Shown one piece after another: positions 1-64,000 of a stretch of DNA of 64,000 bases (the stretch's first letter is position 1; every line of letters starts with the position of its first letter). The translations under genes were made by a program, and so were the position numbers. The stretch spans positions 496,001 through 560,000 of the forward strand of contig CAWUHX010000127.1 of assembly GCA_963922205.1 (NCBI GenBank), read 5' to 3'. Source of the DNA: Romanomermis culicivorax (Eukaryota; Nematoda; Enoplea; Mermithida; Mermithidae). The notes beneath the pieces are model-generated. The model had not been told where the DNA came from, searched no databases, and saw only the letters and a program-made list of their open reading frames with translations.

Positions 1-836
1 AGGCGTTGAGAAAAATCCTTTTTTAATTGACCCGACAACAATGACAGCGACAGGATCAAAGCTAAATGGCATGTCAAAGAATGTTGTATTGTTCTCTTCC
101 GTTTTTGGATATAAAAGTCGGTCGTTGATGTGACAGAATTTGTCAATTTTCTCAAATTGGTGAAGTACGCCGAACTCTTTCAACATAACGATTATGCATA
201 CTACCGTATACTACGACGAAAGATTGGGCAAAGTCGTCGAGTGTACAATTGTGGATGATCAAAAGGGTAAACATATTCTTCATCCAGCAATCTAATTTTT
301 CTGAATCACGATCGAAAATTTTTTAACGATTACTGTAGTTGATGGAGACAGGAATTTTGCTCGTTCTGATATCTGATATTCGATTCTTATCTAGAAGATT
401 TTCAGAGGCTGCCCATTAAATGCACGTAGGTGGAAAACGATTTTGAGATAAACTGCAACACCTACTCTTCACATTTTGACACGATTTCTGAGAGGTTCGA
501 ACTTCCCTATGTAGTGAACGTACAGGGTCAAAATTTTTGGCGTCAGGGTTGGGATCGGGGTTGGTGTGGGGGTCGGGGTTACAGTTAGTATAACAATAAC
601 ACATCATAATGGTCGTTTAAGATATTGTGTGCCCTAAATTGTCAGGCAAGTGAAACTATAACAGATAAAATAAATCAAGTTTTATTTATCAAAGTAAAAT
701 CTATTTAATACCTTACAATTTTGCACGAAAAAAGGGGTTGCAAATTATTATTCCTTAAAACAATCGCTTTGTTTGTATTCTTCCAAAGCACTTTCGAGCC
801 TATAATCAATAGCCCGCTGATTATAGTAAAACCAAA
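1..836. other. no gene recognised; short G-rich repeat
   Basis: I see no coding region. Around 540-590 there is a short degenerate run of GGTCGGGGTT-like units. It may be related to the similar G-rich inverted repeat near 1640-1757. The rest is unremarkable AT-rich sequence. Confidence 0.4.
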
Positions 837-1184
837 TCAATTTTTCAGCATTTTCAGGCAATAAGTGAAAGTAATCGTTGGGCCTTCATTATCAATAATT
901 GGCGAAATAATCGTTGGGCCTTCATTATCAATACTTGCTTCATTGTCATTTGATAACTTGTAAATTATTTTCTTGGGAGCATCACTTTTGGTTTTAGATT
1001 TTTTTGCAATGGTATCTTCATTTTTGGCTTCTGAGTGCTTTGTAAGGTGCGCAGCCTTCAGGTGATCCCATAAACTTTTAGTAGAGCTATATTTTGTAAG
1101 CAGTAGTTCATGACAATAATTGCACCATGCTTTGTCAACTGGCACAGAATCAAAATGTTGCCAAATAATAGATTTTTTTGGCAT
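837..1184 (-). pseudogene. BED-type zinc finger fragment (hAT transposase N-terminus)
   Basis: A 115-residue reading frame opens with a BED zinc finger, the DNA-binding domain found at the N-terminus of many hAT transposases and ZBED proteins. Visible are W8, the C21-x2-C24 pair, and H41-x4-H46, with the usual ST..L..HL spacing between them. After about residue 75 the frame runs through a short direct repeat (NEGPTI twice, from a DNA repeat of about 38 bp near 862-935) and stops. No hAT catalytic domain follows downstream on the minus strand, so I call it a remnant of a transposon or domesticated gene. The finger call is firm. Whether any of it is expressed cannot be seen. Confidence 0.65.
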
Positions 1185-1639
1185 AATAGCAAAGTGAAAT
1201 TAAACGTTAGCCTCAACAAAAAACACTTAGTTTATGCATATGCTTTCTCAATATTTGTCGTGCCATTTCAATTAATAGAACGCAGAACAGATACAGAACA
1301 ATAAACACACACAAAGAACAGATAAATACAGAACAGATACAGAATAAAGAGAAGTTAGTTCACATTTTTTGACAGCAGTTTCATTTAAGATTGAGAACAC
1401 ATTCTGTGGAAAATTTGCCTTGGAAATAAATACGGACACTTAATCTGCACCAGATAAATCAACTCATGGGCGACAGAACGGCATAAGAAAAACTGCCAAA
1501 GACTTAAACTATGCCACATAGCACCTATACTCAGCAGCGTTACATGATCTACTCGCCCAGACTTGTCGAAGTTTAACAGTATTCACTTCTTGTCCAAACC
1601 AAATTGACTCATTTTATGGAGAGAAAAATTTTATAGTGC

Positions 1640-1757
1640 AAGTGTAACCCCGAAAAAAGTTCAACCCCGACTCAGTTTTTCTTTTCGGGGTTTGGGGTCA
1701 GGGTCGAGGTTAAAAAGTCGGGGATCCCCGACTTTTCTTTCGGGGTTGGGGACCCCT
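1640..1757. repeat. G-rich inverted repeat (small foldback)
   Basis: CCCCGAAAAAAGTTCAACCCC near the left end is answered by TTTCGGGGTTGGGGACCCC at the right end. A perfect core palindrome, AAAGTCGGGGATCCCCGACTTT, lies between. This looks like a small foldback or MITE remnant. I found no convincing target duplication. Confidence 0.5.
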
Positions 1758-1774
1758 ACAATCACTATCCCTAT

Positions 1775-2060
1775 GATGAGATGAAAATTAATCATATCTC
1801 AAAATGAACCACTTGGGGTAGTTTTTGTGCTTACTTTCACGGTATCATTGGTTTACTTAAAAATTAAAATTTACGTGGCTGCAATAAGTCAAAGTTTGAA
1901 AAGTGATGATTGTCTGCATGTTTCCGTGATCGTACTACCAAGCGATATTTTAGAATAGGAGTGATAAATGAATATTCATTTTACACAGGAGAAGACAGGC
2001 CACCTTTTGGTTACCATTTGCAGTAAATTATGGCATATTACGCACATTTTTTTTTTGCAT
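1775..2060. repeat. dispersed repeat, copy 1 (copy 2 at 35490-35790)
   Basis: The two stretches share AAATTAATCATATCTCAAAA, a segment around AAGCGATATT, and AAATATTCATT-type blocks in the same order over about 290 bp, with many substitutions. No open frame is conserved. It is an old dispersed repeat of unknown class. Confidence 0.5.
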
Positions 2061-2327
2061 ATTACACCCGTTTTCATGCGGAATCAATGTTGTCACGATA
2101 CTCAGTGTGTAAATGTCTGATTTTCAATATTTTCACCATGTTACTTTTGTAACAGGGTGGCAGAATAAGCTCAAGCATGTTTCTTAATATGAAAAAGGAT
2201 ATCACAGGAAAAAAATAACATTGTGGTCAATGTCAATTAGGTTTTTCAATGATGCCAGCGTTTTTCAGTATGTAATATTTGAGTTTGAACAGTCATTTGA
2301 TGAGCAGTTAATTTTCATGAATAAAAC

Positions 2328-2606
2328 TCATGATTTTGTATTAACCTGAAGTGCTGGAGGAATCGCATAATTTCGACCAGAAGTTTCTAATTGATCCTGG
2401 AGAAGCGTAATCAAGTCTTGGGAACCATTTTTCGACAATTTGTATCTTGATTTAAAGGTAACGTCATCGTAGCCCTCAAATGGATTGGCCCTATCCCGAA
2501 AGTGACGAATATGATGTACTATTTCTTCACATTCATAAAGATGATCCAATAGGTCAATAATATCCATGACAATTGAAAAAATTAACAAACAGACTACTGC
2601 TAACAC
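2328..2606 (-). pseudogene. PIF/Harbinger transposase N-terminal fragment
   Basis: About 90 codons read like the N-terminal part of a HARBI1-type transposase: a leader, then RDRANPFEGYDD, F.SRYKLSK, LITLLQDQLE and finally AIPPALQV. That is the order seen just before the DDE nuclease domain in this family. The catalytic domain is absent because the frame ends right after this block. The frame has no ATG near its upstream end. It is therefore a transposon relic. It sits about 140 bp from a Harbinger-type MITE (2746-3119), though nothing shows the two are one element. Confidence 0.65.
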
Positions 2607-2745
2607 GCTGCTAAAACTGGTAGGGGGCAGGTTTAGAACACCATGTTAACTTTTTTTCGACCCTAACACGTGATTGCGAATACAGGGATAAAACTTGGCA
2701 CTGTGTTACCACTGTTAGCCAAATTTTAACACCGTGTCAGCCTAA

Positions 2746-3119
2746 AGGCCCTGTCATACTTCACCCCACGGCGCCGGTTGTCCTATTCATACTAACAGGC
2801 GGCGCCGCGCCGCTCCGCGCGGTACCGGGCGGTGGCTTGTCATACTTCGCCGCGCAGTACGGCGCGGCGCCGTACGGCGCTGCTTTGTTACTTTTGGATT
2901 TTGCTCTTTTCAAAAAATGTGTATTGGTTTAGATGAAGCCTAATGGGGCGCCGCGCGGCACCGCAAAAATTACAAAAACCTATTCATACTTCAAAGGCGG
3001 TACAGCGGGGCGCCGCGCAGCGCCGCCCGGCGCCGCTTTTTAGTATGAATAGAGCAACCGGCGCTGCACGGCGCCAGGCGGTACCGTGCGGTACCGCGCG
3101 GTGAAGTATGACAGGGCCT
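2746..3119. mobile_element. Harbinger-type MITE, GC-rich, TSD TAA
   Basis: This 374-bp element begins AGGCCCTGTCATACTTCACC and ends with the inverted counterpart GAAGTATGACAGGGCCT. It is flanked on both sides by TAA (2743-2745 and 3120-3122), the 3-bp target duplication (TWA) of PIF/Harbinger elements. The interior is packed with GGCGCC, GCGCGG and GGTACC palindromic blocks and is much richer in GC than its surroundings. TTCATACTA/TAGTATGAA forms a second inverted pair. There is no coding capacity. A related, longer, interrupted copy lies at 39817-41372. Confidence 0.8.
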
Positions 3120-3122
3120 TAA

Positions 3123-3763
3123 CACGCTGCTAACACGCGATTGTGAATACGAGCCTTAGAGATTGTGTCTTAATGACTATAGGTTTTAACACTTCTGACA
3201 CAGCTCTTGCAGGAATTGAAAAGGGTGGCAGTGAAATCCTGCAACAGACAATTTTTGCCGCTTCTTGGATATCAATGTTTTTTGCACAGTACCAAAATCG
3301 ACGGTGCAGAAACTTTTGTGTCTGTTTTTGCACGATGCAAAGCTATTTCCTGTGATGAGCTTCCCGATTGAACTCAAGTACATATCTATAGTTAGTTTTT
3401 TATAAATGCTTCTAAATTGAAAAAAGGACAAAAATCAACTGTGCAGTCAAAATCGCATATAAAGGCCTTCACAGTAAGATTTTTCACTCCAAAAATTTTT
3501 AAAAGTTGATTGTATAAGGTCACAAATTTTCAATCTCACGTGATGAATGGTTCAGCTGAAAATTGTAAAAATCTAAAATAGTACTTGCTCTCCACTTTTA
3601 TAATTTAGAATCATTTCAAGAAAAACAGACTATAGTCATGTTTTTTTGTTCTGTATTTTCGTATATCTCTTCGTGTAATATGAATATAAGATATTATGGA
3701 CTTTTTCTACGATTTTAGCACCACAATATTTAAAAAAATTAATGCACATATCGGTTGTGTCTT
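3123..3763. other. no gene recognised
   Basis: Short frames occur on both strands but resemble nothing and overlap each other. The stretch near 3560-3650 (ending ACAGACTATAGTCATG) has an inverted relative at about 15745-15840 inside the aquaporin intron, so this is repeat-derived sequence. Confidence 0.4.
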
Positions 3764-3764
3764 A

Positions 3765-4708
3765 AGCCGGGTATATACTTACCCGTACGCACGTGTGCCG
3801 CCCATTTTTGAGCAGGCCCCGCAATTTGCGGCCCCGAAATTGAATGCACAATCGTGCGCTGCATTGCGGGTGCCGGGCGAAAAATTTGCGGGACCCAATA
3901 ATTTTGCATGTGCGGGCAAGTAGAAACCATTTCTACTTCTTCGCACATCTGTAATTCATGCAGATCAGGAACCATCACCACAGTACAGTAAAGTATTGTT
4001 TTTTGCCCATGGCGCACGATTGAACTTCATTTCCGAGCCCACCCCCCCCTGTTGGTGCGATGCGATCGCATGCGAATATTTTTAGCTTGTTTCTGAAACG
4101 GTGGGAAAACTTTGGGCTGTTTCCCAAGTTGGGAAAAACATTTTCGGATGCACGGTAGAAAATTCAAAAAATATTACGCGCGGAAAATACATGGCTACTG
4201 TGCCTGGCGCGTTTCAAAAGGCAATGTCACACGTTCGGGGGAGGGGCTCAATTTTTTTCTCTCAAAAGGGGTGTTTTGAGGAAAAAAATTTCGAAATGAG
4301 GAAAAAAATTTTGGGTATGGTTTCCATTGAGGAAAAAATTTTGCGGAATTCAAAACTGAAAAGATGCGTTTTGGTCAAAATTTTACGGCGCTTCATGCCC
4401 ATCATGGGTAAAATGATAACTATTTTCTATCAGGCGCGGCTGTTAGCATATGTACTTGGACTTACTAATTAATGCTCAACAGTTTCCATCAATCAAGTTA
4501 GCTTTGCTCATGGTGCACGATTGTACTAGATTTTCCAGCCCTCCCTCACACCCATACGCGTACGGTTAAGTATATTCAAATGCTGCCCGCAATGAGGCCG
4601 CATGCGCTTTTTTGGCTGAAGTATATTTGGACAACCCGCATTTTGGTCGAACATTGGCAGGTCGCAAAACTGCTCCGCATGTGCATACGGGTATGTATAT
4701 ACCCAGCT
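3765..4708. mobile_element. foldback/MITE, TSD TTA
   Basis: The left end AGCCGGGTATATACTTACCC matches in inverted orientation the right end GTATATACCCAGCT. TTA flanks both sides (3762-3764 and 4709-4711), a Harbinger-type (TWA) target duplication. The arms repeat GC-rich words such as TTTGCGGG and GTGCGGGC. The interior includes repeats of a GAGGAAAAAAATTT unit. The open frame across 4101-4472 is made of these repeats and is not taken as a gene. Confidence 0.65.
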
Positions 4709-4834
4709 TTAGGCTTGCGATTACACTTAGACTTACGTTTTAGCTTAGGCTTGATGGAAAATCAATAAAATGTCCCGGTGGTAAAATTGTGAAAAAAGTC
4801 CAATATTTTCATTGAGTTTCTTCTAAAAACGTTC

Positions 4835-5697
4835 TGTAACGCCCAGATTCTGATTATACTTTTACTTGATCCTGACGCTGCACTTTACAGGGTCCATGGG
4901 GACGTGATGATACAAATTGTGATGGTAATACGACAAAATAATGACGAACGAAAAATTGATGATTGCTTCCTCATCGACGATATAAGAATACTCTTTGCTT
5001 CACAAAAACAAGTCTGGCATAAAACAAGCTTTCATAAATCTGACGGAATCAGGCTTTGCTTTTCTTTAAGTACTGCTTCTTTTTAGCCACTCCCTTGGTT
5101 CACGGGGGGTCTGTTTCCGAAATCTTCTTCCACTTCTGTCTATTGTAGGCTTGTTTAGCCACACCTTCCATTGCTTTCCTGGTACCATATGATTTCCATG
5201 CTTCTCTTATACTGGCTTCCTCACTTACGGTGGACTTAACCAGGCCGATGTGCTTCCGTGTATGCTTCTACTTAACCACGCCTATGTGCTTCGGTGTATG
5301 CTTCTGTATCTATTTCTTGGGAGTATACATGTTTTCGTAGTAACTGCTGCTACTGTTCCACTTGAGACTGGTGTCTGGCTGGGCTTCTACTTTCTACTAC
5401 ATGAAGGTGTGTTTACGGTTTTAGGGGAGAATTAATATAGCTGTGGAATGTGTACTTTCATGTGGATTCTAGGGGACCAGGTGCCAATGTGCAAATTAAT
5501 TAGAGCATCTTTAATTTGGTCAATAACGGCTACTGGGGTGTGGGACGATCAAAACAGGGTACTTCACATAAATTTATAGGAACGTCTGCATGCGAAATCC
5601 AGACACCCTTTTTTTCTAAAATGAATTTATATCTAATAATGAATATCACATAGTGTACATTATGTATTTACACCGATGTGTTAGCACCTACATTACA
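4835..5697. mobile_element. solo LTR, family A copy 1, TSD GTTC
   Basis: This 863-bp sequence starts TGTAACG and ends ATTACA. It is flanked by GTTC on both sides (4831-4834 and 5698-5701), the 4-bp target duplication of an LTR retrotransposon. A second copy in the same orientation lies at 22994-23866, with its own different duplication. Shared blocks include CTTCTGTATCTATTTC and AGATTCTAGGGGACCAG. No internal retrotransposon genes adjoin it. Confidence 0.75.
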
Positions 5698-5835
5698 GTT
5701 CAAACGCCAAAGAGGAATGATCTTAAGAACGATCTTTCAGTTGAAGAGGAGAATTTTAAGTTGAGAAGAAATCAGGAGTGATGACCAGCCGACGTTCGCA
5801 GTGCAATCGTAAAACAATCATAAAATTCTAGTTCA

Positions 5836-8424
5836 GGGCCCGGTTGCATCAACTAAACCTGAGGCTAAACTCGAGCTGGGTTTCGACTGTTAGACCAAAG
5901 GTTTAGCTTAACTCGACGTCAGGTTTAACATTTAGTGGTTGCATCAAACATTTCGAGCTTGGGTTTAGCTAAACCTGAGGGTTAACTCGAGCTCGGTCAC
6001 AACTAAGTCAATAACACTCTTTAGAAATAAAAATGTGCTATTGTGCATACTTTCTGTATTGTATCCATCATATAGCCATAATGTCAGTTTGTTGTGTCTA
6101 TTTATTTGCCGAAGAAAAAAACCCCACGTTTTTTTAATCCAATTTTTAAAAATATTTTTCGACCAAATCAGTAATATACAAAATGGATTGTCGATAAAAT
6201 TGACAGTGTTCCTACAGATCCAATATCGTTTAACGAATCCAGGGGATTATTTCTATGTCGAAAAACCCTGTCTCGTTTCTTATTTTGATTAAGCAATTAC
6301 AGCCGCAGAAAATTCATTTTTATTACTTATGAATCATAAACAACAAAAAAGAAACTAACTATTGTATGCAACTCTTGCATAACAAACGACGACAACAACA
6401 CACAAATGTAAGTAACACCTTCAGACTTAAACCTCCTACCCACCAAGTTAAATTTTTCTATTGCGCTAAACATGAGGTCTGGGACCGGTTGCATCAAAGC
6501 AGTTAAACTCGAGGTCGAGCTAAACCCGACCATTTTAAGTCTGAGCTCAGGTTTAGTGGTTGCATGAAGGTAGAGCTAAACTCTGCATGAAAATTTTTGC
6601 CCATTTTTAAGTCCGAGCTCGGGTTTAGCGCAATAGAAAAGTTAAACTTGGTCGATAGCAGGTTTAAGTCTGAGAGTGTTACTTAAATTTGCATGTTGTT
6701 GTTGTTTTTCCCATTTGTTATGAAAGAGTTATACAATAGTTGGTTTCTTTTTCGTTGTTTATGCCTCATGAGTAATGAGAATGGACTTCTTGTGGCTGTG
6801 ATTACTTAATCGAAATGTGGAAGACAGAAATAATCCCTTCGTCTGCTATACTTTTCCATTGTAATTCCTTCTTCCTTGCGGTTTCTGGATTGCGGAGCAC
6901 AGAATCAAGAATGCTGCGATGCTCCTAACAGAGTTCACGCAACCGCAAATCTTCTTTTGCAGTCCAATTTGGCTGACGAGCTTTTTTTCGCTCACGTTTT
7001 AAAAAATGGAATAAGAAACGAAGGGTTCCGTTCTTCGGCAAAAAATGGACACAACAAACTGACTTTATGGCTATATGACGCATACAACGCAGAATATGCA
7101 CAGTAGCACATTTTTATGATTGTGTCCTTATTCCCCGAACGTCCTCTTTCCCCGAACGTCCCGATTCCTCGAAAGTCCCTATTCCCCAAAGATCCCGATT
7201 CTCCGAATGATGAATAAAATTCCCTTTCCCCCGAACAATGCATCAGCACCTATTCTCCGAACGTCCCGATTCCCTGAATGGGACGGATCCACTTTTTTTG
7301 ACTAAATCGAATCCGGATCTTAAAAAATTGTTTCGTCAAATCATGATCCAGATCTAGATAGTCGTCGGATCTGTATCAAGATCCTGAACAGCAGATCCGA
7401 CCAGATCCCGATCATGTCCAGGGAGCCAAAAAAAGGCGACCGGTGCTGACTTTCATAACTTTTGAACGGATGGAGCTTTTATAATGCGGATTACTGCATT
7501 AGAATGCCCTGCTTGTCTTCGTTACAAGGGCCAAATTTTATGCCCCTAGCATTTATGATTACTGTACAAACAGAAATTCAGTAAAGTGGTCATTTTTCAA
7601 AAAGTAAAAGTTGTGAAATAAAGTAGAAGTAGTGAAATCAAGGTAAAAGTTGTGAAATCAAAATAATGGTTGCGAAATCAAAGTAAAAGTTGTCTTATTG
7701 TGAAGAAAGTTTTGTAAAGCTGTTTACACACGATATTACTTTAAAAATTACCCAGATTTGTAAGTTGCACGTAATCTAAAGTCAGCAACTTTTAATTTTA
7801 ATTTTTTATACCTACAATTTACAATGTTTTCTATAAAAAAATTTTCAATTTACAAAGTGCAATCTAAAAATAGCTTTCTTCTCTTTTCGGGGAAACGGGA
7901 TTCGACACTTTCGGGGAATAGGGACGTTCGGGGAAAAGGGAAAATCAGTGTTTGATTTATAGCGTTCTACGGGGAAACGGGACTTTCGGGGAAAAGGGAC
8001 CTTCGGGGAATGGGGGTACACCCCATTTTTATTTCTAAAGAAAAGTGTTGTTTACTAGTTGTGACCGAGCTCGAGACCTCAGGTTTAGCTAAACTCGAGC
8101 CCGAGATGTTTGATGCAACTGCTTAAGGTTAAACCTGACGTCGAGTTCAGCTAAACCTCAGGTTTAACAGTTAAAACCGAGCTCGAGTTTAGCCTCAGGT
8201 TTAGTTGATGCATCCGGCCCCTGATTTAAAAGTTCCCAAGAATTTTCATGCAACTCGACAGAATGAGCTCGAGTTAAACCTGAGCTCGGGTATATCTCGA
8301 GCTCGGATTTATCTCGAGCTCGAGTTTAACTCCACCTTCATGCAACCACTGAACCTGAGCTCAGACTTAAAATTGTCGGGTTTAGCTCGAGCTCGAGCTT
8401 AAGTGCTTTGACGCAACCGGGCCC
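5836..8424. mobile_element. composite foldback element, GGGCCCGGTTGC termini
   Basis: The left end GGGCCCGGTTGCATCAAC is mirrored at the right end by GACGCAACCGGGCCC. A further inverted copy ends at about 8221 (GTTGATGCATCCGGCCC). The arms (5836-6040, 6480-6700, 8060-8424) consist of many variants of CTCGAGCTAAACCTGAGG, so the element is largely made of its own short sub-repeats. At least two inverted pairs are nested, and another foldback (7124-8023) sits inside. No transposase frame and no clear target duplication are visible. Confidence 0.65.
7124..8023. mobile_element. nested foldback with TTCCCCGAACGTCCC arms
   Basis: The left arm repeats TTCCCCGAACGTCCC-like units (about 7127-7280). 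The right arm repeats the complement, GGGACGTTCGGGGAA-like units (about 7895-8020). The middle is AT-rich with AAGTAAAAGTTGTGAAAT repeats near 7600-7700. A relative with the same left-arm units is at 40285-40450. Confidence 0.6.
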
Positions 8425-8879
8425 CGAAGTTGTTAGCTGGAACAGTTTTCTTAACTAAAAAAGATCAAAAATCCAACAAAATTCGTATGGCTGCACAAAA
8501 TACCAGTATTACAGTTTTTTAAAATTAAAGCCAAGGGTTAAAATAGTATTATAATTTTCATAATTTTTTAAATTATACAGTATTATAATTTTTTAAAATT
8601 AAAGTTAAGGATTGAAATAAAAGTTCCTGTTGTGGAGTCATGTTTTTTTGTATTTCACTAGTGATTTGCTCTTTATATTCCTAATATGTGAATAAAATTT
8701 CGCCGTATGAAAACTTTTTGGCCTATTTGCCTTACTTGTAGCAACAAAACTGTGCCGTGCAAAAAACACTGTATTGTCACATTTTCGAAACCAAGTTCGT
8801 CCAACAAGTGTTAGTTGTTCCCGAGTGAGTAATTTGTTTATTAGGACTTTACTTTTGATCATCTCATTTTCATTTAGCA

Positions 8880-11800
8880 ATGCAAAAACAAAAGAAGCTC
8901 GATACAACCGAAGTAGTTTATACCTGGCGAAGTGCTATCAAGGAAAAATTGAGGTTCAAAAATGATCATATTAGGTTCTTCATGTCCGAAATGCTGGGAA
9001 CTTTTTTGCTTGTGGTGAGTTTCGAAGTAATAACATATCCTAGTTCGATAAATCATTTTTTCTATCGTTTCTCATAATTTTTTTTGCTCTTTCTTTTGTT
9101 TTGTTTTGCTTTGTTTTCTTTTCGTTCGATTTTCTACCCGGTTTCCTATTTTTGATTCTGTTTTGTTTTTTCCTGTCTAAGGTATATTTTCACTCCAGGT
9201 CTTCGGTGTCGGCTGCGTCGCCCAAGCCGTCCTGAACTACTCAAATATACGTTTTAATGTAGTGGCGATGAATCTTGGTTGGGGTTGTGGTATTGCTATC
9301 GCCTTTAGCGTTTGTGGTGGCGTATCTGGTATATGGAAAATGCACGGAAATCTAAGTTTCACAGATCATTATTTTTCAGGCGGACATATTAACCCTGCGA
9401 TAACGTTTTGCTTTGCTGTTCTGGGGCGAGTCAAGTGGCTCCACGTGCCCGCCTACATGGCCGGACAATATGTCGGGGCGTTTTTGGGTTCATGGGCGAT
9501 TTTTATAGTTTATTATTGTAAGAAGAAAAAAAAATTATTAGCCGTCAAGAACTGAGCACATACCAGCGAATTTTTCTGAAGAAACTTGTAGTATAAAAGA
9601 TCGGCAATCGTCCATGAATAATGCATGGCGGGTCACACACCTTCGAAGTGTGAAGCGCTTTTACGAAGAATCGTATCCATTTCCGTCTAAAACTTGTCAG
9701 TTCAAAAATTCCCTTTCATTATTCTGATTTTTAGTCAATTCTGTCAAATTAAGGCCAACTCAATGCTTTTGACAAAGGAATTAGGCAAGGTCCTTACACC
9801 TTGAACGCCACTGCACCTACGGCCGCAATTTGGGCGACATATCCCAAAAGTGATGATGTCAAAACATGGCAATGCTTTGTGGACCAAGTACGGAAAATTA
9901 GTGATATTAGATTGTAAGAAGCCAGTTATGCTGGTTGATTTTTTGTCCGTCGAGTTTTTGAATCTTTCGTCTGGTTATTTTGTGGTTCTGGTCTCAGAGT
10001 ATAATTTTGTGATTTTCGGAATCTTCTAAAACACGTGGGTAATTGTGTTTCCATATGAAGTCCGCTTCTTCTCAATACTCAACTTTTTAGCCACATGGTC
10101 CCGTCATCTGATGTGACCTCCGTTTACGGTACCTATGACCCATTAGAATTTTTTCTTCTTTCAAAAGGTATTTGCAACGAGCGTCTTGGTCTTGGCCGTC
10201 ATGGCCCTTATCGATAAATCCAACATGGAAGTGCCGAAAGGGACGATGCCTTTGTTGATCGGATTCTTGGTCATGGCGTTGGGAACAACTTTCGAATCGA
10301 ATTGTGGTGGAGCCAATAATCCGGCGAGGGATTTTTCTGCTCGACTTTTCACGGCTATGTTCGGTTGGGGAACGGGTGTCTTTAGGTCATTCTTCTTTTC
10401 GTGTCTCTAGGATAACGCCAAAGTGTATGTTCAATATGAGATCTGTCTTAGGATCTTGTTCAATCTTGCATAAGGTCTTTGTCCGAGATGAGGTTCCAGA
10501 TAAGTATCCATCAAGGTTAACAATATCTATTTACGTTGGAGTATTCTCAAGTGAGCGATTCCCATGTGAGCTATTCCCAATGGAGCGAATTCCCAAATGG
10601 GTGGTTCCCCATTGGGCTAATTCCCAATTGAGCGATTCCAAACGAGCGATCGACAATTTAATAACACTTTCTTAATGCTTTCCTTCTTTATCCTCTATTT
10701 TTGTTTGAACGAATTTCTTGTTTCTTTCGTTTTCTGTGTGTGTTGCTTATTTTTCATCTACGTGAGATTTGCATTTTTTGTCTCTGCTTTCATTCATTTT
10801 CGTCTTTCATGCCATTCACTTTTTTCTTCTTTGCTCATGAAAAAACACATTACAAGTTGTTATTTTGAACAGCCATAGCTATTTAAATTTAAATTAATTT
10901 AAATTTAAATTCAAATTTGAATTAAATATTTAAATAGCATTTAAATAGCAATAAATAGCTCCTGTATAATTCCTTTACAGTTTGACATGCTTGAGTCTTT
11001 CATAATTTAAGTGGGAAAATCATAATAAAAAACAAAAACCAAAGAATGCCGAAAGAAACAAAATATCAAGAGAAAGCAAAGTTAACAAAAAAGAAAACAG
11101 TAAGAATAAGTAAAAATAGGTGGAGAAGCATCAGAAAAAAAAGAAAATATGAAAAAGTGACAAGAAATAAGAAGTGACATAGAGAAAGCAGCAAGAAAGA
11201 AAGACAAAATATGGAGAAAGAACAAAAAAGACAGAATCAGAGAGAGATTAATAGCAAAAAACTAAGATTATATGTAACGAAGAGGAAATCAATTAGGATA
11301 AAATTATATAGAAAGTAGAGCGTATTGAGTTGTACAAGAATTATACAGGCGACTATGCCTGTACAAAATGACAACTTGTAATTCGTTGTTTCATGAGAAA
11401 AAAGAAAAAGTAGATGAAAAGAAAGACGAGAATGAAAGAAAGCAGATACAAAAGATGATAACGTAAAAACAATCATAAACGAAAACATAAGCAAAACACA
11501 AAGAAAATGAAAGAAAATAGAAATATATACTGAGAAAAATAAAAGGTAAAGACGGAAAATATGAAGAAGTGTTATTACATTTTCGAACGCTCGTTAGGAA
11601 TCGCCGTATTGGAATTCGCTCGTTTGGGAATTCGCTCATTTGGGAATTCGATCAATTGGGAATCGCACACTTGGGAATCCGCAAAATCGGGAATCGCTCA
11701 CATGGGAATCACTCACTTGGAAATTCGCTCGATTGGGAATCGCTCCCTTGGGGATCGCTTACATGAGAATAGCCTACAATCACTTATAATTTTTTTTAAC

Positions 11801-14800
11801 TGAGCGTGGGAAAGAAAAAATATGTTCGAGTGAATAATAAACACATGTGCGTGGACGCGACCGTTTTTTCCCAGATTGACAGCAATAGTCAGGACAACAA
11901 CTTGAAAAAGGAAAATAATAGCTAGTGACTACCGAATACGAGAAGGGCCACTTCGAAAATCGTACCAGTGGAAAAATTTGTTGACACTTGAAAAAAATCG
12001 TTACCTTAGAATACGATAGACAACATTTTTACAAGACGCATTGCAAAAATTTCAAGATGCTCTGCACGAATTTCTAAATGCATCGCAAAAAATCGATGCG
12101 CGAGTTTCTTCTCAAGTGCATCATAATTTTCTTAAGAGCATCGCATTTTTTTCAATCTGATCTTGAAAAAAATCAATATTCCATCGTCAAAAAATCAAGA
12201 TAACATTTTGAGAAAAAATCAACATGCCATTTAAAAAAATCAAGATGGGTGGCGCGTAGTTCTATTTTTTTAACAAGGCTTCCAAGTAGTGATAAGAGTC
12301 AGTACTGTCGTAAAAATCGTTTACATAGAGATGTAAAATTTTTAATTCGGAAAATTGCTGAAAGTTGACTCAGTATGCTTACAAATTTTCAGGAAGTGGG
12401 AGGTTATATAGCACGGAAAACATATTGGTTTTTCAGGAAAAGTCGAAAAAAATTTGTTTTTTACTCAAAATGCAGTAATTTCAGAAAACGATTGGCAATT
12501 TTCGTTTCTTTGTCAAATTTCTGAGCAGAAAAGAAATGTCCATAGAACAGCTGAAAAAGTGCAAAATTTTGATTACTTTCTGGACTTTGTCTATTTTTGG
12601 GCAAAAAAGCAAGTATTTTCGACGTTTTCCAAAAACATCTCGAAAATTGACAATAACTCAATATCACTTGTGAAAAACCAAGGGCGCGCTCCACGAGCAA
12701 GCTGTAGCCTCAGAAATTCACTTAGTAGAGTTCGCGTGTATATAAAAATAGGAGGCGCCTCTGATTGGCTAGGTTCAAAAATTTTTATTCTTGATGTGCC
12801 ATCTATCTTGACTTTTTTCAACATGGAATCGATTTTTTTACAGATGAGACTTTGATTTTTTTCAAGACTATGGAGGATGGTGGACGTGTTCTGCTATAGT
12901 CATACACATGTAACACCGGCCTCACACAGCAGTCACTCATCTATTCAGATAGGTTTGTGATGGGTTTCCAGTTGGCTGCCAATATTTATCGAAAATCCCA
13001 TACCGTGTGTAAAAATAGACAGCCTTTTGAGGTCTGATAACTTGAAAATCTGCTGGGGATCGGCCTGAATTAAGCATGGTGTTATCAGGCAGTTTGCTTG
13101 AATTCATTATCCCCAAACTCCCTATGAATATGCACGACTGCAAAAGAGATGTAGAATTATGCATTTACTTCGGTACAAGAAGTTCCCTCGACAAAATGGC
13201 TCTGTTCTCAGTGAACCAAATTCACATACGAAGGGAAGATCTAGAATTGATAACTCTTTTTGTGTCAGAAATACGGACATTCGAATTTATCCTATCACAG
13301 AGCCAATGTGTTATTTTTTGAAATTTTGTTTGTCCTCGAATAAGCTAGTTCGCTTTTCGTAAATGACCATGGAACGTAAATAGATGTGGAATGGAGAAAA
13401 AATCACTTTGGAGCGCCAGGCACCTTATCCCTGTTTGGTTTTCAACAATAACCTTGAAACAGTCTTGTGTAAGCTCTGTATAATTCGGAAAATAAAAATT
13501 GGTCGGGGTTCATAAGCGCGAACGGCCCATAATAGCTAATGAGCCCAATGGCATGAACAGCTCATAAGCACGAAAACAGTATAAACTTGAGTGTGTCCTA
13601 TCTTTTCAACTGTGAAAGGCTCATAAGCCCGAAACACTCTTGATTTAAAAGCTAAAAATCTTTATGTTAGCTTGCCTTATGTGATTTGAAGCAACTTTAA
13701 GTATAGGATTTTCTTAGCACGAGTCCCATTACCATTCGTGCTAATTAAAAATATTTTATTAGCACAGTTGGCACGGTTGAAAAATGTAACTTAGTTGATG
13801 GCAAGCTAGTGTGTGAGTTTTTCAATTCTGATAACTTGCTTTTATTGTATAATCAACTCATGAAATCATGCTTGATGTTTGTACTTTCAGAGGCAATAAG
13901 GCACTCATCTGATTCTAATCAAATTAGCCCATTCTTACATTATGCACTTGGTTAGTTAACCGACAAGTTCAGTGGTTAGTTTGTCAGTAAAACTTTTAGG
14001 AATCGCGAGTCATGTTCTGTTTGGAATACATGTTTTCATTCTATCTGGAGCTGCGCTTCAACTTCAATAAAGGTTCTTGATTGATTTTCCAAAAAAACGT
14101 ACAATTATATTTGCTACTCATTATTACTGATTTGCGTAAACTCAGCATATGTTAAAACAACTGTTGTCGAATTATCCAAGTAGTGTCCAAGAGCTTAGAG
14201 CCGAAGATAATTCAGATTCGACCCACAGTTAAGCAAAAGTGACAAAGAGATTGAGGATATTGACGAAGCTGTTGATTGTGAAAATAACGATTTTTGATTT
14301 TTCACTATAATTTTGTGATATCTTCAACTTTCTTCTCGAACTTTTTAAAAAACTTTTCCTTTCAGCACTAGGCTGAAAAACCCAGTTAATGTATGCTGCC
14401 TAGACTAGCACATTCCAATAAAGAATTACGAAGATTTCTATTCGAAAACAGATTGAAGTCATCAAAATCCATGATTTATTACACTAATATGTCGAAAATC
14501 AGAGAGCCAACTTTTTGAAAGTATTGCGGTTTCGTTGAAGTTCTTAGTTGTATTTTTTGTTTCTATTTTCAACTCTCAGACAGTTTTAATGTGGAAGCGT
14601 AGAAATGACGGTTTTGCACTTGTGAGCCTTTCACACTCGCGAACCCTTCTAGGTTTTCGCACTTCTGGGCCTTCAGCCCAAAAAGGCTCATTCGCACTAA
14701 TGGGCCATATCCATAAAAATTGCGTTGATTTTGTACAGGCAATATGACTATTTGTCCATGGTCTATTTTTTCTCCATGAGCCTTGGGCTGCACATATTCC

Positions 14801-16633
14801 TGTAAATAATAAACACGCTGCGTATGCGGACACCTTTTTTTGGGTTGACGCGGCAACTAGTTGAACAAGTGAGAAAAAATGATACCTGCCTATGGTGAGG
14901 TTTATGGTCTGGCCGGTTTCTCAAAGCACAGAAACTTAATTAGTCAGCGAAATTGGCAGTTTGTTGATGATATTTCAAAACTTTCATGTTTTTGGGTTTT
15001 TCATTGATGAGATTTCGGTGATGAAATGTTCAGTTTGTTGACGAATTTTTTCAGTTTTCTTGACGAAATGTGGCTTTCAGTTTTTGAAGCTCCCTAAATA
15101 TTTTACTGTCGAAGTTTCTAACTTATTGATCGAAAATAAAGTAGGCAGGTTCGAACCTCTCTAACTTTTCATAACAGCCGTTTTTTATTGTACAAGGAAT
15201 AGGACAAAAGTCAATAGTCCGCTTTAGTTATCCAAATGCTTGGTTCATCAATTTTGTAATTTTTTCATATTCTATGCTCTGATGTTTTAAAGCGCTTCAT
15301 CAATTTTGTAACGATTTTTTCTTTATTTTTCAATTTTTATTTCTTATCAGTTTTTTTGGGACATATTTCTGAAGCAGAACAGTAAGCGAAAATTAAGGCT
15401 TCAATCTACCCTGGAAAATAATTATGTTTGAAGCATTTGTCTTTTTTTATAAGCTTATGCAAGGTGAGGGTTCGTTGGCGGTCAAGGGAGATGAGGAAAT
15501 AACATTAATAGTCACACAAAAAAGGGATAATCAATAAAGATCAAACTCATCAAATCTTGGTAGCCCAGCGATTGGAATAAACTGTGCAGTTGGCGTCAAA
15601 TTAGTTTCTTAAAGCCCACAAAAAAATTTACATTTAATTTTGGCATAGTGCTGATTCATGATGCTACTTCTCATTGAACACAATGGAATAAAGGCAAACA
15701 TGCAAATAGACCAAGAAACGAAAAAAAACTAAAACAATTTGAAATATGGTAACTATAGTCTGTTTTTCTTAAAATGCTTCCAAATAATGAAAGTGGAAAG
15801 CAAGTAGTATTTCAGATTTTTGCGATTTTCTGATAAACAAAACGTCATGCAGGACTGGAAATTTGTGAGCGTACTGACCTAACCTTTAGCAATTTTTCGA
15901 GTGAAAAATATTACAAACAGAACTTTATGTAAATGATTTTGGCGGCAGTACTGATTTGTATCACTTTTCTATTTGGAAGCATTTTATAAAAAACAGATTA
16001 TACTTTGACAAACCGGAAAAATTGAAAGCTTTTATTTTACTGCAAATCACAATTATCAATTCATCAAAGAACCAAAGTTTGTTGACAAAATCTTTGACGC
16101 GATTTCGTCAATGAATTAAAAATGGTTCGAAAGCCTTGGGAAACCTAAAAAAAGAGGTCCGTGAAATATCGTCAACAAGTTGAAAAATTTCACTGATGAA
16201 CATACATATTTCCCAGACGAAATTTTCGTCGGCTTTGAGAAACCGGTCCCTGCTCACATTGCAAAGGACTATTCACTTTCCATAGATAAATCTAAAATAC
16301 CTGCGAATTGAAAATTGATGAACATTGTCTTACTGTTGTCGATGTTGTTTACGCAAAGCAGTTACTCTAGAATTTTTTATTTGTGAAAGATCAGTTGGGT
16401 TTGATGAAAAAATCCGAGGTGGCAGTAGAAAACTGTAGTACTACTTGTCTTCCTGTTTCTAAGCAGAAAGCTGTGCTGTAAGCACAAAAGTTTAAGTGAC
16501 TGACATTATTTTTTTCAGCTACCGAAACTTCAATTGGTTCTGGGTACCTATTGTTGGCCCACACATCGGAGCTCTTTTGGGCGCATGGACGTACAATATT
16601 TGCATCGGCTTGCATTTTCCTTCACAGAACTGA
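8880..16633 (+). CDS. aquaglyceroporin, six exons
   Basis: This is a membrane channel of the MIP family, expected to pass glycerol and water. Joining exons 8880-9014, 9199-9328, 9380-9517, 9754-9887, 10168-10385 and 16519-16633 gives 289 codons plus TGA, all with GT-AG introns in matching phase. Both pore motifs are present: NPA at residues 93-95 (GHINPAITF) and NPA at 230-232, followed by R233-D234. The Asp after NPAR is typical of the glycerol-permeable branch. The C-terminus contains [18 protein letters not shown]. Length fits the family. The start is the ATG nine bases after a TTTAG acceptor-like site, which could be a trans-splice site. Introns are 184, 51, 236, 280 and 6133 bp. The last is full of foldback elements and has a weak donor (GTCATT). 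Exon borders are my reading. Confidence 0.9.
10539..11775. mobile_element. foldback element in aquaporin intron 5, GAGCGATTCCCA arms
   Basis: The left arm (10539-10655) is a string of GAGCGATTCCCAAT-type units. The right arm (about 11588-11775) is the inverted string, TTGGGAATCGCTC. The inner arms also pair: ACAAGTTGTTATTTTG near 10850 mirrors AAATGACAACTTGTAAT near 11365, and AATAACACTTTCTT near 10660 mirrors the sequence near 11565. The loop includes AAATTTAAATTAATTTAAATTT. A single related arm unit occurs at about 29652-29670. Confidence 0.7.
11960..12880. mobile_element. foldback element, TCAAGATGCATCGCAAAAA arms
   Basis: The left part carries units such as TTTCAAGATGC and GAAAAAAATCAAGATGG. 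The right part (about 12795-12880) carries their complements, such as ATCTATCTTGACTTTTTTCA. A close relative with the same units occupies about 41950-42660 inside another foldback. The open frames crossing 12454-12855 on both strands fall in this repeat and are not taken as genes. Confidence 0.5.
13508..14712. mobile_element. foldback element, GGCTCATAAGCCCGAA arms
   Basis: Left-arm units (13508-13640) read GCTCATAAGCACGAA and GGCTCATAAGCCCGAA. The right arm (about 14615-14712) holds their inverted forms, such as TTCGCACTTCTGGGCC and TTCGCACTAATGGGCC. The interior is AT-rich with no recognisable gene. Confidence 0.6.
14911..16249. mobile_element. foldback element, GGCCGGTTTCTCAAAGC termini
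   Basis: The left end GGCCGGTTTCTCAAAGC is mirrored by GGCTTTGAGAAACCGGTCC at the right end. The arms repeat variants of TTTGTTGACGAAATTT (left, about 14945-15070; right, about 16075-16235). It lies wholly in aquaporin intron 5, about 270 bp before the last exon. No transposase frame and no clear target duplication are visible. Confidence 0.65.
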
Positions 16634-16809
16634 AGAAATGATGTTTTTTTTAAATTTTAAAATAAATAGCTCTTTAAGACCGCCAGATTTAGGATCTAAT
16701 GATCTAACTGTTTTACTCTCTAAAATTGTACAAACATTTCGTAGAACTATTAGATTTTACTATAAATGTAGAATTTAAAAAAAATCAATATTATAGCTTG
16801 TTCTGCATT

Positions 16810-17158
16810 CATAGAAAAATTTAAAAAACACTGAAGGAACATAGAATCTAATGATCTAATAGTCTTACACATTTTGTTACAAAATTTTTGTACAAAATTT
16901 TGCTGGTGACACATTTTATATGTGTTCGGGAACGTGTTTTGATGATTCCCCATGCTTGAACATTGTTTTCCGGGCACGTTTTTCACTGTTTTGGGACACA
17001 TGGAAAATGGTGTCGTAATACAGTAAAACATGTGTCCTGAAAACAATGTTTAAGCATTGGGAATCATCGAAAAACGTGTCGGGAATACATAAAGAAGAGT
17101 AAAACTGTCAGATCATTAGATTCTATGACCTTCAGGTGTTTCTTAAAAAATTTCATGG
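16810..17158. mobile_element. hairpin MITE
   Basis: The two halves are near-complete inverted copies. ACATAGAATCTAATGATCTA (about 16840) answers AGATCATTAGATTCTATG (about 17110), and GATGATTCCCCATGCTTGAA answers TTTAAGCATTGGGAATCAT. It has no coding capacity. It lies just downstream of the aquaporin stop codon and may contribute to the 3' UTR. Confidence 0.55.
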
Positions 17159-17159
17159 A

Positions 17160-17630
17160 AGAGATTGCATAAATTGATTTTCTGGTAGCTGTTTCAATGT
17201 TCACAACATTTCATCCTCTCGGGGTAGATAAATTGTGTAGGCGAGCTTGGAATGCTGCTTGCCGGGATCCACTCAGCCCAGTTAGCATGTTGGCGATAAT
17301 GCGGCGAATGAGGAGGTGGGCCTATTCCATTATGAGGTAGGTAGCTGAGCAAGTCCTGCTTGTCAGGCCGACGCCAGCCTGTCGAATGTGGCCTCCACTA
17401 GGCGGGAAAAAGCAGCTGAAGAGCGCCTCTCATATAAGGTGGGCACTTATATGACCGTATAGTCCTGTAAAGCCTGCATTTTGGGCTATAGGAAAATAGG
17501 TAGGTGTACCCGCAAAAATTTGGAAAAAAAATTTTATTCGTTGAAGCTTTGGGCGTACTTTCTACATGGAAGTTAAATTTTAGATGTTGAACCCTCGAAT
17601 GTATTTTCTACATGGAAGTCAAATTGCATT
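17160..17630. other. unclassified, possible retroelement fragment
   Basis: The segment 17220-17470 is more GC-rich and looks unlike the surroundings, but I could not assign it. The phrase TACTTTCTACATGGAAGT occurs twice (near 17550 and 17600). Related TACTTTCTACAC phrases recur at several places in the window. Confidence 0.3.
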
Positions 17631-18085
17631 GACACGTAATGGGTAAACACATTGCCATCGTAACCATCAGCAAACACTGTTCGAAAAATAATGCTCGACC
17701 CGGATTCGAACCCGGGTCTCTGTGACTATTGTAAAGTGTTCTTTTGATTGAACTACCGAGCCAGTGTTGCGATTGTTATGAAGGGGTGATCTACGGCCAT
17801 GTGACACGTGACATTCCCCCCTTGAAAGAAGGACGACCTCGTCCATTGAAGATGCAGGTTCTGCGGCCCACCAATGTGGGACCAATCCAAGCCTCGCCAT
17901 GACACGTAATGGGTAAACGCATTGCCATTGTAACCATCACCAAACACTGTTCAAAAAATAATGCTCGACCGGGATTCGAACCTGGGTCTCTGTGACTATA
18001 GTGAAGCGTTCTTCCGATTGAATTAACGAGCCAGTGTTGCGATTGTTACGAAGGGGTGATGTACGGCCGTGCGACATGTGACAGC
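17631..18085 (-). repeat. tandem pair of tRNA-derived SINE-like units
   Basis: A unit of about 270 bp beginning GACACGTAATGGGTAAAC (17631) is repeated head to tail from 17901. Each carries a tRNA-like segment on the minus strand (17693-17761 and 17963-18031). These have a 7-bp acceptor-like pairing (GCTCGGT with GTCGAGC in the first), a D-arm and an intact B box (GGTTCGAATCC). The anticodon stem is poor, so they are SINE heads or tRNA pseudogenes. The frames crossing them are not genes. Confidence 0.6.
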
Positions 18086-18545
18086 GTACTTTCTACACCT
18101 CCTCTCCATATGACCCTGTTCGCTTAATAGAATTTTTATCACATTAAATCATCGACTATACTTTCTACACCCCTTGTCCACACATTGACAATACAAATTT
18201 GGATTGTCAGCTGTACTTCCCAAACTCCCTGTAGGGCCCCACACAGTTAAAGGAACAGGTACAAACGGTGGTTTTTTCATACGAGATAAACATTCTTGGC
18301 TCCAGCATACAAAGAGAGTTTTTTGGGAAAAAATTTTTTCAACATGCAACCGAGACTTTTACTAGCCATGATATGAGCACACCAACTGCCAATGTATATA
18401 CAGTGGGTATATGATGAATTTATGAGTAAAAATTTTGTATGTGAAGCCTTTTCCACAGAAAGGTTGCTTTTTTAATATGAATGATGAATCTGGGCTCTAT
18501 TTTTCCTCATTACGTTTTACAACATCTTTTTAAAAGTGCCAAATA

Positions 18546-21500
18546 ATGTCAGAAATTTTTCTGTCAAAGTTTTTTGCAAAATCTAGTCACAAGGAGAATG
18601 AAAAAACAAAACCTGCAGTCCAATATTTTGAATCTGAAGAAATTCTGCCAATAGGTGATACTGACAAAAATTTACAATCTGAGGTCGAGTTGGATTCAAG
18701 TGGATCAGAGAATGAAGAAGCTGCAATTTGGACTAAATGAAAAAGAATCGAACTTGCCCCAGTAACACTATCAATTTAAAACAAAATGATTGAAACAATT
18801 CCCATGCATATCTGTCACTGGTTCCGGAAACAAAAAAGTTATATGCATGATCTGCAAAAACCAGAAAGCCAAATCTGTATGGAGTACTCGAAGATTATTG
18901 CCAACTTGGCGTATAGATGCTTTGAAGTTTCACAAAAAAAGATAAAGAATATCAAATAGTAGAGGAAAAACAACGAAATTGTCCAAAAAAGTTTGTTGGA
19001 GAAAGCCATAAATGTGAGTCTAGTGAAAGATGGTGAATTGATTATAAAAGATGTGCAAAGTTTTATTTGTCATTCAAAATATGCTGTCAATTTCGTTTTC
19101 CACTGTCACATGCCGACGAATTTCGCCGAACGTCACGTGATTCATATCACATTTTTCATTATGTTTTTCGCAACCTTTTGTGTTACAGTAACTCACGTCG
19201 ATTTTACATTTCCATTCTATAATTTTTACATGCAATTTATGTGTGTACTTTTTATGTTTCGTTTCTGTTTCATTTGCGCACTTTTATTTCCTTTTCGATT
19301 TATTATTTTCTATCGCACACGTAGACTACGGTATGTAACCTGCTAGTCAAGAATTTCCGTTAGAGATAAGCTCTCCGAGCTCATTGCTGTAATTGGAGCA
19401 CAACATGCACCTCTTATCAATAAAAACTAGCGACGTTTTGCAACGTGAAACGACTAGTTGGGAATTCTCACTAGAGGACGTTCCTATGCTAAGCATGGAG
19501 AGTGAAAACTCGCCCCAATGCTTAGCGTTGTGAACTGGAAAATGTCTATGTGACCATAGGCATCTTCTGCAGCGATTTCCGCTGCAGAAGTTAGCTTGGG
19601 GGAGTGTTAACTCCGCCCAAGGCATACTGTAGATTACAGGGCCCTTTAAAAGGGCATGTTTCGTTAGTTTTGCACTCATTCTTAGGCCTAATCGTCTTGT
19701 TGCGTTTTTACAGCCTGCGTCCCACGTTTGCCTTGCCTCGTTATTATTATATTTTTATATTACACCTGGGTTTGCCGCCCATCAATAAATTTGCATACTC
19801 TCGCCTCCGGTCTTCTTCACATTGCCAGTTACAGTAACCCAGCCATAGGAGTTCACCCCCCCCCCGTCACCGTTGATCGAGAACCCCCGTCGCCCTCCCC
19901 GAGGAAACACTTGATACGGTCGTTCGCCGACCCGCTGCCGCATTACCCTCTACACAAAATCTTTCTGGATTCCCGTACCTGCTCACGGCCGTTCGTAGGA
20001 CCCACGCTTTGATCCTTGAACCCGTCGCCCAGCGCCGAGTACCTTGAGAAGAGGATTTAGTGAGTCTTCTCAGGGGTTATCATTGTTGAGGGTATATTTG
20101 TGGGAATCCTCCTTAAGCTAGTTTTCCCTTGGGAGTGCCCTCAGTTGAGAGAGCCCTCAGACCCTTAAGGTCAGGGCCAATAAGGAGATTTAGGTTAACA
20201 ATTGGGTCCCCTACCATATGCCATTCTGCGAATGGCACCGTCCCTCATTCCGAGTGAATGAGGACTAGGGATTGGCACCCCTGACCCAGCCGCGTTGTCC
20301 TTATTCTACAGCTGGACCCAAGGACAAGGCCGAGGTACACCATAGGTTTTCCTGTGGTAGTACCAGCTGGGTTAGGTTCCCGAACTGAATATATCAACGG
20401 AGCCACCCCACGGGGTCACAACATGTCACTTGCAGTGTCATGGCCATATTTCCCATGGGATATGGTGTGCGCTTTCCCATCAATGTGACTGATCACCAAT
20501 CTACTTAATGTGACATGGCTCCCAATTTCAGTTAATGTGACACCACGAAGCTACATGAATTCATCCTGTTTTATGGAGAGATGAACAACCAGTCAACAAT
20601 TATTTCATATAGTCATAGCTCAAACTTCTCAATGTACGAAACGATGAAAGCTCTCAATGAAGAATTCTTTGAATGACAAATTCAGCAATTACACAATGTT
20701 TATGTATTCACATTGCATGTGGATGAATCCACTGATATTTCGGAACAGAAACATCTGATGTTGTATGTTTTGTAATGGGACAAAAATCTGAAAGCTGCTC
20801 AATCTCAGTTTTTAACTGTTCTGCGAGTCACCGAAATCGATTTGAAATCGATTTTCAAAGTTATGAAGATGTTTTTTGAAAATCCTAAAATTGATTTACA
20901 GATAATTATGGCTTTTACCAACGATGGTGCATCTGTGATGCTATGCATTGATAAAGATGTTGCATAGCATCACATAAAATTGAAGAAATGGCTCACTTAA
21001 TCACCAACCATTGCATGGTGCATCGAGAAGCATTGGCATTGAAAGATGTGCTTAAAATAAGATACTCTAAACTACTAAACTAATTAAACACTGACGTAAA
21101 GTCTGCTTTTCATTTAAGGAGAAACAATCTAAAAATTTTTTTAAAACTGAACTAAAAATCAAGGAGTTTCTTAATTTCCTCTTACTGTGAAGTACCTGAA
21201 ACAAAATAGAAGAATTATGTTCAATTGTTGAAGAAACTTATATCACCCCAAAACGAATATTGGACATAAGGTACTCTTTTTCAGCATCTATATCAATTTT
21301 TTATATCGACTTATATATTTCAATTCAGGTGGCTCTCTAGGTTCCAGGTTGTCCACAATTTGACGGAAATGATTTATCGAATAATAATGCTTCTGAAAAC
21401 AAAAGATTCTACAGATTTCCTGATGCTAAAGATCAGAACAGTCTGGTAAGAAGAAATCTAATTTATTGTGCCATGTATTAATAAATCAAAGGTCTTCAAA

Positions 21501-22706
21501 AACGAATCTGCAATTGTTCATTCATATTGACTTTGCACAATATGACATTTTTTGCACCACAGGCACCATATGACATTTTGGAACCATTGCATCAACTGTC
21601 CTTGAAATTTCAAGCATGTTTAATCCATCCATTTGATGTTCCGGTAAGAAGAACATGAAAATTTTCATGAATATCACTTTATCCAGAATTTAAAAATATA
21701 GGGTATGGTCGAAATAGCCGTGTCCATTCTCAAAGATTGTTACACAGGTGGAATGTTCATCAATGGACCAGTGACTGAAAGGTAAAATTTTCATGAGTTC
21801 AATTACAATGTCTCAATCAAGAGATTTTTCTTAAGATTCTTGAATGAAGTCGAGTCAAACACATATAACAGAAACTGGAAAGATTTGATCAACATAGATG
21901 GAATAACAGCAAATAAAAAGATAAAAATTAAAACGAAACGTACAGATTTTTGAATAATTTGAATAAAATCCTAATTTAGGCTTATCTAAAACTCTCATGT
22001 GTTTTAGATCTTGTTTTGCTACTCATCGATAAAATGAACAAACGACTTGCTGGTCAATGTGATGACTTGCTGAATGACTTGAAAATTTTTATTCCTCAAA
22101 AGAAGTTCGTCGATTTTAAAACTACAGAGTGTGTCAATTTTGGCAAGTATCAAATTCTTTGTTTAGCCGAAAGATATTGTCATTTGGAAATTGACAAGAA
22201 TTTGGTAATAACTAAGTGGGAACATTTCAATGTAATAAGTCAGCACTATATGCTTTTTCCAACTGCCAATAAAATTTTTTGTGAAGATGATTGGATTGAT
22301 AGCAGACCAATTTGTGCTATCCAGCCCGATATTTATAGGAATCTCAATCAAATTGCTCAAATCCTCCTAACCACCAATTGTCAGAATGCTGTGGTTGAGA
22401 GAGGCTTCAGGTAATTTTTTAGTAAATGATTTGTCATGTATGCATAATTATATCAAATGACTGTTTTTCAGTGTTGCTCATCAGATCAAAACTAAAGTGC
22501 AAGCAAGAATCAATGTTCGAACATCAGACGCACTAATACATTTACAACTCAATATGGATGACTACAAAACAATTAATTTGGATGGAGCCTATCAAAAATG
22601 GTTTGGTAATAGCCAGCAAGGTCCATATAATATTGGTCAACAAAGAAAAATGGTTCAAAATAAAAATGAAACTGATGATGATGCTTATCATTTCGAAGAT
22701 TTCTAG
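18546..22706 (+). pseudogene. spliced hAT-like transposase gene, decayed and interrupted
   Basis: This is a remnant of a hAT-superfamily transposase of the ZBED5/KIAA1586 type. In order it shows: an acidic N-terminus (18546-18740); a C-x2-C finger-like piece near 18850-18930; the RNase H-like block around VDESTDIS and FTNDGASVML (20700-20945); NHCMVHREALALKDVL in a shifted frame (about 21005-21055); IRWLSRFQVV across a splice (about 21270/21329); and the C-terminal dimerisation part NAVVERGFR/VAHQIKTKV (22016-22706). GT-AG introns can be placed at about 21427-21561, 21642-21700, 21782-21835, 21942-22008 and 22411-22470. Stops occur at about 20775 and 20968, and a frame change in the exon near 21340-21425. 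A solo LTR (19104-20542) interrupts it. The 3' half is more open than the 5' half, so a surviving shorter gene is possible. Confidence 0.6.
19104..20542. mobile_element. solo LTR-like insertion, TSD CCAC
   Basis: The 1439-bp insertion starts TGTCACATG and ends AATGTGACA. It is flanked by CCAC on both sides (19100-19103 and 20543-20546). TG...CA ends and a 4-bp duplication fit an LTR. It contains a C-rich GC-rich stretch (19850-20060) unlike its neighbours. It may also contain a second LTR-like unit, TGTTAACTCC...CCAGTTACA at about 19607-19835, preceded by GGGGGAG and containing AATAAA. Its size could also suit a non-autonomous element, as no internal genes are visible. Confidence 0.55.
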
Positions 22707-22993
22707 TTTCTCTAATTGAAATAAATCTTTTAAAATGAATGGTTTTATTTTGGATAATTGTCTCAAGGTTTAACAACCATTTTTCTTTCAGAATGTAATT
22801 TCTAAGTGGCTAGAGAAATCCAATTCTGAATTTTGCTTGTACAAAAAAAATTGCATTCTACAAAGATTTTCTAGGCAATCTTTGTACACATACAAAGAGT
22901 CCTGTACAAAAAAACACTGGGTGCAACAGATGTATTTTTTGTGTACCCCCTGTACAGGCCCATATAACTACTACTGTTTCATGAGTCTTCTTC

Positions 22994-23866
22994 TGTAACG
23001 ACCAGTTCTTAGTGACACTTTACTTGATCCAAAGAACAGGGCGACAGTGGATAAACAGGGGCGAATAATAGACACAACAATGGTAATATAAATACGAAAT
23101 TGATGATCACTTTGCTCGTCAACAATACACAAAACAAACGCTTGCAAATTACTCGCTTTCCTGCTTCGAAATTCTTGCTTTTCAATAAAAAGGACGCTTG
23201 CAAATAAAACATGGAAGAATCACCAATCTGACAAAATCATGCTTTGCTTCTCTTTAAATACAGCTTCCGTAGCTACTCCCTTGGCGTTGCGGGAGGTCTC
23301 CTTTCCATCAATCTTCTTCCACCAATCGCTGCTTCTTGCTTTGTTCTTCTCGCTAGTTTGGTCACACCTTCCAACGCTTTCCTAGTACCGTATGCTTTTT
23401 GTGCTTTCCTTATGCTTGCTTCCTACGGTGGGCTTAGCCACACCTCTGTGCTTCTGTGCATGCTTCTGTATCTATTTCCTCTGTGTATACATGTTTTATG
23501 GGACCATTGCTACGGTTCAACTTGAGACTAGTGTCTGGTGGGGCTTTTACTTTTTACTGTGTGCAGATGTTGTTTACGATTTTTATGAGAAATTAATGTA
23601 GCCGTGGAATGTGTACTTTAGTGTAGATTCTAGGGGACCAGCTGCCGATGTGCAAATTAATTGGGGCGTCTTAATTGGGTCAATAGCGGCTACTGGGGTG
23701 TGGAATGATCAAAATAAAGTACTTCACATGAATTTACAGGGATGTTTGGATGTTAATCCCAGACACCCTTGAGACGATAGATTACAAAATGAAATAATAT
23801 TCAATAAAGAAATATCACATAGTGTACACTATATATTTACAGTACTGCGTTAGCGTGTACGTTAGA
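22994..23866. mobile_element. solo LTR, family A copy 2, TSD CTTC
   Basis: The same family as 4835-5697, in the same orientation. It begins TGTAACGACC, ends GTTAGA (one base off the expected TTACA), and is flanked by CTTC on both sides (22990-22993 and 23867-23870). The reading frames inside it recur in the other copy and are LTR sequence. Confidence 0.7.
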
Positions 23867-23870
23867 CTTC

Positions 23871-24839
23871 TTGAATTCAAAACCTCCACCAATTACCTAA
23901 TTATATAATTACTCACTGGAGGAATCTCTGGGGTGCCAAAAAGTGAATCCCTCAAAAAAAGCTTGCAGTAATTGCTACAGCAAGCTTCTATTTACACTCG
24001 ACAAACTATAAGTGGATCATAACATGATGTTCTCTATCAGTTGACGATTTGTGCAGTGAACTTGTGTTGGAAATATTCTGAATGTTACATCAAATGTACT
24101 TTACATTGCAATGCCAGAGGCCAATACATCATTTCACTTTGTTAACTGCTATGGATGATCAACAAGTGGACAACATTGTATCAACAAATAAGGATAAAGA
24201 CACTCACTGTATATCAAGAAATTTTCTTCAGTTGTGCTTCTAAATTCATGTATCTCTCCTTGAACGAATATGTGTCTTTTCCCCAAAAAATTTTTGCCAC
24301 ATATGAGTAAAAACACCAAAAATTGTTTCCTTAGGAGGAAAAAATTCTTTACTCAAAATTTTTTTAGTTTCTTTCCTTGAAAATCGTTCAAAGTTATTTA
24401 TGATGTGCTTTTTGAATGCTTCTCACTAACTTGCATCTCATTCCACCAAAAAACGGACATCTTTTTGCAAAAAGTTTCGAGCTATGAACTGCTTATAAAT
24501 AAATATTCAAGTGAGTTTACAAGAACAATCAAGCAAGAGAATGGTTCATTTGTTTTGTTCACATTCACGGTTGCACATTCGACTTTATTATTTTGTAATT
24601 TTTCTAGCTAAGTGAATCCAGATTGCAAATGGACTTCAAATGACTGTTTTTTCTTTTGTGTTGCAGAGTCTTTTTGTGCATCATCCAGCAGCATTTCTTC
24701 CTCATCATTGTGGTCAGTTTGTTTGGCATCTGATTCAATTGCAGAATTCTGTAAAGCATAAGCTTCTACATCAATTACTGTTATGGCTGATTCATTGTTA
24801 TCACGACTTGCAGATTCAGCTTTAGCAGATGTTCTAACT
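23871..24839. other. no gene recognised
   Basis: AT-rich sequence with no supported gene. A frame on the minus strand at about 24608-24961 has an acidic, hydrophilic stretch (ESDAKQTDHNDEEEM) but runs into the minisatellite. I do not count it as a gene. Confidence 0.35.
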
Positions 24840-25385
24840 TCGTATTTTCCTACTGCAGGCATTGTAGGCATACTGTATACATGAAAATTCGAACTTTTCT
24901 TACTATAGGCATGCTTCGCATGTAAATTCGAACTTGTTTGTACTGTAACCATATTGTACATGTATATTCAAACTTTTATTACTGTAAGCATACTTTGCAT
25001 GTAAATTCGAACTTTTTTGTACTGTATACATACTTTGTATGTAAATCTAAACTTTTATTACTTTAGAAAACTTTGCATGTAAGCTAGAACTCCTTTATAC
25101 TGTAGGCATACTGTACATGTGAATTCTATTTTTTCTTACTGTAGGTAGACATATTTAACATGTAAATTCGTACTTGTTCATACTGTAGACATACTGTGCA
25201 CGTAAATTTGAACTTTTCCTACTATAGGCAAACTTTGCATGTAAATTCGAACTTATCTTACGGTAGTTAACATGTAAATTCTAACTTGTTCTTACTGTAT
25301 GTATACTATACCAGTAAATTTGAACTTTTGCACACTCTGGGATACTTTACATGTAAATTCGAACTTGTGCGTACTCTATATTACA
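24840..25385. repeat. minisatellite, unit about 40-46 bp
   Basis: About twelve diverged units in tandem share the order TACTGTAGGCATACT, TTGCATGTAAATTCGAACTT, then a short T-rich spacer. Units differ by substitutions and small indels, so the array is old. Confidence 0.75.
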
Positions 25386-27948
25386 TGCCTGTTATTTCCA
25401 CTTTTTTAAAATAGCTTGAATTTCTTGAAATTTTTATCAAAAAACATTATTAACATACTTTCTTAACGTGAAGAGTTTTTTATAATGAACTAGTATATTT
25501 GTGAATATAACATATACAAAGAATGAGTTTAACCCACAAAAATGTAAATATCCACAACATTTCTACATTTCTTAATGATCACATTTGGCAGAAAAAAAGT
25601 TTTAAATTTCACATCATTACCATTTTCATGGACAAAAAACCGCCCCCAAAAGAATTCAGAGGTGAAAAGGAATGATACCACCGAGTTTTTAGAGGTAGAA
25701 AAGGATAGTGCAGCCAAACAACAACAATTTTTGCTTCAATGATCACACAGCAATCAATTTTCATTGCATAATTTCTCCTGTAGGGGCCACCTTTTTCTTA
25801 ATTAATAAAATGGTAATTACTTCAAAAAATTTTGCAATTTCATGTGTATAGATGCTCTTAAATCTCCTGTAGCACATACACCTTTTGTAACTGTCTTGTA
25901 ATACACAAAGTATTATTTGCAGTAAAGGATTTCCAGTTATTTGAAAATACTATCTAATGAAACTTCACAAACTTTTGTGAAAACCTTGTTTTGGTCAGTA
26001 CTTGTTGTCAAAATAATGCATTCATAAATATCTGAAAGCATACTTTTGCTATTATGCAAAAGAATTTAAAAGCTACATTACTTAGATTTTATTCATTTAC
26101 ATTTTTTCCCTTTGATACTTTAATCAGCAAAAACACATTGTGTACTTTCTCAATTTCATATTCTTTTTTTATATTTGCTCTTCAGAATATATCCACACTT
26201 TATGACAACGTTTACACTCTACTAAATATTCCAATATTTCAAAAAAAGCTTAGTAAAAAGAATGAGTAAAAATTTCAATTATTTAAAAAATGATTAAATT
26301 TCACTTATCGGATTTCCTTCTGTCTGGTTTTCATATGATGCTAAATGACAAATGCTGGTAACTGTTAATTTATACACCAACATCTCTCATAGTGTATTCG
26401 TTGATTTTAGCAGTCAGTTATTTAAAAATTGATTCCATTTTACTTATAAGATTTTCTTCTATCTGGTTTTCACATAATGCTGAATGACAAATAGAGGTAA
26501 CTGTTTTTTTCATCCACTTTTGCAGTCTGCTTCACGTCTCAATCAATATACTTCACATTCACTCTGTTTCATGTTAACCAGCACTTCCACATTTCAGATA
26601 CACACCTTGGCTACGATTTTTAGCATACAACTCCAATGCTTGGTCGTCATGAACTCCTGGCTACACCCTATTTGTCAAATTTATTTTCACTCCAAAATAT
26701 CCATATAAGTTTTGAGGAAAATAAATAATCTCTAAAACAACAAAACTTCTGTTGTAAATTGTCGATTCTCCACAAACATACAGATTTGATATTCAATGTT
26801 CATTGAATATAAAAAATATGAAATTTTATTTTACTTGAAAGTGAACTTAAAACTTACCATTAAGATTAACATGAGCAGCGTAAATTCAGAAGAAATTTTG
26901 ATTTATGGTGAGTCATGAAATTCACATTCTTAATGGATTCTGAGTGATTGAAAATTTTGATTGCAGTCAAACCCTACTGCAGCGTTTCATATTCATAACC
27001 ATTACCATTTTCATCATCCAAATGATTTTCTAGTATATGATCAATGTACTAGTTGAATTGTCTATCACTTTTTTAGTGTCTAGCCAAATTATGGATTCTT
27101 ACGTTTATTAGGTTTGCCGGCTAACCTACTTGGTCGGCGTCAACTTTCCCAAATTTTTAGCATTCAAGTTGAAATTGGGGCGAGTCGTCAATGTTAGGAC
27201 GCCTTTACTTTATTTTCCACAGCTGTGTGGAAATCTGCGCATTAAAAATGCAAGCATACTTTCTAAACCTCCTGTATGTTATACGAATTGACATAGAATT
27301 TTGAGCTCACTTGTACTCCCTATTATCCGTGTATCAACCCGCAAATTTTAAGCTTATTCAAAATACTTTTCATATCCATTAGCATAACTATAGAAGGAAT
27401 ATAAATTTCGGAAATTTCGTTCAAAAGTTGATTTTAACTTTTACTGAATTGATTCTTTGAAGCTCGACCCCAACAATATTTTCTTTTATATTCAGAAGTA
27501 CAAACCCAGATGTTGAATATTATTAAAAAACAATGTAATAGAGTTAATAACTTTAATCATAGAAAATTAAATATATCATCATACGAAAACTGGTTTCCAT
27601 TTACTTGATATTACATAAAGACGATTCGATTAAATGTTATCCACGGCAGCAAATTTCTATGCCACGGTACACAATAAAATACATGTGACAATGAATGATT
27701 TGATTACAATATTTTAATAACCAGAGTTTTTAAAAATAATCCTCCATCCTTGAACTTACATTTGATACGCAAGCAGACCTTTTAATTTGAAAAAGAAATT
27801 CTAACTTGAAATTATTATATCATTATACAGGATGATGACTATTATTGTGTCCCTCTGCGCCTAGGCCTCATTGAAGTTGAAATTGATGCAAAGTTAGGTA
27901 TACATAGCTACACATTTATTGTAGCCGAATTTCGGAGTTTTGATTTTT
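25386..27948. other. no gene recognised
   Basis: AT-rich intergenic sequence. Two related stretches (about 26285-26385 and 26425-26510) share TCATATGATGCTAAATGACAA-like wording, a local imperfect duplication. A TACTTTCTAAACCTCCTGTA phrase near 27252-27272 belongs to the recurring TACTTTCTACAC group. Confidence 0.4.
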
Positions 27949-28917
27949 CTAGATAGACTGATCATTGACTTTCTTCCGTCTAAAAACTTGTTTCACATTG
28001 AACCTGAAGTGGGGCAAGAAAATTACAAAGCCAGCAAAGAGAATTGAACTTTCGATTGACGACAATGGCGACAAATATATTCCATATTTCAAGGACAATT
28101 CCACGCTGAGTAGTTTGAGGCTGGTTGAAAAAACCATGTTCGTGGTAAAATAGACCGCCGTGTAAAAAAATAAAACTTTGGTCAATTTGGCATTGTCATC
28201 TTGAGTATTGATTATTAGTTGTGGCAACGCACTCAACAATCGCTTTCCGTAGGGTAAATATTCAAGGATAAATTCTTTTTGTAGATATACGACGATTACT
28301 AAATAACTGAGTACTGTTGAAATGTTGAAACAGAGTAGCAAATTTTTGAACAATATATCATAATATTTGCCCATCGAATTACGCATGAAACATATCAGCA
28401 CAATTTTTTCCAATTCATTGAAATTGTCAAAATAGCTGGCAAAAAATGCAGAGACGTTCACAATTACCATTCCGACGGTCAATTTTTTGTACAAACCTTT
28501 CAACCTGTCCTTATTATTTTCGTAGATTAATGGAAAAATGACTAGGAAAAGCCGATCAAAACTCAGTATACAACTCAAACCCTGAGTAGTCAATATAAAA
28601 GCAATTTGGCTGCCAGTTTGCATGTGGCAAGAAACGACGTCTTGAATATCGTCCAGATCGAAAGCTCTTTTGTAAATTCTCAAGGACACTGAAAATATCA
28701 AATATATTGACTGACTTATATCTGAAAGCAATATTCCAATAAATATCGATTTGGTCGTTGAATCCGACATGAATTTAGTGAGTGTGAGGACGCTGAGGTT
28801 AATCAAAGCGAAAAATATGTTAGCCATCGAGAACGTTAATACTTCGCAATTTAGTGGAACAGCATTCCATTGCTGTTCCATGGAGGCCATGTGCAAAATG
28901 AGACTGCTATTATTCAT
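27949..28917 (-). CDS. seven-transmembrane chemoreceptor-like GPCR (srsx-like)
   Basis: This 322-residue intronless frame has a G-protein-coupled receptor layout. Hydrophobic segments lie at about 24-46, 57-79, 98-124, 146-163, 188-211, 245-268 and 280-301. The end of the third segment reads SFDRLFLVIFPLIY (D121-R122 in place of DRY), which is the form seen in nematode srsx-type receptors. C97 and C176 could form the usual extracellular disulfide. The N-terminus is short and carries an N-glycosylation site (NNSS). The C-tail is basic (FRRKK). It would sit in a sensory or neuronal plasma membrane, with unknown ligand. The first ATG is used; a second lies at codon 10. Family-level placement as srsx rather than another rhodopsin-like group is my inference. 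Confidence 0.8.
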   Translation of the reverse strand: MNNSSLILHMASMEQQWNAVPLNCEVLTFSMANIFFALINLSVLTLTKFMSDSTTKSIFIGILLSDISQSIYLIFSVSLRIYKRAFDLDDIQDVVSCHMQTGSQIAFILTTQGLSCILSFDRLFLVIFPLIYENNKDRLKGLYKKLTVGMVIVNVSAFFASYFDNFNELEKIVLICFMRNSMGKYYDILFKNLLLCFNISTVLSYLVIVVYLQKEFILEYLPYGKRLLSALPQLIINTQDDNAKLTKVLFFYTAVYFTTNMVFSTSLKLLSVELSLKYGIYLSPLSSIESSILFAGFVIFLPHFRFNVKQVFRRKKVNDQSI

Positions 28918-30212
28918 GATAATCTGATTTTACAACCTCGAATAAAGAGATAAATAATATAAGAAAATGTATCTGTAACTGCCCCTTAAAAAATTCTAGA
29001 TTACATGTCAAACACCCAACCAGAAAATACAAGTACTGCTGAGCCACAATGGTTAAGCATCAGCCTGATTTTCACAATTTAAGCTCAGTTGCAATACTTA
29101 ATCACACTGAGAGCATAGTTGAGGGTGGCTGGCAAGGCAGTTCTTGAGCATAGGTGATGTGACTCAGAGATGAAAAAATTTTCGGAAATGAATTGATTCC
29201 TCCTGCCGACACTCAATGTATCGCAATTTCCACTGCTACTCAATATGTCGCATCTATAAAGTATCAGTGCAGGCTTTTGTAAGCTTCACCAACAGATCAC
29301 AGTGGAAGATGCCAAACATCTGCACAGATCCCTGGGATTATCTTATAATGAAGATTTCACTGATCAAATTTGAATAAGCTTGGCGGTCTAATGGACTGAT
29401 TCTCAGATTGCATGCTTATGACTTAAATTCGAATCATCAGAAGTAGATTTTTATTCTGTGAACTCAAAAGCCTATGCAGCACCACCTACACTCGAACAGC
29501 AAGCCAGATTAACAAACTTTAACGACGTAGGCAGTCTTCACTATTGGGAGTGAATCATATGGATTTTTGAAAGCTAATCCGTTGGTTGAAACCAGATGGG
29601 TGGTTGGGAGTTCACATGAGTACGTGTAGGCTGCCGTGCGATATACTCATACGAGCGATTCCCAAATGAGCTCTATGCACTAGATGAATAGTGCGTTCAC
29701 AAGCCATTTTTACTTGTTGTTTTCATGTTATACATACAGCACGCCCCCAGGCCTAGTCTCTTTTCGTTTTATACCTTTTTTCACCCCGGGATGAGGAAGC
29801 TCTCGTGAGTATTAGTATAGTTAGATTTTGAATTTTTTGAAGTGTTAGCTCCTAACGTCAATTAAATTTTAAAACTTTCAGTTTTTCTGTCGTTTTTCTC
29901 CAAGACTCATTAAATCTGCCTGCCTACAAGGGTGTTAAACTGACCCGTATTGAAGAAAGGAAGCTTTTAATTATTTTTCTGGTAGAGTGAGCTAGCATTG
30001 CGCAACCAAAATCTTTCCGTGCGATCTAATTTTTCGCAAAGCTGTATATTGTACCAGAATAGTTTGATCATTTGTGTCAAATGGTACGAATTCCTTGACT
30101 CGTTGAAGGCTGAACATCCTCCATTTTTAGGTATTTTAGAGATTGAAAACACGGAATTTTTCGGCTCGACTAATTAACGATATTCTTTTTATTTTGTTAT
30201 GATCAATGCAGC
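28918..30212. other. no gene recognised; foldback unit
   Basis: No supported gene. At 29652-29670 there is a single GAGCGATTCCCAAATGAGC unit like the arms of the foldback at 10539-11775, probably a solo arm remnant. Confidence 0.35.
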
Positions 30213-30348
30213 AGTGGGAATTTCGGTAAAGGCAGCCTAACAATATATCAGGAAATCAATTTCGATAATGATGAAGTGGGTGAAGAGAGTGATCATCAAG
30301 GAGTATGTATCATGGAAGGAAAGTTTACTGAATTTAGTGAATGAGCCG
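30213..30348 (+). CDS. possible terminal exon of an unknown gene
   Basis: After an acceptor-like ATCAATGCAG, an open stretch of about 44 codons ends at TGA. It contains IYQEINFDNDEVGEESDHQG, which has amino-acid-like complexity. No upstream exon could be joined with confidence and nothing identifies the product. It could equally be chance. Confidence 0.2.
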
Positions 30349-32460
30349 GCCTTGATTTTTGATAAAAGATTGACTGCGACTTCGCTGCATTAGTCATTTC
30401 AAAATGAATGGAGTATCGCAACTTGTCTTATCATTTAGACTTCTGGTTACGATATACAGAGGACTTTGTTTTCAATGTGCCACTATTCCAAAAATGTTGT
30501 TATACTCGTTATATCGAATCATTCTTGTATTTGTTTTATTTTTTTAAATTTCGAAAACTCTATAACACAAAATTCTGGCTATGCTACTGTCTGCGCTAAA
30601 AGCTGCCACCAGCCAAAAAATCGAAATTTTCGCTCACTTAGTATATTGTGCGGGCTTTCTAGCATTTCTGACGCAGTTTTTTCTAGTGCATTTATTGCAA
30701 AAGAAGAAAAATGAAATCGATATCTATCAAAATCTTGTTCCCAAAGAAGATGTAATACTAATTTAGATACTAATTTTGGGGAAGTATACGGATACTAATA
30801 CTAATACTAATATTATAATACAAAAAGATACTAATATTAATCAGATTTAGATTTAGACACAATCTGTATCCACTGTCTTAGTCAAGTCCGCCTGTGGTAA
30901 GACGCCGGAGTTCTGACTCAGGGGGATTCCGGTTGGCAACTCATGCCATGAGATCATTCCTGGCCAGTGCCGATTGAATTATCTTCTTCCGACCTACACC
31001 TTTGAGTAAAGTATCTACACAAACATGATCTTGAAAGAAAGGTTTAAGGTCGCAGCTTCAGGCGACATACGAAATATCAACAGCTGTTCATCATTTGGCC
31101 TACCATGTGCCTACTGCCACAACCAAAACCACACTCACCGAACGACTCAGGCGCTTATTTATGCAGTTCGTGGCGCATCTGACTTTTAGACAGGCACAGG
31201 AGTGCATTATAGGTTCAAGTTCGTCATCATTGTGATGAATATCATTTTGAATTGGGATTTTCATATTTCATATCATTTTATATTTTTTGCATATTTTCAT
31301 TTCATTTTAAATTCTCGCGAAGGGAAATTTATTATGAAACATTGTTCTCCATAAAATATTTTTTCATTCGAAGGGACTGCCGAGGTAAAGAGTGGAATGG
31401 CAAGCTAAAATAAAGCCATTAATACTAATGTATTGGTTCTACAGTTGAAAACTATCACAATGTCCTATAAAGCGGGGAATGCAGCTAACTCCAAGTATTT
31501 GATGATAAATTTTGAGCTAATGACTATTGTCAAGCAAAGTGGCAAAGCATTGAAATTTATCAAGGGTTGTAGAAAAGCATTATAAGTATAGTGTCGATAA
31601 AAGAAAGCCTATTCTGTTTGGAGTGATACAGTCTTACAACAAATATTCTGAATAATTTCAAATTTAAAAATTCAAGATATGCAATATTATAAAACGTTTA
31701 AAAATGTTGAAAATTGCACGTCGATTATTGCCATACTTTCCACATCGATGTGGAATTTCACACATTCAAGTATTGGCTATTAGTTATGTTTATTTCGGCC
31801 TGCTTTCTACAGCGATGTTATCCGACCACACTTTCTACACCCACTGCATTTTTAACTGCAGGAAATCAACAGTATAACCGTTTTCGTTGGCAGCATACTT
31901 ATTACTTTTAACATCTATTCTACTATCACCTGTCCGCCTCGCTGGTACCCTGTATGCCTAAGCGTTTTCATATAAATTACCACTGCAACCTAAATTTAGC
32001 TTCAATCTTTGGCCAACAGAGCTATACAAGTCCGAACTCAGACTGAACCCAACTTTTACTGACAGCTTCCACAACAAATTGTTGACTTGCATTGCGATCC
32101 TTCATAGTTCATGAAATCAGATAAGTTAAAACAGCCATCAAAACCTGCACTAATACGGAATTGATATGAAAATGAGAGCGTCGTTTGGATTGCTCACATA
32201 TTTAGAGCATAAAGGGTGAGACTTTGGACAATGGGAATGAGAGATGGACAGGATAGACCAAACTTCGCTTTCAGCATTGGTTCAAGCCTCTTATTGAGCC
32301 TAACTTTTCTGATGCTCCAGTTATAACCTATTGTCCGGGACCCAGTAGTCCTTAGAGCGGTGGTTGTTATAGATTTGCCTCCAGCTGTCTATCACTTAGT
32401 ATCCTTTGCACACCACCATCACTGAAACCACAACTTACGAACCTTCCACGAAGCTTGATA
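30349..32460. other. no gene recognised
   Basis: Short frames near 30408-30766 (+) contain hydrophobic runs (HLVYCAGFLAFLTQFFLVHLL) but have no support as exons. A run of ATACTAATACTAATA-type trinucleotide repeats lies at about 30765-30845. TACTTTCCACATC and TTTCTACACCC phrases occur near 31735 and 31831. Confidence 0.35.
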
Positions 32461-32515
32461 AGCCCAGTGGGTAGTGCATCCGCCTTGCATGCAAATTGGT
32501 GAGGATTTGTGCTCC
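32461..32515 (+). repeat. degenerate tRNA-like sequence
   Basis: An A-box-like GCCCAGTGGGTAGTGC is followed by an anticodon-arm-like CCGCCTTGCATGCAAAT and a damaged B box. It does not fold as a complete tRNA. It is a SINE head or tRNA relic. Confidence 0.3.
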
Positions 32516-32692
32516 ACACTGAGCACTACGTTTCTGACTTCTCAGTCACATGAATTTGGGTGAAGAACAAACAGCAGGTAAATTTTCTTAATAGGTTTGT
32601 GATTGCACGAGAAACCTGTAATGTATAAGCACCATCTGATTTTTGAGACATTCCCATTGCTTAGGTCTTCAATACAAGTTAGATTTATTCTA

Positions 32693-32750
32693 AAACTTGA
32701 ATCCCAGACCTTTCATATGCTCTAACCAACTGCGTCAACTGTGCAGCGGG
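32693..32750 (-). repeat. tRNA-derived SINE head fragment
   Basis: On the minus strand an A box (GACGCAGTTGGTTAGAGCA) is followed about 20 bases later by a B box (GGGATTCAAGT). Acceptor pairing is missing. The A box wording matches the tRNA-like units at 40980 and 41209. Confidence 0.4.
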
Positions 32751-32911
32751 AAAGAAACCATCAATTTGCAAGAATTTCTTGTTAAAGTAGCTGTTGTGGC
32801 CACACTGGACATGATCAACTAGCGAAATGGGGATGCGACATGCATGCCATACATCAATCTTTGTTGATCAAGTCATTGGTAGAAGAATCTTTGTTCTATT
32901 GGGCTGAAAAC

Positions 32912-33292
32912 TTATGGATGAACTTCATTATCAGTGGTGCATAATGAGGCAATCAAGTTTAAAATCCTGTTGCTTTTTTCCAGTGCGTCATTGATGATCT
33001 TCTGGAATACGTAATATGACGTCCTTGTGTAGCGTGCATCATCATTATATATTTCCGAAAAATTTCGGAACCCTGGAGCGATAAAAAATGATTTCCTTTT
33101 CCTTTCGATATCGTTGCAATTAGCATTTGATGGAAAATTTATTCCCACCCTACTTTGTTTGATTATTAATCGCAAAGTTTGAATAATGTTGATGAAATTG
33201 AACACATAAAAATTGAAAAAAACGGAAAATGACTGACGTAAAAAGGGCTTCAAATTCATCGAAGCATATAAATTTTCGATTTTGCTGCGCAT
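32912..33292 (-). CDS. hypothetical protein, 126 aa, unrecognised
   Basis: An open frame starts with ATG and ends with TAA. It has one hydrophobic stretch (about residues 20-45, FSVFFNFYVFNFINIIQTL) and a basic, hydrophilic middle. I recognise no domain. Its length is above the local background, but AT-rich sequence can produce such frames, and there is no splice or neighbour support. Treat it as a weak candidate. Confidence 0.2.
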   Translation of the reverse strand: MRSKIENLYASMNLKPFLRQSFSVFFNFYVFNFINIIQTLRLIIKQSRVGINFPSNANCNDIERKRKSFFIAPGFRNFSEIYNDDARYTRTSYYVFQKIINDALEKSNRILNLIASLCTTDNEVHP

Positions 33293-34209
33293 TAATCGAA
33301 AATATCAAATATCTTATCTTCATCAAAACTAAATTTTAGTATTGTTGTACATGTAGCACTTTTGCCTTCCCCCAAAGCATTGAAATCTGATATTTATAAT
33401 TATTTCTCTGCTTTTATTCCAAGTAACCCCGAATCGGATGAATTTCAAGCAGCCGTATTTTTTCCAATCTAATAAAGGTAATACTTCAATTCCCAATTAT
33501 ATTTTGAAATAGAGGGAATGTACAAAAATTTTGAAAACGCTACTTCGATGTCGATTATTTGTTAGATAGTATAAATTTAAGAAATAATCGACAAATGTCA
33601 ACCATTGGTTTTGACTAAAATTCAAAGTTGCATTAAAAATTCCTACAGTACATTCACCTAATAACATTTAGTGAAAAAACTAACTAAAAATTGAATTTTG
33701 AAATAAAAACCAGTATAAATATTAAAGATTTTGGCAAAATACAGCAATAAATAAATGCGATTATACACCCTGATGCCAGACCAGAAAAAATTCAATCTGG
33801 CAGGATTATTTATCGATCAGTCCTCCAGCACTGCTCCATTTACTAGCACACAAACACATGCAAGCACTAAAGAGAAACCATTCTTGAGCTCTTGAAAATT
33901 CCTGAGATTCTGCACCTGCACCTAGGCTCTTAAGACCGATGCAGGTACAACATCGAGCTTCGACTCAATTGTGCTCTTATTTCGGATTCATAAAGCTTAC
34001 TTCAAGCGGTGGAAAATACACCGAAGATCAGAGTGATTAACAATCTGACGTAGGTTTTTTTGCACAAAGAAGCTCGCAAAAAGAATTAAAGCTTCTTTGG
34101 TCTTCAGGACACAAGGAAGTGAGATGAATCAACATGATTAATGTACAATAGAAAGCTACCTGTGTATTGTATGACCACATTTACATTTCGTTGAAAGTTT
34201 TTGGCGTGG
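33293..34209. other. no gene recognised
   Basis: AT-rich intergenic sequence; I see nothing definable in it. Confidence 0.35.
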
Positions 34210-35265
34210 ACTACATACTGAGCTTGAAAGAATTCTACTTGACCTGCAGTAGGTACCACAAGCACCAGATTTTTGAGTACGATCTATGGAGTTGGCTGAA
34301 GTCGATGCATTAGCTTGGGCTATGCTTAGGCTTAGGCTTAGACTAGGCTAGGCTTATGCTTAGGCTTAGGCTTAGACTAGGCTAGGCTTATGCTCAAGAT
34401 TTACGCTCACGCTTAGGCTTCGCCTTAGGCCTCGACTTTATCTTAGGTATTGGCTTAGGGCTGGACTCAGGCTTTGGCTTAGGCTAGGTTTAGGCCAAGG
34501 CTCAGGAAAACAACTGTCTATAAATCATATTAAAGCTTTGAACACCAGTTAGAAAAGCAACTACATGAAAGATATGTGATTCTTGTCACACGTTCAATGG
34601 GCAATGGAGATTAGTAAAAATAGTTCACACCACTCTCATGGAGTTCAGGCCTAGCTTAGATAATTATCTCATTGAAAGCGGACTCTTGGTATCGAAAAAG
34701 TGGCTGATCTACGAAGAAATTCATTTGTTGATATGTTTCAGTCGAGGAACGGTCATTTACAGTACACTTCCAGCACGTGGAAAAAGAAAGGAATTCTGAG
34801 GAGGCTTTTCGAACATTGAGAAGAAGAAAAAAGCTTATTTCAATTCGGCGTTTCATAATTGGCTATTCATTGAAATGATTTTGTGTTAAAATACATGAAA
34901 GAAGACATAAAAAATGACTTTCTCTTGAGCAGAACCATTCTAATCAACATTTGGCTATGAGATGCAGTCAACTTACTATCATCAAGATTTCTATCTTTTT
35001 TTCCTATACAATGTTTAGCAAGATAAATAAATGCAAAGCTTTGATATATCTTTACCCATCAAAATGATGCTTATTTCTTTTGCATTCGTGTTTGGAATAA
35101 AAAATGAAACAGATCCAACTAGCTGATATTCAACAAACTCCTCTGGCTCGAAGTGAAATTGTGAGGAATAAATTTACTTCAAAGCGGAACGTAGAAACAT
35201 ACGTGGCTTGCATACATCTTTTGTTACCTCTTTCATTTTTCGAGACTCAATTTTTGATAATTATT
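34210..35265. repeat. segmental duplication, copy 1
   Basis: This stretch is repeated in the same orientation at about 36603-37560. Both begin with GACTACAT.CTGAGCTTGAAAGAATTC and include TTCTACTTGACCTGCAGTAG. Both carry a short frame with QQTPLARSEIV (near 35104 and 37404) and end near GAGACTCAATTTTT. Copy 1 has an expanded TTAGGC tract (34317-34500) that is shorter in copy 2. Confidence 0.7.
34317..34500 (+). repeat. degenerate interstitial TTAGGC (nematode telomere) tract
   Basis: It contains GCTTAGGCTTAGGCTTAG twice, in a 34-bp direct duplication starting at 34321 and 34355. Diverged AGGCTT/TTAGGC words follow. (TTAGGC)n is the nematode telomere repeat. The tract is internal to a duplicated segment and degenerate, so it is interstitial and not a chromosome end. 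Confidence 0.6.
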
Positions 35266-35489
35266 GGCCAGATGAAAGTCAGTTGTCTGTTGTACTTAAT
35301 GTGGAATGTAACTGGCCAAATTGAAAGGGCGTTACAGTTATGGTGATTATTTCAAATTTGACTGCCGATCTTATTTGTGATAATAGCTTCGAAACAAACT
35401 TTATTCCGTGATGTGAAATAATGCACTGACAACGTCTTGAAAAAAATATCTGAAATCTCGACGAAGATACAATATCTGAGTTTGACCGT

Positions 35490-35790
35490 CCCTATTATAA
35501 GTTGAAAATTAATCATATCTCAAAAATTGAACAATTTAAGCATTTTTGTGCACCGAGTTTCTTAGTATCATTGGATTTTCTTAAGATTGAAAATTCACAC
35601 GGCCACACTACAATATGCCAAAATTTGAATGTCGGTGATTTTGTTTAAAGTTTCAGTGGACTTGTTAATCAAGCGATATTCCGGTATTAAAGTGGATTTG
35701 TTTAGTAAATAAATATTCATTCTACGCGGCAGAGGATAGGTTTTATTATGTGACAGTCAGTGAAAATTATTAAATATTACACTTTTTAAG
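35490..35790. repeat. dispersed repeat, copy 2 (copy 1 at 1775-2060)
   Basis: Shares AAATTAATCATATCTCAAAA, AAGCGATATTC and AAATATTCATTCTAC blocks, in order, with the stretch near 1775-2060. Confidence 0.5.
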
Positions 35791-35911
35791 AGAGTTTGAA
35801 ATATCAAAAACGAGTCATCAAAATTATAAAAACTTTTTTCATGAGGACTCCCGAAGACCTTTTGATCGAATGCCGAGAATTTTATTTTCTTCTTTTATAG
35901 CTTATGCATTC

Positions 35912-36148
35912 TTACTGTATTGTTAAAATTTTCATCAGCATTTTATGCCGTTCGGGGAGCTGCACAGTTCTAAACAAGGCATACTCATGGAGTCGCTCAA
36001 TAGTCACTGCTTTTTCCAGACGGCCCTTGTCTATTCCTTGTGAAACATTCATCATCTGCACAATAGAATCATCAACTGAGTAACAAACTACATACTTTGA
36101 TGTACTAAGTTTTCCAACCACAAAGATTTTACAATCAAAAGTCTTCAC
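35912..36148 (-). CDS. hypothetical fragment, 78 aa
   Basis: An open frame reads plausibly as protein (for example VGKLSTSKYVVCYSVDD and RLHEYALFRTVQLPERHK). I do not recognise it. It lies between the two copies of the ~1 kb duplication, so it may be part of a duplicated or mobile segment. It could be an exon or a chance frame. Confidence 0.2.
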   Translation of the reverse strand: MKTFDCKIFVVGKLSTSKYVVCYSVDDSIVQMMNVSQGIDKGRLEKAVTIERLHEYALFRTVQLPERHKMLMKILTIQ

Positions 36149-36479
36149 GTTGAGAAGGATCCACGATTACTTAACTGCCCTAGTTTTTCCTCGGGAGCTG
36201 GTTCTACCCCGTCTGCCAACAGAACTTTATACTTCGTGGATCTTATTAATTCATCGACATCCTGAAACTTCTATTTATTTGAACGCAGACGTCAAAATTT
36301 TCCTGACGATCTGGCCCCACTGATAAGGTTATTAGGATCTCAGTAGAAGCAACATATAGGCCGGCTGTAAGGTAAGAAGAGCATTGAATTGGAATTACTT
36401 TTTTGATTTTAGGGCACTATTGCGTTTTCTCTTCACATCATATGAAAACTCTGTAGAATCATCTTGCAGTTTCAAGAAG

Positions 36480-37715
36480 TACAAACTTTAAAAGTAGTTA
36501 TTTCGCCTGTCAAGGACATGTTGTCTTGTTTCTCGTTAGCCCAAGTGTCCCGTTAGTCCAAGTAACGCTATAATTTTATTCACTCCAGGCAACGAATTTT
36601 TTGTAGACTACATGCTGAGCTTGAAAGAATTCTACTTGACCTGCAGTAGGTACCACAAGCACCAGATTTTTGAGAACCATCTATAGCGTTCAACTTTGAT
36701 GGAGTTGCCTGAGGTCGATGCATTAGCTAGGGCTCATGCTAAGGCTTCGCCTTAGGTCTTTGCTTCATCTCAGACTTTGGCTTGGGGTTTACTCAGTCTT
36801 TGACTTAGGCCAGGTTTAGGCCAAGGCTCAGGAGAATAATTGTCTATAGATCATATCAAACTTTTGGAAACCAATCAGAAAAGCAACTACATCGAATATA
36901 TGTGATTCCCGTTATACGTTCAATGGGCAAATGAGGTTGGTAAAAATGTTTCACACCACTCTCATGGAGTTCATGCCTAGCTTAAATCATTATCCAATCG
37001 AAAGCGGACTCTTGGAATCAAAAAAGTGACTGATCCACGAAAAAATTCATTTGTTGACATATTTCAATGTCCAGAAACGGTCATTTTTAGTACATTTTCA
37101 ACAGGTGGAAAAAGATAGGAATTCTGTGGAGGCTTTTCGAACAATGAGAAAAAGAAAAAAGTTTATTTCAATTTGGCGTTTCATAGTTGACTATTCTTTG
37201 AAGTGATTTTGCGTTCTTTTCTGTGGAGCAGAATCATTCTAATCAACATTTGATTATGAAATGCAATCACCTTACTATCATCAAGATTTCTATCCTTGCT
37301 CCCTATACAATGTTCAGCACGATAAATGAATGCAAAGCTTTGTCATTTCTTTACCCATCAAAATGATGCTTATTTCCTTTGTATTCGTGTTTGGAATTAA
37401 AGAATGGGTCAGATTCAACAGGCTTATATTCAACAAACTCCTCTAGCTCGAAGTGAAATTGTGAAGAAGAAATTTTTTTCTAAGCGGAACGAAGAAACAT
37501 ACATGCTTGACCCTTTTGTTACCAGTTGCAATTTTTGAGACTCAATTTTTTATAATTGCAGCAGTAGCATCTCGTAGCTTCAAGCAGAACTTTGTATGTA
37601 CGAGTAGTTATTTCGCCTCTCAAGCCCAGTCGTCAGATTGTTTCTTGTTAATCCAAGTGTCCCGTTAGTTCAAGCAATGCAATAAATTCATTCACTCAAA
37701 GTAAGGAATTTTTAG
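36480..37715. repeat. segmental duplication, copies 2 and partial 3
   Basis: 36603-37560 repeats 34210-35265. In addition, 36480-36600 (GTAGTTATTTCGCCT...CAAGTGTCCCGTTAGT) is repeated at about 37585-37715, so the unit is partly tandem. The related short frame QQTPLARSEIV is present but the rest of the frame differs from copy 1. Confidence 0.65.
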
Positions 37716-39783
37716 CATAAAAATGGTATCCCGTTACTCAAACAATGCTATATGAATCTTCTAAAATTTCCTGCATATACTTTAACACCTTTGAGCACTC
37801 TTTAGTGACCAGTTTAGCAAGAGTCGAACAGTGGTTAGATCTATTCTTATTGAATTTGGGCCAAATTTAATAATTTTCATTTATTTCTCGGTTTGCGTCA
37901 ATATCAAAAGCTTTCTTGGGGACCAGATTAGTATGCTTCTTGATTACTACCTACTTCAATCAAATAGGAGTACAACTGCGTATAAACAGTCAAGGAGCCA
38001 AAAAATCATGAAACAAAAGAATGACAGGAATACTGAAAAAACGAAAAGAAAAAAATTTTATGAATATTTGATCGATGAATTCATGCATATTTAAATATAA
38101 CAAACGAAAATTGTGCAAACAACTGCTTATGTCGTGAAGTCATACCATCTGCATATTGCAGGCACAAAAATCACATCATTGATATTAAGACATCATTTAT
38201 TTTTCTCAACTTTGAAACTTTGAGAACATATTTGCAATTTCAACCTGAATTTTTCTTTGGAATCTTGATGGCGATGTACAACCTGATTTATAACACGTGA
38301 TTTTTGATGATTCATCGAGCATTCCACACACACACACACGGACACACATTTATTTTTCAAGTTGAACCCATTAGCGATACAAAAATCACATTGCCCAGAA
38401 TAATTTTCTTTGAAAAATTCCATAACAAAAAGGCAAAAGCAGGATTTAGATTGAGATATTCATTCGTCTATTACTGCGGCCATACAAATACCCTTACAAA
38501 CAATTAAAGAACCTTGCTTATGAGGGGTACCAGTTTTATAGAAAGTTTCCAGGTGACATGTAATTGATGTTTATATAGCAGAAATTATGGACTCTGGACG
38601 TCATGACATGAACCAGTGGACATAAACCTTGCTGGCATGCTCCACGAGTCCATATAAAACAAATTTTCTATTGCATAAATTCAACAGTAATTTACCCTTT
38701 CCTCGCCGTATCCACTTCCCATATATTGTGAAATTGTAATGCATAGTCTTGTGGTTTTGACCATGTTCGCCATATTTTTGGCCTATGGCGCCATTGCAGT
38801 TGTAGGAGGTGCAGTGCCTCATGGTGAGTGACATATGTTGAAAACTGTAGGGACCTGCAGAATCGCAAAGATAGGTTCCCCACCCAGCCAATCAAAATAA
38901 CCTTCTTAGCATGACCTTTGACACGCCTTTTCTCAAAGTGTTCCCAATGATATCAAATTACTATAATGTCCAAAATCGGGCATAAAATAAATGCAAATCG
39001 TAATTAGTATGTGGAAATACCAAATCGTCAGCTTTTAGGAATGATTTGCAATAATAAATCCATAACATTTTGCTTTGCTGAATTTGAGTTCATTGCTAAA
39101 CTAGTGGCTGAAATTTCCAGAATTTTCTGAGCAATAACAGCCAATTCAGAAATGTTGGTTTAATTTCCCAAAAGCTTTTTGCGCTTTAAAAATAAAAAAA
39201 AGAAGAATTAAATCGGCAGAGTGTGACAATGATCAAAGTTCCCGAAGAATGCAAATTCTTAATTGCTGACTTGTTTTTCGGAATTGTTGAACGCTCTTGA
39301 TATAATTTTCTCACACTACTTCTGATCAAATGAAAAATGATTGAATTGACTGAAAACTTAGACCTTTTATCCACGAAAGGAATGTCAAAGCATTCCAGAT
39401 GGTAAATAATATTGTATTAGTTTGAATGATAACTCTCCAATCCAAGATAAGATGCCTGAAGCTAATGTTTTTCACACTTGGCCTGTCAGAGGGTCAATTC
39501 CTCTGATCTTTGATCCTCTAATTATTATCATTTTAATTTTCTAAAGTTCTTTGTTGCCAAAGTAGGTTCACATTTTATTAGGTAAACAAAACTTTCAAAC
39601 GGTTTGTGTCATATTACTTTTGGTACAAAACAAAAAATGGATAAGAATGTGTTGTATAGACGTTTTTTGTTGATGTTTGGCGCTGTTCGCCATGTTTTTT
39701 CATTCCTAATGTTTACTTTGGTTAGTGTATGTTAGATTTAGTGCAGAGGGGTCTTGGGCACAATTTTTCTTTGGTTGAGACCT
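37716..39783. other. no gene recognised
   Basis: Short frames (for example 37831-38094, a lysine-rich 87-codon frame) have no supporting features. A short (CA)n run lies at 38325-38338. Nothing else is definable. Confidence 0.35.
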
Positions 39784-40979
39784 GGGCCCGGTTTCACCAC
39801 AATGTTACAAGTCGAAAGGCCCTCTCATACTTCACTGCATGGTACCCCACGGCGCCGCGTATCGCCAGTTGTTCTATCCATACTAAAAAGCGGCACCGGC
39901 CAGCGCCGCACGGTACCACCTTTGAAATATGAATAGGTTTTTGTAATTTTTGCGGCGCCGCGCTGCGCGGCGCCACCATCAGGTTTTAACTGAACCGAAA
40001 TTTTCGAACAAGTTATGGGTTCTAAAGTTGCAGCATACTGTTGTTGTAACATATTGTTGCATACTGTGACATCTATACATGTAGTTGAATCATATTTTCA
40101 CTTGAATGATGAATTCTGACACTTGTCTAATTATTTTACCAAATTGCTTACTTAATTTTCAATGAAGATTTACTCAGAAGTTGATCACTCAATTTGCAAT
40201 GAAGACATTATAATGTGTAAAAATTATGAATATGCAAAGTAGGTGTAAACATGTTCCTACATCAAGCGTACCCCATTTCGATCGTGTCTTTATTCCCCCA
40301 ACGTCCCTCTTCTGCAAATATCCCAATTGTCCGAAAGTTAATATTCCCCGTAGGTCCCGATTCCCCGAATAATGAATAAATTTTTTATTTCCCCTAAAAA
40401 TACATTAGTCTCTAATCTCTGAACGTCCCGATTTCCCGAATACTAGGGAAAGGAGATGGATCCACTTTGAATCTGGGTCCTAAACAGCAGGTCCGACCGG
40501 ACCCAGATCAGATCTGGATTCTGTATATGGCACATATGTGAATGAATAATCGTGTATATATATTCAATTTTTCAAAATCAATTTATATAAATTGATATTT
40601 CTCAGCAGTTCAAGAGCTATTAATCGTTGGAATGATAAGTAAATTGAAACAAGAGCCCAAAATCTTTAGACTAGGCCTTCTTGCAAGCTTCTATCTGCAC
40701 CATGCAGGAATGATTGATTTTTATTTTTCTTTTTTGCTTTTTATTTTTCGATTTTTTCCTATTTTTCATCTTTTTCGCATTTTTCGTTTTTTGAATTTGT
40801 CGAGATGAGCAATACACATTTTTTGGGAAGAGCAAAATCCAAATGTAAAAAAGTGGCGGAGTACGACAAGCCACCACACGGCGACGCTTGTTAGTATGAA
40901 TAGGACAACCTGTTGAGAGTGGTCACAGCAACCACCTCAACTACAAATTGTTGCAAAAAAAGAGGGCACCTTTCCCGTT

Positions 40980-41053
40980 GCTCGGTTGGCTCAGTTGGTT
41001 AGAGCATGCGGACGGTAGCCGCAAGGTCCCGGGTTCAGGTCCAGGACTGAGCC
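40980..41053 (+). repeat. tRNA-like SINE head, degenerate copy
   Basis: Same layout as 41209-41282 but with a mismatch in the T stem and a G-T pair in the acceptor. It is the first of two tandem units about 230 bp long, each starting TGTTGAGAGTGG (40911 and 41141). Confidence 0.55.
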
Positions 41054-41208
41054 TAACTTTTACCGAAGCCCCGAGTGACGGGAAGAGGTTGCCTCAACAC
41101 TGGTGGCCCTTGACAGTCCGTCAAACTGGACGGCGGAGGGATGTTGAGAGTGGCCAAAGTAGTCACCCCAACTACGAATTCTTGCAAAAAGAGAGCGCCT
41201 TTCCTGCT

Positions 41209-41282
41209 GCTCGGTTGGCTCAGTTGGTTAGAGCATGCGGACGGTAGCCGCAAGGTCCTGGGTTCAAGTCCCGGACCGAGCC
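41209..41282 (+). tRNA. tRNA-Thr(GGT)-like cloverleaf, probably a SINE head
   Basis: The 74-nt sequence folds as a full cloverleaf. The acceptor is GCTCGGT/ACCGAGC, the D stem GCTC/GAGC, the anticodon stem TGCGG/CCGCA, and the T stem CTGGG/CCCGG. A box and B box (GGTTCAAGTCC) are present. The loop ACGGTAG would give anticodon GGT (Thr), but position 33 is C instead of the near-universal T. That oddity, and the tandem repeat context, favour a SINE or pseudogene over a working tRNA. Confidence 0.5.
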
Positions 41283-43002
41283 TAACTTTTACTGAAGCCC
41301 CCAGTGGCGGGAAAAGATTGCCTCAACAAACCGGCCCTGCGCGGTACCTCGTGGCGAAGTATGACAGGGCCTTTACGAGTACTACGAGTGTCGAAATCCA
41401 GGAGTAAATCAGTTTCACTAGCTTGACTCGTGCTACGGGTGACAAGCTACAACCTACGGGTGACAGACTGCAAGCTAAGAGTGATGCAAGTTCTGCTACG
41501 GGTGATGTGCTTTGCGTTACGAGTCTATAGTAACAGTGTTTCACCATGTTTTCCATAGGATTCGTAAAATGATCATTTTATGGGGTGTTTTTTGGCACTC
41601 ATTATACAGGAATCCGTAATGTTATTATAATCGGGTTGGGAAATTTGTTCTGGAAATTATCAATTTCTAAGTTATTCTGAAATTTAATCAAACCTCGAAG
41701 AAATTTTCTCAATTCTTGTAAATATTTTTTAGATGTTGATGAAACATATAAAAATTTCGAAAAATTTACTTCGAAAAAAAAGGAAAAAACGATTCCCTAC
41801 AGAAAATCATTTTCCTCACATTTTTGAAAATTCATCAATTTTACAGAAATTTTCTGAATTTATTGTGAAAGTTAATTTAAAAAAAACATCCAAAAAAATT
41901 GCAAAAAATTTCTAGATCATTGCAGATTACTTACTATTTTTGTTAGTTATTCGTACGGAATACATGGAGGGCTACTTGAAAAAATTCGTTAATACTCTAA
42001 AAAATGTGTTACTACTTGAAAAAATTTGTTACGATCTGAAAAACATTGTTACCTTCGAACATGATGCACAAACTTTTTTTCAAGATGCATCACAAAAATT
42101 TCAAGATGCTTCGCAAAAGTTTCAAGTTGCATCACAAAAAAATCAAGATAAGAGACATTTCCGATGTTCGACTTTTTTTCAAGTGCATCTCATTTTTCTC
42201 GAGATAATCTTGGAAAAAATCAAGATGGCATGATGGCATCTCGAAAAAAATAAAATTACATCTTGAAAAAAAATCAAGACTCTATCTTGAAAAAAATGAA
42301 GATCTCATCTTGAAAAAAAATCAAAATGGGTGGCACATTTCTTAAACTAGCCAATTAAAGGCGTTCCTCCACACCTTTATATATTATATACGGGAACCCT
42401 TCAAAGTGCATTTGTGAGGTCAGGGCTTGCTAGAGGAGGGTGCCCTTGGTTCTTACCAGAGGGGATGGCAGAGGAGGTGGGGTTATTTCGCACGGGCAAT
42501 CTGATGGACATGTTGGTTTTGTAATAAAAATTTTTTTTGGGGTTTTTCAGTAAAATGTCAAAAATGCTTGTTTTTCGCCCAAAATGCAGTAATTTCGAGA
42601 AAGTATCCAAATTATCATTTCTTTGTCAGGTTGACAAAAGAAAACAAAAGTCAAAGATGCACAAATACTACTAGGCTATGATTCCTACGACCCACTTTTG
42701 GTCCGTGAAAATCTCATCAAATTTAGGAGTACTTTCATTCTCATAGTGGTAGGTAACTCATTTGGTGAAACATACAGTCGTAAACTATGAAAAACCGTCG
42801 CTCGTAACACTCATAAATCGTGGGCCCATACTCATAAACTATTTTTTGGTGAAACGGCCACTTGTAGCACTCCTAGACTCGTAATTCCTTGCTCGTAAAA
42901 TCTGATTTTTGGCGAGACAGCCATTCGAAGCTCTCTTAACATGGGACTCGTAACTCGTGACATTTTACTCTTAATACGGAGTTTTGTGGTGAAACCGGGC
43001 CC

Positions 43003-43929
43003 TGGTGTAGGACTGGCGTGGAGTTTTGTCCAGGGTTCTGTGGCTCGTAGGGCAGACTTTGGCGTTTAGTAGTTCGTGGCACTTTGTATTCTTTTAACCC
43101 TGTATTGTGTTCTGCTCTTCAATAATAATGTTTACGCTCTACCATTGTCTTTGGCTAGGTACTCATTTATCTTTCTTGGTGTCACATCTCGCCGGGCTAG
43201 CGTTAGGTTAAGAACCAGTTAGGAACTCCCAAGAACCGCATCCAGGTAGCCGAGGGCATACACAGGCCTATATTACAACAGGCCACGTCATGCTTGGGAT
43301 CATTTAAAAACCCATCTTTTGATATGCTATCACCATTAACTTGACTAGAACTCAAGAAATTTAATATTTTGGAATTTTGGAAAATTTTTTATGCTATAAA
43401 TAGTAGAATATTCAAACAAGATCAAAAAACCGTAAAAGGTTATGATAGTGACTTGGGGAAATAGCCCGAAAAGTCTTGACCAGATGGTGAGGAGGCTCAT
43501 GTGGAAAAAACAGTTTTGCGGCGAACTTACAAAAAATTTGACTAGAAAAGAGGCACTTTGATGACAGGAATTTTCATCACCTAAAACTGTACTATGCTAA
43601 AAAATTGTTTCTGTTGTTCTGGTGCGTCCACTCTCCTTCATGGGGGCTGCTTCACATACAGTACCACTTTTATTACAAATACATTCTTTTCAACACTTAC
43701 ATGGCCCAGTAATAGATCCAGTCGATCGCATATATGCCCTGTATTGTCGAGAACTGAGTATTATTTTTCTGATCCGTCGGAAATATAATGATTAAATCAT
43801 ATGAATTTTGTATAATCTTAAAAATATAATTTTCAGAAAATAAACTAAATATAATCCTAACTCGATTCCATGCCAAGTTGGTGCTTACAAACATTGAACT
43901 GTAGTATTTTCACTCTTGCCATTTTGTAG
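43003..43929. other. no gene firmly recognised
   Basis: The sequence after the foldback has no supported gene. Frames near 43594-43790 could hold an exon upstream of the Ig-like piece at 43930, but no cysteine/tryptophan pattern of an Ig domain start is visible in them. Confidence 0.3.
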
Positions 43930-44110
43930 AATGATTAAAAAAGACTCATTAGTCTCCAAACTGTGGGTATCTTCGAGTTTTGAAGTGTCTGATTTCTTCC
44001 AATGCGAATACATTTATGTGATTAGCAGCCTGAAATTTAACGGCTCAAAAATTGATTCGTATATGTGTCGTGCGTACCATAATATGTCTGGAAGGACATT
44101 TATAGCAAGT
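43930..44110 (+). CDS. possible exon with Ig-like domain end
   Basis: Between an acceptor-like CATTTTGTAG and a donor-like GCAAGTATAAT lies an open stretch. It reads SSLKFNGSKIDSYMCRAYHN followed by MSG, closely resembling the F-strand end of an I-set immunoglobulin domain (L.........Y.C.A.N..G). No partner exons could be placed with confidence. If real it would belong to a cell-surface or muscle-type protein. The resemblance is short, so confidence is low. Confidence 0.3.
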
Positions 44111-45344
44111 ATAATCTAAGCAAGGTGCACCAAGTTTCTGTCACACATTCAACTATCCATCAAAAATGTAGGGATAAAACCAGTTGAACAAATATGTCGC
44201 CTGTTTTCAGGTCCCAGATCTTGTTATTCTAGTCTCTGCACAGCTCAAAATACTTGAGCAATGTCATTAAAGTCACAATTGTTCGTACATAACTGATTGC
44301 TGCAGGTCACAAAATATAGCTTCTTAGGTCAGTAAAGTACAACAGTTCTATAGCAGACCAAAAACAATTTTTCAATTACGGCATAACCTAAGTTTGCGAG
44401 AACTCTCACTGTGAGAATAAATAAATTATCTTGGCTATCAGCAACAAGCTCGAGAATGAATTTTGATAGTTCATTCTGCAATAACAGATTTACAATGTTA
44501 ATCGACTTCACAGTTGTAACTTTGATTTTTGGACGGAACAGTCATCCATAGATGTTTGCATTTTTAGTTCTTGCTTTAATTTTATTGATTAGTATTATTG
44601 ATTAAAATACAAAACTTGGTTTCGGATGTTCTTAAATGGGGAACCTAAGAATATTAAAGTTCTAAGACTATGTCATTTTTTATTCCGATCAAAAATTCGC
44701 AGATTTACCTGATCCGGCTCAGTAATGTATAATTAACTGTGAATTGATTTTTTTTTGATTTTTTATTTTTTTTTATTTTTTTTGGGCAAATTATGTTCTC
44801 AACTGTTCCTCAGGCTTCATCAAGTAATTGTGGTTCAAATATCTTTTGATGAAAAGTCTATCATTTCCTGTCATTTTGGGTTTTTTTGAAATATGTTTTC
44901 AGTCACTTAAAAAATATATTGTTTTATTCTGTCAAATTTTGTATTTTTGCAAATTACTTTCTGATCTTCTCTAATTCAGATGTTTTAACTTTTTAAATGA
45001 TAAAATACAATTTTTAAATTTTTCATCTTCTAAGTTCCTTTGAATAATGTTTAATGTTTTTCATTCTTTTAAGTTTTCAAAAACATAGGAGAAGACCTTT
45101 TTCTATAACGGTTTTTCTTCAGGTGATGATTATATGCACATTAGTTTGTAAATTTCAGAATTATGGTCCATGCAAAAAACGCACTTTTTGAAAATGTTTG
45201 ATATTTTTCCAATGATGGTCAGATTTCATTATAGCTCGAACCATCTTGCTGACGTCAACATTGTCTGACAGCTATTGGTGACGTTGACCTTCAAAAATAA
45301 GTCTCATCTTACAAACTGTACTGTTGGATATACATTTTTCAGTA
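44111..45344. other. no gene recognised; T-rich
   Basis: AT-rich sequence with long T runs (44730-44790). No supported gene. It could be an intron if the exon-like pieces at 43930 and 45345 belong together. Confidence 0.3.
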
Positions 45345-45542
45345 GTTTACCCTGCCGCACCCGTGGTTGCCTTCGCAGCCCCAGCACCTTTATATCAGCC
45401 AGGATCCTATTCGTTCTATCGAGGCCATGGCAAGCGATATTCAAGATGCCATTTTGCTAAAATTTCTTATGTATTGCTCTATTTTCTTTATAGATGCATG
45501 GCTGAAGAAAATTTTTTAGAACACAGAAAGAATTTGCTGTGA
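45345..45542 (+). CDS. possible terminal exon, proline/alanine-rich with GKR site
   Basis: After the acceptor-like TACATTTTTCAG an open frame reads YPAAPVVAFAAPAPLYQPGS, then YSFYRGHGKRYSR, and ends at TGA (45540). An AATAAA lies about 32 bp further on. The Ala/Pro-rich start resembles secreted or cuticle-associated proteins. GHGKR looks like an amidation and dibasic cleavage site. I could not find a signal-peptide exon, so the product remains unknown. Confidence 0.3.
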   Translation, partial: VYPAAPVVAFAAPAPLYQPGSYSFYRGHGKRYSRCHFAKISYVLLYFLYRCMAEENFLEHRKNLL

Positions 45543-46528
45543 AGAATATTGTTGTTTTTTATAATCACGAGTTGAATAAATAGCAGTAAGCGACTAAATT
45601 CTAATGAATTTGATTTATACAGTAGTTCTATCAGCTTTCGACCACTATGTAGGGATTAGACCATGATGAAAACTGGGCAGCTTTTTGCAAAATTCTGAAT
45701 ATTCTCATAAACAGCTTTTTTGAAGAGCGAAATTTCACACGTTTTTGTTTGATGCATCAATTCCGTAATTTCTGAAATCTAAAAACATAAATCGGCAGAA
45801 ACATTGAGAAATTAAAATTAAGCATTCTGAAAATGTAAAAATCGAAAAATATACATTGATAATTTAATTGTGAAACAAAGCAATGCAACGTGATAAATAC
45901 GAACTAGAAAAATGATTTCAAATCGCAGAAAAATGTTTCAAGAATCTGAAATTCAAGTATCATCCAAAAATTTATTGACCACAAGTAATATCATTAAAGT
46001 TAAAAAAAGTAGAATAAATTTTCATAATTCGATCAATTGATAAGGCTTGTCTACAGTAATACACACATTCCTAAGCCTAATTAAACAAACCTCATAACTT
46101 GCTGATCAATATTGACAATGAGCATTTTGAAGAATATTTGGAATTTCTATATTGTGAGGTTCCTCATTTAAGACATAATGTTACAAATCATTGGATTTTG
46201 GTTCAATTCTGAAATCCAAATCAATTGTTGTCTGCAGTGATTACATTGGATGTGGATATGAACTCAAAAGTAAATAGGGAAATGAAGTGGGGGCTGGAGT
46301 CCTAGTAGAAGAAAACAATCAAAACGAAAAATGGCAACAAATGATCCTTAGAGATTTAATAATCTGCAGGATCATCCAGATGAATGTGCATTTTTTTGAT
46401 TTCGAAAACTCGCATTTTTCCATGAGAAATAATTAAACGATCGAATTGAAACCAGTGAATTCATGTTGTAGTGCCAGAAGACTGAAGAGCTCGAATCTGG
46501 AGATAAAACAAATTGAGTAGTATAAAAG

Positions 46529-47424
46529 AGTGCCCCTGACGCGTCACTAGGACGCAAGACATTAGGACGCAGGGACATTAGGACGCAGGACATTGGGACG
46601 CAAGACATTAGGACGCAAAGACATTAGGACGCAGGACATTAGGACGCAAAGACATTAGGACGCAAGACATTAGGACGCGAGGACATTAGGACGCAGAAAT
46701 TTAACCCCAGAATTTGTGAAAGTCAATCTGAAGGGTATTATTCACTGTTCTGGAGGCTCACTTAGAAGTGGGTTCAAAGAAACTGAAGAGTCTTGAATGC
46801 CTCCCACATTGCAACTTTTTCTGTTTTCGGATGAGTTTGAAAAGCAGTGTCGGTTCAGACGGGAAACTAATGTTCAGTATATGTTTAAACGATATTGGAA
46901 AAGTCCCAAAACGCCACATCCTGGAGTCTTATGGAAAAAGTCTTGCGAGCAGTTTGTTTTGCAAAATAATAGGGAACCATAAAATTTTAGTGGGAGCCAA
47001 AAAATAACTTAAAGTGCTAGAATTGTAAAAATTCATTAATATTTGTTTCTCTCATGTTAGCATTTGGAAATGCAAATGGATCAGGTGTGTCACTGTATCT
47101 CGAAAAGACAAGGGCTTGATTTTTCTTGAGTGTCACTTTCTCTCATTAGAAAAAATGAAATCATTAACACGAAATAGTACATTATTAACACATATCTTTC
47201 ATATAATAAAATTAATGCTGGGAAAAATTTCCATGCAGCAATAAATTCGATTATTTTGTGACAAGATTATATGTTTTAACGTTCTCGGATGTTAAAAGTT
47301 CTGCGTCCTAGTGTCTTTGCGTCCTAATGTCCCTGCGTCCTAATGTCCTGCGTCCTAATGTCTGCGTCCTATAGTCTGCGTCCTAATGTCTTGCGTCCTA
47401 ACGGCATAGCGCCAAGAGTGCCTG
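46529..47424. mobile_element. foldback element, ATTAGGACGCAAGAC arms
   Basis: The left arm (46545-46697) is about nine units of ATTAGGACGCAAGAC type. The right arm (47305-47403) is the inverted string GTCCTGCGTCCTAAT. The loop of about 600 bp has no recognisable gene. The outer ends (GTGCCCCTGACGCG and, inverted, GCACTCTTGGCGC) pair imperfectly. Confidence 0.7.
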
Positions 47425-48677
47425 TGTCATGAAAATTCATAGCACGAAATTTTGAGCCGGATTGAAATATAAATTATGTGGAAAGATATTGTTATATCCA
47501 ACCCAAATCATGAGTCAAGTTCAAAAATCTCAAATTTTTCACCGAAAATTGGTTGAATAGAAAATTATTACCAGAAATCACATATGTAATCCTAAATGAA
47601 TATTAGAATGATGCTGGGTCGAGAAACCGCAAACTCTATAAAATATATTCATACATTCTTTTTCAAAAAACAAGCGGGCATCACAATAACTATTCTCACT
47701 TTGCCAAAAATAGATTTCAAACAATCACTGAATTTCTGAGATTCGATGGAAAATTGCAAAATTTTCTAAACAAAAATTTTTCTTTGCAGAAATTCTAACA
47801 GAATATTAACGAACAGACAATTATGAAAGAGAAACAGAGCTGAAGAAGAAACGAAACAGAGAAACAAAAAAATTAATCCACAATATTAATTTGAAAACTA
47901 ATTTTCGACTTTAGTCCGAAAATAGCGACTTAAAAAATTTATGCACGAACAAAATTTTGAAACAAAAGATTTCAAAAATTTTACGAGAAGTGGTAACATG
48001 AATTTTTTCATAACAAAACGTGAAATGAAGTCTGATGTTGTGGAAAAATTCAAGAGAACTTCAAGATAAAAGATTTGAGAATACTTTACTCGTGGTTAAA
48101 GTATTAATTAAAAATCGGCTGGAAATGATCCGATTGTAGGATGGTAGGAGTTATTCCAATTTCCGACAAAGTGAGTCCGAAATATCTACATATCTGTATG
48201 CATTGTTGTGAGTGAAGTATCCTGATCACTCCAAATGCATACCCATCAACAAGGGCGTTTGGAAGTTGTCACTTGTTTCTTTAATTTTCAAACCCGAAAC
48301 CTGGATGTTTTAATTCGGTGAATACAGAATGCATGATGACGCAGAGTATTATTACCATAAAATCTTGTATTGAATAATGAAAAAAAAATCAGTAACCTTA
48401 TGATGAGCAGTGAGCATTTGTTCCAAGTGAACAGTAGTAGTATAGAGACCCCCCTCAAGCGCAAAAAGCTCCCCGGCCCATGCAAAAGATAGGCGTTGGA
48501 CTTGAAAAAAAATCACAACCTCCCCGACACACAAAACATAGCCGACCTTCCCCCCCCCCCCGACTACTATGACGTCATTTTTTCCGGCTGGAAAAAAGCA
48601 TGACGTCACACCTGGGCTAGAAAGAAAAAAGTTGCTGAAACTTGGCCCACCCACATCTCCGTCAAAACTCAAGATAA
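47425..48677. other. no gene recognised
   Basis: AT-rich at first, then a C-rich patch at 48445-48570. Frames on the minus strand near 48352-48672 follow the base composition and have no recognisable domain. Confidence 0.35.
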
Positions 48678-49062
48678 TGTGTTATATATGGTGCTTTTCG
48701 GAATCAGCTCAATGAGATCTATCGATTGGTACCCAACATGACCCATTTAAGACGAAAGACTAAATTTAGTGCAGGACTCTACTGTTTGTGCTCTTATTTA
48801 TTACACACCGCGGCCCGCCGCTGCCGCCCGCCGCTGCCGCCCGCCGCTGCCGCCGCGCCTGTTGGGGGGAGGAAAGTTCGCCTAGCTAATAAAGCTGAAG
48901 CTGCTGCTTCAAGCTTTATATAGCTGGCCTAAATGGAATAAACAATCGATATGAGCAATAAATGATGTGATATATCAACAGAAATTGTGTACTCATTTGC
49001 ACTGATCACAGGATCAGTCCCAGCGCCAGCCGCGGGGAGGCTAGTACACATGTGGCGCCAGT
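48678..49062 (+). mobile_element. candidate 5' LTR plus primer-binding site
   Basis: The sequence begins TGTGTTATATATGG and ends CTAGTACACA (49050), giving TGTGT/ACACA ends. It has an AATAAA and a TTTATATAG region. It is directly followed by TGTGGCGCCAGTAC, resembling a primer-binding site (TGGCGCC). Inside is a tandem CCGCCGCTGCC repeat (48813-48857). No internal retrotransposon genes follow: the Polinton begins here instead. It may be a truncated LTR element. Confidence 0.35.
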
Positions 49063-49096
49063 ACTTTCATAGAAAGTACCCATAATAATTGTTGTT

Positions 49097-49276
49097 TTAC
49101 TTTTTTCTACTATAGTTGTGATCCCAAGTCCAGTCTTTCTTCATCAGCCTTTTTGTTCTTTTCACTGGTGGAGGATCAACACTCAATTCTCTGTATATAC
49201 CTCCCTGAACATATTTACACACAGCATAATGCACAGAATGCATTGGAATTTTCCCACATAAGTTGCAAGGCTCCAT
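49097..49276 (-). CDS. small C2HC zinc-finger-like Polinton protein, 59 aa
   Basis: This short gene lies just after the TBP gene. The 59 residues have a possible zinc site, C4-x2-C7-x8-H16-x3-C20, followed by a basic C-terminal half (KRTKRLMKK). A TATA box (TATAAATAT, from 49319) precedes the ATG by 43 bp, as for the other genes of the element. That is the main reason to believe it is real. The function is unknown. A nucleic-acid-binding role is a guess from the fingers and charge. No break is visible. Confidence 0.5.
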   Translation of the reverse strand: MEPCNLCGKIPMHSVHYAVCKYVQGGIYRELSVDPPPVKRTKRLMKKDWTWDHNYSRKK

Positions 49277-49310
49277 TGCAGAGAATGAATGTTTCAGCTT
49301 TCTATATGAT

Positions 49311-49319
49311 ATATTTATA
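49311..49319 (-). promoter_or_regulatory. TATA box of the 59-aa gene
   Basis: TATAAATAT, 43 bp before the ATG at 49276. Confidence 0.4.
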
Positions 49320-49359
49320 CCGGTGGGTAGTACTGTAATCCAATCATACTAGTACTTAC

Positions 49360-49881
49360 TCAGCAACTTTGAAAACTGACAAGTAACTCTTTGAAGTTCT
49401 TCTGCAGTCCATCATTGGTCTTGGCACCCGTGATAATAATTTTACCTTTGTGAAAAATCAATGCACATATGCCCTGCTTGTTAATTGTATATTTCAGTGC
49501 AGGAAATAATTTGGGAGAATAATCACACTGACCCCTATGAGTGTTATAGAATCCTTCAACATTGATACAGTGATCTAGGGCATATGACCCAACAACATTG
49601 CACATTCTAAATTTCCTGGGTCTTGGTCGATAGCCAAGTTTGAGCAGTATTTCTGCAGCATAATCTATACTTTTCACAGCCTGCTGAGTTGCCTTAATGC
49701 CCACACATACAAGCTTGCCATTTTCATACAATAGTAGACAACATTTTGGATCATTAAGATGCCAAATCAGTGACCTGAATTTTCCCGTTGTCAGGTTAGA
49801 GCCATCCAATTTTTTAGTAAGTGAGTCTAAATTGGGTCGAGAGCCAAGTTCAGCTGTGACAGTAATGTTTTGTACTTCCAT
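49360..49881 (-). CDS. TATA-binding protein (TBP) homologue encoded in the Polinton
   Basis: The 173 residues cover the whole TBP core, two saddle repeats (about 4-84 and 92-171), with no N-terminal extension. Recognisable blocks include FRSLIWHLNDPK, GKLVCVGIKA, KLGYRPRP, NVVGSY, KLFPALKY and GKIIITGAK. Of the four aromatic residues that kink TATA DNA in TBP, three align as Phe (F35, F126, F143). The fourth is Tyr (Y52). The minor-groove Asn is kept in repeat 2 (N95) but appears to be Glu in repeat 1 (E11). The ATG lies 2 bp after the penton gene's stop codon, so the two are probably co-transcribed. The frame is open throughout. It should bind promoter DNA in the nucleus. That it serves the element's own TATA boxes is inference. 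Confidence 0.88.
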   Translation of the reverse strand: MEVQNITVTAELGSRPNLDSLTKKLDGSNLTTGKFRSLIWHLNDPKCCLLLYENGKLVCVGIKATQQAVKSIDYAAEILLKLGYRPRPRKFRMCNVVGSYALDHCINVEGFYNTHRGQCDYSPKLFPALKYTINKQGICALIFHKGKIIITGAKTNDGLQKNFKELLVSFQSC

Positions 49882-49883
49882 TT

Positions 49884-50667
49884 TTAGAATAAACTTCGCT
49901 TTCTAAAGTGTAACTTCACAATTGTTTTACCAGTGACAAATTTTATAGGTTTGTCCTGATCTGTTCTGATTGAAATTTTGATAGAATTGATATCTTTTAC
50001 GAGTAGAGGCAAGTAGTGAGGAGCTATATATATCTTATCTATAATGTCACCAAAAGCTCCCTCTATATTAACGATATGGAGGAGGGGGGCTAAAATATCA
50101 CCAGCAATCTGTTGTTCAATGATGTTACAATAAACATACATAGTTTCGAGACCAGCCTTCATATCAGCAGGGTGTGCAGCAGCAATTTTCAATTTTTCAG
50201 ATGAAGTTGTTTCTAGTTGTGATTTCTCGAAGCCCAACAGATATAGTAAAGGATCACTTAATTTTATGCTCTTGATTCTAGTCAGGTTCACTTTCAGGAC
50301 AACTGCTCTGGCTAATCTCCTGTATGAAAATTCGATAAACTCATTATATTCAACTTTTTCCTGTTCACTCAACAACCTGATGGATTGTTGGATAGCTTCA
50401 ATTAAATCTATTATAGATTCATACCTTGTAGAAGGTACTTTTAGTAATTGCCTAGTATTGGTCTGAAGATCATAAAATTTTATTACACTATCACTAGGTG
50501 TTATATTGAACCATGTGTTTGGGTAGATGAATTCACAAAGTGCACATTCCCATTCACCTTGCAAAAATCAATCTATGAGGCAACCTGATACTAAAATTTG
50601 AAGCGGAGTTACTCGAATCACTCTGAGCATTGCTCGGCAATGTTACATAAAACTGAGAAAAATCCAT
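49884..50667 (-). pseudogene. penton-like minor capsid protein, one frameshift
   Basis: This is a structural protein of the type found beside adenain and the major capsid gene in animal Polintons. I associate it with the penton/minor capsid but am only moderately sure. The N-terminal part starts at the ATG at 50665-50667 (MDFSQFYVTLPSN). It runs into a frameshift near 50562-50570, beside a run of five Ts. The remaining 226 codons (from QGEWECALCEFIYPNTW) follow in another frame. The rest is open to the stop at 49884. A TATA box lies 38 bp before the ATG, overlapping the protease stop codon. TBP follows after 2 bp. The frameshift could be real decay or a base-calling error. Confidence 0.65.
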
Positions 50668-50695
50668 TTTTCAATATGTCATTATGGTAGAAACT

Positions 50696-50705
50696 AACTT
50701 TTATA
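50696..50705 (-). promoter_or_regulatory. TATA box of the penton-like gene
   Basis: TATAAAAGTT, 38 bp upstream of the ATG at 50667. The protease gene's stop codon TAA is formed by bases of this motif. Confidence 0.6.
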
Positions 50706-51195
50706 TTCTGTTGAGCTGTTCAAATAAAAATGCATCATCATATATGGGAGTATTTGTTCTAAAGAGACTGTTGATGAAGCCAGTGACAAATTCATCAGTA
50801 TAGCCTTGTTCCAAACTAGCAGCAATATCTCTCATACTTATACCTCTAACCATCCACACAAGAAAGTATACACATAACTGACCACATAAAGCAGTCAGGT
50901 ACTGTTGAACACATTTGGTATTGCACTTGTAAGAAGTAGATACAGTCTTGATGTAATTCCTAAGCTGTTGAGGTGGTTCCAGGCCATAACTGTCAAAATA
51001 ACAACATGCATGTTTTTTATCAACAAACAGAGCTACCCAGTGTGAACCAGGTTCATCCAGCTTGTCCAGATTTACAACCAATGCTGTGGGTACAGTGTCA
51101 AGAGGTGGTAAACAGTCTATAGGAAATACCCCATTGAAGATTTGTCTGAGAGCTTGATCTCTATTGATCAAGATGAAGATTTCAGAGGTATTCAT
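50701..51195 (-). CDS. adenain-like cysteine protease
   Basis: The 164 residues form a maturation protease of the adenovirus type, used to cleave capsid and core proteins during assembly. The catalytic residues can be placed: H52 (GSHWVALF), D68 (YFDSYG), Q97 or Q98 for the oxyanion hole, and C104 (TALCGQLC). Length and order fit the family. The frame is intact. Its ATG overlaps the end of the capsid gene (ATGA), so the two are probably expressed from one transcript. A weak TATA-like GATAAAAATAG lies about 25-35 bp upstream, inside the capsid gene. Confidence 0.85.
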   Translation of the reverse strand: MNTSEIFILINRDQALRQIFNGVFPIDCLPPLDTVPTALVVNLDKLDEPGSHWVALFVDKKHACCYFDSYGLEPPQQLRNYIKTVSTSYKCNTKCVQQYLTALCGQLCVYFLVWMVRGISMRDIAASLEQGYTDEFVTGFINSLFRTNTPIYDDAFLFEQLNRI

Positions 51196-52489
51196 GCAGT
51201 ATAGTCATTAAAGACGTGTCTATTTTTATCGATCATGATCAAATTGTCAAATTCTGCATAAACAATAACTTCTATACCTGCATCAGGTATCCTATCAGCA
51301 AACGTCAATTCTATACTTGTGGAACCATCTCTAATCAAGTCCCAATGTCCACTATCATCTTCATCAGGTGTAAAATCGAAGGCAAGTAGCACTGTCCATT
51401 TTTAAAATTAAGTCTGCTAATGCCATTCCCTTTGTTATCTTTAGCCATGTCTAGAGTTTCAAAGAGCTGATCATACGCTTGAATATATTTGTTGTTGGCG
51501 AAATCAAGTCTTAATGGAGTCGCTGGAAAAGCTTGACCACCAGAGACAACCTTGACTTCGCTTATACTGTAACATTTAAAATTAAATGGAGATTTTTTTA
51601 TTTCTCCACGATATGCATCCACATCGACGCATGCTATAATTATCCTACGTGGCAACTGACCAGTGAATAGAGTATTCAGAGGTGTAGATTGTGTTGTACT
51701 AGTAATATGAAGATTCACCATTTGGACTCGTCTAAGTGGGGACTTGACTGGTGTCTTTAACATTGCTTTTTCCAGAGCCAATCCAACACTGTCGAGAACT
51801 TCAACTTTCCTGATGAAGAGTTTCATCTGGGAAACTTCCAGTATTGCATTTTCTGCATCACCAGCTGGACACTGTAATACAAACGGATTACTATTGCGAA
51901 TCAATTCCAGTTTGAGATCAGTATTGCTGAGTAAATATCGATCTTGCATTAGAAGATCAAAATGAAGAGGAGCTGTTATTTCAACTGTTTGACCATTTTC
52001 AAAGCACTTTACTCTGTCTTTAAAACCCTGGCAATCAGCAGTATCTATTTTAGGACCTGCTTCCATAGTATACAAAGAAGACTGTAAGTGATTTTTAGCA
52101 TCAAAACCAAAACTTAAATCAGTTTCAAAGAATGCTCTGTAGGCATACTTATCCCCACTATCATGAATAAGACGACCATTCAGGAAGAGCTTCACTTGTC
52201 TGAAAAATGCTTTACCAATCAGATTGATAGGTGCAATTACTGGTGCAGCTCCACCAGCAGGAATTGTCTAAGTAATTTTCAATGTCATGTACAAATAATT
52301 TTTGCTAAGCTGAATCATGTGATAATCTGGGGGTATACGAAATTCGTATGGACCATCATTAGTGATAGGATTTATCAGGTTAACTTCATCCCAGTAGCCT
52401 CGTTTAATTACTACTTGTGTGGGAGGAACAGTAAAAAAGTCCAATTCAGACTTTGTACTAATACTAGAAATTGTATCAATTAGAGCCAT
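51192..52489 (-). pseudogene. major capsid protein (hexon-like), one stop and one frameshift
   Basis: This is the double-jelly-roll major capsid protein of Polintons. It is homologous to the animal proteins annotated as F54H12.2-like. It starts at the ATG at 52487-52489 (MALIDTISS) and spans about 430 codons. Conserved blocks include VPPTQVVIKRGYWDEV, QLSKNYLYM, APINLIGKAFFRQVK, LIHDSGDKYAYRAF and VIVYAEFDNLI. An in-frame TAG lies at 52268-52270. A frameshift lies at about 51390-51405, after LNFKNGQ. Otherwise the reading is continuous. The final codon overlaps the protease ATG. The start overlaps the end of the pX-like gene by 14 bp. As it stands the copy cannot make a full-length capsid protein. 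Confidence 0.85.
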
Positions 52490-52899
52490 GTTTCCTTCTC
52501 TTTTTCTTTGAGAATATATCATTTATCTCAACTTTTATACCTTTTGGTCTAGTCCCCAAGCCTCTCCCAGTCTGCAGCGCATCTCCAGCACTGTGAGCCA
52601 ACTTGGAGAGTGCTGCTCGGCCATGTTCTTCTAGAGACTCTTTAATAGATCGACCTTCCGCTAAATCTCCAGCAATATGTGCACCTGTGGATAGTGCTTG
52701 CTTACCAATATGGCCAGCAGCTGACTTAATAACAGGAATGGCCATTCTGAATAATGATCTAAAGAAGCTTCCTAGACCTCCTCCACGTTGATACGAATGT
52801 GTCTTTGAAGCCTTTGAAACCATAGCCAGTTTGTTCAGCTTGTTCAGTGTAGTACTGAAGCCAAGTTGCATAATCTTCTGGATTGAAGTAATGTCTCAT
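52476..52899 (-). pseudogene. pVI/pX-like minor virion (core) protein, one frameshift
   Basis: A small basic protein with a Gly-rich hinge followed by an amphipathic helix (GGGLGSFFRSLFRMAIPVI), the pattern of Polinton proteins likened to adenovirus pVI/pX. The C-terminus is strongly basic (SKKKRRKHG). The natural start appears to be the ATG at 52897-52899 (MRHYFNPEDYATW). That frame changes near 52795, just before SYQRGGG, so a frameshift separates the N-terminal 35 or so codons from the rest. TATAAAAGTT lies 41 bp before this ATG. Assignment to this family is by sequence character and position beside the capsid gene. Confidence 0.6.
52530..52539 (-). promoter_or_regulatory. TATA box of the major capsid gene
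   Basis: TATAAAAGTTG, 50 bp before the capsid ATG and inside the 3' coding part of the pX-like gene. Confidence 0.6.
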
Positions 52900-52930
52900 C
52901 TTTATAAGTTTACAAAATGCTGCAAATTAC

Positions 52931-52940
52931 AACTTTTATA
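52931..52940 (-). promoter_or_regulatory. TATA box of the pX-like gene
   Basis: TATAAAAGTT, 41 bp before the ATG at 52899. It overlaps the end of the preceding gene. Confidence 0.6.
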
Positions 52941-53646
52941 CTTTTCCAAATTCTAACCATCTAGACCTTGGTGTAATGCTTTTGGGTGCCTTAATTTTTT
53001 TACCATCTATGGGTCCACTCAGGGAAGCAAATGTTTCATTGCTTTCACTTCCAACATTTAGCCTGGACTTATTTACAAAAAGATCTCGAGGCACATTCTC
53101 CTTTAAGAGGTTCTTTACAAACAATTCTGACCCTATTGCTTACTGGCGCCTAGGACCAACTCTCGCCACATCAGAAATCAAATCAACAATGTTGGTTCCA
53201 CTTATTTTGGTGCCTTTCAGAATCATTTCGCCTTTATCCGACCACTCCATGTGTGGATTATCTTTAGCATAATCATATAACATTTTAGCTTGACTATGCC
53301 ACTTTTTTGGTACAATTTTCATAGTTTTTTCATACAGCACATCTTTTCTCGGGGTAACATCAACAGTGCTTTCTGCAGTGTCTGGCTTTTTTTGCTTCGG
53401 TGTTATTTCTTCCAGATCAGGAATAGGGTGTTCTGCAACAGATTCACTAACAGTCAACTCATAAGGTCTGGTTTGATCCTGCCTAGCCTGCCTATATCTG
53501 TGCAACACTTGATTGTATAAGATTATCTTTCTGTCAGAGGGCAATGACTTATTAGTTAAAATGTCATTCATTTCTTTATCCAAAGCAGTCATTACATTAG
53601 CTGCTATATCTTCCCTATGACCAGTGTCATGCGGTACAAGAATCAT
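52936..53646 (-). pseudogene. conserved Polinton protein (MILVPHD family), one in-frame stop
   Basis: A hydrophilic protein of about 236 codons with the opening MILVPHDTGHRED, LYNQVLHRYRQARQ, and GTNIVDLISD further on. It resembles a structural/accessory protein common in animal Polintons and lies beside the core protein gene. I know no biochemical function. An in-frame TAA at 53140-53142 separates the last 68 or so codons. The two parts are in one frame with no other damage. Upstream ATGs at 53662-53664 and 53659-53661 exist, but they sit only 9-12 bp from the TATA box, so the ATG at 53644-53646 is the better start. Confidence 0.6.
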
Positions 53647-53660
53647 TTTATTTGTATGCA

Positions 53661-54005
53661 TCATCTTTTTATAATTGCATCAGCTAGTAATTGTCCAGCT
53701 ATTCCTAAAATTGGTGCCAACAATACAGGCAAAAATCCACCTTTTTGTTCTAGAATGTCTCGTCTTTTGCTGAGACTTGTTTTCTCATCTGCTAATACTC
53801 ATAAATGTCCCTTGTGAGAACTTAATTTATTCAAGATATTTTTGTCAACTTTTATATTGCCTTCAAGGAAGTTGAGTATACATTCACACAAACAACGTAT
53901 CAGTTCAAGATCAGCGGTGCTAATAATAGCTTTACGTTGCTTAGGTTTAGCCTTAGCTAGTACCCTGATGTAATCAATATTATGTCTAAGACGATCACGA
54001 GGCAT
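53661..54005 (-). pseudogene. small conserved Polinton protein, one in-frame stop
   Basis: It starts at the ATG at 54003-54005 (MPRDRLRHN). It has a basic KAKPKQRKAI motif, a cysteine pair (CLCECILNFLEGN), then HKGHL. A TGA at 53799-53801 interrupts. Reading on in the same frame gives a C-terminal part with QKGGFLPVLLAPILGIAG, a hydrophobic tail usual for this small protein in animal Polintons. It ends at 53661-53663. A CGA-to-TGA change would explain the stop. Function unknown. TATAAAAATT lies 36 bp upstream. Confidence 0.6.
53664..53673 (-). promoter_or_regulatory. TATA box of the MILVPHD-family gene
   Basis: TATAAAAAGA, 27 bp before the ATG at 53646, overlapping the 3' end of the upstream gene. 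Confidence 0.45.
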
Positions 54006-54031
54006 TTTGACTATACAACTGAAAAATAGAC

Positions 54032-54041
54032 AATTTTTATA
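54032..54041 (-). promoter_or_regulatory. TATA box of the small conserved protein gene
   Basis: TATAAAAATT, 36 bp before the ATG at 54005, overlapping the end of the ATPase gene. Confidence 0.55.
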
Positions 54042-54660
54042 CTTTTGGCACATATATCGTGGAAAATTTTGAGAAAATATCAGCTCTGAGTCTAAGTTTA
54101 TCGGGTGTTGCTTGAGAAAGATCAATAATTATATAACTATATGGTTTAAATGTGGCATCTTCAAAAGACTCGAGAAAGTACTTTACTTTATCAGGAAACA
54201 ACTGTCTTGCCAAAGTTTTTACTTGGTGCCTATCTGCAGGATTTTTCATCAAAACAAGGTACTCTGCATTTATTCTAGATGTTCTTAGACCCTCGAAGAA
54301 AACATTTTGAACAATGTGTATCACAGACACATTCATGTGATGACATCCACAAGTATAAAGAATGTCGAGATGCTTATTTTTTGCCATTTCCTGCATCAGA
54401 TCATCTAGTATAACAAGTTGGGGTGCAGGACTGAGCTCTCTTATCAAGTTCATGTCAGGTGATCCCCGATAGAAGTTGACTCTGCCAGACAAGTCATTGT
54501 AGACTGGCTGCTTCTCACTAAAGAACCAGTGAATATGTTCAGGAACTGGTTCAATCAAGTACTTCACATTTAGTACTAAATTCTTTACAAAGGTTGTTTT
54601 ACCCGCTTTTGTAGGGCCAGCAACAATACATGTAAAGGGGTGATTAAATTTTATAGCCAT
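54037..54660 (-). CDS. genome-packaging ATPase (FtsK/HerA, A32-like)
   Basis: This P-loop ATPase drives DNA into the capsid in Polintons and related viruses. The 207 residues from the ATG at 54658-54660 (MAIKFNHPF) show Walker A GPTKAGKT (residues 15-22), Walker B LVILDDLM, and a downstream VIHIVQN sensor-like stretch. An ATG nine codons upstream would lie within the TATA box, so the downstream one is chosen. The frame is intact. It ends next to the next gene's TATA box. Confidence 0.88.
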   Translation of the reverse strand: MAIKFNHPFTCIVAGPTKAGKTTFVKNLVLNVKYLIEPVPEHIHWFFSEKQPVYNDLSGRVNFYRGSPDMNLIRELSPAPQLVILDDLMQEMAKNKHLDILYTCGCHHMNVSVIHIVQNVFFEGLRTSRINAEYLVLMKNPADRHQVKTLARQLFPDKVKYFLESFEDATFKPYSYIIIDLSQATPDKLRLRADIFSKFSTIYVPKV

Positions 54661-54685
54661 GTTTTTTTTTCTTCTATAGATTCTC

Positions 54686-54695
54686 AACTTTTATA
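54686..54695 (-). promoter_or_regulatory. TATA box of the ATPase gene
   Basis: TATAAAAGTT, 35 bp before the ATG at 54660. Confidence 0.6.
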
Positions 54696-54800
54696 ACATG
54701 CAACATACTGGAAATACCAGCAATTGTGCTTTGATTTTTTTTTTAATTTTTTTCTTGTATTAATTTTTTATTACAATATTTACTCACAATTATTACAATA

Positions 54801-55064
54801 TTAATAGGGTATATCTATACCTTCATCATCATATTTTTGTACAGCCTCTGGAGTAAGATTCATCCAGATCTCAAAAAGAAGGGGTCCAGCACTGCAGGTT
54901 TTCATCAAACCCTCTAGTGCCTTGGCAAAATGCCAAAACCCAGTTAGTTTTCTCTTACCCGTACGATGATCCAGCTCATTGGCCACTTTAGCCAAAATCT
55001 TCCATTCACGCTTGTAGCCATCATTTATTCGATCCCAAAAAATATGAGGCATATCTGGCCACAT
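54801..55064 (-). CDS. unknown Polinton protein, 87 aa or longer
   Basis: An open frame from MWPDMPHIFWDRINDGYKRE to the stop at 54801. It is rich in aromatic residues and Lys and has no motif I recognise. It occupies a gene slot in the element. The frame stays open a further 18 codons upstream without an ATG. A possible start in another frame (ATG at 55132-55134) lies 73 bp below a TATATAAGTT box (55198-55207). A frameshift near 55085 could therefore have removed the true N-terminus. Whether it is full length is unresolved. Confidence 0.45.
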   Translation of the reverse strand: MWPDMPHIFWDRINDGYKREWKILAKVANELDHRTGKRKLTGFWHFAKALEGLMKTCSAGPLLFEIWMNLTPEAVQKYDDEGIDIPY

Positions 55065-55197
55065 CTTTTTGAGTATAAGGTCTTTTGAGAAAAGTGCCCA
55101 TACTCAGTGATACATTTAAAAAAATACCTTCCATTTTGAAAAAGTGACTAAACTGTAGAAGGAAAAGTTTTAAGACTGAAGACTAAGGATAATTTAC

Positions 55198-55207
55198 AAC
55201 TTATATA
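55198..55207 (-). promoter_or_regulatory. TATA box for the 87-aa gene
   Basis: TATATAAGTT, of the same type as the other boxes but further from the candidate start (73 bp to the ATG at 55134). Confidence 0.35.
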
Positions 55208-55246
55208 CATGAAAAATGTTACAGAATACTTGGAAATCACATTTCA

Positions 55247-55522
55247 CTAGTTTACTGTAGGCTTCAAGATGAGTGCCTGTCTATCAGCTAGCTGTTTTTT
55301 TACTACAGCGGTGCCAGCTTCCTGCAATGCCTTATTGTATTCTAGACATTTTGGGCACATTTCAATGGTAAAGAATGTTTTGCCCTGAGACAACTGGAAA
55401 CACTCCCGTTCAGAGCTATTCTTTTGGCAAAAATAACACAGTTTGATCATTAAGGGATACATGGCTCTTGGCAAGTTTCGAGCGCAGAGTTCAATAGGAG
55501 CTTTAACTTTTTTCGACTCCAT
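55247..55522 (-). CDS. zinc-ribbon-like Polinton protein, 91 aa
   Basis: The 91 residues contain C29-x2-C32 and C56-x2-C59 separated by 23 residues, a zinc-ribbon-like arrangement, with extra cysteines at 13 and 41. The C-terminal third is predicted helical and charged (QEAGTAVVKKQLADRQ). I do not recognise the family. Zinc ribbons are common in transcription factors such as TFIIB and TFIIS. Together with the TBP gene this hints at a role in the element's transcription, but that is inference. The frame is intact and has a TATATAAGC box 45 bp upstream. Confidence 0.55.
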   Translation of the reverse strand: MESKKVKAPIELCARNLPRAMYPLMIKLCYFCQKNSSERECFQLSQGKTFFTIEMCPKCLEYNKALQEAGTAVVKKQLADRQALILKPTVN

Positions 55523-55555
55523 TCTAGTTAATCAAATGATTAAAATAATTTTGAA

Positions 55556-55567
55556 GTTGCTTATATA
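55556..55567 (-). promoter_or_regulatory. TATA box of the zinc-ribbon gene
   Basis: TATATAAGCAAC, 45 bp before the ATG at 55522. Confidence 0.5.
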
Positions 55568-55633
55568 CTGAAATGTCAGGCACAGGTAAAAATTTTTAGA
55601 CCTGCAAGTCATTGTTTAGTTTTCCTACTGTAG

Positions 55634-56452
55634 CTATAGTTTTATCAAATCTGTCACCCAACTATTGAATTTATCTGGGTGACCCTTCCATTTAACAAAG
55701 TATTCAGTTTTCCCAGCCCTTTTTCTCTTTCCTATAATCTTTTCTATAATGCAGACATCTGTAATCTCATCAACTTTCTGTAATTCTGGCTCATAAAATA
55801 TACCCTGTACGACTTCTCCCAGCTGATCTTCTACCCTATATACTGGAGGATATCTAGCTTTTTGCTCACGAATCACAAAAACTTCATCACTCCAATTGGG
55901 AGTGTAACCCTTCTCAAAAGTCCTTTTGACTTTGCTTATGTGTACCTTGTCACCGGGGATCAGTTTAAATTGTACACTAGACTTACATTTCCTGAAAAGC
56001 TTTTCAACAATTTCAGCTTTATTCTCATCAGTAACATCAATGGGAGCAACACCTATGGTCCTATGCCTAGTCGAGTTGTAAGAGCTTAGCAGGTGGGATA
56101 GAATGTTTAGGTACTTGTATGTATTATTTTGAGTAAAATGACGCCACATTCTTTCCTTTAAAGTTCTATTGAACCACTCAACAATGCTAGCCTTGGTTTC
56201 ACTAGCAGTTATGAAAAAACTAATGCCAAGTTTCTTTAATAAGGCCTGGAAGGCTTTGTTTGTGAACTCTGTACCAGCATCAGTCTGTATTTTTTGTGGC
56301 TTTCTGCCAGATTTCAAAATTGTTTGAAAGGCATGCAAAATAGATGATGTATTTTTATTTTTCAAGGGTACAGACCATGCAAATTTTGACAGGACATCTA
56401 TACAATTTAAAAGGAATTTGTATCCATCATTATGCCTGGCGAGTGAACTGAG
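55634..56452 (-). pseudogene. Polinton integrase with chromodomain, 5' truncated
   Basis: A retrovirus-like DDE integrase that inserts Polinton DNA into chromosomes. The core is readable from HNDGYKFLLNCIDVLSKFAW (first catalytic Asp), through IQTDAGTEF (second Asp), to KASIVEWFNRTLKERMW (Glu). The usual KASIVERFNR has W in place of R here. The C-terminus is a chromodomain (IIGKRKRAGKTEYFVKWKGH), common in these integrases and thought to steer insertion. The zinc-binding N-terminus is missing because a Gypsy LTR begins at 56453 within the gene. The rest of the frame is open. The missing part should lie beyond the retrotransposon's far end. Confidence 0.85.
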
Positions 56453-56933
56453 TGTTGAGGTGGGCTCAGGTGCACGTGTTCAGCTTCCGGCGTTGGTGCG
56501 CAGGTGGTTGGACGCGGCGAAAAGTGGCGAAAAGAAATGATAAATTTGCATAGGTTATTTCTGCCACTGTTTCACGTTTTTGCTGTCTTTTTATTAGTGT
56601 TAAAAAAGACTTGTTTATGGAGCGTCGCCGCCATTGTCTTTATTATAAGATTTTTGTTTATTATTTTATATTGGCGTCGCCCTTCGTCACCCAATACAAC
56701 TTGGACCTGTAAGTTGTTTTGTTTTGTGAGCGTAGTGGAAGGAGGCTTTAAGATTAGGAGTGGAGACTTGGGTAGGAGCTCCTGAGGTACGTGTCAAGGT
56801 GTTCTGCCTGAGGTTTAGTGAAAGTTCTGGCGAGTATCTGGTGAAACGTCTGGGAGAGTTTTGTGGTGTTTATTATTGTTGTTAGCCTGTGGTCAGAACT
56901 GTTGCTTAATTGTGACCCCACAGCAGCCTAACA
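56453..56933 (+). repeat. 5' LTR of a Ty3/Gypsy retrotransposon
   Basis: The 481-bp LTR runs from TGTTGAGG to CCTAACA, with TGTT/AACA ends. The likely target duplication copy on this side is CTGAG (56448-56452). The partner lies outside the window, so it is unconfirmed. A TATA-like TTATAAGATTT lies near 56641. Confidence 0.7.
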
Positions 56934-56935
56934 AG

Positions 56936-56953
56936 TGGTGGACTCTTAACGCC
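56936..56953 (+). other. primer-binding site
   Basis: TGGTGGACTCTTAACGCC starts 2 bp after the LTR, where a tRNA 3' end (CCA) would prime reverse transcription. The tRNA is not identified. Confidence 0.55.
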
Positions 56954-56960
56954 TCTCACG

Positions 56961-59900
56961 ATGGATAACCGGAGAACCACCAGAAAAATAACTAAACCTC
57001 CTGGGTTTTATTTGCAGTCACATACCGGAAAAGTGAAGAAGATGAGTATTCCGGTAGGAAAAATGTTGAGGACTCCTCCTAGGTCACATGAACCTAGTGT
57101 TTCGAATCTCGACTCTGCTGAAGAACACGCAGCGGTAGAAAAGGTTCAAGCACAGGCGCCTGAGACTGAAGGAAGGAGAGAGAGTGGAATTGCCGAAATG
57201 GCAAGAGTTGAAGAAGAGTTAAGGAGAAGTGGTTTTGAGATGGCTAGGAGAGCCGAGATTGAAACTACTGTAAGTGGTAGTGTCAGAGGTCAGCAGACCT
57301 TTGAGAAGGAGAGACCGACGTCGCCCTCGAAGTTGGTCCATCCGATGGCCGAGACGCTGGAGGAGATTAGACGGAAGTCGAAACCGGCGTGGAGGTCGAA
57401 CATGATGGACATGAACTACGACGAATATTACGAGGACGCGCCGGCCGATTTATACGACGACAAATATTCGAGGCGATACGACCCCGAAATTACGAATTGG
57501 AGTCGACGAGAGGATCCGAGGGATCGAGTCGATCCCAAGGACGTACGAATTAACGCGCTGGAAAAGAAGGTCGAGTTATTGATCAAAGTAATCGAAAGCG
57601 CGCAGGTCAAGGAAAAGGAGTCCGAGGATGATCAACGGAGGAAGATAGGTGAGTCTTCTTACCTTGAGAATAGAGTTGAGAGAGTAACTGAACCTAAGAG
57701 AGAGGTTCATTCAGAAGTTTATGTCAGGTCTCAAGAGGATAGAGACAAATATTCGGCTAGAGATAGAGGTTGGACTGAGGAGCCGCAGAGTTCGAGGAAT
57801 GCTGAACAAGCACAATCGAATGCCTACGGTTACTCAGAGAATAGGAGGTCGAGGGAAAGGAAAGTGACTATTTGCGACGAATCGTCCCAGGGAGAGGATA
57901 GGTTTTCTCGTCCTACTCCTTGGAGAGATACCGCAAATAGAGCTGACCTTAGCCCTGAGAGGAGAAGAAAAAGAAAGTCGAAGAGTCGAAAGAGATCTCA
58001 CAGATCTAGAGCTAGAAGTAGACATTACTCGGATAGTGATAATAGCAGTTCATCTACTTCGAACTCTAGCTCAAGTGTTGAAGTTGATGTGAGAGATGTG
58101 GTAAAGGCCTTGAAACATAGACCTTTGCATGATAGTATAAAGCCGACGGAGGCTTTGAAGTTTTTTACTGATCTGGAAAGTGAGTTTCTGGAGAATACGG
58201 CTGATAAAGTGAAAAAGGAGTGTTTGAGAAGGTTGTCTCAGAACACGGCGAGGAGGATAGCGAGAACATCCTCAAGTTATACAGAAGCGCGGAGAAATAT
58301 TTTAAAGTATCTCGCGCCGACTTATGATTTGACGATGCTCAAAAGAGAGTTGTTTAATATGAAACAGGAAGAAGGCGAGTCAGCCTTAGAGTTTTTAAAG
58401 AGATTGAGTAATCATGTGGATCTGGTCTATGCAGATCAGAGTGATCAAGTAAGGCAAGAGAATATTATTAATGCCTTCATTTATAAGAGTAGTCCGTTGT
58501 ATCAGACGGAGTTGCAGGATGTATTGCCATCGATGAAAACTTGGCAAGACCTTGCATACGCCGTAACACAGATTGATAAGAAATATAAGAATGTGTTTAC
58601 TACTTTTGGAGCCAAAGATAAACCGATTGTAGTGAATCAAGTTGTAGCGGAGGAGATGTGCCCGGAAATTGCTTTTGTCGGGAATGCTCTGTATGGAAGT
58701 ACTAAAAAGTATAACCAAACGAAGTCAAGACCACAAAATCAGTTGCAAAAGGCAGTAGAAGAGGAGAGAAGTGAGGAGAATGCGGAAGAGATGCTACCTG
58801 GTCCGTCGCCTCGTGATGTCAAAAAGTCTAACGAGGAGCAGGCCAAGGAGTCTTTTCTAGCTATTCTCTCAAAGGAGTGGCTACAATTGGTTCAGAAAGT
58901 GGATAAATTACAAGTTACTCAGAGTGAAGCCTTAAAAGAGTTGACTACTGTGAAGGCTGCGTCTGCTGAAAAGCAGAAGCAGTTGAAGCAGCAGAGACCC
59001 TATTGCATTTATCATAAGAATAATTCGCATGCTACGGAGGAGTGTAAGACATTAGCATACCGGCGTCAGCAACAGCAGCACGGTGGATTTAACCGTGGCA
59101 TGTCTAATCTGTATTATGGTGGTGATAGAAATGCTTCATATAGAGGAAGTTTTAGAGGAAGAGGTGGACCTCAATTTGGATTTAGAGGAAGAGGTGCCTA
59201 TTATGTAGGATTCCCCGAAGAAGATCAAATGTACGGGTATGACCCAGAGTTTGAGAGATACAGGGAATTCTGCAGACTTAGGGAACAAGGCATCCAGTTG
59301 CAGAGACAGCCTCAGTTGATGTTACCTGCACCAACTAGTCAACCTGCTATTCAGGGTAGTACCGTCCAGGATCAGTCTGGATCATTTGTTTCGAACCAGT
59401 CGCAACCTAGTTCGCATAACGTAATGGTGACAAGCCGTACAGATGTGGATGATGAAAGCGAAAAGAGTAGAAACAAATCTTCTAGTTTGGTTCTCGGAAG
59501 TATTATTCACCTGGATAAGGTGACACCTCTAGAGAAAGTGAAAGAAAGAGATTTAGCTCATGTGAAATATGGAAGAAAAGCAACGGACGTAGAGAGAAGG
59601 TTGTTGGAAAATTATCCGAAAACGGTTCCTTTCTACATAAATGTGGTTATTAAAGAAACGGCTACCAGAGCTTTAATTGATACAGGAGCTCAGTGTACGG
59701 TCATGTCTTCTAAGCTCCTGAAAAGGGCATTAGACGTTGATTATACAGTGTACCCTCGTATCCTTAAAGTGACTGTAGCTGATGGAAAAGTTGTGCATGC
59801 CTATGGGTATGTACCAGTTTGTATGAAGACTGAATTCGGAAGTTTCCCAGTCAATGCTATAGTGTTGCCAGATGCAGGTGAGGACCTGATCTTGGGCACA

Positions 59901-60434
59901 GATTTTTTGGCACACCCAGATTTAGGTGTGGTGATTGATTTCAAAAGGAATGCCATGACGATACAAGGCATTGAGAGGAAGATTGACGTAGTTCAAGTTC
60001 CTTCTGTAACTACTGTGCAAACGGTAATGGAAGAAGTAACTAAAGTCAGTGTGGCGTCGACTGATTGCATAAATCAAATTGTTTATCCAAAAGTTTGTCT
60101 ACTAAAGACAACTGTTGCAATTGTTGCATGTAGTAAAACCTACATTCCATATGGAACAGATGTTTTGATGAAGGCAAAACTTTGGGATCAACATGGAGAT
60201 GCCACGTTGAACGGAATTATCGTCGAATCAAAGGATTCTGAAAGGAAGTTCAGAATGGAGAAAGCGGTTGTAGACGGATCACAAGAGGAGTTTGTAGTAC
60301 TAATCTCCAATACCACAGGTTCTGGATGTCGGTTTGAGAGAGATCAAATCATTGGCTATACAGAATCTATGCTTATTGAAGATGATGATACGTACAAGAA
60401 GGTGAAGGAAATGAAGAAGATAAAGGAGGAATAG
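56961..60434 (+). CDS. Gag plus aspartic protease of the Gypsy element
   Basis: This 1157-residue frame starts 27 bp after the start of the primer-binding site. The first 340 or so residues are charged and RS-rich. A retrotransposon gag domain follows at about 370-530 ([13 protein letters not shown] and [10 protein letters not shown]). Next comes a zinc knuckle of the C-x2-H-x4-H-x4-C type (C682 to C695) and an RG-rich tail ([10 protein letters not shown]). A retropepsin-like domain has its active site at D907 ([12 protein letters not shown]). It ends at TAG (60432-60434), and pol continues in the same frame. That arrangement would suit stop-codon readthrough, or the TAG may be a mutation. 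The gene makes the particle shell and protease. Confidence 0.85.
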
Positions 60435-63400
60435 GAATATCAGACCTGCATGGTAAAGGAAGGAATGCCTGCATTATCAAAAGCTGATTCTGTAGAGTTC
60501 TATACTTCACTATGCAAGATGATATCGAAGGCAAAAATTTCGGAAGAGAAGAAAATGGAAGCTATAGAGTCTCTGTTGAAGTACAGAGATGTCTTTAGCT
60601 TGCCCGGTGATCCGGCTACTACAACCCCAGCTCTGACGTGTAAGATAGATACAGGAGATGCAAGACCTGTAGCAAAGCGATATTACAGAGCTTCAATTAA
60701 TAGTCGGCCAGGAGTAAGGCGACATATAAAGGAGATGTTGGATCAAGGAGTGATCGAGCCCTCGAAGTCACCGTGGGCTGCACCCTTGTTCCTGGTTGGA
60801 AAGAAAGATGGAACTACGAGACCCGTAGTGGATTTTAGAGGTATAAACGAAGTGACCAAGGATGATAAATATCCCATCCCGAGAATGGATGATTATTTAG
60901 ATTGCCTTGGAAGAGCGAAGTTTTATACGACTCTAGATTTGAAGTCGGGATATTGGCAGGTCCCGATGGAGGAGGAGAGCAAGGAGAAAACGGCTTTTAT
61001 ATGCCAAGAGGGCTTATTTCAGTTTAAAGTGATGCCGTTTGGGTTGAAGAATGCACCTGCTGAATTCCAAAGGATGATGGAGAGAATCCTTGGGGATTTG
61101 GTATGGAAAATTTGCCTAGTGTATATAGATGATATTATCATCTTCTCGAATACGTTCGAGGAACACTTAGAGAATTTGAACTTGGTGCTAGAAGCGTTGA
61201 GGAAGGCGAAGTTGACTCTTAAGCCAGAGAAATGTGAATTTCTTCCCGAGAAGGTGCACTTTTTAGGACACATCTTGGACGCGAATGGAATTTCTCCAGA
61301 TCCTAAGAAGGTCAAGGCGATAACGGAATTTCCATTCCCGGATTCTGTTAAGAAAATGCAAAGATTCCTAGGTATGCTACAATAGTGTAAGAAATTTATA
61401 CCAGACCTAGCAGCACTAGCTGAACCCTTGTACAAATTAACAGGCAAGAAGGGAACATGGAATGTGACGGAGTTACATTACACAACTTTTGAGAAGCTCA
61501 AAGTAGCATTGACCTCAGTACCTTTCTTAAGACATCCAATTTTAGATGGATCTGCACGATTCATTCTTCAAACGGATGCCAGTGGAATTGCATTGGGAGC
61601 AGTGTTATGTCAAGAGACTGACTCGGAACGTTGGGTAGTTGCCTACAATAGTCGGATATTGCGGGCAGAAGAAAGGAAATGGTGCGCCACCGAAAGAGAA
61701 TGCTTAGCTGTGGTTTACGGCCTTAAAATTTATAAACATTATCTTTTGGGCCAAAAGGTCAGGATTCAAACTGACCACAAACCATTATTATCAATGAGGG
61801 TGAATACACAGACTAATGACAAACTCAAGAGGTGGTACCCATTCATTTGCCAGTTTAATCACAAGTTGGAGTACGTGCCTGGCAGACAGAATGCCATGGC
61901 AGATTTCCTCTCCAGGAAGGAGGAACCGGATGAGCAGAAAGAGAAGTTGCCACCAAAATGGGAACTTATCTTTCAGAAGGAAGAAGTTAAAACTCTTACT
62001 GAAGACGAAGTCCTTAACCAAAACCACAAAGTTTTAGTGAAACAACTTCGGGAACTCAGAGGAGATGAAGTGGATGGGGCTGTAGGAGTCTTCACTCCGG
62101 TGAAGATGACCACAGCTTCAGTGGCTTCAAAGTATAGTGTTAGTGATGAAACTCAACTTAATATTTCTCCAGAATTTGATAATTATCAAACGCCTGAGAA
62201 ATATGAAATTGAGGCGGTAGTCACTAGACAAATGTCAAAAAACTTGCAGCAGGAGGAAAAAGGACATCCTCCTGGGCAAGCAAAACCTAAAGAAGAGGTG
62301 AAGAGAATATTTGAACCGGAGGAGAAGGAGTTTGAAGAAGCCCCAGAGATTGAAGATGGTAGACCGAAAGGGCTTATCTCAAACGCCTTGATGTCAAAGT
62401 TGCAAGGAAAGGATAAAGATCTAAAAGTGATCTTCGAGAAACTAGGTGCTAATAGTGGCACCAAGTCTCAAAGTAGCTTTTATATCGATCAAGGGATACT
62501 ATATAGAGAGACTTTTGGTGAGGCAGAGGATCAAGTTGTTGTCCCCTCTGTTCTCAAAAAAGTTGTCCTGCATCAGTATCATGGAGCAGTGATGATGACG
62601 CATCAAGGGTTTAAGAGAACCCTTGCTATTATTAAGAAGCGGTTCTGGTGGCCGAGCATCGAGAAGGATGTTCGGAGCTGGATCAGCTTTTGTCCGATAT
62701 GTCAAATTGCGACTCCAGGAAAGGCTACGATTCCGCCATTGAATCCAATCATTCCTAGAGGACCATTTGACATAGTCTCTGTAGATATTGTGGGAATATC
62801 TCCCATGAGCGAGAAAAGACCATATGTGATAGTATTTCAAGATTACTTTACAAAATGGGTGGAAGCAGAAATGATTCCAGATCAATCTGCTGTAACCATT
62901 GTGGACAGTTTTCTTCGAAATATTGTGTTTAGGCATGGAACCCCGGTGAAATTGTTGAGTGATAACGGTTCATGCTTTACAGCTGATTTGATGACGTCAG
63001 TCTGTAAATTGTTGGAGTGTCAAAAGATCTTCACAACTGCCTACCATCCACAAGGAAATGGAATGGTTGAAAGGTTTAACCAAACCTTGATCAAGCAGTT
63101 GCGAAAAGTTGCTATAGAGGATTCAGATAAGTGGGACAGATATTTGCAATCTGTCGTTTTTGCATATAATGCCACACCTCATACCTCAACAAAATGTTCT
63201 CCATTTGCCTTATTGAGAGGTCATGAGGCAAATTTTGGCATTAGTATTGGAGTTGCTAGAAACATAGTTCTGCCAATGAACTATGAGGCTTATAAGCATA
63301 TACTAACCGAAAGCTTAGTAGAAACTTATGAAGTCATTGCTGAGAATATCAGGAAGGCTGCGGAGAGCAGTAAAAAGTTTTTTGACCGTAAAGCAAAAGC

Positions 63401-63686
63401 TCATGATTATTCCGTCAATGATTGGGTTTTGCTGAAAGTCGATAAACAGAAAAAACTGGGTCTGCCGTGGCAAGGACCGTATGTTGTTACTGATAATAGT
63501 AGATTATCAGAGAATGTGCTTGAAATCGCTCACTGGAGAGAGCCGCTGAAAAAGCAGGTGGTATCCGTGAGCAGGTTAAAGCACTTTCGCTACGAGACCA
63601 GTAGATGGCTGCAGTCTAACGACGTGTCATCTAAGGACACGCAGTTTACTGTAGATTCAAAAATTAGTAATTATAAACTGCCGTAG
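60435..63686 (+). pseudogene. Gypsy pol (RT, RNase H, integrase) with in-frame TAG
   Basis: It continues in the gag frame. The order RT-RNase H-integrase is that of Ty3/Gypsy. RT shows KDGTTRPVVDFRGINEVTKD, LDLKSGYWQVPM, VMPFGLKNAPAEFQRMM and the YIDD box (VYIDDIIIF, near 61121-61147). RNase H begins near QTDASGIALGAVL. Integrase has the H-H-C-C finger (HQGFKRT to CPICQ), then DIVGISPM, LLSDNGSCF and GNGMVERFNQTL for the catalytic D, D and E. An in-frame TAG at 61383-61385 falls at a usually aromatic position just after RFLGMLQ. It breaks the connection between RT and RNase H. All else is open to the stop at 63684-63686. This copy is therefore probably inactive. Confidence 0.88.
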
Positions 63687-64000
63687 CGCGTAGCGCTGTG
63701 TTTTTGTGTGTGTGTGCGTATGAATACCCCCCCATATTTTTTCGTCCCGAATTGTGTATTTAAGTACAAATTGTAATTAATTGTATTTATTTATGTATTT
63801 ATCGCCTATTTATCATGTATTTTTAAATTTTTCTCGCGTAAATCTTAAAATTTCTCAAAATTTTTGGTAAAAAACCACTCTTCGCAAAAACCTAAATTTT
63901 TAAAACTTTTTTCGCGGCAAAAATTTTAAATTTTCCCGAGTCCGATTAATTTCGGAGGAAATAGTTAGTTGTTGCCCCCCAATTCTGTGAATATTGGAAG
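63687..64000 (+). other. 3' internal region of the Gypsy element
   Basis: Untranslated AT-rich sequence after pol, with a short GT run (63699-63718). The 3' LTR (expected to begin TGTTGAGG) has not started by the window end. Confidence 0.6.

Follow-up and report, generated by a model that had tools for sequence, protein, structure and literature searches.

Beta- and gammaherpesviruses encode a viral TATA-binding protein (vTBP; ORF24 in KSHV and BcRF1 in EBV), and a modified TATA box (TATT) is described as the sole recognisable late-promoter element, with an expanded motif in the late promoters of KSHV (PMC7498053, PMC6541308). vTBP is a functional mimic and one of six required viral proteins, and its N-terminal domain binds the Pol II CTD (PMC7498053, PMC6541308). 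TBP is also encoded by the giant viruses megavirus chilensis (PMC11464507) and CpV-BQ1 (PMC12085832) and by mirus-like elements (PMC10675990). For Polintons, Mavericks or adintoviruses, we found no description of a TBP gene in the open-access literature searched, to which this absence is limited and which agrees in this respect with the preliminary description of the locus. The gene set of Polintons and adintoviruses comprises an integrase, an A32-type ATPase, an adenain, a major capsid protein (MCP) and a penton. To our knowledge, Polintons are generally taken to rely on host machinery alone for their transcription.

The window Polinton and its TBP

The window, by which we mean the whole 64-kb stretch of DNA that was analysed, contains an intact ORF of 173 aa on the minus strand, with an ATG start and no internal stop, across which the plus strand is closed (Table 1). 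The Pfam TBP profile matches this ORF in two stretches, at 120.8 bits against a cut-off of 22.9, so that both direct repeats are present, and the closest solved structures are human TBPs, aligned over residues 2-165. The complete two-repeat core that had been claimed from the sequence is therefore confirmed. Identity to human TBP in a full-length alignment is 31%, as is identity to the TBP of the host.

Aligned with yeast TBP, whose numbering is used for reference, the window protein keeps three kinking phenylalanines (F35, F126 and F143, which we take to be yeast Phe 99, 190 and 207) and has a tyrosine (Y52) at the fourth, presumably Phe 116, just as first reported. The same combination is seen in 12 of 12 rows from family A, and all four Phe are retained in 15 of 17 L001-family rows. 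The minor-groove contacts are presumably N69, T124, N159 and T215 of yeast. The preliminary description had the repeat-1 Asn replaced by Glu; this claim was wrong and has been dropped, because both yeast Asn are kept (N5 aligns with N69 and N95 with N159). T151 is likewise kept, and the real change is V60, which stands at yeast T124 in repeat 1. Leu, Ile or Val occupies this position in 18 of 19 rows, made up of the window and 18 metagenome rows (P0121-P0135, P0137, P0138 and P0140), with Thr retained in P0134; the own-genome rows of families A and B have Val and once Met, and the type C rows retain Thr. On this alignment, the common change of the Polinton TBPs is that of the repeat-1 Thr to a hydrophobic residue in the A, B and L001-family rows, P0134 excepted. 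At the position of yeast E188, which we take to be a TFIIB contact, Lys is found solely in the window copy and the divergent L022, and every other row with a residue there has Glu.

The neighbourhood is as the preliminary description had it, with the TBP 2 bp after a Polinton structural gene on the same strand and in a cluster with capsid, adenain and ATPase genes, of which the capsid and adenain matches fall below the Pfam cut-offs. The structural gene is the penton-like one, whose long ORF (49884-50564, minus) ends 2 bp before the TBP. We call it penton-like on account of its position, which we take to be the usual one of the Polinton penton, an N-terminal motif, and homologues in other Polinton families; a PDB search of its product was without support, as was a single-sequence model (pLDDT 36). 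The names pVI-like and pX-like are likewise presumptive. Membership of the Polintons is indicated by the retroviral-type integrase with its chromodomain and by the capsid set of ATPase, adenain, MCP and penton, with the penton recognised by position and homologues. No PolB was noticed in the window, parts of which were compared with profiles; in a relative, L018, PolB comes directly after the TBP (tblastn 3e-118). No clear pair of terminal inverted repeats was found at 47000-57000.

Table 1. Genes of the Polinton and TATA-type boxes in the window
Feature	Position	Strand	Remarks
Small Cys-rich ORF downstream of TBP	49100..49276	-	TATAAATA 43 bp upstream; no Pfam match
TBP, two repeats, open	49360..49881	-	PF00352 2.2e-35; PDB TBPs 4e-25; same position in other copies
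Penton-like gene	49884..50667	-	ATG at 50667; frame changes near 5' end; long ORF 49884-50564; tblastn to 20/28 loci and to families D and E
TATAAAATTTG, weaker	49937..49947	-	66 bp before TBP ATG, within penton-like ORF
TATAAAAGTTA box	50695..50705	-	38 bp before penton-like ATG
Adenain-type protease, open	50701..51195	-	PF00770 7e-4, just under cut-off; PDB cysteine protease S273R 0.004
Major-capsid-like gene, double-jelly-roll-like	51192..52522	-	PF21738 0.012, under cut-off; tblastn across families; no PDB match
pVI-like minor capsid gene	52476..52899	-	Frame changes after 5' part; no Pfam match
TATAAAAGTTG box	52529..52539	-	50 bp before MCP ATG (52489); overlaps end of pVI-like frame
TATAAAAGTTG box	52930..52940	-	41 bp before pVI-like ATG
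Conserved ORF, open	53140..53664	-	Homologue in L001, 25%, 1e-12
pX-like gene, split over two frames	53664..54005	-	Single ORF in L001
TATAAAAGTTG	53846..53856	-	Inside pX-like coding region; may be a coding coincidence
TATAAAAATTG box	54031..54041	-	36 bp before pX ATG; holds ATPase stop codon
Packaging ATPase, A32 type, open	54037..54660	-	PF04665 2.5e-6; 309 homologues, best 62% identity
TATAAAAGTTG box	54685..54695	-	35 bp before ATPase ATG
TATATAAGTTG	55197..55207	-	73 bp before short ORF
Small Cys-rich ORF, Zn-ribbon-like by eye	55247..55522	-	L001 homologue 35%, 5e-9; no Pfam match
Integrase and chromodomain, 5' part missing	55634..56479	-	PF00665 (rve) 3.9e-11; PF00385 5e-9

The element is decayed. 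One in-frame stop and one frame change interrupt its major-capsid-like gene, frame changes also affect the penton-like, the pVI-like and the pX-like gene, and the open frames are those of the TBP, adenain and ATPase; assembly errors may be a cause of the broken frames. The openness of the TBP means little here, since five lesions in about 5.3 kb would spare a 0.5-kb ORF with a chance of roughly 0.6 (hand arithmetic). A gypsy-type LTR element (56961-63686, plus) occupies the place of the missing 5' part of the integrase and cuts the right end of the Polinton.

Elsewhere in the window there is a degenerate, interstitial TTAGGC-like array (34313-34506), which fits a nematode if, as we take it, TTAGGC is the nematode telomere motif. 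Inverted arrays of a 15-bp unit (TAGGACGCAAGACAT) at 46548-46695 and 47300-47401, some 0.6 kb apart, resemble the ends of a small transposon, and about two tandem 229-bp copies at 40911-41328, in each of which ARAGORN reports a tRNA-Thr(GGT)-like gene and Rfam confirms one, are perhaps a tRNA-derived repeat. On the minus strand lie a BED zinc finger ORF (837-1184) and an open 322-aa frame (27949-28917) that by eye is like a multi-pass membrane receptor and has no Pfam match.

Copies, relatives and descent

Searching the 359-Mb assembly that holds the window, we located TBP at no fewer than 109 places, counting the window but not the split host gene (best 150 of 438 PF00352 candidates, merged by eye). 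ATPase places were taken as the best 150 of 1079 candidates and split by score into the first 102, of A/B type, and the other 48, of D/E type. A TBP lies within 8 kb of 62 of the 102, in all 62 cases on the same strand and downstream, at a median distance of 4,670 bp, and the other 40 have no scored TBP nearby among the matches listed. The corresponding count for D/E-type places is 0 of 48, again among the matches listed, and a diverged TBP of this type could have escaped because the TBP and ATPase places are the best-scoring matches. With shifted positions as a control, a TBP was nearby for 1-3 of the 150 ATPase places. The D-type ATPase places (L043, for example) have many own-genome copies of equal score with no TBP seen, as if recently spread.

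We examined 28 non-host TBP loci, which were hand-chosen rather than random and include some near-copies. The synteny with the penton gene is conserved in 20 of them, where the TBP directly follows a penton-like gene, and the TBP is thus present in the same place in other copies rather than absent from the relatives of the window element, an outcome that the preliminary description had allowed for. Among the other eight, five have PolB without a penton, one has an MCP and two have no other element gene that we could find. PolB lies near the TBP in five of the eight type C loci. The type C TBPs of L013, L020, L021 and L028, near PolB and without TATAAAAG boxes, belong to a separate TBP-bearing element type.

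Selection was analysed on open TBP frames only, using Nei-Gojobori dN/dS. Among seven window-type copies the ratio was 0.11-0.48 in 19 of 21 pairs, and 0.66 and 1.0 in the remaining two, whose dS is below 0.05. Comparison of the window with L016, L017, L019 and L023 (57-65% identity) gave 0.10-0.14 with dS saturated, and that of L018 with L029 gave 0.22. Purifying selection acts between open window-type TBP copies.

Relatives were also found in other data. Of 24 stretches in genome_contigs that matched the ATPase alignment, two, L001 and L002, are relatives. L001, which is 3.4 kb long and was placed in a bacterial MAG, is a mis-binned metagenome contig. Its ATPase is 52% identical to that of the window, three more ORFs of the window have homologues on it (35%, 25% and 39%), and it has a TBP gene (PF00352 6.6e-38, 30% identity) that is oriented away from the ATPase and truncated where the contig ends. 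The contig independently pairs a TBP with a Polinton-type ATPase and shared neighbours. L002 carries PolB and ATPase genes, neither of them preceded by a box; its ORFs, two of which were checked against Pfam, include no TBP that we noticed. A profile of the window and L001 TBPs retrieved 29 TBPs among 645 candidates. Twelve of these 29 TBPs and the L001 TBP share 53-67% identity with P0122 (itself one of the 29), and of these P0122-like proteins L001 alone has visible gene context. As a single-sequence query, the window TBP found none among 27 candidates in the protein database and none in viral_contigs, scans of viral_contigs with the ATPase and TBP alignments and with the L002 PolB found none either, and PHROGs returned two weak, chance-like matches only. 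Three metagenome TBPs (P0137, P0138 and P0140) have repeat-1 inserts of variable length that are Lys-rich by eye. P0141, a TBP-like protein of the fish Halichoeres trimaculatus with an N-terminal extension, falls among cellular TBPs in the tree.

In the TBP tree, the metagenome protein P0134 falls into a single group with A and B (98/90). The host's own TBP, added as had been suggested at the outset, sits apart from them with the TBPs of human, yeast and Arabidopsis. In p-AU tests that included P0134, which nests inside A/B, and whose values are weakened because the groups were named after the trees had been seen, a grouping of host TBP with A/B and P0134 was rejected (3.3e-5), host and human TBP joined with A/B and P0134 gave 9e-4, and all four cellular TBPs with A/B were marginal (0.06; 0.29 in a smaller earlier set). 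On these last two values, an ancient capture from some cellular TBP may have occurred. An insertion of a host TBP cDNA into a Polinton, or a TBP-related factor domesticated by the host, might be read from an intronless ORF that is open amid broken neighbours, and close identity to a host cDNA had been named as a possible outcome. However, the host TBP core is a split gene of at least three exons, is 87% identical to human TBP and resembles the window TBP no more closely than stated above; a recent insertion is ruled out by this 31% identity together with the p-AU of 3.3e-5, and domestication by the synteny common to many copies (20 of 28 loci, with at least 109 places besides the host gene), leaving either event very improbable indeed. 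How often Polintons acquired a TBP is more finely balanced. At least two independent captures, represented by the A/B, L001 and C types, would agree with a free tree that does not unite these types and with the different places of the gene, which lies downstream of the penton in A/B, divergently upstream of the ATPase in L001 and near PolB in five of eight type C loci. Against this, a single origin was not rejected for A/B with the L001 family (p-AU 0.19) or with type C (p-AU 0.31), and we put multiple captures at slightly short of an even chance relative to one ancient gene.

TATA-type boxes before element genes

In TBP-bearing elements, several start codons are preceded at a distance of 35-63 bp by strand-specific TATAAAAG boxes, which have the form TATAAAAGTTG in the window's family. 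Allowing at most one mismatch, TATAAAAGTTG occurs 12 times in the 64-kb window against 3.5 expected, and eight of the 12, including all four exact ones, lie within 49937-55207 on the coding strand. The 7.4-kb Polinton part has eight matches on the coding strand and none on the other, compared with a mean of 0.28 and a maximum of 3 in shuffles (n=300). The ATPase stop codon falls inside the ATPase-pX box in both the window and L001, and the L001 boxes lie 35 and 43 bp ahead of the ATPase and pX genes.

Across the 28 loci, TATAAAAGTTG with at most one mismatch was found 57 times on the TBP strand and never on the other; 16 loci have any, many of the 57 are in near-copies, and some lie inside the TBP or away from found genes. 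For TATAAAAG, the ratio of TBP strand to other strand is 43:3 in family A (17 loci), 11:0 in B (three loci) and 1:0 in type C (eight loci), the single type C box being the only one in 71.6 kb of TBP-bearing loci that have no full structural gene set in view. In L018 (family B), TATAAAAG stands 40-63 bp before five genes, a PolB-like ORF among them. Counting boxes 25-75 bp before a start codon, TATAAAAG precedes 4/8 genes in the window, 5/7 in L018 and 2/4 in L001, against a position background of 0.03-0.04. No TATAAAAG box precedes the TBP gene itself in the window or L018 nor, judged by eye, in L001.

Families D and E served as controls, each represented by one copy that was partly read (L043 for D; L044 with an upstream piece, L045, for E). 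These copies match ATPase, integrase, adenain, penton, pVI and MCP, and contain no TBP according to a profile that recovers it in 28 of 28 TBP loci. In the same 25-75 bp interval, TATAAAAG precedes 0/8 genes in D, 0/7 in E and 0/2 in L002. The looser TATAWAW gives 6/8 for the window, 6/7 for L018, 2/4 for L001, 0/8 for D, 3/7 for E and 0/2 for L002, with one of the family E boxes 42 bp before the ATPase. A strict tie between box and TBP is disfavoured because the TBP-less family E has these looser boxes at three genes.

Proposed function and known systems

The TBP gene, held in a conserved place under purifying selection and distant from the host TBP, accompanies boxes near gene starts in A, B and L001. 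We favour, with moderate confidence, the reading that a Polinton lineage carries TBP as its own conserved gene, which would nucleate host Pol II at the lineage's own TATAAAAG promoters. The protein keeps the sequence of the two-repeat saddle and would most likely bind the TATAAAAG boxes before several element genes; once bound, it would recruit host TFIIB and RNA polymerase II there. The boxed structural genes, which may be the late genes, would thereby be transcribed as separate short units. A TBP core with matched TATA boxes at short spacing probably fits such promoter-by-promoter recruitment of host Pol II. The original proposal, of an element able to nucleate its own transcription, is strengthened by the boxes, and the act of nucleation itself we continue to put conditionally. 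Counting against this reading, the element that carries the window copy of the TBP is decayed, and this copy has Lys in place of E188.

It is conceivable, if rather doubtful, that the Polinton TBP, whose repeat-1 saddle is altered, follows its own promoter code, the window's family reading the extended TATAAAAGTTG rather than any TATA box. This would draw on the hydrophobic residue at T124 in nearly all A, B and L001-family rows and on the Tyr at F116 in the window's family. The boxes themselves need no viral TBP, since TATAAAAG is a canonical TATA sequence and a good site for host TBP. It may be, then, that the element simply supplies extra TBP because host TBP limits the transcription of its many copies, with specificity unaltered and host TBP serving the same boxes. 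The retention of both DNA-contact Asn and of most Phe would suit such an effect of dosage, as would the TATA-like boxes of a TBP-less family, but the protein is far diverged from host TBP and, P0134 apart, every A, B and L001-family row examined has Leu, Ile, Val or Met in place of T124, and we regard this account as unlikely. Alternatively, the protein could act upon the host, sequestering or redirecting TFIIB, NC2 or Pol III factors so as to damp host transcription or evade silencing, with host TBP again serving the boxes. The presumed TFIIB contact position is kept in most copies and the window's family is altered at yeast F116 and T124, which such a role could explain; yet it is in A, B and L001 that TATAAAAG boxes accompany the TBP, and the gene starts of D and E lack them, and manipulation of the host seems to us improbable.

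If the favoured reading, of a conserved TBP acting at the element's own promoters, is true, a modestly sized element that possesses a general transcription factor, and TATA boxes to match, would control its expression without a polymerase. A promoter code of its own, should there be one, would make this an unusually small eukaryotic viral transcription switch, consisting of one general factor and matching promoters. The TBP-bearing and TBP-less families within one genome offer a natural comparison, and the deeply diverged TBPs with their common repeat-1 change are open to biochemical testing. These proteins may also bear on how larger viruses acquired TBP.

Like giant viruses and mirus-like elements, the Polintons described here are viral-type elements that encode a TBP. 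Both giant viruses also encode TFIIB, and megavirus RNA polymerase subunits; none of these was noticed in the Polintons, as judged without a profile search. Haloarchaeal tailed viruses (HRTV-9 and HJTV-2) likewise encode a TBP, and that of HRTV-9 is 33% identical to P0122, but unlike the Polinton TBPs it groups with archaeal TBPs in the tree. With animal Polintons, Mavericks and adintoviruses the elements share integrase, A32-type ATPase, adenain, double-jelly-roll-like MCP and penton-like genes, and they differ from those described in the open-access literature searched by their TBP gene. The closest precedent would be the herpesvirus vTBP, and the likeness is probably one of how the two work. 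In both cases a DNA element combines a TBP function with small TATA-type promoters, here as read from sequence alone. Unlike vTBP, the Polinton protein consists of the PF00352 core alone, some 172 aa, and its box is the canonical TATAAAAG, and what is new here is the presence of strand-specific TATAAAAG boxes before start codons in TBP-bearing Polintons.
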